34,759 nucleotides of DNA. It comes from Caulobacteraceae bacterium. GTDB lineage: Bacteria > Pseudomonadota > Alphaproteobacteria > Caulobacterales > Caulobacteraceae. Positions 1 through 34,759 of the stretch are shown piece by piece. The position numbers and the translations under genes were made by a program. Below the pieces are notes generated by a model, which was not told the DNA's origin, ran no database searches, and saw nothing but the letters and a program-made list of their open reading frames with translations. How positions within the stretch are numbered: position 1 is the stretch's first letter; each line of letters opens with the position of its first letter. Location of the stretch: assembly GCA_003165275.1 (NCBI GenBank), contig PLSW01000385.1, positions 1 through 34,759 on the forward strand, given 5' to 3'.

Positions 1-249
1 GGTGAATCACGACCGAGTCACCCTGAATAGTCCCCATGCCCTGCAATTTGCCCCGGTTACTCCGAGGCGGCGGCAAACCACGGAAATGCCCCACCTATTT
101 CAGCCCAAACCTCAGTGGGCGTCGGGAAATCGCGCCGATTCCGCGCCAAATCCGGCCACCTGACCGCCGCAGTCTCCGCCGTCGTGGGATTCGGAGGGGT
201 TTCCCTGCTGGCAGGGAAAAATGCAGGGATCAGAACGTGATCGTGCGAC

Positions 250-387
250 GACAGCCACACCGCTTGGCGGATGACATCGGCCGGAAACCTACGCCGCTTG
301 AACGAGATCGGCTTCATCAAACCCTTGCTCCACAAGGCCTTCCGCGACCACAAAGTGGAGACTAGTTAGCGTTAGCCTGACAGCACC
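250..387 (-). mobile_element. IS6-family element relic, left end and transposase N-terminus
   Basis: On the minus strand an ATG at 317 opens 22 codons reading MKPISFKRRRFPADVIRQAV, which resembles the N-terminus of alphaproteobacterial IS6-family transposases. Similarity stops at about 250, where the expected next helix is replaced by unrelated sequence. Upstream, 387 to 371 on the minus strand reads GGTGCTGTCAGGCTAAC, which matches the outer ends of the relics at 9882 and 32513 and is taken as the left inverted repeat. The rest of the element is missing here, so this is a dead fragment. The family assignment is from memory of IS6 transposases, not from a search. Confidence 0.7.
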
Positions 388-692
388 GTCGGCGACGACG
401 CTGCGCATGAGACTCACCCCAGTCGGTCACCAGCCGGCATGCGCCCGCGGCGGGCTGAGCACGTTCCAGTGGGCGGAGCCATTGTCCTGAAATGCGGAAT
501 TTGGCAAGCGTACGCTGCTTGGACGCTGATGACACCCTAACCGCGGCGCAGCGCAGGCGGCCCTCCCCGTATTCCACTCAGGCGGCCTGGGTCGCGGCCG
601 CCCCTTCCCGGTGATCTGGGCTCGCAGGGTGCGAGGTCCGGGTCGGTTGATCAGCCGGCACGGGACGTTGACGGTAAGGCACGGGCGGCGCT
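388..692. other. Non-coding stretch, nothing recognised
   Basis: Between the IS6 relic and the hairpin after the acyl-CoA dehydrogenase gene, the short ORFs in all frames are arginine-rich or low-complexity and have no recognisable family. No RNA gene or repeat was seen. Bases 1-249 are similar: the ORFs at 36-365 and 57-353 do not look coding outside the transposase start. Confidence 0.5.
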
Positions 693-724
693 GCGGGGCG
701 GCTCTGCGGGCAAAGCCGCCCCGC
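693..724 (-). terminator. Hairpin downstream of acyl-CoA dehydrogenase
   Basis: A perfect 11-bp inverted repeat (GCGGGGCGGCT / AGCCGCCCCGC) with a 10-nt loop lies 11 nt beyond the stop codon of the minus-strand acyl-CoA dehydrogenase gene. The stem is very GC-rich. No T-run follows on the minus strand, so it may terminate inefficiently or mainly protect the mRNA 3' end. Confidence 0.5.
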
Positions 725-735
725 TGGACGACGGA

Positions 736-2004
736 TCAGCGAAGTTCGTTTCGTCCGACCACCATATGGTGCACCTCGTCAGGACCGTCGGCGAAACGAA
801 GATGACGGACGTCGGTGTAGAGCTCGGCCAGCGGGCTCCACTGCGAAATTCCAGTCGCCCCATGGATCTGAATAGCCTGGTCGATGATCTGGCAGGCCTT
901 CTCGGGGACCATGGCCTTCACCATGCTCACCCAGATCCGCGCCTGCTTGTTGCCAAGCACGTCCATCGCCTTGGCGGCCTTCAGCACCATCAGGCGCATC
1001 GCTTCGATCTCGATGCGCGCGCGAGAGACCGTCTCCAGGTTCTTGCCGAGCATGATAATGGGTTTGCCGAAGGCCTCGCGGGAGAGTCCGCGCTGGACCA
1101 TCAGGTCCAGGGCGCGCTCGGCCTTCCCGATCGTGCGCATGCAGTGGTGGATGCGGCCCGGGCCCAGGCGCAGTTGAGAGATCTCAAATCCGCGGCCTTC
1201 GCCGAGCAGGATGTTCTCCTGCGGCACCCGCACATTGTCGAACAGGATATGCATATGCCCGCGCGGCGCGTGGTCGTGGCCGAACACATGCATGGGCCCA
1301 AGAATCTTCACCCCGGGCGTGTCCATCGGCACCAGGATTTGCGACTGCTGCTGGTGCGGCGAGGCGTCAGGATTGGTCTTCACCATGACGATCATGATCT
1401 TGCATCGCGGATCGCCGGCGCCGGAGATGTAGTATTTCTCGCCGTTGATCACCCAGTCGCCGCCATCGAGAACCGCCGTGGTGCTGATGTTCTTCGCATC
1501 GGACGACGCCACGTTCGGCTCGGTCATCGCGTAGGCGGATCTGATTTCGCCGTTCAGCAGGGGCGTCAGCCACCGCGCCTTCTGTTCCGCCGTGCCGACC
1601 CGTTCAAGCACCTCCATATTGCCTGTGTCGGGGGCGGCGCAGTTCATGGTCTCCGAGGCCAGCGGGCTCTTGCCGAGCTCGACGGCGATGTAGGCGTAGT
1701 CGAGATTGCTGAGCCCCACGCCGGTCTCGGCGTCCGGCAGGAAGAAGTTCCAGAGCCCCTCGGCCTTCGCCTTCGACTTGGCGACCTCAAGCACCTCGAG
1801 CTGGCCGGGCGCGAACGTCCAACGCTCCGCATGACCTTCGCCAAGGCGGGTGAATTCCTCATACATCGGCTCGACCGTCTCGGCGATGAAGCGCTTGACG
1901 TGGTTGAGCAGCGGCATGGCCCTTTCGCTCATCCGCAGATCGTTCAGCTCATCGGCTGGGTTGAGCCCGAACATGGAGCCGGCTTTGACGTCCTGGACGT
2001 TCAT
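736..2004 (-). CDS. Acyl-CoA dehydrogenase family protein
   Basis: A 422-residue FAD-dependent acyl-CoA dehydrogenase, expected to introduce the alpha-beta double bond into an acyl-CoA and pass electrons to ETF in the cytoplasm. The middle domain has the family signature around YAMTEPNVASSDAKN and NGEKYYISGAG. The C-terminal helical domain contains IQIHGATGISQWSPL and ADGPDEVHHMVVG, closest in pattern to the ACAD10/11-like branch rather than to short-chain enzymes. At the place where MCAD-type enzymes carry the catalytic Glu (YEG), this protein has ADG. I chose the ATG at 2004 over the longer ORF start at 2022 because AAGGGAAGA lies just upstream at good spacing. The gene stands alone, with a 262-bp gap to the GMC gene behind it. 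The substrate cannot be read from sequence. Confidence 0.9.
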   Translation of the reverse strand: MNVQDVKAGSMFGLNPADELNDLRMSERAMPLLNHVKRFIAETVEPMYEEFTRLGEGHAERWTFAPGQLEVLEVAKSKAKAEGLWNFFLPDAETGVGLSNLDYAYIAVELGKSPLASETMNCAAPDTGNMEVLERVGTAEQKARWLTPLLNGEIRSAYAMTEPNVASSDAKNISTTAVLDGGDWVINGEKYYISGAGDPRCKIMIVMVKTNPDASPHQQQSQILVPMDTPGVKILGPMHVFGHDHAPRGHMHILFDNVRVPQENILLGEGRGFEISQLRLGPGRIHHCMRTIGKAERALDLMVQRGLSREAFGKPIIMLGKNLETVSRARIEIEAMRLMVLKAAKAMDVLGNKQARIWVSMVKAMVPEKACQIIDQAIQIHGATGISQWSPLAELYTDVRHLRFADGPDEVHHMVVGRNELR

Positions 2005-2266
2005 GGTGAGTCTTCCCTTCATCTGGACCTGTGGTCGGTTCCGCGACCTTAGGCCTCCCGAGCGACGCTGGGGCGCCGCAAAATGGGCCCGCCGGCGCCG
2101 ACGTCAACCCGTGATTCCTTCGTCGCAGCGATCTGCGTCAGGCGTTTGGCAGGGTCCCATGGCACATCAACGAGTGCATGGTCGGCGGGCGAGGTCGGCG
2201 ATGACCTCCCAGCCCCTTAGCGCGAACTTGCAACGCCCCGAATTCCACATCGCCGATACCGCGGTG

Positions 2267-3817
2267 TTAACCCAGCCAATGCAGCAGATTGCGTGAGGCC
2301 ACGACCGAGAACGCCATGATGGTCAGCGACGGATCGACGCTCGGCGGGCGCGGGAAGACGCTCGGGTCGGCGACGAACAGGCCGGGGACCTCGTGGGCTT
2401 GGTGGGTGGGCGAAACCACGCTGTGGGCCGGATCAGCGCCCATGCGCAGCGCCCCGGCCGGGTGCGGCCCGCCGAGCAACATGGCGCCGTGGGAGAGGTC
2501 CATGGTGTCGAACACGCCGATGTCCTTTGGCGAGCGCAGCCGCGCGCCGGCGGCGTCCGGGCTGATGACCTCTCGGGCGCCGGAAGCGAACAGCAGCTGG
2601 GCCTGTTTCTTCAGGGCGTCGCGGGTTTTCAGCATATCCACGCCGCGCAGCACGTAGTCGTAGGTCGGCAGGCCCGCGTCATTCAGGCGGATGCGGCCGG
2701 GGTTTTCGTCGTCGATCCAGGAAACGGCGCTGCCGATGTTGGGCAGGCGGTCCATCAGGGCCCGGTGCTCCGGCCCAAAGCCCGGCAGGGTGGCGGCGAC
2801 GAACTCGGCCTGCAATTGGTTCGGGTGCAGCAGATAGCCGCCCTCGATGTAGCGCCCATCGGCGCCGTAGCGGGCCAGACGGAAATCGGTCACCCCGGTG
2901 GCGGTGGGCACGTTCACCCACATGACCACGGGCTCGTCATAGGCGGCGTAGAGGTAGGGGCAGGGGTTGAGGAAGAGGTTCTCACCCACCTGGCCGCTGC
3001 CGTTGGGCAGGCCCGATTTCAGCCAAATCGCCGCCGAGGAATAGCCGCCAGCGGCCAGCACCACCGCCTTGGCCTTGACCCTAAGCGTGCGCCCGCTGGC
3101 CTGGCCGGTGGCCCGGTCGATCACCGAGGCGACCAGCCCGTCGGCATGGCCACGCGCATCCAGGGTGATCTTGTCCACCCGGCAATCGGCGTAGAGCCGC
3201 GCCCCGGCCTGCAACGCCGCCGGCACGTGGGTGACCAGCTGGCTCTGCTTGGCGTCGTAGGCGCAGCCCTGGTAGCAATGGCCGCTGCGCTGGCAGTTCT
3301 TGCGCGCCTGAGGCACCCGCTCGGTCTTCCAGCCGAGCTTGGCCGCGCCCAGATCAAACAGCTGGTTCATGCGGTTGAAGTCGGACGGCTCGTCCAGGTG
3401 GATGTTCAGGTCGGTCTCGATCTGATCAAAGATCGGGGCCAAGGTGGCCGCGTCGTGGCCGGTGAGGCCGGCCTTCACATAGATGTCATTGCGATCCGCC
3501 GGCAGGCGCCAGCTGTCGGCCCAATAGTGGACGCTCGCCCCGCCAACGCAATTTCCGTACATCAGCGCGATCTCGCCGGTGATCGAGGTGTCGATCCCCC
3601 GGCCGCCGTCGATGCGGGCCAGCATGTTGTCCGAGCGCTGGTCGAAGTCGCCGCGCTGGGTGGTGTAGTAGCCGCCGCGCTCGACGATGACGACGCGCTT
3701 GCCGGCGCGGGCGATCTCCTTGGCCAGGGTCGCGCCGCCGCAACCGGAGCCGATCACCACCACATCGGCGGTCTCGGTGAGGTCGGCCTTGATCTGATCG
3801 TGCTCGATGATCGTCAC
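2267..3817 (-). CDS. GMC-family FAD-dependent oxidoreductase, large subunit
   Basis: A 516-residue glucose-methanol-choline oxidoreductase, which oxidises an alcohol, sugar acid or sterol-like hydroxyl with FAD. The N-terminus has the Rossmann dinucleotide motif GSGCGG (residues 23-28) followed by VVIVERGG. A Cys-rich stretch (CQRSGHCYQGC) resembles that of membrane-associated gluconate-type dehydrogenases. Near the C-terminus are HPAGALRMG, with the usual active-site His region, and VDPSLTIMAFS. The last motif usually reads NPSLTI, so Asn is replaced by Asp. There is no signal peptide. The GTG start overlaps the stop of the upstream Tat-signal subunit by 4 bp (GTGA), which suggests translational coupling and export of the pair as a complex. 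Residue variation leaves the substrate open. No cytochrome c subunit follows. Confidence 0.88.
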   Translation of the reverse strand: MTIIEHDQIKADLTETADVVVIGSGCGGATLAKEIARAGKRVVIVERGGYYTTQRGDFDQRSDNMLARIDGGRGIDTSITGEIALMYGNCVGGASVHYWADSWRLPADRNDIYVKAGLTGHDAATLAPIFDQIETDLNIHLDEPSDFNRMNQLFDLGAAKLGWKTERVPQARKNCQRSGHCYQGCAYDAKQSQLVTHVPAALQAGARLYADCRVDKITLDARGHADGLVASVIDRATGQASGRTLRVKAKAVVLAAGGYSSAAIWLKSGLPNGSGQVGENLFLNPCPYLYAAYDEPVVMWVNVPTATGVTDFRLARYGADGRYIEGGYLLHPNQLQAEFVAATLPGFGPEHRALMDRLPNIGSAVSWIDDENPGRIRLNDAGLPTYDYVLRGVDMLKTRDALKKQAQLLFASGAREVISPDAAGARLRSPKDIGVFDTMDLSHGAMLLGGPHPAGALRMGADPAHSVVSPTHQAHEVPGLFVADPSVFPRPPSVDPSLTIMAFSVVASRNLLHWLG

Positions 3818-4425
3818 GCGGCGCCTCCGGTCTTGCGCAGGGGGGGAAGGTTTTTGATGCTATTGCCGCCCTCGAAGGGCTTTTCCGGCATCTGCGGTCC
3901 GCCATAGCCGATCGACGGCCAGGTGCGGTCGTCGCAGTAATAGATGAAAAAGATCAGGAACTTGACGCCGGATAGGACTGTGCGGCGGAGGGTCAGGGGC
4001 GAGGTCAGGCTGTTTTGCAGGAAGCGCGCCTTGTCGGCCTGCGACAGGCCGGTGAAGCGCGGGCCAAGGCCGTCGAGGATGGGTGCGCGCTCTATGAACA
4101 GGAGGGCCGTCTTCACGTCCGAGACCAGCTGGCCGCCAGGGTGGAACGACAGCTCCTTGTCCAGCCGTTCGGCCACCCGCGCCTGCCGGGCGCTGGGGGC
4201 GGTCTTGCCCTGGGTTATCAAGGTCGTGGCCAGGGCGTCGAGGATGGCGAACTCCGCAATGCTGAGCACGCTTGGGCGGACGTCGCCGACGAGAGCCTGA
4301 TAGACCTCATCGCGTCCGTCATAGGCCAGCCAGCCGCCGGCGCCGGCCAGGGCGGCGATCGCCGCCGCGCCTGCGCCCGCGCCTAGAAAGCCGCGGCGTC
4401 GCATCCCTTCGATCCCGCCCATCAT
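3814..4425 (-). CDS. Tat-signal small subunit of GMC dehydrogenase (gluconate 2-dehydrogenase subunit 3-like)
   Basis: A 203-residue protein beginning with a twin-arginine-like signal (MRRRGFLGAG) and a hydrophobic Ala/Gly segment, so probably exported folded to the periplasm or membrane. The remainder resembles the small subunit that accompanies GMC dehydrogenases, including a C-terminal YYCDDRTWPSIGYGGP stretch typical of these partners. It overlaps the GMC gene by 4 bp. Known families of this type use the small subunit's Tat signal to carry the catalytic subunit across the membrane, and I infer that role here. Start choice is uncertain: ATGs at 4425 and 4422 follow GGGAGG closely, and an ATG at 4404 would begin directly at the RRR motif. 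Confidence 0.72.
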   Translation of the reverse strand: MMGGIEGMRRRGFLGAGAGAAAIAALAGAGGWLAYDGRDEVYQALVGDVRPSVLSIAEFAILDALATTLITQGKTAPSARQARVAERLDKELSFHPGGQLVSDVKTALLFIERAPILDGLGPRFTGLSQADKARFLQNSLTSPLTLRRTVLSGVKFLIFFIYYCDDRTWPSIGYGGPQMPEKPFEGGNSIKNLPPLRKTGGAA

Positions 4426-4447
4426 CGCCTCCCGCAGTTGTTATCGT

Positions 4448-4636
4448 TCACCATCGGATCATTGGCGCTGGATTGAAGGGGTTTAGTGGAACCCAGCCGG
4501 TCAGGCGCCGGGCCATCACCCGCAGGATGTGACCGAGATAACCCGCATAGTCTGCGCCGATCCGTTCGCGCCACGGCTCCAGCAGCGTTTCAACGGCCTG
4601 GCGGCGATCAGTCTCGGTCGTCGCTGTTGAACTCAT
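4448..4636 (-). CDS. Small hypothetical protein, possible truncated leader gene of the GMC operon
   Basis: A 62-codon ORF lying 22 bp upstream of the Tat-signal subunit and in the same direction, so probably the first gene of the GMC operon. Residues 15-40 (LLEPWRERIGADYAGYLGHI) recall the N-terminal start of some HD-type hydrolases, but the sequence then turns into a proline- and arginine-containing tail and stops. It may be a decayed N-terminal fragment, a small functional protein or a chance ORF. The ribosome-binding site is weak (GAGG about 10 nt upstream). No domain is identifiable with confidence. Confidence 0.4.
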   Translation of the reverse strand: MSSTATTETDRRQAVETLLEPWRERIGADYAGYLGHILRVMARRLTGWVPLNPFNPAPMIRW

Positions 4637-4680
4637 GGCCTTTGGGCCTCAGATGGGTGTTCCGCCGACGCCGCCAGCAT

Positions 4681-4698
4681 TGTCGTACATGTACGACA
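4681..4698. promoter_or_regulatory. 18-bp perfect palindrome, putative TetR operator
   Basis: TGTCGTACATGTACGACA is its own reverse complement. It lies in the 74-bp gap between the divergent GMC operon (start 4636, minus) and the tetR-like gene (start about 4711, plus). Size, symmetry and position fit an operator through which the TetR-family protein represses both itself and the GMC operon. That role is inferred. Confidence 0.7.
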
Positions 4699-4710
4699 TG
4701 TCAAATCCCC

Positions 4711-5319
4711 ATGAGACGCCTGCCCATGCCAACGGCTTCGCCGTCCCGCCGCGCTCAAAAGAGCGAGGAGATTCGCGCCCGCATCCTCGGCGCCGCCCAG
4801 GCGATCTTTCAGGCCGAGGGGTCGGCGGGGCTGACCATGCGGGCGGTTGCCCGGCGGGCGCAGATCCCGACGATGACCATCTACGGCTACTTCCCAAGCA
4901 AGGTCGCCTTGATCCGCAGTCTGTGGTCGCTGGCCTTCGATCCGCTGTTCGAGGCGCTGCAGGCTGTGGCCGCCGAGCCGGCCGAGCCGGCCGAACGGCT
5001 GGCCAAAGTCGCCCAGGCCTATGTGCGCTACTGGTGCGAACGCCCGGACCTTTACCGCATGGTCTTCCTCGTCGAGGACACGCGCGAGGAGGGCGACGGG
5101 GGCTGGTTCGTCGAGCAGACCGACGTGATTCAGTCCTATCTGCTCGTCGAGCGGCTGATCGCCAAGGCGCGGGGGATGCAGGAAGGCGATTGCCTGCGTC
5201 AGGGCGAGGCGCTGATCTGCGCCCTGACCGGCGTCGCCCACATGGCCGTGACGGTCAGCGAATATCCCTGGGGTCCGCCTGAGGACTACGCGGCGATATT
5301 GGCCCACGGGATGGTCTGA
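4711..5319 (+). CDS. TetR/AcrR-family transcriptional regulator
   Basis: A one-component repressor of about 202 residues. The N-terminal TetR helix-turn-helix is clear: SEEIRARILGAAQAIF, then GLTMRAVARRAQIPTMTIYGYFPSK. The C-terminal ligand domain contains AYVRYWCERPDLYRMVFL, typical of the WHG-type TetR C-terminal domain. The ORF is open much further upstream, but similarity to TetR proteins begins only near the ATGs at 4711 and 4726. Neither has a strong ribosome-binding site, so the start is uncertain by five codons. The gene is divergent from the GMC operon and shares the palindrome at 4681-4698 with it, which points to local control. It converges with the SDR gene. Confidence 0.88.
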   Translation: MRRLPMPTASPSRRAQKSEEIRARILGAAQAIFQAEGSAGLTMRAVARRAQIPTMTIYGYFPSKVALIRSLWSLAFDPLFEALQAVAAEPAEPAERLAKVAQAYVRYWCERPDLYRMVFLVEDTREEGDGGWFVEQTDVIQSYLLVERLIAKARGMQEGDCLRQGEALICALTGVAHMAVTVSEYPWGPPEDYAAILAHGMV

Positions 5320-5324
5320 GGGGC

Positions 5325-5340
5325 GGCGCTACGATGCGCC
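5325..5340 (+). terminator. Short hairpin between convergent tetR and SDR genes
   Basis: GGCGC-TACGAT-GCGCC followed by AGCTTTT fills the 27-bp space between the two convergent stop codons. The T-run on the plus strand fits a short intrinsic terminator for the tetR-like gene. Confidence 0.45.
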
Positions 5341-5346
5341 AGCTTT

Positions 5347-6189
5347 TCATTTGGCGGAGATCCTTGGCAGATAGCCGATCTCCCGGGAATTCTGCAGGGT
5401 CAGGGTCCGCTTCAGCCGGGTGGGGGCGAAGCGGCGCAGCCAGGCCGAGGTCTGGGCCACCGGCCCCACGAACACCTTGTCGCGCCCCCGGCGGACCCCG
5501 TCCAGGATGCCCTGGGCGACCACGCTCGGGTGGCAGCCTTTGGTGCGGTAGTGGTGTTGCAGGGCCTGGATCTGGGCCTCGGAGATAGTGGGGGAGATGC
5601 CCTTTTCGTCGCGAACGATGGCGGTGTCGATAACCCCCGGATGGATGCTGATCACCCGCACGCCCCTGGCCTGCAGTTCCATCGCCAGCACGTCGGACAG
5701 GCCCTCGACGGCGAACTTGGTGGCGGCGTAGGCGCTCAGGTTCGGCGGCGGTCCGGCGGAGGCGGCGGAGGCGACGTTGACGATCACCCCATGGCCGGCC
5801 GCAGCCATCGCCGGGCCGAACAGCTGGCAGCCGTTGACCACGCCCATCACATTGATACGTATCAGCCGGTCCCAGACTTCCGGCGGGGTGTCGAAGAAGC
5901 CGCCGATGAAGGCGACGCCAGCGTTGTTGACCAGGATGTCGGGGTCGGCGCCCTCGGCCGACAGTCGGGCGGCCAGGGCCGCGTATGCGGCCCGGTCGGT
6001 CACATCCAGCCGCTCGGTGCGGATCACCTGGCCGGTGGCGGCGGCCGCCGCGGCCAGGTCGGCGAGGCCGGCCTGGTCCACGTCGGTGGCGATCACCTGG
6101 GCGTCGGCCCGGGCGAAGGCCAGGGCCGTCTCGTAGCCGATCCCCGCGCCGGCGCCGGTGATGAAGACCTGCTTGCCCCTGATGTCCAT
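5347..6189 (-). CDS. Short-chain dehydrogenase/reductase (SDR)
   Basis: A 280-residue classical-type SDR, a cytoplasmic NAD(P)-dependent alcohol/ketone oxidoreductase. Visible motifs are the cofactor-binding TGAGAGIG at residues 11-18, NNAG at 88-91, a Ser in the ASAAS stretch near 141-144, and the catalytic YAATK with Tyr154 and Lys158. An Asp at the end of the second beta strand (ATDVDQA) favours NAD(H) over NADP(H). An AGGAG ribosome-binding site lies 6 nt before the ATG. The enzyme is about 30 residues longer than minimal SDRs because of a C-terminal tail (TSAWLRRFAPTRLKRTL). It lies head to head with no gene: the AraC gene upstream points the same way 261 bp off, with a strong hairpin in between. 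The substrate is unknown. Confidence 0.9.
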   Translation of the reverse strand: MDIRGKQVFITGAGAGIGYETALAFARADAQVIATDVDQAGLADLAAAAAATGQVIRTERLDVTDRAAYAALAARLSAEGADPDILVNNAGVAFIGGFFDTPPEVWDRLIRINVMGVVNGCQLFGPAMAAAGHGVIVNVASAASAGPPPNLSAYAATKFAVEGLSDVLAMELQARGVRVISIHPGVIDTAIVRDEKGISPTISEAQIQALQHHYRTKGCHPSVVAQGILDGVRRGRDKVFVGPVAQTSAWLRRFAPTRLKRTLTLQNSREIGYLPRISAK

Positions 6190-6262
6190 GGGTCGCTCCT
6201 GCCGATCGCTCCGGTCCTGGCCCGGACGCGATCGGCGATACCACGGGTGCGACCGCGCAACT

Positions 6263-6300
6263 TGACCTGGGGCGCCAGGGCAAAATGGCGCCCCAGGTCA
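6263..6300. promoter_or_regulatory. Strong perfect hairpin between araC-like and SDR genes
   Basis: TGACCTGGGGCGCC at 6263-6276 is repeated inverted at 6287-6300, and one further inner pair gives a 15-bp stem around an 8-nt loop (GGGCAAAA). It is 74 bp upstream of the SDR start and 151 bp past the araC-like stop. It has no T-run on either side, so it may be a terminator without a U-tract, an mRNA 5' structure or a protein-binding site. Confidence 0.5.
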
Positions 6301-6450
6301 GGCGCGCCGCCGTGGGCGCGCGTGAGCCCGCCCAGTCCTGGCTGCATCGCCATGGAGAGCGGCATGCCCCCCCCGACCGAACACCGCACCTTGCTACGGC
6401 ATGCGCCGGAGGCGGTCGTCCGACACGCGGTGGACGTCTTCGCCGGCGCC

Positions 6451-7449
6451 TCAGGTTGTCCGCGCCGCCGCCCGCTCGGCGGACAGGCGGGTTCCGTGCC
6501 AGCGCCGGAAGGCCCGCGACAGGGCGCTGGTCTGCGAGAACTGCAGGATCTCGGCGACCGCGGCGGCCGAAAGGCGGCTGTCGCGCACATAGTAGCGCGC
6601 CAGGTCCGCCCGGACCCGGTCGCGGATATCCACAAAGTGGCGCCCCTCGTCCGCCAGGCGCCGCTGCAGCGTGCGGGCGGTCAGGCCGAGCGCCGCGGCG
6701 ACGTCGGCCAGTTCGCAGTCGCCGAAGGGCAGCAGCGCCCGCACGGCGATCTCGGCCCGGTTGGTGACGCCGCGGGACAGCCGCGCGGGCCCTGCCGGCG
6801 CCTGGACCGCAACCGCCGGCGACGGTTCGCCCGCCCCGCTCAGGGGACGGCGAAGAGCGTCGGCGTCAACCAACAGGGCGTTGCGGTCCGCGTCGAAATC
6901 GATCCCACCGCCGAACAGGCGCTGGTGCAGGGAATTATCCAGCGGCGCGGCGTGCCGGAACGACACCGATCGCGGCCGCCAGGCCGGAATCACCCGGCGG
7001 ACCTCGTTGACCACGATGCCGAAGCCCAGTTCCACCGTCTGGCGCTGCGAGGCGCCGGCGCCGGTGGCCAGGTCGTAGACGATCCACTGCCCCTCGTCGT
7101 CCGGCTCCAGGGAAACCAGGGCCCCCTGGGTGTGCTGCGGAAACACGCGCGCCAGCCGCTGCAGCAGTTCGGCGAAGGTGCCGCTGGCGTTCAGCTGCGG
7201 CCACAGGGGCCCGAACAGGGTCAGGGCCTGGCGCGACGACAGGCGCAGGCCGAAGGTCGGGCATTCGCAGCGCCTGGCCGCCAGCTCGATGAAGCCCACG
7301 AAAGCGTCGATGCGCACGGGAAAGTCGGGATCGCGGAAGGCCGCGGGGTCCACTCCAGCCTCGCGGGCCAGGGCGCGCGGATCGCCGCCCAGCTCGCCGA
7401 TCAGTTCCTTAGCCCCCTGCAGGGCGCCGCTCCTCACCCATTCCGCCAT
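6451..7449 (-). CDS. AraC-family transcriptional regulator with arabinose-binding-type N-terminal domain
   Basis: A 332-residue regulator. The N-terminal two thirds resemble the AraC 'arabinose-binding' domain found in OruR/ArgR-like and virulence regulators (VDPAAFRDPDFPVRIDAFVGF near the start, then GLRLSSRQALTLFGPLWP). The C-terminus has two helix-turn-helix units, seen as ALGLTARTLQRRLADEG and AAVAEILQFSQTSALSRAFRRWHG. I moved the start from the ORF-track 7545 to the ATG at 7449, because residues before it do not look coding and the family N-terminus begins with EWVRSGAL. It is divergent from the membrane-protein gene at 7564, 114 bp away, and could control that pair or the SDR gene downstream. 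The ligand is unknown. Confidence 0.87.
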   Translation of the reverse strand: MAEWVRSGALQGAKELIGELGGDPRALAREAGVDPAAFRDPDFPVRIDAFVGFIELAARRCECPTFGLRLSSRQALTLFGPLWPQLNASGTFAELLQRLARVFPQHTQGALVSLEPDDEGQWIVYDLATGAGASQRQTVELGFGIVVNEVRRVIPAWRPRSVSFRHAAPLDNSLHQRLFGGGIDFDADRNALLVDADALRRPLSGAGEPSPAVAVQAPAGPARLSRGVTNRAEIAVRALLPFGDCELADVAAALGLTARTLQRRLADEGRHFVDIRDRVRADLARYYVRDSRLSAAAVAEILQFSQTSALSRAFRRWHGTRLSAERAAARTT

Positions 7450-7563
7450 GGCCGTCGCTCCGCGGGATCGAGGTGGGATTGCGCGGGGCGTGGCGCCCGA
7501 AGTCAACATCCGCTTCGCTACTGAGGCTAGGGTCCCTCCCGTCAACCCTGGGGAGGAACCGCC

Positions 7564-7953
7564 ATGGGCTCGTCACGGCCTGGTCTCGTCACACTGTTCT
7601 GCGCCGGTCTGCTGGTCTGCGCCCTGCTCATGGCCTGGGTCGGGTCCATGGCCGCGGGCTATTTCGTCTGCGTCATCGCCCTGGTGCTCGAGGCCGTCCT
7701 CCTGTGGACCGGCCGGTGGCGGCGGACCTTCGAGATCGTGCTGCTGGTCAACCAGGTCAGCGGCCTGCTGTTGATTCTCGACCTCTGGCTCGGCGGCGGG
7801 CTGGGCGACCTCAAGCTCGATATTTCCGGCGTCTGCCTGCTGATCAACCTGGCCGTCGGCGGCCCATTGTTGGCGGTGGCGGCCATCCCCCTGATCCTGT
7901 CCATGCGTTTCGGCGCGCGCCTGCCGGCGTGGTTCGCCGCGCAAGCAGCGTAA
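7564..7953 (+). CDS. Small integral membrane protein
   Basis: A 129-residue, strongly hydrophobic protein with about four predicted membrane segments: LVTLFCAGLLVCALLMAWVG, MAAGYFVCVIALVLEAVLLW, FEIVLLVNQVSGLLLILDLW and LLAVAAIPLILSM. A good ribosome-binding site (GGGGAGGA) precedes the ATG. The gene ends 11 bp before the haem/Vgb-like gene, so the two are probably co-transcribed and may function together, for example as a membrane anchor or electron partner for the exported protein. I do not recognise the family. Confidence 0.75.
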   Translation: MGSSRPGLVTLFCAGLLVCALLMAWVGSMAAGYFVCVIALVLEAVLLWTGRWRRTFEIVLLVNQVSGLLLILDLWLGGGLGDLKLDISGVCLLINLAVGGPLLAVAAIPLILSMRFGARLPAWFAAQAA

Positions 7954-7964
7954 GGGAGCCCGTC

Positions 7965-9767
7965 ATGCTCTACCGCCTCTTCCGTCTCGCCGGCCTGATC
8001 GCCCCCGCCGCCCTGATCCTGGCCGGCGCCCCGTCCTCGGCCGCCAACTTCGTCGGCAAGGTCACCACTCCGGACGGCAAGCCCGCCTATGGCGCCATGG
8101 TCACCGTCTTCTCCGCCGACCGCCAGGTCCGCCAGACCGTCTACACCGCCGAGGACGGGTCCTACGCCATCCGCACCGACATGGCCGGGGCGCTGACGGT
8201 CCGCGCCCGCCTGTCGGGCTTCGACGACGCCAGCCTCGGGGTCACCGCCGGCGCCGACCAGACCCAGCCGGTCAGCCTGCGTCTCGCCGGCTTCGCCGAC
8301 ACCGAAAGCGCCAACGAGGCCCTGTCGGCCTCGGCCTTCAACGCCCGGCTACCGTGGAAGAACCTCAAGCGGGACCGGCGGGCCTTCATCAGCCAGTGCA
8401 ACTACTGCCACCAGCTGGGCAACCTCACCACCCGATCCGCCCGCAGCCCGCACGACTGGATGGTCGAGATCAACAAGATGGAGGGCATCCTGGCCCTGCC
8501 CTCGGCGCGGGAAAAGCGGGTGTTCGCCGACACCCTGTCCCGCGGCTTTGACGGGGTTCCCTTCGCCGCCGTCCAGACCTACGGCGCCAGCGCCCAGCTG
8601 GCCCGGGCCAAGGTCCGCGAATGGAGCGTGGGCGACGACTACACCTTCATCCACGACGCGGACGTCGCCAAGGACGGCAAGGTCTATGGCACCGACGAGG
8701 GCCACGATGTGCTGTGGGTGCTGGATCGCCAGTCCGGCCACATCGACCGCTATCCGCTGCCCGCCAGCACCCTGCCCCGGGGCGGCAAGTTCTCGGGAAT
8801 GAAGCTGCCGATCGGCGTCTTCACCGGCAAGCACGGCCCGCACAGCATGGCCCAGACATCCGACGGTCGGATCTGGATCACCAACGCCCTGTCCTCGACC
8901 TTGATGTCCTTCGATCCGCGGACCAAGGCCTTCAAGACCTACGAGGTCGGCCACGACGCCCTCTATCCCCACACCATCCGCGTCGACAGCCACGACATCG
9001 TCTGGTTCACCATCGTCGCCTCCAACCAGATCGGCCGGTTCGACCCGAAGACTGAACAGATGACCGTGATCCGCCTGCCGTCCAACGGCTTCATCCGTTG
9101 GACCTCGGACATGCTGTTTCCGACCCTGATGCGGATCGGCAGCTGGTTCCCGGACCAGGCGGTGCACCTGAACCTCTCCACCCACCGGATGTTCGGCTTC
9201 TCGATCCTGGCCTTTCCCTATGGCATCGACGTCAATCCGAAGGACGGCTCGATCTGGTACGCCAAGCTCTACGCCTCCAGGATCGGGCGGATCGATCCGA
9301 AGACCCTGAACATCCAGGAGTGGGAGACCCCCATGAAGGGGCCGCGCCGCCCGCGCTTTGACGCATCGGGCGTGCTGTGGATCCCCGCTTTCGACGACGG
9401 GGGGCTGATGCGGTTCGACCCGGCGACCCAGGCCTTCCAGGGCTTCAAGATCCCGCCGATCGGCAAGGGCGAGTATGAAACGCCGTACGCCCTTAACGTC
9501 GATCGGCGCACCGGCGATATTTGGCTGGCGGCGAACAATTCCGACCGCATCCTGCGCTTCACCCCGGCGACCCGGACCTTCTTCAGCTACCCCAGCCCGA
9601 CCAGGGTGACGGTGCTGCGGGACTTCTCGTTCACCGACGACGGCCAGGTCTGCGCAAGCTCCTCGAACCTGCCCTCCTATGCCATCGAGGGCGGCCGCGG
9701 CGGCATCATCTGCCTTGAGCCAGAGGGGGGCGACAAGGACCGCCGGGCGCTAGGCGGCGCGAACTGA
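7965..9767 (+). CDS. Secreted carboxypeptidase-regulatory-like / haem c (CxxCH) / Vgb-like propeller protein
   Basis: A 600-residue exported protein. Residues 1-27 form a signal peptide (LIAPAALILAGAPSSAA). Residues 28-105 resemble a carboxypeptidase-regulatory-like beta-sandwich (GKVTTPDGKPAYGAMVTVFS). Cys145, Cys148 and His149 form CNYCH, a c-type haem attachment motif in an otherwise short cytochrome-like segment. From about residue 205 to the end there are repeated propeller blades of the streptogramin-lyase (Vgb) type, such as GRIWITNALSSTLMSFDP and GDIWLAANNSDRILRFTP. AGGGAG precedes the ATG at 7965; the ORF-track start at 7473 runs through the upstream gene in another frame. Automatic annotation would probably call it virginiamycin B lyase, but the haem motif and periplasmic location argue for a redox or sensing role. 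Its substrate is unknown. Confidence 0.82.
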   Translation: MLYRLFRLAGLIAPAALILAGAPSSAANFVGKVTTPDGKPAYGAMVTVFSADRQVRQTVYTAEDGSYAIRTDMAGALTVRARLSGFDDASLGVTAGADQTQPVSLRLAGFADTESANEALSASAFNARLPWKNLKRDRRAFISQCNYCHQLGNLTTRSARSPHDWMVEINKMEGILALPSAREKRVFADTLSRGFDGVPFAAVQTYGASAQLARAKVREWSVGDDYTFIHDADVAKDGKVYGTDEGHDVLWVLDRQSGHIDRYPLPASTLPRGGKFSGMKLPIGVFTGKHGPHSMAQTSDGRIWITNALSSTLMSFDPRTKAFKTYEVGHDALYPHTIRVDSHDIVWFTIVASNQIGRFDPKTEQMTVIRLPSNGFIRWTSDMLFPTLMRIGSWFPDQAVHLNLSTHRMFGFSILAFPYGIDVNPKDGSIWYAKLYASRIGRIDPKTLNIQEWETPMKGPRRPRFDASGVLWIPAFDDGGLMRFDPATQAFQGFKIPPIGKGEYETPYALNVDRRTGDIWLAANNSDRILRFTPATRTFFSYPSPTRVTVLRDFSFTDDGQVCASSSNLPSYAIEGGRGGIICLEPEGGDKDRRALGGAN

Positions 9768-9881
9768 CGGGAATGGCTGCAACTCGACCTGGTCGTCGAC
9801 CCGGCCGAAAAGCCTTGGCGTTACTCAATGACGTGCCGGAAACTCACGCCTACACCCTCTACGCCTGGGAGGTCTGGCGAG

Positions 9882-10320
9882 GGTGCGGTCAGGTTAACCC
9901 GGCCATTTCGCAAAACCCCTGCCCTTCCGAAATCTAGGCGCGGATTTCCTGCAACCACAGCTGATGTGCCGCGGCGCGGAAGTACTTCAGCGTTCGCCGG
10001 CTGAGTGATCAGGAACCTCTGCGCCGAGGCCCTGGACTTGCATCCCCGCTGCCGCCGCGCGTGTTGTCGGGTCTTCCGTGTCCCGTTTCCGTTGCATCGC
10101 AAGGACTACCGCCTCCCCCTCACCACTGACGGACCGCCACAAATACATCCGCCGTCCGCCGACCTTGCAGACCCTCTCGTCCAGATGCCGGCGAGGCGAC
10201 GGCGCCGGCCGGTGACGCCTCAAGCGGCGCGCAATTTGGCGCCCAAACTTGATCGTGCGGCAGACTTGAACCCTTGCTACTCGATCGAGCAGTGTCGGAC
10301 CGATCCGGTGGGTTGTTGCC
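9882..10320 (-). mobile_element. IS6-family transposase relic with internal deletions
   Basis: On the minus strand the reading frame contains CRTIKFGRQIARRLRRHRP and HLDERVCKVGGRRMYLWR, the DNA-binding linker and first catalytic Asp region of IS6 transposases. It then jumps, with loss of most of the DDE core and a frameshift, to RRQRGCKSRASAQRFLIT, and after another deletion ends with FRAAAHQLWLQEIRA and a stop. The outer end GGTGCGGTCAGGTTAAC at 9883-9899 matches the ends at 387 and 32513. The upper limit near 10320 is approximate. The ORF at 9987-10415 is part of this ruin, not a gene. The rest of the 9768-10522 interval holds only the presumed promoter region of the efflux operon. Confidence 0.75.
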
Positions 10321-10522
10321 GCGCCCGCAATTTTTTCGGCGAGGCGACGTGATAGGTTGAATCGCCAGCGCGCCGCGCCCAGGCCGCGACGGGGGTGAAT
10401 TGACAGTTGTTCCATCGCATCGCATCCAGCGGATCAGATCGAAGTCGGGCGGCGCCCGACAGCGCGCACGCCCGGCTTGGCGATGTCGCGGTCAGAGCCC
10501 GGCGCGATCGATATGGAGCCCG

Positions 10523-12112
10523 ATGACTGACCGGACAGCCACTGCGCGATCGACCGGTCCCGGCTTACCGCCGCCACGTGACACAGTCGCAGGGTCGGCG
10601 AATGCCGCTTGCGTCCCGTCGTTTGTTTCGCCTCGGCGCATTGCGCCCCTAATCATCGCCCTCGCCGGGCTGGCTCTGGCCGGCTGCGCCGTAGGTCCCA
10701 ATTTCAAGACCCCGGCGGCCCCGGCCATTAGCGGCGTGGCCGCCGAGCCTCTGGCGACCACCGTCTCCACCCCGGACGTCGCTCAGGGCGGGGCGCAACG
10801 TTTCGATGTCGGATCGGACCTCCCTGACGCGTGGTGGACGCTGTTTCACTCGCAGCCGCTCAACGACCTGGTCGAGCAGGCGCTGACCAACAACCACGAC
10901 CTCAAGGCCGCCCAGGCGGCCCTGCGGGTGGCCCACGAGAACGTCCTGGCTCAGCGGGGCGTCTATTTTCCCAGTGTCGGGCTTGGCTTCGACGCGACCC
11001 GCCAGCGGCAGTCCGGGGCCATCGCGCCTACGCCCAGCAACAACGCCTTTGAGTACAGTCTCTATACGCCGCAGGTCAGCGTCTCCTACGCCCTCGACGT
11101 CTTCGGGCTCAATCGGCGCAATACGGAATCGATCAAGGCCCAGGAACAGGCCGTCCGGTTCCAGATGATCGCCACCCACATCACCCTGACTTCCAACGTC
11201 GCCACCGCGGCGATCCAACTCGGCGCGTTACAGTCGCAGGTCGATGCGACGCGCGAGCTTGTGGAGATCAACACCAAGGGCCTGCAGATTCTGCGCGAAC
11301 AGTTCGCCAAGGGCTATGCGAGCCGCCTCGACGTCGCCGCCCAGGAGGCGCAGTTGGCGCAGGTGGCGGCCGCCCTGCCCCCGCTCGCCAAGCAGCTGGC
11401 CCAGCAGCGCGACCTGCTTGCGGCGCTGACCGGGCGCTATCCGAGCCAGATGGCCGGCGCGACCTTCGACCTCGCCAGCCTGCAGCTGCCCGCGGACCTG
11501 CCGGTGAGCCTGCCCTCGGCCCTGGTGGCCCAGCGGCCGGACGTGCGCCAGGCCGAGGCGACGCTGCACGCGGCGAGCGCCCAGATCGGCGTCGCCGTGG
11601 CCAACCGGCTGCCAAATATCGCGCTCACCGCCAATGCCGGCAGCACGGCCGTGGCCATGGGTCAGCTGTTCCAGTCGGGAACGGGTTTTTGGGCCGTCGG
11701 CGCCGCCGTGACCGCCCCGGTGTTTGAGGGCGGAACCCTGCTCCACCAGGAACGGGCGGCGCGGGCCGCCTATGTCGAGGCGGCCGAGCAGTACCGCGGC
11801 ACGGTGATCAACGCGTTTCAGAATGTCGCCGACACCTTGGCCGCCCTCCAGCAGGACGCCGAGGGTCTGAAAGCCGCCGCCGCCGCCGAGCAGGCCGCCA
11901 AGCTGACGCTTGCGGCTTCACAGCGGCAGGTGCGGGACGGATACGCCAACTACCTGGCGCTGATGAGCGCCGAACAGGCCTATCAGCAGGCCCGGATCGG
12001 CCTGGCGCAGGCGCAGGCGAACCGCCTGTCCGACACCGCGGCCCTGTTCCAGGCCCTGGGCGGTGGATGGTGGCGACAAGCGGATTTGGCCAAGGACCAC
12101 GATGACCATTAG
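10523..12112 (+). CDS. RND efflux outer membrane lipoprotein, NodT family
   Basis: A 529-residue TolC-like outer membrane factor that forms the exit duct of a tripartite pump. The N-terminus carries a lipoprotein signal ending in LALAGC, followed by the family's typical AVGPNFKTP. Two outer-membrane-efflux repeats follow, with DAWWTLFHSQPLNDLVEQAL and LPSALVAQRPDVRQAEATL, the usual NodT signatures. The ATG at 10523 has GGAG 5 nt upstream and was preferred over the ORF-track start at 10400; it still leaves about 55 residues before the hydrophobic stretch, so a later start is possible. It overlaps the adaptor gene by 11 bp and is the first gene of the pump operon. Confidence 0.9.
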   Translation: MTDRTATARSTGPGLPPPRDTVAGSANAACVPSFVSPRRIAPLIIALAGLALAGCAVGPNFKTPAAPAISGVAAEPLATTVSTPDVAQGGAQRFDVGSDLPDAWWTLFHSQPLNDLVEQALTNNHDLKAAQAALRVAHENVLAQRGVYFPSVGLGFDATRQRQSGAIAPTPSNNAFEYSLYTPQVSVSYALDVFGLNRRNTESIKAQEQAVRFQMIATHITLTSNVATAAIQLGALQSQVDATRELVEINTKGLQILREQFAKGYASRLDVAAQEAQLAQVAAALPPLAKQLAQQRDLLAALTGRYPSQMAGATFDLASLQLPADLPVSLPSALVAQRPDVRQAEATLHAASAQIGVAVANRLPNIALTANAGSTAVAMGQLFQSGTGFWAVGAAVTAPVFEGGTLLHQERAARAAYVEAAEQYRGTVINAFQNVADTLAALQQDAEGLKAAAAAEQAAKLTLAASQRQVRDGYANYLALMSAEQAYQQARIGLAQAQANRLSDTAALFQALGGGWWRQADLAKDHDDH

Positions 12113-13277
12113 GCTTCCTGATCGACCGTCAGCGCGGCGCTGGCGCCGTACGCTTGTGCGGATCACGGTGTCCGCCGGCCTGGCCCTGGCCGGCTGTTCG
12201 GCCAAGACCGACGACAAGGCGGCGTCCGGGTCCGACACCGCGCGGCTGGTCACCCTGACGACCGCCCAGCGGAGCCACATCCGCGTCTACACCGTGGCGC
12301 TCTCGACCTTTCACAAGGTGATCGAGACCACCGGCGTGGTCGACTACGACAACGACCACGCCACCAGCGTGCTGGCGCCCTTCTCGGGACCGGTCGCGCG
12401 GATGCTGGTGTCGCCCGGCCAGAGGGTGAAGGAAGGCGACGCCCTGGCGACGGTGATCTCCCCCGACTTCGCCGTGGCGGTCAGCACCTACCGCAAGGCC
12501 ATCGTCACCGCGGACAACGCCCGCAAGCTGGCGGACATCGACAAGGACCTCGTGCAACACAACGGGGTCTCGCAGCGCGAGGCGCGGCAGGCGGAGACCG
12601 ACGCGGCCAGCGCCGAGGCCGACCGGGAGGCCGCCCTGCAGATGCTGGTTTCGCTGAAGGTCGACCCCCAGACCATCAAGGCCGTCCAGCAGGGCCGTCC
12701 GACGGCGGCCATCGAAGGCGTGATCCGCTCGCCGGTCAGCGGCACCGTGGTGGAGAAGCTGATCACGCCGGGCGAACTCCTGCAGGCGGGAACGACCCCC
12801 AGCTTCACCGTCGCAAACCTGTCCCGCGTCTGGGTCATGGCGCAGATTTCCGAATCCGACCTGGGGTCGGTCAGCCTCGGGGATTCCGCGCAGGTGGAAA
12901 CCGGCGCATCCGCCACGCCGATTCCCGGAACCGTGGCCAACATCCCGGCCCTGGTGAATCCCGACACCCGGGCGGTCGTCGCCCGGGTCGTGGTCGACAA
13001 TCCGTCCGGCGTCCTGAAGAAGCAGATGTACGTGCGCGTGCGCATCCAGGCGCGGCAGGAGATCACCGGGCTGCTGATCCCGGCCTCGGCGATCCTACGC
13101 GATGATGAAAACCTGCCGTTCGTCTATGTCGCCGATCCCAGCGGCGGCTTTGCGCGGCGACATGTGATTCTCGGCTATCGCACCGGCGACCAGTTCGACA
13201 TCACCGGCGGCCTGCAGACCGGCGACCGCATCGTGGTGGACGGCGGCGTCTTCGTTCAATTCATGCAGAGCCAGTGA
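12102..13277 (+). CDS. RND efflux periplasmic adaptor (HlyD/CusB-type), lipoprotein
   Basis: A 391-residue membrane fusion protein linking the inner-membrane pump to the outer membrane factor. A lipobox (LALAGCS) follows the N-terminal signal, so the adaptor is probably lipid-anchored. A barrel-sandwich hybrid half-motif VLAPFSGPVARMLVSPGQRV, a helical hairpin of about 75 residues and the second half (GVIRSPVSGTVVEKLITPGE) are visible, then a beta-barrel domain and a membrane-proximal C-terminus ending GDRIVVDGGVFVQFMQSQ. AAGGA precedes the ATG at 12102. No Met/His-rich CusB-like metal-binding tail is seen. The stop overlaps the pump's GTG start (GTGA). Confidence 0.9.
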   Translation: MTIRLPDRPSARRWRRTLVRITVSAGLALAGCSAKTDDKAASGSDTARLVTLTTAQRSHIRVYTVALSTFHKVIETTGVVDYDNDHATSVLAPFSGPVARMLVSPGQRVKEGDALATVISPDFAVAVSTYRKAIVTADNARKLADIDKDLVQHNGVSQREARQAETDAASAEADREAALQMLVSLKVDPQTIKAVQQGRPTAAIEGVIRSPVSGTVVEKLITPGELLQAGTTPSFTVANLSRVWVMAQISESDLGSVSLGDSAQVETGASATPIPGTVANIPALVNPDTRAVVARVVVDNPSGVLKKQMYVRVRIQARQEITGLLIPASAILRDDENLPFVYVADPSGGFARRHVILGYRTGDQFDITGGLQTGDRIVVDGGVFVQFMQSQ

Positions 13278-16200
13278 GCGAAACGCCGCCGCCCTCCCCG
13301 TCCACGCCGACCTCCGCGTCGGTGATGAACCGGATCGTCGCCGCGTCCGTGCGCCAGCCGCTGCTGATCGCCCTGCTGACGATGGTGCTGATCGCCACCG
13401 GAATCTGGTCGCTCAGCCGCCTCTCGGTGGACGCCTATCCCGACCTGTCGCCGCCGATGGTCGAAATCATCACCCAATGGCCGGGCCATACCGCCGAGGA
13501 GGTGGAGCGGCTGATCACCGTGCCGGTCGAGTTGGGCATGAACGGCGTCCCCAAGACCGCGATCACCCGCTCGATCTCCCTCTACGGCCTGTCCGACGTC
13601 ATCATCACCTACCAGGACGGCGCCGAAAAGAACGCGGCGCGGCAGGAGGTCTTCAACCGCCTCGGCGATCTGACCCTGCCGAGCGGCGTGACCCCGTCGG
13701 TGTCGCCGCTCTCCTCGCCGTCCGGACTGATCTATCGCTACGTGCTGCAGAGCCCCGACCGCTCGCCGATGGAGCTGAAGACCTTCGAGGACTGGGTCGT
13801 CGAGCCCCAGTACAAGGCCGTTCCCGGCGTCGCCGACGATTCGGGATTCGGCGGCGGGACCATGCAGTACCAGGTGCTGTTCGACCCGGCCCGCCTCGCC
13901 GCGGTGGGGCTGTCCGTCTCCCAGGTCGAGACCTCCCTCGGGGCCAACAACGCCAACGCCGGCGGCGGCTTCTATTCGCAGGGCGGCCAGTTCTACTACG
14001 TCCGCGGCCAGGGCCGGCTGACCAGCGTCGAGGACATCGGCAATGTGGTCGTGGCCGTCCACTCCGGCGCGCCGATCCTGGTCAAGGACATCGGCCGGGT
14101 CGTCATCGGCATCGCGCCGCGGCTGGGCGAGTTCGGCTACGAAAAGCAGAACGACGCCGTCGAGGGGGTCATCCTCCTGCGCACCGGCGAGAAGACCCAG
14201 GACGTGCTCAAACGGGTCGAGGCCCGCACCAAGCTGCTCAACGAGCAGATTTTACCCAAGGACATCAAGGTCGTCCCCTTCTACGATCGCACCGACCTGA
14301 TCACCCTGACCACCCAGATCGTGGAGCAGAACCTGCTGCGCGGCATGCTGCTGGTGGTCGTGGTGCTGATCTTCTTCCTCTACGATTTCCGGGCCGGGCT
14401 GATCGTCGCCGTCACAATTCCCCTCGCCCTGCTGTTCGCCTTCACCTGTCTCAATGTGCAGAACGCCTCGGCCAACCTGCTTTCCATCGGCGCCGTGGAC
14501 TTCGGGATTCTGGTCGATGGGGCGGTGGTGATGGTGGAGAACATCTTCCGCCAGATCGCCCTTCGCCACGGCGCGCCGCTGAATGTGCGGGAGGTCATCC
14601 GCGACGCGGCCGCCGAGGTGGACCGACCGCTGTTCTACGCCGTCGCCGTGATCGTGGTCAGCTTCCTGCCGATCTACGTCCTGTCCGGCCCGTCGGGCAC
14701 CCTGTTCAAGCCGATGGCGGACACGATGATCTTCGCCCTCATCGGGGCCCTGGCCGTCACTCTGGTGCTGCTGCCGGTGCTGTGCGCCTGGTTCATGCGC
14801 CGGGGCGTGCGCGAGCGCCGCAACGCCGCCTTCGAGGCGGTCAAATCCCTCTACACCAAGGGGCTGGATTTCTGCCTCGCTCATCGCTGGGGAACGATCG
14901 GCGCATCCGGCGTCCTGCTGGCCGCCTCCCTGCTGCTGATCCCGGCCATCGGCGCTGAGTTCATGCCGCAGCTGGACGAGGGGGCGCTCTGGGTGCGGGC
15001 GACGATGCCGTACACCATCTCATTCGACGAATCCGCCAAGGTCACCCCCAAGATCCGCGACATCCTGCGCGGCTTCCCGGAGGTGACGACGGTCTCGTCG
15101 GAGCTGGGCCGTCCCGATGACGGCACCGACGCGACAGGCTTCTTCAACGTCGAATTCTTTGTGGGCCTCAAGCCCTATGCGCAGTGGCGGGGGCCCTACC
15201 ACACCAAGGCGGCGCTGATCGCGGCCATCAACAGAAAGCTCAAGGGCTTTCCGGGGATCATCTTCAACTACACCCAGCCGGCGGAAGACGCCGTCGACGA
15301 GGCCGAGACCGGCCTGAAGAGCGCCCTGGCGGTCAAGGTGTTCGGCCCGGACCTGGACACCCTCCAGACCAAGGGCAAGTCCATCAAGCAGATCCTGGAG
15401 GGGGTTCGCGGCATCCATGACGTGACCCTGGTGCGCGAACTGGGCCAACCCAGCCTGACCATCGACATCGACCGGGCCAAGATCGCGCGCTACGGCCTGA
15501 ACGTCGCCGACATCAACAGCCTGATCACCACCGCCATCGGCGGCGATGTCGCCACCCAGGTCGTGCAAGGCGAAAAGCAGTTCGACCTCGTCGTGCGCCT
15601 CGACCACCAATACCGGGACAACCCCGAGGAGATCGGGAACATCCTGGTCGCCACCCCCGGCGGGCAGCAGATTCCGCTCAAGGAGTTCGCCGACATCAAG
15701 GTGACCAACGGCGCGTCCTTCATCTACCGCCAGGACAACTCCCGGTACATCGGGGTGCAGTTCTCGGTGGAGGGCCGCGATCTGGCCGGGGCGGTGGAGG
15801 ACGCCATGCGCCAGGTGAACGGCAAGGTGTCGCTGCCGCAGGGCTATCGCCTCGACTGGGGCGGCCAATACACCGACTACACGGCTTCCCGCGGCCAGCT
15901 GAAGCTGATCCTGCCGCTGACCGCCTTCCTGATCTTCATGCTGCTGTTCGCCCTCTACAGCAATTTCAAGTTCCCCTTCATCACCATCGTCGGGGTGGTG
16001 CTGTCCGCGCCCGTGGGCGGGATCATTGCGCTCTGGATCACCGGCACGCCGTTCTCGGTGTCCTCGGGGGTGGGATTCCTCGCCCTGTTCGGGGTCTCGG
16101 TGCAGACGGCCGTCGTCTACATCTCCTACGTCAACGAGCTGCGCAAAGCCGGGGCGCCGACCACCGACGCCATCCGTGAAGCGGCCATCCTGCGGCTGCG

Positions 16201-16399
16201 CCCGATCATGATGACCGCCCTGGTCGCGGCCCTCGGCCTGCTTCCGGCGGCCCTGGCGACGGGGGTCGGCACGGACTCGCAGCGGCCGTTCGCCCTGGTG
16301 ATCGTCAGCGGCCTGTTCACCCGGCTTTTGATCAGCGTCTTCCTGATGCCGGTGCTCTACACCCTGGTGGCCCGTCCAGATGATCGGCTGGAGGTCTGA
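13274..16399 (+). CDS. RND inner-membrane pump, heavy-metal-efflux (CusA/CzcA) subfamily
   Basis: A 1041-residue proton-driven transporter. Twelve membrane segments in the RND pattern (one, large loop, six, large loop, five) can be traced. Segment 4 carries AVDFGILVDGAVVMVEN, the DFG/DGA/E signature of the HME subfamily with its proton-relay acidic residues. The second periplasmic loop reads GRPDDGTDATGFFNVEFFVGLKP and EDAVDEAETGLKSALAVKVFG. The positions corresponding to two of the three CusA methionine ligands appear non-Met, so copper/silver specificity is not supported. A GTG start overlaps the adaptor; the next in-frame ATG is at 13325. No metal-sensing regulator lies alongside, so whether it exports divalent metals or other compounds is open. 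Confidence 0.9.
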   Translation: MSETPPPSPSTPTSASVMNRIVAASVRQPLLIALLTMVLIATGIWSLSRLSVDAYPDLSPPMVEIITQWPGHTAEEVERLITVPVELGMNGVPKTAITRSISLYGLSDVIITYQDGAEKNAARQEVFNRLGDLTLPSGVTPSVSPLSSPSGLIYRYVLQSPDRSPMELKTFEDWVVEPQYKAVPGVADDSGFGGGTMQYQVLFDPARLAAVGLSVSQVETSLGANNANAGGGFYSQGGQFYYVRGQGRLTSVEDIGNVVVAVHSGAPILVKDIGRVVIGIAPRLGEFGYEKQNDAVEGVILLRTGEKTQDVLKRVEARTKLLNEQILPKDIKVVPFYDRTDLITLTTQIVEQNLLRGMLLVVVVLIFFLYDFRAGLIVAVTIPLALLFAFTCLNVQNASANLLSIGAVDFGILVDGAVVMVENIFRQIALRHGAPLNVREVIRDAAAEVDRPLFYAVAVIVVSFLPIYVLSGPSGTLFKPMADTMIFALIGALAVTLVLLPVLCAWFMRRGVRERRNAAFEAVKSLYTKGLDFCLAHRWGTIGASGVLLAASLLLIPAIGAEFMPQLDEGALWVRATMPYTISFDESAKVTPKIRDILRGFPEVTTVSSELGRPDDGTDATGFFNVEFFVGLKPYAQWRGPYHTKAALIAAINRKLKGFPGIIFNYTQPAEDAVDEAETGLKSALAVKVFGPDLDTLQTKGKSIKQILEGVRGIHDVTLVRELGQPSLTIDIDRAKIARYGLNVADINSLITTAIGGDVATQVVQGEKQFDLVVRLDHQYRDNPEEIGNILVATPGGQQIPLKEFADIKVTNGASFIYRQDNSRYIGVQFSVEGRDLAGAVEDAMRQVNGKVSLPQGYRLDWGGQYTDYTASRGQLKLILPLTAFLIFMLLFALYSNFKFPFITIVGVVLSAPVGGIIALWITGTPFSVSSGVGFLALFGVSVQTAVVYISYVNELRKAGAPTTDAIREAAILRLRPIMMTALVAALGLLPAALATGVGTDSQRPFALVIVSGLFTRLLISVFLMPVLYTLVARPDDRLEV

Positions 16400-16498
16400 C
16401 CTACTGAGCCGCCACCTAGCCGCCTAAGGATGCCGTGGGGTTTGAACTGGGCCTCAACGATCGCTGGCGGTCCTGACCCGACTGGGTCCGGCGGTTGA

Positions 16499-18166
<1,668 letters not shown>

Positions 18167-18173
18167 CGGGCGA

Positions 18174-19007
18174 TCACCTGGGCTGGAGGGCGAAGGCCAC
18201 GCAGGCCTTGAGAACGTCGGTCAGCACCCCGCGCATCGGCGCGGCGCGGGCGGGGTCGTAGGCGGTGGGCCAGGCGGCCGGCGTGGGCGGCGCCGCTGGC
18301 TCGTCCATGTAGCCGCGGCAGGCCAGCTCCATCTGGATGGCGTGGACGCCCCGCCCCGGCGCGCCGTAGTGACGGGTGGTCCAACCGCCCTTGAACCGGC
18401 CGTCGGTCACGTGGGGAAGGCCGCTGGCCGCGCAGATCGCCGCCACCGCCGCGCTCAGCAGCGCATCGCAAGCGGCGCCGCTGTTCGTGCCGATGTTGAA
18501 CTGGGGCAGTTCGCCCTCAAACAGCCGCGGAATGCGCGAGCGGATCGAGTGGGCGTCATAGAGGACGACCCGACCGTGGCGCGCGCGCAGGCGCTCGATC
18601 TGCCGGGTCAACGCATCATGGTAGGGATCGAAATAGGCCGACCGCCGCGCGGCGATCTCCCCCGCGCCCGGCGTCTCGCCCGGCCGATAGAGCGGCTCGC
18701 CGTCAAAAGTGGTGGTCGGGCAAAGCTCGGTGGTCGCCTGTCCCGGATAGAGGGATGCGCCGCTGGGATCGCGGTTGACGTCGATCACCGTGCGGCTGAT
18801 CGCCGTGCGCACCGTGGTCGCGCCCAGATCGGCCGCAAAGGCGTAGAGGCGGTCCACCCACCAGTCGGCGTCGCGGCAGGCGAGCCAGGGGGAGGCGAGA
18901 CCGGGGGCGATGTCGGCGGGGATTTCAGTCCCGGTGTGGGGAAAGGCGACGATCAGGGGCGCGTCCCCTTGCCTCACATCCAACCAGGACGGATCGGCGG
19001 GCGTCAT
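18174..19007 (-). CDS. hutG: N-formylglutamate deformylase
   Basis: A 277-residue N-formylglutamate amidohydrolase, which releases formate and glutamate in the last step of the five-step histidine route. Family blocks are clear: [11 protein letters not shown] near the start, [20 protein letters not shown] in the middle and [13 protein letters not shown], which supply the metal ligands. This is the deformylase type, not the arginase-like formiminoglutamase also called HutG; the presence of hutF divergently upstream agrees. It overlaps hutH by 4 bp and is followed 7 bp later by hutU. Confidence 0.95.
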
Positions 19008-20551
19008 TTCGCGAGGTCCACGCCAGGTAGGTCCACGCCTGCCGCGGCGATCACCGCGCCATCCCGAACCAGGGCCACGGCGGCCGCGAGATCGGGATGC
19101 ATGTGCCGGTCCTCGTCGAGATGGGGCACGTCCCGGCGCAGGCGCGCGCGCACCGCCTCCAGGGGACCGCTCGAGGTCAGGGGCGCATGGAAATCGCAGC
19201 CCTGCGCCGCCGCCAGCAACTCGATCGCCACCACCGCGCAGGCGTTTTCCGCCATGCCCAGCAGCCGCCGGGCCCCGTGGGCGGCCATGGAGACGTGGTC
19301 CTCCTGGTTGGCGGAGGTGGGGATGGAATCGACGCTGGCCGGATAGGCCTTCTGCTTGTTCTCCGACACCAGGGCCGCGGCGGTCACCTGGGGGATCATG
19401 AAGCCGGAATTCAGCCCCGGCCTGGGGGTCAGGAAGGCCGGCAAGCCGGACAGGGCCGGATCGACCAGCATGGCGATGCGCCGCTCGGCCAGGGAGCCGA
19501 TCTCGCAGATGGCCAGGGCGATCATGTCGGCGGCGAAGGCCACCGGCTCGGCGTGGAAGTTGCCGCCGGACAGCGCCTCGGCCTGGCCGTCATCGCACTG
19601 GAAGATCAAGGGGTTGTCTGTGACGCCGTTGGCCTCGTCCTCCAAGGTCCGCGCCGCCTGGCGCAGCACGCCCAGGGCCGCGCCCATGACCTGCGGCTGA
19701 CAGCGCAGGCAGTAGGGATCCTGCACCCGCTCATCATCCTGCCGGTGCGAGGCGCGGATGGCCGAGCCCGCCATCAGGACCCGCAGGGTCTCGGCGGCCT
19801 CGATCTGGCCCGCGTGGCGGCGCAGGGCGTGGATACGCGGGTCGAACGGGGTGTCGGATCCCTTTGCCGCCTCGGTGGCCATGGCGCCCGTGACAAGGGC
19901 CGACTGGAACAGGCGCTCGGCCTCGAACAGGCCGGCAAGGGCGTTGGCGGTGGAGAACTGGGTGCCGTTCAGCAGCGCCAGGCCCTCTTTCGGCCCGGGC
20001 TCAAGCGGCCGGAGCCCCGCCTGTGCGAGGGCCGCCTCGGCGGGAAGGACCGCGCCGCCGACGATGATGTCGCCGACGCCGATCATCGCCGCGGCCATAT
20101 GGGCCAGGGGCGCGAGGTCGCCCGAGGCGCCCACTGAACCCTGGCAGGGGATCACCGGGACAAGGTCCTGGACCAGCATGGCCTCAAGCAGCGCCACGGT
20201 GGCCGGCGCGACCCCGGAGGCGCCCTGCGCCAGGCTAGCCAGCTTCAGCGCCAGCATCAGCCGGGCGATGGGCTTGGGCATGGCCTCGCCGACGCCGGCG
20301 GCGTGGGACAGGACGATGTTGCGCTGGAGCCGGGCGAGATCCCCGTCGGCGATACGGACGTTGGCCAGCTTCCCGAAACCGGTGTTGACCCCATAGACCG
20401 GCTCGCCGCGCGCCAGGATCACCGCCACGGCGGCGGCGCTTCGGGCGATTGCCGGCGCGGCCAGGGGCGACAGGCGCACCGCCGCGCCGCGATAAATCGC
20501 CCGCCACTGATCGAGGCGAACGTCACCCGGTATGAGAACCAAGGCGCTCAT
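19004..20551 (-). CDS. hutH: Histidine ammonia-lyase (histidase)
   Basis: A 515-residue histidase that deaminates histidine to urocanate. The MIO cofactor triad Ala142-Ser143-Gly144 sits in [16 protein letters not shown], at the same numbering as the Pseudomonas putida enzyme. That agreement, together with a 4-bp ATGA overlap with hutI, fixes the start at 20551 rather than the 60-residue longer ORF-track start at 20731. [12 protein letters not shown] near the N-terminus carries the active-site Tyr loop. It shares a 4-bp overlap with hutG downstream. Confidence 0.98.
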
Positions 20552-21765
20552 GGCGCTTCGCCGTTCCAGACGCGGGCGTGAAGGGGATTGTAGCCCATCC
20601 GGTAGACCAGCTCCGCCGGCCGCTCGATGTCCCAGATCGCCAGGTCGCAACGCTTGCCGGCCTCCAACGTGCCGATATCCGCCGAGCGGCCCAGGGCGCG
20701 GGCGGCTTCGCGCGTGACGCCGGCGAGGCACTCATCCACCGTCAGGCGGAACAGGGTCGCGGCCATGTTCATGGTCAAGAGCAGCGAGGTCAGCGGCGAG
20801 GTGCCGGGGTTGCAGTCCGTTGCCAGCGCCATCGTCACGCCCCGCGCTCGGAGCGCCTCGATGGGCGGAAGGCGGGTCTCCCGCACGAAATAGAAGGCGC
20901 CCGGCAGCAGGGTCGCCACCACCCCCGCCCGCGCCATGGCGGCCGCGCCGGTCTCATCCAAATGTTCCAGATGATCCGCCGACAGGGCGCCGAAAGCCGC
21001 CGCCAGGGACGCACCTTGGCTGTTGGAGAGCTGCTCGGCGTGCAGCTTGACCGGCAGGCCGTTCGCCTTGGCCGCCTCAAACACCCGGCGGACCTGGGTC
21101 GGGGTGAAGGCGATGGTCTCGCAAAAGGCGTCGACCGCGTCGGCGAGGCCCTGCGCCGCCGCGGCCGGGATGATCTCGCGGCAGACGAGGTCGATGTAGC
21201 CGTCCGCGTCCCCTGCGAATTCCGGCGGCAGGGCGTGGGCGGCCAGCAGCGTCGTGGTGATGGTCACATCGCGCGCGTCCCCCAGGGCGCGGGCGGCGCG
21301 CAGGGATTTCAACTCGTCCGCGAGGGTCAGCCCGTAGCCCGATTTGACCTCGACTGTGGTCGCGCCCTCGGCGATTAGGGCGTCCAGGCGCGGCAGGGCC
21401 GCGGCGACCAACTGGCCCTGGCTCGCCGCCCGGGTCGCCCGCATGGTGGAGACAATGCCGCCGCCGGCGCGGGCGATCTCCTGGTACGATGCGCCCGCGA
21501 GCCGTTGTTCGAACTCACCGGCGCGGTCGCCGCCGAAGACCAGGTGGGTGTGCGGATCGATCAGGCCGGGGGTGATCCAGCGCCCTTCGCAGGCCGTGAT
21601 CCGCGGGGCGTCCAGGGCCGGCGCCTCGGCGGCCGGCCCGGCGTAGACGATGCGGCCGGCCCGCGCGGCGACCAGTCCGTCTTCGACAACACCGAGGCCC
21701 GGCAGGCCCGGCGCCAGGGTCGCAAGGCGGGCGCCGCGCCAGATATGGTCGCAAAGCTCAGCCAT
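20548..21765 (-). CDS. hutI: Imidazolonepropionase
   Basis: A 405-residue amidohydrolase-fold enzyme that opens imidazolone propionate to N-formimino-L-glutamate. Metal ligands are seen in [16 protein letters not shown] and later in [21 protein letters not shown] and [11 protein letters not shown]. The ATG at 21765 follows AAGGGAGG at about 11 nt and was chosen over the ORF-track start at 21813, giving the usual family length. It is the first gene of hutIHGU, with the palindromic HutC-type operator 57 bp upstream. Confidence 0.97.
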
Positions 21766-21822
21766 ACGCCGCGCTGCCTCCCTTGAGCGTCCAACCGCTT
21801 TAGACTTGGCCAACCGGCGGAT

Positions 21823-21836
21823 AATGTCTAGACATT
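21823..21836. promoter_or_regulatory. HutC-type operator palindrome
   Basis: AATGTCTAGACATT is a perfect 14-bp palindrome in the 97-bp gap between divergent hutI and hutF. Its core GTCTAGAC fits the GntR/HutC-subfamily pattern GTNTANAC. It overlaps a GATAAT hexamer (21820-21825) that could be a -10 element for hutF. A single site here would let HutC control both operons, including its own gene. Role inferred. Confidence 0.8.
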
Positions 21837-21862
21837 TAATCGACAGTCGCTAGGGGATTGCC

Positions 21863-23227
21863 ATGCGATCGCTGTGGTTCGAGACGGCCCTGCTGACCGA
21901 CGGATGGGCCAAGGCCGTGCGGCTGACCCTAGACGGTGGCGTGATCGCGCGGGTCGAGCGAGACGCCGCGCCGGCGCCGGCCGACGAGCGCCACAGCGTC
22001 GCCGTCCCAGGTCTTTGCAACGTCCACAGCCACGCATTCCAGCGCGGCATGGCGGGGTTGACCGAATATCGCGGCCCAACCGCCGACAACTTCTGGACCT
22101 GGCGGGAGCTGATGTACCAGTTCCTCGATCGCATCGCGCCGGAGGATGTCGAAGCCATCGCCGCCCAGGCCTATGTGGAGATGCTGGAGACCGGCTTCAC
22201 CCGTGTGGGCGAGTTCCACTACCTGCATCACGACGCGAACGGCGCGCCCTACGCCGACATCGCCGAGATGGCGCACCGGATCGTGGCCGCGGCCGGGGAA
22301 ACCGGGATCGGCCTGACACTGCTGCCGGTGTTCTACGCCCACGGCGATTTCGGCGGCGCGGCGCCGAGCCCCGGCCAGCGGCGCTTCCTCAACGATCCGG
22401 ACCGTTTCGCCCGCCTGTTCGACGCCAGCCGCGCCGCGCTGGCTCCCCTGCCGGACGCCAACCTGGGTGTCGCGCCCCACAGCCTGCGCGCGGTGACGCC
22501 GGAGGAATTGGCGCAAATCCGCGCCCTCGCTCCCAACGGCCCGGTGCACGCCCACGCCGCCGAACAGACCCGCGAGGTCGACGATTGCGTGGCCTGGAGC
22601 GGGCGGCGGCCGGTGGAATGGTTGCTGGAAAACGCCGCCGTCGACCGGTCCTGGTGCCTGATCCACGCCACCCACCTGACGCCCGCGGAGACTCAAGGCT
22701 TGGCGGCGAGCGGCGCGGTCGCCGGGCTGTGCCCGATCACCGAGGCCAACCTCGGCGACGGATTCTTTCCCACGCGGGACTTTCTCGCCGCGGGCGGCCA
22801 GTTCGGTGTCGGCACCGACTCCAATATCCTGATCGATCCGGCCCAGGAGCTGCGTGGCCTGGAGTATGCGCAGCGGCTCTCCCTTCGCGCCCGCAACGTG
22901 CTGGGCTCACCAGACCGGCCCTCCACCGGGGCGAGCCTTTTCGTCGGCGCGCTCGAAGGCGGAGCCAAGGCGCTGGGGCAGTCGACCTCCGGACTGTCGA
23001 TCGGCGCGAGCGCGGACATCGTCAGCCTGGATCCGGAGCATCTGGCCCTCTACGGCCGTACCGGCGACGCCCTACTGGACGGCTGGCTGTTCGCCGCCAG
23101 CACGCCCGGGGTCGTAAAGACCGTCTGGCGCGGCGGAGACCGCGTCGTCGCGGACGGGCGGCACCGTGACGCCGAGCGCATCGGTCGGCGCTATCGCCAA
23201 ACCCTGGACCGGCTGCTGCAGGCGTGA
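21863..23227 (+). CDS. hutF: Formimidoylglutamate deiminase
   Basis: A 454-residue amidohydrolase-superfamily enzyme that converts N-formimino-L-glutamate to N-formyl-L-glutamate and ammonia, feeding HutG. Metal-binding HSHAFQRGMAG, the catalytic-region HAAEQTREVDD, IHATHLTP and the Asp of VGTDSNI are in the usual order. The length is typical. AGGGG lies about 7 nt before the ATG. It is the first gene of the plus-strand hutFC pair and overlaps hutC by 4 bp (GTGA). Confidence 0.96.
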   Translation: MRSLWFETALLTDGWAKAVRLTLDGGVIARVERDAAPAPADERHSVAVPGLCNVHSHAFQRGMAGLTEYRGPTADNFWTWRELMYQFLDRIAPEDVEAIAAQAYVEMLETGFTRVGEFHYLHHDANGAPYADIAEMAHRIVAAAGETGIGLTLLPVFYAHGDFGGAAPSPGQRRFLNDPDRFARLFDASRAALAPLPDANLGVAPHSLRAVTPEELAQIRALAPNGPVHAHAAEQTREVDDCVAWSGRRPVEWLLENAAVDRSWCLIHATHLTPAETQGLAASGAVAGLCPITEANLGDGFFPTRDFLAAGGQFGVGTDSNILIDPAQELRGLEYAQRLSLRARNVLGSPDRPSTGASLFVGALEGGAKALGQSTSGLSIGASADIVSLDPEHLALYGRTGDALLDGWLFAASTPGVVKTVWRGGDRVVADGRHRDAERIGRRYRQTLDRLLQA

Positions 23228-23943
23228 GCGTCACCGCCCCCCCCGTCCAGACCCTCGACCGGCGCATTCGTTTTGACCTGGAGCAGCGCATCCGCTCCGG
23301 CGACTGGGCGCCAGGACGGCGGATTCCCACCGAGCTCGATCTGATGGCGGACTACGGCTGTTCGCGGATGACCGTCAGCAAGGCGATCACCGCCCTTGTT
23401 CAGTCGGGGCTGATTGAGCGGCGCAAGAAGGCGGGGTCGTACGTGGCGCGGCCGCGCGTGCAGACTGCGGTCCTTGAAATCCCCGACATTCCGGCGCTGA
23501 TCGCAAGCTCCGGCGAAACTTATCGGTTTCAAAGGCTTAGCCGTACGGTGCGCGCCCTGAACCTGGGCGACCCGGGCGAGGCGGGCCTATCCGCATCCGG
23601 GCCCGTGCTTGAAGTTTCAGGTCTCCATTTCGCTGGCGACGCGCCATTCGCCCTGGAGCGGCGGATTTTGAACCTCGCCGCAGTCCCGGAGGCTGAGGGC
23701 CTGTCCTTCGAGAACGAAGCCCCGGGATCCTGGCTGCTCCACCACGTGCCCTGGACCGAGGCGCGTCACCGCATCGCTGCGATCAATGTGGATGGAGCGA
23801 GCGCCAACCATTTGCAGATTTCGCGCGAGCAGGCCTGCCTGCAGGTGGAGCGCCACACGTTTCGCCTGGGCGAATGGATCACCTTTGCCCGACTGATCTA
23901 TCCGGGCGATCGGTACGATCTGACCGCGGCGTTCCGGCCGTGA
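23224..23943 (+). CDS. hutC: GntR/HutC-family repressor of histidine utilisation
   Basis: A 239-residue transcriptional repressor that in this family senses urocanate. Residues 12-80 form the winged helix-turn-helix (LEQRIRSGDWAPGRRIPTEL, CSRMTVSKAITALVQSGLIE), and residues about 100-237 a UTRA ligand domain (SGLHFAGDAPFALERRILN). The GTG start overlaps the hutF stop. Linkage to all other hut genes and the palindrome at 21823 supports the name over other GntR-type roles. Confidence 0.94.
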   Translation: MSVTAPPVQTLDRRIRFDLEQRIRSGDWAPGRRIPTELDLMADYGCSRMTVSKAITALVQSGLIERRKKAGSYVARPRVQTAVLEIPDIPALIASSGETYRFQRLSRTVRALNLGDPGEAGLSASGPVLEVSGLHFAGDAPFALERRILNLAAVPEAEGLSFENEAPGSWLLHHVPWTEARHRIAAINVDGASANHLQISREQACLQVERHTFRLGEWITFARLIYPGDRYDLTAAFRP

Positions 23944-24005
23944 CGGCAAGCGCCACCGTGCGGCCGGCGCCCTCAATCCCTTGGTCCACGGGGAACTCTA
24001 GCGCA

Positions 24006-24027
24006 GCTTAGCTGGAGACGGCTAAGC
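24006..24027 (+). terminator. Hairpin 62 bp downstream of hutC
   Basis: GCTTAGC-TGGAGACG-GCTAAGC is a 7-bp perfect stem with an 8-nt loop. No T-run follows. It may end the hutFC transcript, but the support is modest. The remainder of 23944-24184 shows nothing recognisable; the ORF 24029-24235 is judged spurious. Confidence 0.35.
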
Positions 24028-24184
24028 GTTGGACTGTCGGCGCCCCACTCAGTCAGCCGGCGACATAGGGGACTTTTGCGCCTCCCAGAGACAACTGCGC
24101 CCACGACAGCGTGGGTCGCGCAAACCTGTCTCATACCGCCCAATGGACCGTCGCTCTATCGTCACGAAAACGATGCCGCTTGCT

Positions 24185-24360
24185 GATCTGAGCTCGCGAA
24201 GTGTCCGCCTGCTCGTCAGATGGCGTTGCGTGTAGAAGGTGTTGTGGACGGCCGCGTGGGTGCTGAGGAACCTCTGCGCGGGCCGCGGACTTGAAGCCCT
24301 GCGGCCTTCGCTCCCGTCGTCGGATGGGTAGGTGGCTGTTCCCCTGCCGCGCCTTCTGCG
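24185..24360 (-). mobile_element. IS6-family transposase relic, C-terminal part
   Basis: Minus-strand reading gives RQGNSHLPIRRRERRPQGFK, then, after one frameshift, FLSTHAAVHNTFYTQRHLTS and RRTLRELRSA. These correspond to the NRAENSHLPxRRRER, FKS and RHL-SRRTL blocks at the C-terminus of IS6-family transposases. The final codons and the inverted repeat are missing, and the N-terminal part is absent. The stretch between this relic and the small regulator gene at 24504 contains only a short palindrome. It is oriented like the other relics. Confidence 0.72.
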
Positions 24361-24470
24361 TCTAACGGCCTGAATCGGAAACCCTGCGGGCTTTCGAAGC
24401 TCTATCGCACCGATCCGGTGGCCGCCGCCGATGTTGATTGGGGATCATTGAGGGCGTAGACGTTACAAGT

Positions 24471-24485
24471 CCGGTTCAAAACCGG
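24471..24485. promoter_or_regulatory. Palindrome upstream of XRE-hyf operon
   Basis: CCGGTT-CAA-AACCGG is a 6-bp perfect inverted repeat with a 3-bp centre, 18 bp before the start codon of the XRE-type gene. Location and symmetry fit an autoregulatory operator. This is inference from position only. Confidence 0.45.
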
Positions 24486-24503
24486 TAAACTGATAGCTGA
24501 AAC

Positions 24504-24749
24504 ATGATAACTGCGGCTCAGATTCGCGCGGCCCGCGCCTTGGTCAGTCTTGATCAGCGCGAACTTGCGGCCCTGTCAGGCCTGTCTCTGCCGACCATTC
24601 AGCGCATGGAAGCAAGCGACGGCGTTATCCGCGGCAACGTGGACTCGTTGATGAAACTCATCGGCGCCCTGAACGCAGTGGGGGTGGAATTGATCAGCGA
24701 CGGCGCCGCGAGCCCCGGCGGGGGACGGGGCGTTCGCCTGAAGCCATGA
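24504..24749 (+). CDS. Small XRE-family helix-turn-helix regulator
   Basis: An 81-residue protein that is essentially one lambda-Cro/XRE DNA-binding domain: TAAQIRAARALVSLDQRELA followed by ALSGLSLPTIQRMEASDG. A short tail ends RGVRLKP, common in small alphaproteobacterial XRE proteins. Its stop overlaps the hyfB start by 4 bp (ATGA), so it is the first cistron of the hyf-like operon and probably its regulator. It has no separate sensor domain, so if it responds to a signal this must come from a partner or from its abundance. The ribosome-binding site is weak. Confidence 0.85.
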   Translation: MITAAQIRAARALVSLDQRELAALSGLSLPTIQRMEASDGVIRGNVDSLMKLIGALNAVGVELISDGAASPGGGRGVRLKP

Positions 24750-26773
24750 CCCTGCTCAGCCAGACGACCGTGGAGTTGGTGTTGGAATGCGTGGCGGCCC
24801 TTATCGGCCTGTCCATCCTTTCCATTGCGGCGGGACGGCGGCTGGCGACGTCCGTGGTCTACGCGGGATGTTTGGTTGTCTGCCTCCTGGGACTGACGGT
24901 GGCGCTCGCCCATCTGCTGGGCGCGGGCGACGCCTCAAGCACGGCGGTGCTGCCCCTCGGCCTGCCCTGGATTGGCGCGCGGTTTCGCCTGGACGCGTTG
25001 AGCGCGGTGTTCCTGGTCGTCGTCAACCTCGGCGGAGCGGCGGCCAGCCTCTTTGCCATTGGCTATGGCCGGCACGAGGACGAGCCGCAGCGCGTTCTGC
25101 CCTTCTATCCGGCCTTTCTGGCCGGCATGAATCTGGTGGTGCTGGCGGACGACGCGTTCAGCTTCCTGGTCGCCTGGGAGTTCATGTCGCTGAGTTCCTG
25201 GGCCCTGGTGATGGCGCGCCACCGCGATCCCGAAAATCGCCGCGCCGGCTACATCTATCTGTTGATGGCCTCGTTTGGCGCGCTTTGCCTGTTGCTGGCC
25301 TTCGGCCTGCTGGCGGGTCCTGGCGGCGGCTACAGTTTCGACGCGGTGCGCGCCCATACGCCGACGGCGGTGATCGCCGCGCTCGTCCTTTGCTTGGCGG
25401 TCCTTGGCGCAGGCTCCAAGGCCGGGCTCGTCCCCCTGCATGTGTGGTTGCCCCTGGCCCATCCGGCGGCGCCCAGCCATGTCTCGGCGCTTATGAGCGG
25501 GGTTATGACCAAGGTCGCGATCTACGCCTTCGTCCGCATCGTATTCGACCTTCTCGGCCCCCCCGCCCCGTGGTGGAGCCTGCTGATCCTGTTTCTGGGC
25601 GGCGTCACAGCGGTGCTGGGCATCCTCTATGCGCTCATGCAGACCGACATGAAGCGCATGCTAGCCTACAGCACGGTGGAGAACGTCGGCATCATCTTCA
25701 TCGGCCTGGGTCTGGGGCTGGCCTTCAAGGCCCAACACCTGACCTGGGCGGCGGCCTTGGCGGTGACGGCGGCCCTCTTCCACGTATTCAATCACTCGCT
25801 GTTCAAGAGCCTGCTGTTCTTTGGCGCCGGCGCCGTCCAGGGCGCGACCGGCGAACGGGATCTGGAGCGCCTTGGCGGCCTGATCCATCGCATGCCTCAG
25901 ACCGCCTTCGCGATCCTGATCGGCTGCATCGCCATTTCGGCGCTGCCGCCGTTGAACGGCTTCGCCTCCGAGTGGCTGGCGTTTCAGGCGATCCTGCTGA
26001 GCCCTCAGCTTGACGCCCCGGCGCTGAAGATCCTGGTTCCGGCGATCGGCGGGCTGCTGGCGCTCGCCGCCGCGCTAACGGCGGCCGCGTTCGTACGGGC
26101 CTACGGCGTCGGCTTCCTCGGACGGCCGCGCTCGTCCGCCGCGCAGACCGCGCAGGAGACCGATCGGTGGTCCCTCGCGGCGATGTTCATCCTGGCGGCG
26201 CTGTGTGTGATCGTCGGCGTCCTGCCGGGCCTGGTGATCGACGCCATCGCGCCGGCGGTGCGCGCCATGGTCGGCGCGCCTATGCCGTCCCAGCTCGCCC
26301 AGCCCTGGCTTTCGATCGTGCCCGTCGCGGAAAGCCGCAGCTCTTACAACGGGCTCCTGGTGCTGCTGTTCATCGCCACATCGGCGAGCCTCGCCGCGGT
26401 CACCATCCACCGGCTGGCCTCCCGCGCCCTGCGGCGGGCGCCGGCGTGGGACGGCGGTTATCCCGAGCCGAGTCCCGCCACCCAGTACACCGCCGGCAGT
26501 TTCGCCCAGCCAATCCGCCGGGTGTTCGCGTCCATCATATTCCGGGCGCGTGAGCAGGTGACGATGCCGCCGCCAGGCGACATGGCGCCCGCGCGGTTCA
26601 GGCTGGAGCTGCACGACCCGATCTGGGAGACCGTCTATGCGCCGATCGCCGGGGTCATCGGCTTCGTCGCGGATCGGCTGAACCACCTGCAGTTCCTGAC
26701 CATCCGCGTCTACCTGTCGCTGGTCTTCCTGGCCCTGGTCGGCCTGTTGCTGGTGCTGGCCGTATGGATCTGA
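24746..26773 (+). CDS. hyfB: Hydrogenase-4 component B-like proton-translocating subunit (NuoL/MrpA-type)
   Basis: A 675-residue polytopic membrane protein of the HyfB/HycC branch of antiporter-like complex I subunits. Key charged residues of the proton path are kept: Glu145 in FLVAWEFMSLSSWALV and Lys225 in GAGSKAGLVPLHVWLPLAHP. The family block PSHVSALMSGVMTKVAIYAF follows, then MKRMLAYSTVENVG. A C-terminal extension with EPSPATQYTAGSFAQPIRR is typical of HyfB. It overlaps the XRE gene (4 bp) and hyfC (10 bp). I infer that it moves protons as part of the complex encoded by the following genes. Confidence 0.93.
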   Translation: MTLLSQTTVELVLECVAALIGLSILSIAAGRRLATSVVYAGCLVVCLLGLTVALAHLLGAGDASSTAVLPLGLPWIGARFRLDALSAVFLVVVNLGGAAASLFAIGYGRHEDEPQRVLPFYPAFLAGMNLVVLADDAFSFLVAWEFMSLSSWALVMARHRDPENRRAGYIYLLMASFGALCLLLAFGLLAGPGGGYSFDAVRAHTPTAVIAALVLCLAVLGAGSKAGLVPLHVWLPLAHPAAPSHVSALMSGVMTKVAIYAFVRIVFDLLGPPAPWWSLLILFLGGVTAVLGILYALMQTDMKRMLAYSTVENVGIIFIGLGLGLAFKAQHLTWAAALAVTAALFHVFNHSLFKSLLFFGAGAVQGATGERDLERLGGLIHRMPQTAFAILIGCIAISALPPLNGFASEWLAFQAILLSPQLDAPALKILVPAIGGLLALAAALTAAAFVRAYGVGFLGRPRSSAAQTAQETDRWSLAAMFILAALCVIVGVLPGLVIDAIAPAVRAMVGAPMPSQLAQPWLSIVPVAESRSSYNGLLVLLFIATSASLAAVTIHRLASRALRRAPAWDGGYPEPSPATQYTAGSFAQPIRRVFASIIFRAREQVTMPPPGDMAPARFRLELHDPIWETVYAPIAGVIGFVADRLNHLQFLTIRVYLSLVFLALVGLLLVLAVWI

Positions 26774-27726
26774 TCGGCGATCTGGCCATTCAGGGCGCGG
26801 AGATGCTGCTGGTGCTGGCTTTGGCGCCGCTGCTGACCGGCTTCGTGCGCAAGATCAAGGCTCGGCTGTCGCGGCGGCGGGGCCCGCCCCTCATCCAGCC
26901 CTATCGCGACCTTCTGCGCCTGACCCGCAAGGAGGTCGTGCTCGCGGACAACGCCTCGTGGCTGTTCCGCGTGGCGCCCTACCTGATCTTCGCCGCCACC
27001 TGGGTGGCCGCCGCGCTGGTGCCCACCTTCGCCACGGGCCTGATGTTCAGCTGGTCGGCCGATCTGATCGCGATCATCGCCCTCCTCGGCAGCGCGCGCT
27101 TCTTTCTGGCGCTGGCCGGAATGGACATCGGCACCAGCTTCGGCGGCATCGGCGCCAGCCGGGAAGTCATGATAGCCTCCCTCGCCGAACCGGCGATGAT
27201 CATGATCGTCTTCTCGCTCGCGCTCCTGGCCGGTTCGACCCAGCTGTCGAGCATCGCCGGCTATATGCTCAGCTCCAATGTCGGCCTGAGGGTCACCCTG
27301 GCGCTGGCGCTGGTGGCGCTGATCATGGTGGCGATCGCCGAGAACAGCCGCATCCCGATCGACAATCCGTCGACGCACCTGGAGCTGACCATGGTCCACG
27401 AGGCCATGGTGCTCGAATACTCGGGGCGGCATCTCGCGGTGCTGGAGCTGGCCGCCTCGCTGAAACTCCTCCTTTACGTCTCACTGATCGCCTGCGTTTT
27501 CGTGCCCTGGGGACTTGCGCCGGTAGGGGCTGGCGTTGAGGCGCACCTGATCGGTCTGGCGGCGTTCGCCGGCAAGCTGGCTGTCGCCGGCTTCCTGCTG
27601 GCCGTGTTCGAGACTGCCGTCGCCAAGATGCGCGTGTTCCGGGTTCCTGACTTTCTGGGCGCGGCCCTGATGCTGGGGCTGCTCGGCACACTGCTTCTGT
27701 TCGTCTCGCGGGGGGGGTTGCGATGA
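26764..27726 (+). CDS. hyfC: Hydrogenase-4 component C-like membrane subunit (NuoH-type)
   Basis: A 320-residue NuoH/HycD-like subunit with about eight membrane segments, forming the membrane seat for the peripheral arm. Family blocks are RRRGPPLIQPYRDLLRLTRK at residues 37-56 and IAENSRIPIDNPSTHLELTM, which carries conserved acidic residues, followed by VHEAMVLEYSGRHLA. Length is close to HyfC (about 315-322). It overlaps hyfB by 10 bp and hyfE by 4 bp. Confidence 0.93.
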   Translation: MDLIGDLAIQGAEMLLVLALAPLLTGFVRKIKARLSRRRGPPLIQPYRDLLRLTRKEVVLADNASWLFRVAPYLIFAATWVAAALVPTFATGLMFSWSADLIAIIALLGSARFFLALAGMDIGTSFGGIGASREVMIASLAEPAMIMIVFSLALLAGSTQLSSIAGYMLSSNVGLRVTLALALVALIMVAIAENSRIPIDNPSTHLELTMVHEAMVLEYSGRHLAVLELAASLKLLLYVSLIACVFVPWGLAPVGAGVEAHLIGLAAFAGKLAVAGFLLAVFETAVAKMRVFRVPDFLGAALMLGLLGTLLLFVSRGGLR

Positions 27727-28385
27727 CCGGCCTGTCCTTCGATGTCGCGCACCTGCTGGCCGGCGGTCTGGTGCTGGCCAGCTTTATGCTGCTCTACCAG
27801 GATCGGCTCAGCGCCCTGGTCAACACCTTCGCCCTTCATGCCGTCGTGCTGTCTCTGTCGGTCGCCTGGCAGGCGCTGATCCAGGATGCGCCGCACCTCT
27901 ATGTGACGGCGGCCATCGCACTGGCGTTCAAGGCCGTGGTCATCCCGACGGCCCTGCATCGGATCATCAAACGGCTGGGCATCCACCGCGAGATTGAAAC
28001 CGTCGTCGGCGTCGGACCGACCATGCTGGCCGGAATCGGACTGGTGGCGCTGGCGATGGTGGTGATGCTCCGCGTCGCCCCGGGCGCGGACCGACTGGCG
28101 GGCGAGGACCTCGCCTTCGCCCTCTCCGTCGTGCTGCTCGGCATGCTGATCATGGTCACCCGCCGCAATGCGGTCAGCCTGGTGATCGGCTTCATGTCGC
28201 TGGAGAACGGCCTGGTGCTGGCCGCCACCGGCGCCAAGGGCATGCCGTTGGTGGTGGAGATCAGCGTCGCCTTCTCTGTGTTGATCGCCTTCATTGTCAT
28301 CGGCGTCTTCCTGTTCCGAATCCGCGAACGGTTCGACACCGTCGACGTCAGCGCGCTCGACCGGTTCCGGGAAGAACGCAGATGA
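27723..28385 (+). CDS. hyfE: Hydrogenase-4 component E-like membrane subunit (NuoK-type)
   Basis: A 220-residue membrane protein of the HyfE/HycP type, whose C-terminal half resembles NuoK. The conserved Glu lies in GFMSLENGLVLAATG, and the N-terminal half contains FKAVVIPTALHRIIKRLGI, a usual HyfE block. Length matches HyfE (about 216). It overlaps both neighbours by 4 bp. Part of the proton channel region between the NuoH-like and antiporter-like subunits, by family knowledge. Confidence 0.9.
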   Translation: MTGLSFDVAHLLAGGLVLASFMLLYQDRLSALVNTFALHAVVLSLSVAWQALIQDAPHLYVTAAIALAFKAVVIPTALHRIIKRLGIHREIETVVGVGPTMLAGIGLVALAMVVMLRVAPGADRLAGEDLAFALSVVLLGMLIMVTRRNAVSLVIGFMSLENGLVLAATGAKGMPLVVEISVAFSVLIAFIVIGVFLFRIRERFDTVDVSALDRFREERR

Positions 28386-29830
28386 GTCTCACCGGCTTCA
28401 ATGCGATCCACGCCATTCTGGTCATCCCGGTGCTGGCCGCGGCGGGGCTGGCCCTGTCGTCAAACTATCGCGTCAGCGCACGGATCAATGTGCTGGCGAC
28501 CGCACTGACCTTTGGCGTCGCCGCCTCGCTGCTATTCGTGCGTCCGCCGGTCGGCCTCTACCTGCAGGTCGACGACCTCAGCGTGGTCTTCATCGTGCTG
28601 AACACCTTCGTTGGCTTCACCGCCAGCCTGTTCAGCGCCAGCTATATCGCCCACGAAATCGAGATCGGCCGGCTGACCCAGACGCGGCTGCGCTTCTATC
28701 ACGCCATGTACCAGGTGCTGATGTTCGGCATGAATCTGGCGCTTGTCTCCAACAACCTCGGCCTGATGTGGGTGGCGATCGAACTGGCGACCCTCACGAC
28801 CGTCGCGATGGTGGGCATCTATCGCACGCATGAGGCCATCGAGGCGGCGTGGAAGTATTTCATCCTCGGCAGCGTCGGCATCGCCCTGGCCCTGTTCGGC
28901 ACCATACTGGTCTATGTGGCGGCCCGGCCGGTTGTCGGCGAAGGCCTGCAAGGCATGGTCTGGACGGTGCTGATGGGCAAGGTGGCGCACTTCGATCCCG
29001 CCCTGCTCAATGTCGCCTTCGTCTTCCTGCTGCTGGGCTACGGCACCAAGGTCGGTCTGGCCCCGCTCCACGCCTGGCTGCCCGACGCCCACGCCGAGGG
29101 CCCCACGCCGATCTCGGCGGTGCTGTCAGGCCTGCTGCTCAACGTGGCCCTCTATGCGGTGCTGCGCTTCAAGATGCTGCTGGCCGCCAATCCGGCCGCC
29201 CTGGCGCCGGGCCCCTTGATGGTCACCATGGGACTGGTCTCCGTGGTCTTCGCCGCCTTCATGCTCTACCGGCGCCGCGACATAAAACGCATGTTCGCCT
29301 ATTCCTCCATCGAGCACATGGGGATCATCGTCTTCGCCTTCGGGATGGGTGGTCCCCTGGCCAACTTCGCGGGCCTGCTGCACATGACCATGCACAGCCT
29401 GACCAAGTCGGCGATCTTCTTCAACGTCGGCCACATCGCCCAGGTCAAGGGCAGTCAACGGATCGCCGATATCCGCGGCCTTACGGTCACCCATCCCGTG
29501 CTCGGCTGGAGCCTCGTGGTCGGGGTGATGGCCATCGCCGGCCTGCCGCCGTTCGGCATCTTCACCAGCGAGTTCCTGGTGGTCAGCTCGACCTTTGCAC
29601 GCCAGCCGCTGCTGGCGATTCCGCTGGTGTTCGGGATCATCGTCGCCTTCGGCGCCTTGCTTCAGAAGCTGCAGGGCCTCGCCTTCGGCGACCCGTCGCC
29701 GGGAACCGCGCCCGCCCACGCCTCCTACCTGCCGATGTTCGCCCATTTTGCCCTGGTGCTGGCGGTCGGCCTCTACTTCCCGCCGCTTCTCACCACCTGG
29801 TTCCAGCATGTGGCGAGACTGCTGGGATGA
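28382..29830 (+). CDS. hyfF: Hydrogenase-4 component F-like proton-translocating subunit (NuoM/N-type)
   Basis: A 482-residue antiporter-like subunit with about 14 membrane segments. The proton-path residues are kept: Glu134 in WVAIELATLTT, Lys223 in GYGTKVGLAPLHAWLPDAHA, and Lys342 in MHSLTKSAIFF. The block GPTPISAVLSGLLLNVALYA is characteristic. FGIFTSEFLVV near residue 390 provides a further acidic residue. The complex thus has two antiporter-like pumps (this and hyfB). It overlaps hyfE by 4 bp and ends 10 bp before the large-subunit ATG. Confidence 0.94.
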   Translation: MSLTGFNAIHAILVIPVLAAAGLALSSNYRVSARINVLATALTFGVAASLLFVRPPVGLYLQVDDLSVVFIVLNTFVGFTASLFSASYIAHEIEIGRLTQTRLRFYHAMYQVLMFGMNLALVSNNLGLMWVAIELATLTTVAMVGIYRTHEAIEAAWKYFILGSVGIALALFGTILVYVAARPVVGEGLQGMVWTVLMGKVAHFDPALLNVAFVFLLLGYGTKVGLAPLHAWLPDAHAEGPTPISAVLSGLLLNVALYAVLRFKMLLAANPAALAPGPLMVTMGLVSVVFAAFMLYRRRDIKRMFAYSSIEHMGIIVFAFGMGGPLANFAGLLHMTMHSLTKSAIFFNVGHIAQVKGSQRIADIRGLTVTHPVLGWSLVVGVMAIAGLPPFGIFTSEFLVVSSTFARQPLLAIPLVFGIIVAFGALLQKLQGLAFGDPSPGTAPAHASYLPMFAHFALVLAVGLYFPPLLTTWFQHVARLLG

Positions 29831-29840
29831 GCGCTCAACC

Positions 29841-31343
29841 ATGACCGCGCTCAGCGAAATAGCCGCCAGGGGCGGCGAAGTTGCCGGTCATCGGCCCTGG
29901 CGACGGCTGGTCGTCGACGCCGAAGCCTGGGTTGCGGCCAGCGAGGCCCTCGCGACCGGCGACCTGTCGCTGCTCAGCTTGTGGGGCGAGCCGGGCTGGG
30001 CGCACATGGCCGTCATGGGCGCGGACGCCGCCGATCTCGCTGTGCTCAGCCTCGAATGTCCCGACCAGCGCTATCCGTCGGTGGGCGCGCGCCATGCGCC
30101 GGCGATCCGGCTGGAACGCCGTCTGTTCGACCTCTACGGGCTTGAGGCCGTCGGCGCCCTCGACGATCGGCCCTGGCTCGATCATGGCCGCTGGGACGCA
30201 CGCCATCCCCTGGGCCAGGCCTTGGCGCCGAGCCCCGTCGAGCCCTATCGCTTCCTGCCCGCCGAGGGCGAGAGCCTGCACCAGATCGCCGTCGGCCCTG
30301 TCCACGCCGGCATCATCGAGCCCGGCCATTTCCGCTTCACGGCCAACGGCGAGGCCGTGGTGCGGCTGGAGGCGCGTCTCGGCTATCTGCATCGTGGCCT
30401 TGAGGCGCGCATGGTGGGCGAAACCCCCGACGCGGCCGCGCGGCTCGCCGCCCGCGCCTGCGGCGACAGCACCGTCGCCTATTCCATCGCCTTCGCCCGC
30501 GCGGCGGAGGCGGCGGCCGGCGTGGCGGCGCCGGAGCGCTCCCTCTGGCTGCGCGCGCTGATGGCCGAGCTGGAACGCCTCGCCAACCACCTGGGCGATA
30601 TTGGCGCGATCTGCAACGACGCCTCGTTCGGCCTGATGCACGCCCATTGCGGCGTTCTGCGCGAGCAAGTGCTGCGCGCCTGCGCCGCCGCGTTCGGCCA
30701 TCGGCTGATGATGGACGCGGTGTCGCCGGGCGGCGTTTCGGCGGACCTGGGGCCGGATGGGCGGCAGCGCCTCTCGGCCCTCGTCACAACCATTCGCGAC
30801 CGGTTCCCGCTGCTGGTGGCGGTCTATGACGACACCGCTTCGCTGCAGGATCGGACGGTCGGAACCGGCGTCCTGACGCCGGCGCTGGCCCGCCGTTTCG
30901 CGGCCGGCGGCTATGTGGGCCGCGCGTCCGGCCGCGCCTTCGACGCCCGTCGAAGCCTGGTCTACTCGCCCTACGATCAGCTCGCATTCGAGACGCCGAC
31001 CCGCGAGGCGGGCGACGTGAACGCGCGGGTGTGGGTCCGCATCGACGAGGTGACGCAGAGCCTCAATCTGATCGAACAGATCCTCGATCGCCTGCCCGGC
31101 GGCCGTATCCACAGCGAGATTCCCGCGGTGTCCGGCGAAGGGATGGCGCTGGTCGAGGGGTTCCGGGGAGATGTCCTGGCATGGCTGCGACTAGCCGAGG
31201 GCCGCGTTGAGCGCTGTCACCTGCGCGACCCGTCCTGGTTCCAGTGGCCGCTATTGGAGGTCTGCATTGAGGGGAACATCGTCGCCGACTTCCCGCTCTG
31301 CAACAAGTCGTTCAACTGCGCCTATGCGGGGGTCGATCTCTGA
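29841..31343 (+). CDS. hyfG: Hydrogenase large-subunit-like protein (NuoC-NuoD fusion) lacking the NiFe site
   Basis: A 500-residue fusion of a NuoC-like N-terminal domain (IRLERRLFDLYGLEAVGALD near residue 95) and a NuoD/hydrogenase-large-subunit domain starting at about VGPVHAGIIEPGHFRF. In NiFe enzymes the first metal motif is RxCGxCxxxH; here it reads RACGDSTVAY, with Cys207 kept but Ser210 and Tyr214 in place of Cys and His. The C-terminal DPCxxC motif reads DPSWFQ, with Ser465 and Gln468. Three of four NiFe cysteines are therefore missing and hydrogenase activity is very unlikely. The Tyr of complex I that contacts quinone also appears absent, being Gly208 by alignment. The start is the ATG at 29841; the ORF-track start at 29595 runs through hyfF in another frame. 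Function: unknown redox role in an Ehr-like complex. Confidence 0.9.
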   Translation: MTALSEIAARGGEVAGHRPWRRLVVDAEAWVAASEALATGDLSLLSLWGEPGWAHMAVMGADAADLAVLSLECPDQRYPSVGARHAPAIRLERRLFDLYGLEAVGALDDRPWLDHGRWDARHPLGQALAPSPVEPYRFLPAEGESLHQIAVGPVHAGIIEPGHFRFTANGEAVVRLEARLGYLHRGLEARMVGETPDAAARLAARACGDSTVAYSIAFARAAEAAAGVAAPERSLWLRALMAELERLANHLGDIGAICNDASFGLMHAHCGVLREQVLRACAAAFGHRLMMDAVSPGGVSADLGPDGRQRLSALVTTIRDRFPLLVAVYDDTASLQDRTVGTGVLTPALARRFAAGGYVGRASGRAFDARRSLVYSPYDQLAFETPTREAGDVNARVWVRIDEVTQSLNLIEQILDRLPGGRIHSEIPAVSGEGMALVEGFRGDVLAWLRLAEGRVERCHLRDPSWFQWPLLEVCIEGNIVADFPLCNKSFNCAYAGVDL

Positions 31344-31888
31344 TGTCCATGCCCAGGCTCCTGGCCGAAGGCCTGCTCAAGTCAGCGCTGACCGAGGCCT
31401 CGCCGAGCCCCGACGACGAGGCCCTGACGCAGCTTGCCGCGCGGGTGGACACCGCTGCCCATCGGCGGCTGGGCCGCAGCCTCGCCATCCGGCAGGTCGA
31501 CGCCGGTTCCTGCAACGGCTGCGAGCTGGAGATTCACGCCCTGGCCAATGCGTTCTACGATCTTGAGCGGTTTGGGCTGCGGTTTGTCGCCTCGCCGCGG
31601 CACGCCGATGTCCTGCTCGTCACCGGCCCCGTCACCCGCAACATGCGCGAGGCCCTCGAGCGCACGAACAATGCGACGCCAGGGCCCAAGTGGATCGTGG
31701 CGTGCGGCGACTGTGCGGCGGGAACAGGTCTGTTCAACGGTGGATATGCCTGCCATGGCGGTGTCGCCGACGTCCTGCAGGTGGATGTTGTCATTCGAGG
31801 CTGTCCACCGAGCCCGACGGCGTTGTTGATGGGGCTATTGGCCGTGTTGGACGGCGGGGCGACAAAGCCGACCCATCCCGCCATGTAG
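31343..31888 (+). CDS. hyfI: Hydrogenase-4 component I-like [4Fe-4S] small subunit (NuoB-type)
   Basis: A 181-residue NuoB/hydrogenase-small-subunit homologue that holds the proximal [4Fe-4S] cluster. Ligand candidates are Cys57 and Cys60 in GSCNGCELEIHAL, Cys124 in ACGDCAAGTG and Cys154 in RGCPPSP, in the order and spacing of group 4 hydrogenases. It is shorter than E. coli HyfI (about 250), lacking the C-terminal extension. It overlaps the large-subunit stop by one base (TGATG) and is the last gene of the operon. A weak CGACA/TGTCG hairpin lies 4 bp past the stop. Confidence 0.92.
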   Translation: MSMPRLLAEGLLKSALTEASPSPDDEALTQLAARVDTAAHRRLGRSLAIRQVDAGSCNGCELEIHALANAFYDLERFGLRFVASPRHADVLLVTGPVTRNMREALERTNNATPGPKWIVACGDCAAGTGLFNGGYACHGGVADVLQVDVVIRGCPPSPTALLMGLLAVLDGGATKPTHPAM

Positions 31889-31949
31889 GCCGCGACAGCT
31901 TGTCGGGGCGTCTGACGCGACGATGGACACCCGGCTCGCCCGACTTTCC

Positions 31950-32354
31950 TCAGGGAGCAACGTCGCGCGAGGCGCCGCGCTTAAGCTGTATGTCCACGCC
32001 GCTGGATTGGTGCGACACGAACAGACTGTTGCTCCAACGGCTGAAGCCAAGCACCGTCTTGCCATCCGCGCCGACCAGCCGCATGCCGTCCGCCGTCGGC
32101 TGCCAAGCGACCGGATCGCCAGGCACGGCGCCGGCGCAACCCGGGGCCGCTTTGGCCGAATATCCGGGGCCGACGCGGTTTTTGCCAAGCGTCACGACGC
32201 AGATGTCGCGTCCGCCGGATTGCAGCGTCCAGGCGCCGCTCGCCTCGCTCGGGCTCAGAGGCACGCCCGCCTCGTGATCGGCGGAAAGTGCTGAGGCCAC
32301 GTGCGGCAGCAATGCGAAGGCTGCAATTCCAGCGAAGACGACCCAGCGCTTCAT
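31950..32354 (-). CDS. AprI/Inh-family metalloprotease inhibitor, secreted
   Basis: A 134-residue protein with an N-terminal signal peptide (VVFAGIAAFALLPHVASA) and a single small beta-barrel domain of the AprI/Inh/Omp19 type: SGAWTLQSGGRDICVVTLGK at the start and FSRWSNSLFVS near the end. Two cysteines (DIC and PGC) are placed for the family disulfide. Known members sit in the periplasm and inhibit serralysin-type proteases that reach the wrong compartment. No protease gene is in this window, so the target is unknown. GGAG lies about 6 nt before the ATG. It converges with the hyf operon, 61 bp apart. Confidence 0.85.
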   Translation of the reverse strand: MKRWVVFAGIAAFALLPHVASALSADHEAGVPLSPSEASGAWTLQSGGRDICVVTLGKNRVGPGYSAKAAPGCAGAVPGDPVAWQPTADGMRLVGADGKTVLGFSRWSNSLFVSHQSSGVDIQLKRGASRDVAP

Positions 32355-32512
32355 GACGTTTCTCCAGCAATCGCAGCGTTAAACGTCTATCGGTCAGGAC
32401 AGTTGCGCATCCGGCGCTGCAACTGCTCCTTTTGGAGCTGAATGTCCCTGTCGAGTCTAACCCCCGCCGCTCGATGCGCCGGAGCTCGCTGTTGGCCGGG
32501 CTAGGGGCGATG

Positions 32513-32760
32513 GGGGCTGTCAGGTTAACCCTGCCCGCTCGGAATAGCTCCTGCCCTTCCGAAATCTAGACGCAGGCCTCCTGCAACCACACCTGATAGG
32601 CCGCGGCGCGGAAGCCGTTTCAGCGTTCGCCGGCTGATCAAATGGCGAGCCGTGTAGAATTTATTAGTATAGATCGAGGCCTGGGTGGTCAGGAACCTCT
32701 CGGCGGATGCCCTCGATTTGAATCCCCGCTACCGCCGCTCGTGTTTCCTATCGGCAGGTG
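32513..32760 (-). mobile_element. IS6-family relic, transposase C-terminus and right end
   Basis: From 32760 down on the minus strand the sequence reads HLPI, RGFKSRASAERFLTTQASIY and TARHLISRRTLKR, then, after a one-base frameshift, FRAAAYQVWLQEACV and a stop. An in-frame TAG also interrupts the RRRER block. Beyond the stop the end GGGGCTGTCAGGTTAAC (32513-32529) matches the terminal repeats at 387 and 9882, so this is the right end. The upper break at about 32760 is abrupt and lies 18 bp from the araC-like stop codon. The rest of 32355-32512 shows only small hairpins upstream of the inhibitor gene. Confidence 0.75.
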
Positions 32761-32777
32761 GATCCCTCGACGCCGCG

Positions 32778-33680
32778 TCAACTGGCTTGGCCTTTGTGGC
32801 GCGACTTGAGCTCGGCCCGCGGCGAATGCCCATACAGCGCCTTGTAGGCCCGGCTGAACGCGGCCTCCGACTCGTAGCCGATACTCAGGCCGATTTCGCC
32901 GACCCGCGCGTCGTGCTTGGCCAGTAGATCCCGCGCCAAGGCCAAGCGCCATTCATTATGGTAGCGCAGCGGTGAGCGGCCGACGAGGGTCGTGAACCGG
33001 TCGCTGAAGCTCGACCGCGACATGCCGGCGATCCCTGCCAGGGCTTCGATGCTCCAGCGTTGATTGGGTTTTTCATGGATCGCCTTCACTGTGCGGGCGA
33101 TGCGGGAGTCGATCAGTCCGCCGATCCAACCCGACGTGTGGCCTTGGTGGACCCAACTGCGCAAGGTCCGGATCACCACCAGGTCGATGAGCCGGGAAAT
33201 CATCAAGGCCGCCCCGGGCTGGATGTCGCCGGCTTCGATCATCAGGAAGTGGATGATGCCCTCAATCCACCCGGCGCCCTGCGCCTTGCCGATGTGGATC
33301 CATCGCGGCAAGGCGGAGACCATGACCCGAAGGCTGTCGGGATCGAACCAGAAACGGCAGATGACGAAGGCCGCCGGCGCGTCCGTCGCCGCCAGCCGCA
33401 TGTCCCCCGGTCCACGGGGCAATAGAAGCAGGTCGCCGGAGGCGATCACCACCGGCGTCTGGTGGTCGCCGGCGAGCGTAAGAGCGCCCTCCGTGACGAC
33501 GAGGACATGGGCCGTTTCCGGGTCCAACTCGGCGGCCTGGCCCGCCTGAAGGACGCGGGAATAGATCTTGTCCCCCGTGAGGCGGATCTGGGCGAGCACG
33601 TGGGACAGAAGGTCCGCTGAAAGGGCGCTGCGCACGTCTGATTCCGGATGAACGATCAAGTTTTCCAGATGGTCCGTCAT
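32778..33680 (-). CDS. AraC-family regulator with N-terminal cupin domain
   Basis: A 300-residue regulator. The N-terminal half resembles the AraC-type cupin (AraC_binding/cupin_6: VIASGDLLLLPRGPGDMRLA). The C-terminal domain has two helix-turn-helix units, IEALAGIAGMSRSSFSDRFT and VGEIGLSIGYESEAAFSRAY followed by KALYGHSPRAEL. It is divergent from the alpha/beta-hydrolase gene, with a 9-6-9 bp inverted repeat in the 167-bp gap. This arrangement is common for AraC-type activators that control a neighbouring detoxification or hydrolase gene. Its ligand is unknown. Confidence 0.9.
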   Translation of the reverse strand: MTDHLENLIVHPESDVRSALSADLLSHVLAQIRLTGDKIYSRVLQAGQAAELDPETAHVLVVTEGALTLAGDHQTPVVIASGDLLLLPRGPGDMRLAATDAPAAFVICRFWFDPDSLRVMVSALPRWIHIGKAQGAGWIEGIIHFLMIEAGDIQPGAALMISRLIDLVVIRTLRSWVHQGHTSGWIGGLIDSRIARTVKAIHEKPNQRWSIEALAGIAGMSRSSFSDRFTTLVGRSPLRYHNEWRLALARDLLAKHDARVGEIGLSIGYESEAAFSRAYKALYGHSPRAELKSRHKGQAS

Positions 33681-33723
33681 GGCTCGCTCTGTCGTCTGGC
33701 GCTACATCCATGCGCCATGGAGA

Positions 33724-33747
33724 TGCGTATATCTCTGAATATACGCA
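33724..33747. promoter_or_regulatory. Inverted repeat between araC-like and hydrolase genes
   Basis: TGCGTATAT-CTCTGA-ATATACGCA has perfect 9-bp arms and a 6-bp spacer, 43 bp upstream of the araC-like ATG and 100 bp upstream of the hydrolase ATG. AT-rich against the GC-rich background. It is a good candidate for a regulator-binding site, although AraC proteins often prefer direct repeats. Confidence 0.6.
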
Positions 33748-33847
33748 GCTTCCTTAACGAAAGTGAACCATCCCTGCGGACCGCTGGCGCAAACGGCAAT
33801 CTTGCTAATTATCCGACGGCGTCGCACTCATCAAAGAGGACCTTCCG

Positions 33848-34603
33848 ATGAAAATCCTGAACGCGACTGCGGCCCTGGCCGCCATCCTGGCCATCGCCAG
33901 CCCGATCGCCGCCAACGCGGCGACCGCCCGCAACGTGGTGCTCGTCCACGGCGCTTTCGCCGGCCCCTCGAGCTGGAACAAGGTCGCCCGCATCCTGCGC
34001 AACAAAGGCTACAAGGTGACCGAGGTCGCGATCCCGCTGACCTCGCTGGAGGCCGACGTCGCCGCGACCCGCAAGGTGCTGGCGGCGCAGAAAGGGCCGA
34101 CGGTTCTGGTCGGTCACTCCTGGGGCGGCGTGGTGATCGGTGAAGCCGGAGACAGCCCCAAGGTCAAGGCGCTGGTCTATGTCGCGGCATTCGCGCCTGA
34201 CAAGGGCGAGAGCGTCCAGGCGCTCTCGAGCAACGGGCCGCCCACCGAAGGCCTCAAGGCGGTTCACCCGGACGCCCAGGGTTTTCTGTCGATCGACCCT
34301 GAAGCGTTCCCCCGCGTGTTCGTCGGCGACGTGCCGGCCGACGAAGGCGCCGCGCTGGCGAAGCAGCAGATGCCGATCAGCGGCGCGGCCTTCGGCGCTC
34401 AAGCCACCGTCGCCGCCTGGCACGACAAGCCCACTTACTACGCGATCTCGGGCAATGACATGATGGTGCCACCGCAGGCCGAGGGCTTTTTCGCTCAGCG
34501 CATGAAGGCCAAGACCGTGACCATCCAGTCGAGCCACGCCTCGCCGGTTTCGCATCCGGGCGAGGTTGCCGCGCTAATTGAAGAGGCCGCCAAGGGGCGG
34601 TAA
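33848..34603 (+). CDS. Exported alpha/beta-hydrolase
   Basis: A 251-residue serine hydrolase. Residues 1-24 form a signal peptide (ALAAILAIASPIAANA). The oxyanion-region VLVHGAFAGPSSW and the nucleophile elbow GHSWGG with Ser91 are clear; the catalytic His is probably His230 in QSSHASPVSHP. The pattern is that of small esterases and salicylate/MenH-like hydrolases related to plant hydroxynitrile lyase-type esterases. AGAGGA lies 7-8 nt before the ATG. Divergently controlled, probably by the araC-like gene. The substrate is unknown. Confidence 0.9.
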   Translation: MKILNATAALAAILAIASPIAANAATARNVVLVHGAFAGPSSWNKVARILRNKGYKVTEVAIPLTSLEADVAATRKVLAAQKGPTVLVGHSWGGVVIGEAGDSPKVKALVYVAAFAPDKGESVQALSSNGPPTEGLKAVHPDAQGFLSIDPEAFPRVFVGDVPADEGAALAKQQMPISGAAFGAQATVAAWHDKPTYYAISGNDMMVPPQAEGFFAQRMKAKTVTIQSSHASPVSHPGEVAALIEEAAKGR

Positions 34604-34625
34604 TCCCCAGCCGATCCGGCGACCG

Positions 34626-34658
34626 TGGGCCGAAAGCACATCGCGCGCTTTCGGCCCA
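34626..34658 (+). terminator. Hairpin downstream of alpha/beta-hydrolase
   Basis: TGGGCCGAAAGC-(9 nt)-GCTTTCGGCCCA is a 12-bp perfect stem 22 bp after the hydrolase stop. The following bases (TTGGCC) give almost no T-run, but the position and stem strength fit a terminator. Confidence 0.6.
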
Positions 34659-34718
34659 TTGGCCGTTGGCGCGCCGAGCCGGCGGCAGGCCGCGATCGTT
34701 CCTGTGACACGGCAGGTC

Positions 34719-34759
34719 TGGCCGATTGCCCCCGACCTTGCAGACCATTTCATCGAGAT
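34719..34759 (-). mobile_element. IS6-family transposase fragment running off the window edge
   Basis: From the window end down, the minus strand reads LDEMVCKVGGNR, matching HLDERVCKVGGRR of the relic at 9882 (first catalytic Asp region). Similarity ends at about 34719, where the expected MYLWR is replaced. The element continues beyond the window, so its N-terminal state cannot be judged. Confidence 0.6.

Follow-up and report, generated by a model that had tools for sequence, protein, structure and literature searches.

The operon analysed here, found in a Caulobacteraceae bacterium, encodes a six-subunit relative of hydrogenase-4 and, judged by its genes and motifs, is the Hyq operon, an ordinary relative of the published "endo-hydrogenase" of root-nodule bacteria. 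The family as a whole has no NiFe site, and by all sequence criteria the complex is conserved and functional. Taken together, the evidence argues for a one-cluster, pump-coupled oxidoreductase that would work without a metal active site. We describe Hyq and the energy-converting-hydrogenase-related (Ehr) complexes as one kind of complex, a joining that is new here; as the missing cysteines were noted in 2012 and Ehr is an accepted class, the novelty is limited. Throughout, the window is the whole stretch of DNA analysed, 34,759 nucleotides in length, and its features are collected in the table.

The published record begins with hyqRBCEFGI of Azorhizobium caulinodans, which was published in 2009 as an "endo-hydrogenase" (PMC2650096) and initially named a NiFe hydrogenase by the Azorhizobium group (PMC2650096, PMC2930871, PMC3357923). 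In 2012, HyqG of eight genera was described by that group as lacking both CxxC motifs, a NiFe site was considered unlikely, and three other HyqG cysteines were called completely conserved (PMC2650096/PMC2930871/PMC3357923). The window has the same seven genes as A. caulinodans, in the same order R-B-C-E-F-G-I. Compared by published description, the two also share the missing CxxC motifs and a HyqG of ~500 residues, and R. leguminosarum, named there as a carrier, falls in the window's clade (L071). In our comparisons, HyqG of A. caulinodans and Rv0087 of M. tuberculosis were represented by sequences from R. johnstonii and Rhodococcus. In the literature searched, hyq gene names were not found in papers beyond those of the Azorhizobium group. 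An earlier note on this DNA had missed the identity with the published Hyq "endo-hydrogenase", the 2012 observation on the CxxC motifs and the strong H2 phenotypes.

Table. Features of the hyq operon and its motifs in the window
Feature	Position	Strand	Description
hyqR	24504..24749	+	XRE-type helix-turn-helix regulator, 81 aa; HTH_3 match; stop overlaps hyfB start
HyfB/HyqB	24746..26773	+	antiporter-like pump subunit, 675 aa; NF005086, 884 bits
HyfC/HyqC	26764..27726	+	NuoH-like (NADHdh/HycD), 320 aa; PF00146, E 1.1e-40
HyfC family-specific loop PSTHLELTMVHEAM	27367..27408	+	H205 in 81/82, E207 in 82/82, H212 in 82/82, E213 in 82/82
HyfE/HyqE	27723..28385	+	membrane subunit, 220 aa; weak NF008556 match, E 5.9e-21, 75 bits, under its cut-off
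HyfF/HyqF	28382..29830	+	antiporter-like pump subunit, 482 aa; NF005043, 858 bits
HyfG/HyqG	29841..31343	+	large subunit, NuoCD fusion-like, 500 aa from ATG; PF00346 (Complex1_49kDa/NiFe large subunit), E 3.4e-40
L1 motif RACGDSTVAY, HyfG residues 209-218	30453..30482	+	counterpart of RxCGxCxxxH
DPSWFQ, HyfG residues 467-472	31227..31244	+	PS(F/Y) motif by alignment
KSFNCAYAGVDL, HyfG residues 493-504	31305..31340	+	true DPCxxC counterpart; stop codon directly after
HyfI/HyqI	31343..31888	+	small subunit (Oxidored_q6), 181 aa, single [4Fe-4S] cluster; PF01058, E 2.9e-29

The Hyf-like set that the earlier note had recognised at 24746-31888 on the forward strand is confirmed: six intact, uninterrupted ORFs, mostly overlapping by 1-10 bases, with profile matches for all six subunits. 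The closest solved structure to HyfG, by profile and by fold (Foldseek), is E. coli HycE, and the closest solved relative of HyfC is HycD of formate hydrogenlyase (FHL). Histidine-utilisation genes lie upstream of the operon, and an AraC-type regulator and an alpha/beta hydrolase lie downstream. Elsewhere, the genome encodes an ordinary NuoD, and contig C104 carries both HypD and the large subunit of a separate NiFe hydrogenase. Hyq loci carry B, C, E, F, G and I only, and no homologue of the maturation protease HycI was found in those examined. In the 80 named loci, one neighbour alone is clearly conserved, an XRE ORF near hyfB that is present in about half of them. No ferredoxin-type or other electron-input subunit recurs beside the operon in these loci, and the five ORFs with a CxxCxxCxxxC motif include no conserved neighbour. 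Hidden electron-input subunits adjoining the operon, none being conserved across loci, were rejected.

Residues of HyfG are numbered here from the in-frame codon at 29829, Met-based numbers being lower by 4. By alignment, RACGDSTVAY occupies the place of RVCGICGFAH in E. coli HycE/HyfG, as had been proposed from the single sequence. The second motif had been misplaced, as DPSWFQ aligns with AATYAN (HycE/HyfG), VPSYMN (L143) and TPSFAH (NuoD), not with DPCxxC. The extreme C-terminus of HyfG, KSFNCAYAGVDL, aligns with GSLDPCYSCTDR, and the DPCxxC counterpart is thus formed by the last 12 residues. The two C-terminal ligand positions are Ala and Gly in the window, and the Cys in FNC stands one residue ahead of the ligand position. 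Whereas a group 4 [NiFe] hydrogenase has four Cys ligands (RxCGxC, DPCxxC), the window has a single, non-conserved Cys at these positions, C211, so that the statement that one of four NiFe cysteines is left holds numerically for this sequence and is nevertheless misleading. To judge from the orthologues, C211 is not a retained ligand.

These orthologues were collected from searches of relatives, the 80 named genome loci and plasmids, and after removal of duplicates comprise 121 distinct HyfG sequences with pairwise identities as low as 37%. No sequence among the 121 has a CxxC pair at either motif, or a Cys at either C-terminal ligand position. Ser occupies position 211 in 114 sequences, with Cys in 5 and Ala in 2; position 214 is Ser in 110 and Cys in none; ligand position 498 is Ser (112), Ala (7) or Asn (2), and ligand position 501 is Gly in every one. 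The loss of the motifs is thus family-wide, and the leftover Cys of the window is Ser in most relatives. R209, D213, K493, S494, N496, G501 and D503 are invariant (121/121), and D213, K493 and N496 are absent from HycE and NuoD. E164, which corresponds to the hydrogenase proton-path Glu, is found in 120/121. A protease-cleavable C-terminal tail, 32 aa long in HycE/HyfG of E. coli, is present in none of the 127 aligned rows, all of which end immediately behind the motif. The possibility of a substitute metal site ligated by the three Cys residues that Sprecher et al. pointed to is weakened, since none is universal: their window equivalents C262, C491 and C497 are missing in 10, 16 and 14 of the 121, respectively. 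That these three conserved cysteines are not universal is new here.

The loss of all four ligands might be taken as the mark of a decaying hydrogenase, either a pseudogene or a degraded paralogue, and a 2026 Geobacter paper regards its Ehr as non-functional. We consider this explanation barely credible for the Hyq complex: the frames are intact, the same replacements occur in 121/121 orthologues together with family-specific invariants, and dN/dS between the window and L148, at 0.14-0.26 for the six genes, is well below 1. The operon is, on these ratios, under purifying selection, and a local pseudogene is refuted by the orthologues and the ratios together. A tree computed after removal of the motif columns gives the loss of the NiFe site a single origin and places the window, with full support, in one clade with R. 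johnstonii 3841 (formerly R. leguminosarum), Bradyrhizobium, Rhodopseudomonas and Azospirillum. L130, L131 and L155 sit on long branches and are placed only tentatively.

The pump arm and the cluster are preserved. In HyfI, the [4Fe-4S] cysteines C57, C60, C124 and C154 are kept in 81/81 sequences, as the earlier note had stated for the window, with the CxxC cluster motif of hydrogenases as opposed to the adjacent cysteines of NuoB. HyfB retains E145 (79/79), K225 (78/79), K256 (76/79), K354 (78/79) and E409 (78/79), and HyfF retains E134 (87/88), K223 (86/88), K302 (86/88), K342 (87/88) and E397 (86/88); E161 and E179 of HyfE are also conserved. Random decay of pump residues across relatives is therefore not seen. 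The position of NuoM Lys265 is Asn in HyfF and, because E. coli HyfF has the same Asn, this is an inherited feature. The claim of kept pump residues thus stands almost everywhere. Close to the site, conservation is incomplete: in HyfC, the acidic PEAE loop has become PxTH and has gained an insertion, so that PxTHLELTMxHEAM replaces the PEAE/AEAE-type loop of NuoH/HycD, which is 3 residues shorter. By homology, this loop would border the cavity between the membrane arm and the large subunit, and its change thus appears to have accompanied that of the HyfG site. As Asp213, Lys493 and Asn496 are invariant and the HyfC loop is new and contains histidines, the HyfG site has been replaced by a defined new one rather than having drifted. 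In an AlphaFold model of HyfG alone (pTM 0.85), the pocket loops (136-186 and 477-501, model numbering) have pLDDT < 50, and the pocket geometry is therefore unreadable from the model.

Several known systems resemble the window complex. Hydrogenase-4/FHL-2 (E. coli hyfA-J) and FHL-1 (HycE, PDB 7Z0S) have homologous B, C, E, F, G and I subunits, whereas the window has no HyfA, D, H or J, no protease, no NiFe ligands and no C-terminal tail. The order A-B-C-D-E-F-G-H-I-J is found in E. coli hyf and in L132 and L133, two distant hyf operons that are intact, and in the latter two a protease gene is also nearby. Complex I (NuoB, CD, H, L, M) has the same core architecture, and the NiFe ligand positions are empty in NuoD too, but the window complex has neither the NADH module nor NuoI. 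The quinone ligands of complex I are not conserved either, Thermus Nqo4 His38 and Tyr87 corresponding to Ile163 and Gly212 in HyfG.

Ehr is defined as a complex that resembles group 4 hydrogenases and has antiporter-like subunits but lacks the NiFe ligands. That it couples redox chemistry in the cytoplasm to ion translocation is itself only proposed, and a role in pH homeostasis has been suggested. The group 4 homology, the absent NiFe ligands and the antiporter-like subunits of ehrABCDLS of Geobacter and of M. tuberculosis Rv0082-Rv0087 are the grounds of the likeness, and the window shares with them Mrp/NuoL-like pump subunits with conserved Glu and Lys (HyfB, HyfF). The gene order differs from that of the window: in a Rhodococcus plasmid operon the six genes run I-B-C-E-F-G, with I first, which we take to be also the layout of Rv0082-Rv0087. 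The working non-NiFe complex of the Ehr kind suggested in the earlier note agrees with the family-wide loss, the purifying selection and the conserved pump and cluster. Its mycobacterial parallel is likewise borne out, by the Rhodococcus operon and by a report in which Rv0081-Rv0087 is named EHR and low-oxygen regulation is reported for this hyc-type mycobacterial set (PMC6728331).

The distribution of the complex was followed in an even sample of the phylum (349 genomes, 62 with the complex). [NiFe] hydrogenases of group 4 go with Hyp maturation genes, whereas HypD is missing from 40 of the 62 Hyq-type carriers, 16 of these 40 being at least 99% complete. Ten genomes had only matches of 30-34% identity; eight of them have HypD, and in the two that do not (G097 and G346) the large subunits are also without the cysteines. 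As for nitrogen fixation, nifD was found in 23/35 named carriers and, in the phylum sample, in 10/62 carriers, where the association was not significant. HypD and nif are thus dispensable for carrying a Hyq complex, as shown here for the first time, and the complex is not confined to diazotrophs. In A. caulinodans, hyq was reported to be NifA-dependent, and membership of the nif regulon was claimed for this species and its relatives (PMC2650096/PMC2930871/PMC3357923). In contrast, nifD was not detected in the window's genome (91% complete), nor was a NifA/sigma-54 promoter found upstream of its operon. The upstream regions of 36 orthologues likewise yielded no paired NifA/sigma-54 elements, and the one perfect -24/-12 match lies at a locus without nifD; NifA/sigma-54 control was thus not found as a general feature in these 36 regions.

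The main evidence against a non-hydrogen reaction comes from Azorhizobium, whose H2 data are hard to square with any such reaction. Deletion of hyq slows diazotrophic growth by about a fifth, and a hupSL-deleted strain lets H2 escape only when hyq is deleted too. H2 release with the hupSL and hyq deletions is given for nodules as 27 versus 0.3 umol per g per h, and for culture as 540 versus 16; H2 is still recycled after loss of the entire hup/hyp locus, and below 1 uM O2 most H2 comes from hyq (PMC2650096/PMC2930871/PMC3357923). The Azorhizobium group proposes an H2:quinone oxidoreductase that both oxidises and makes H2 without a Ni and Fe site. On this view, H2 cleavage would take place beside the [4Fe-4S] cluster, carried out by side chains of the protein or by some unknown cofactor. 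These phenotypes, and the nearly universal E164, are what this proposal has in its favour. We nonetheless regard it as unlikely: the NiFe ligands are absent, the proposed alternative cysteines are not universal and genomes that lack nifD commonly carry the complex. Moreover, the evidence consists of deletions from one laboratory that also take out the regulator hyqR, with no purified activity reported and, in the accessible text, no complementation seen (PMC2650096/PMC2930871/PMC3357923).

We tentatively favour, at somewhat less than even confidence, another reading, in which the Hyq/Ehr complex, which has no NiFe centre, would be a proton-coupled, reversible soluble-carrier:quinone oxidoreductase. 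The six-subunit core, a relative of complex I and Hyf, has one [4Fe-4S] cluster and a full proton-pump arm. A soluble one-electron carrier (ferredoxin or flavodoxin) would dock directly on HyqI at the position of HyfH/NuoI, and the electron would pass through the cluster to a membrane quinone in a cavity of HyqG, HyqC and HyqI, the putative place being the rebuilt Asp213/Lys493/Asn496 site and the HyqC His205/His212 region. This transfer would be coupled, reversibly, to proton translocation, so that at low oxygen the complex may discharge reductant or, alternatively, draw on the proton-motive force to obtain low-potential electrons. A non-NiFe oxidoreductase is consistent with the lack of any CxxC pair or cleavable tail in orthologues, the missing HypD in 40/62, and the set of B, C, E, F, G and I only, with its conserved cluster and pump and its dN/dS of 0.14-0.26. 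The family-specific HyfC loop, the residues D213/K493/N496 absent from HycE/NuoD and the single-origin loss point in the same direction. Against the quinone part of the reading, the complex I head-group ligands are not conserved (Ile163, Gly212), and any quinone would therefore be bound differently. The H2 phenotypes, the main evidence against the reading as a whole, are not explained by it.

Two further explanations dispense with either the turnover or the quinone. In the first, the complex would be a redox-gated ion pump or antiporter whose lone cluster senses redox state or O2 and gates HyfB/HyfF, with no turnover at HyfG. The presence of one cluster, the absence of electron-input subunits from every locus, the pH-homeostasis role suggested for Ehr, and the low-oxygen regulation reported both for hyc-type Rv0081-87 and for NifA-dependent hyq would all suit a pump of this kind. 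It is, in our view, rather unlikely, as the invariant charged HyfG site resembles a binding site, which would be superfluous for pure gating. In the second, the emptied pocket, rebuilt with Ser, Asp, Lys and Asn, would act on another small substrate, in the manner of polysulfide-reducing MBS or of the formate dehydrogenase-Ehr complexes proposed in other lineages, where some Ehr are predicted to work with formate dehydrogenase. No formate dehydrogenase adjoins the window operon, however, and neither this, a sulfur enzyme nor any other enzyme is a conserved neighbour in the 80 loci, which makes such a substrate a quite unlikely choice. More improbable still would be an H2-activating enzyme with no NiFe, FeFe or Fe-guanylylpyridinol site, based on the HyqG Asp213/Lys493/Asn496 pocket near the [4Fe-4S] cluster; such H2 activation, if true, would explain the H2 recycling described for Azorhizobium after deletion of the hup/hyp locus.

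The literatures on the "Hyq endo-hydrogenase" of rhizobia and on the "Ehr" of Geobacter, mycobacteria and others apparently do not cite each other. If the two are joined, the Ehr family would acquire a genetic system in which strong phenotypes have been published, and residues that can be tested (HyqG Asp213, Lys493 and Asn496; HyqC His205 and His212) are supplied here. At the same time, the claim that Hyq is a hydrogenase would gain a sharp problem, with the site absent in every orthologue, nifD absent from most sampled carriers and HypD likewise absent from most. The Hyq phenotypes are then indirect, unless the complex handles hydrogen in the absence of any known metal site.

At the first motif, HyfG of the relatives L130 and L131 reads RINAVDSIAH and RINALDSVAH, respectively, with FGILSTGVDL also found; the HyfG/HyfI pair lies on a very long branch, the membrane subunits are scarcely recognisable and HypD is absent from both genomes. 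The pair is possibly a separate kind of Ehr. The Caballeronia locus L155, a further relative without the NiFe site and likewise on a long branch, carries RVSGVDTVAH and FGLTISGCAR.

Loci of the relatives and of the window
Feature	Location	Remark
HyfG/HyfI pair	L130:7375-9488; L131:8464-13433	NiFe site lost in a different way
Operon, order C-E-F-G-I-B	L155:4468-11879	Caballeronia plasmid
Histidine-utilisation cluster	window 16499-23943	immediately 5' of the hyf/hyq operon

Among other plasmids, one from Halalkalicoccus encodes a solitary NuoCD-like protein of 548 residues (L157:5659-7305), with no further complex I genes nearby, and in one from Mycobacterium intracellulare (L156:1-17197) the large subunit of a NiFe hydrogenase, together with HypC and a maturation protease, is encoded immediately beside a nuo operon. 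In the operon L144:907-10159, hyfB is present twice in tandem, reminiscent of Geobacter EhrA-1/EhrA-2, and a long single ORF (6636-9653) appears to be a HyfF-HyfG fusion.

The histidine-utilisation cluster of the window comprises urocanase, an aromatic amino acid lyase, amidohydrolases (one HutF-type) and a GntR/UTRA regulator. Elsewhere in the same genome, contig C104 (L158) carries HypD and a separate NiFe hydrogenase large subunit; no nifD was detectable in this genome.

Rhizobium HyqG is labelled 'hydrogenase expression protein HypE' in CP053209.2 and CP050084.1 (H1, H5), a misannotation by which surveys of hydrogenase maturation could be misled.

Follow-up and report, generated by a model that had tools for sequence, protein, structure and literature searches.

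An AraC-hydrolase gene pair lying within decayed IS6-family sequence of a Caulobacteraceae bacterium

How does a regulator gene and its divergent enzyme gene come to lie between pieces of an insertion sequence transposase gene? The question is posed by the right-hand end of the 34,759-nucleotide stretch of Caulobacteraceae DNA analysed here (the window), where a reading made from the sequence alone had placed an araC-like gene, an alpha/beta-hydrolase gene, an operator-like repeat and a terminator inside one broken IS6 transposase gene. The explanation that we consider very probable is that a horizontally mobile AraC-hydrolase module would have lodged within IS6-family sequence, and that the IS6 sequence around it would later have decayed beyond function. 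The features on which this explanation draws are collected in Table 1. The contig holding the window is 35,569 bp long, in a genome of 400 contigs, and extends 810 bp beyond the window end at 34759; for the extension locus L001, the L001 position plus 30899 equals the window position.

Table 1. Features of the gene pair and of the IS6 sequence on either side, in window coordinates
Feature	Position	Strand	Basis
Decayed IS6-family transposase, C-terminal part, with the sole surviving terminal inverted repeat	32511..32761	-	blastn, tblastn
AraC-family regulator, 300 aa, Cupin_6 + HTH_18	32778..33680	-	Pfam
Operator-like 12-bp inverted repeat between the genes, AGATGCGTATAT-6 nt-ATATACGCAGCT	33721..33750		sequence
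Alpha/beta-hydrolase, 251 aa, apparent signal peptide, GHSWGG nucleophile motif	33848..34603	+	Pfam Abhydrolase_6, E 4.5e-22
Terminator-like hairpin 3' of the hydrolase gene, GGGCCGAAAG...CTTTCGGCCC	34627..34663	+	read from sequence
IS6 transposase fragment at the first catalytic Asp (LDEMVCKVGGNR)	34720..34757	-	sequence comparison
IS6 transposase N-terminal part, outside the window, beyond NN	~34764-34862	-	sequence comparison

The IS6 identity proposed for the transposase is borne out by an intact relative from another genome (L140, 231-236 aa), which scores 227.7 bits against NCBIfam transpos_IS6 (cut-off 125) and to which the window pieces align. The homology to IS6/IS26-type insertion sequences is seen at the C-terminus and in the region of the catalytic Asp. 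A full-size relative of this type (~0.8 kb, with TGTCAGG-type ends) is present in the same genome, whose fullest IS6 copy, found by searching with the 32.4-34.8 kb region, is on contig C204 (697-1515), with several partial copies besides. The C-terminal piece, read on the minus strand from 32761 to 32511, is 83% identical to the C204 copy over 254 bp (blastn within the genome, E 6e-57) and matches the intact relative with E 9e-10 (tblastn); it retains the inverted repeat GGTTAACCTGACAG at ~32511-32526 and contains frameshifts, which are absent from the earlier account. On the other side of the gene pair, the catalytic-site fragment LDEMVCKVGGNR aligns with LDEMVCNVRGKR of the intact relative, and positions 34757-34723 (minus strand) are 86% identical to the C204 copy over 35 bp, a match that is short but real and identifies this piece, too, as IS6. 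The N-terminus had been expected to follow past 34759, and it does so after two Ns, with 78% identity to the C204 copy over ~100 bp (E 1.8e-16 genome-wide). The left inverted repeat expected there is not found, IS6 similarity ending at ~34862, so that of the two ends only the one at ~32513 is marked by a repeat.

Alignment to the C204 and L140 copies upholds the order and strand first given for the pieces, which are complementary and do not overlap. Mapped onto L140, they run from residues ~10-41 to the NN break, resume at ~77-90 and, after ~80 missing residues, continue from HLPI to the C-terminus. The loss of about 80 residues at the junction, already noted, corresponds to a gap of ~238 bp (80 aa) between the halves at the cassette when counted on the C204 copy, and a further ~116 bp are missing at the NN gap on the same count. 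The IS6 remnant, with its frameshifts and gaps and an identity of 78-86% to the nearest copy, is dead, and its halves are now without any function. Unlike IS6/IS26-type elements, it is broken and frameshifted, has lost one end, and with it one side of the comparison for an 8-bp target duplication, and carries a 2-kb interruption. Neither of the outcomes named beforehand as contrary to the sequence-only reading, a separate full element at 34719 or a lack of similarity to IS6, appeared.

The two divergent genes between the pieces are confirmed by Pfam, and the araC stop codon lies ~17 bp from the C-terminal IS6 fragment. At its N-terminus, the hydrolase has a hydrophobic, signal-like stretch, and likely carries a signal peptide, which would make it an enzyme of the secreted type; its GHSWGG motif can also be read straight off the translation. 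Its matches in the PDB are weak only, to hydroxynitrile lyases, plant esterases and a pyrethroid hydrolase. The AraC protein probably controls the divergent hydrolase gene from the shared promoter region. Both of the accompanying elements described earlier, the operator-like repeat in this region and the terminator-like hairpin, are present, the palindrome being poorly conserved in the intergenic regions of relatives. No known RNA families were found in the window.

Distant genomes carry the pair as a unit. A search for the cassette elsewhere, as had been proposed, finds both genes divergent, conserved together and colinear in ~10 other genomes from several families, mostly over ~1.8 kb at 71-78% DNA identity. 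The colinear loci (window 32811-34612) belong to Rhizobium, Caulobacter, Methylocella, Methylovirgula, Caballeronia, Luteibacter, Rhodopila and Acidisoma, and homology to the other pairs stops close to the gene boundaries (window 32811 and 34612-34633). Gene order, an intergenic distance of ~160 bp and the 71-78% identity over 1.8 kb are those of the proteobacterial pairs of an AraC/Cupin_6 regulator with a divergent alpha/beta-hydrolase, from which the window copy differs in its IS6 surroundings only. The window AraC is 63-74% identical to the AraC proteins of close divergent pairs. Two of the closest hydrolase loci (L017 and L023) showed no match to it. The flanks are not shared: with the module's own two genes and the frames antisense to them set aside, no flanking ORFs are common with the window at E 1e-15, in a mechanical ORF comparison that weak similarity could escape, and IS6 is found near none of the related pairs in 11 loci. 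In Rhizobium sp. BK313 (L024 3718-4731), the closest related pair has a DDE_Tnp_1 transposase, which is not IS6, encoded ~200 bp away. Close copies of the hydrolase on plasmids were not found, the best plasmid-borne match reaching 58%, and a limited literature search returned nothing on this AraC-hydrolase pair.

In the trees of AraC and of the hydrolase, the window copy groups with those of Rhizobium BK313 and Luteibacter (support 100/98 in each), and in both the Caulobacteraceae copy L016 falls apart from it; L016 has the same match statistics as L095, the copy from the same genus, and appears to be identical with it. The gene trees, as reconstructed from these sequences, conflict with the kinship of the organisms. 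Because they place the window pair away from the same-genus copy, horizontal movement of the two genes together is probable. The locus would then be another instance of a small regulator-enzyme pair spreading among proteobacterial families and settling in IS debris, of slight significance outside the annotation of this genome.

As to how the module came to lie in IS6 sequence, it would have arrived by general recombination or by IS-aided capture, with the loss of ~80 transposase codons and with no dedicated transposon. The 2-kb segment has no terminal inverted repeats (the best is 5 bp), and an empty site was not found in relatives, where matches of the left flank to the same genus stop at ~31860 and the right flank matches no close relative over more than 140 bp. 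Whether the cassette inserted into a single IS6 copy, with the 80-codon deletion accompanying or preceding the insertion, is a narrower proposition, to which we give even chances. The complementary, ordered and non-overlapping pieces mildly favour one copy, and one 8-mer, CGGCAGGT, the only one shared, stands at both junctions (32752 and 34710). However, this 8-mer is all that was seen of the target duplications looked for there, and it is not significant as one, being at chance level (6-20% of comparable position pairs); the segment lacks terminal inverted repeats, and the missing codons need an additional event. What stands of the original claim is that the locus could have arisen by insertion into one IS6 gene, which is plausible; one split copy and two direct copies without their inner halves would look alike. 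Two direct partial copies would yield the same arrangement because cargo ends up between direct repeats left by IS6 elements (PMC7986276), and the halves are too short to be assigned by similarity to one versus two parent copies.

Such an origin, as the remnant of an IS6 pseudo-compound transposon in which two direct copies around the pair each later lost the inner half, is possible but somewhat unlikely. Flanking cargo in direct orientation is typical of IS6 elements (PMC7986276), and the locus shares with such transposons a cargo between same-orientation IS6 sequences, the C-terminal end forming the outer edge on the left and the N-terminal part that on the right. It differs from them in having complementary fragments rather than two complete direct copies, with neither side holding a whole IS copy and no recurrence of IS6 with this cargo; moreover, none of the transposase occurs twice, and the right-hand side lacks its outer inverted repeat.

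We regard it as improbable that the two flanks have nothing to do with each other and are IS6 scraps of an IS graveyard, or that the right flank was misjoined in assembly. Elsewhere on the contig, the minus strand does carry at least three further IS6 remnants (~251-390, 9867-10286 and 24178-24370), the second with an internal deletion of ~180 bp at 10073/10065; same-strand remnants, one of them internally deleted, fit slow decay. The two Ns (34760-34761) directly past the window edge form an assembly gap within the right flank, most likely a placeholder gap because 2-N gaps recur at other sites of the same assembly, and the ~116 bp absent there may be hidden in the gap or truly deleted. The right-hand IS6 join crosses this gap and so rests on the assembler; however, positions 34720-34757, on its near side, are already IS6 in the right order, which argues against both scraps and misjoin. 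That the pair was captured as IS6 cargo, leaving a decayed IS6 with passenger genes, is highly improbable. ISDsp3 is the only IS6 member with a passenger gene named in a review (PMC7986276). In place of the recurring tIS arrangement of cargo inside intact IS ends with an intact transposase, the transposase here is broken and none of the 11 related loci has IS6.

With a mobile two-gene module lodged in since-decayed IS6 sequence as the preferred reading, the locus is ordinary genome scarring, with no sign of a new type of mobile element. On its left, the IS6 remnant is adjoined by a gene of the protease-inhibitor Inh family (PF02974, E 3e-15; window 31950-32354, minus strand). The genes to the left of the Inh-family gene resemble membrane-hydrogenase/complex I-type subunits, in a stretch that matches same-genus genomes to ~31860.
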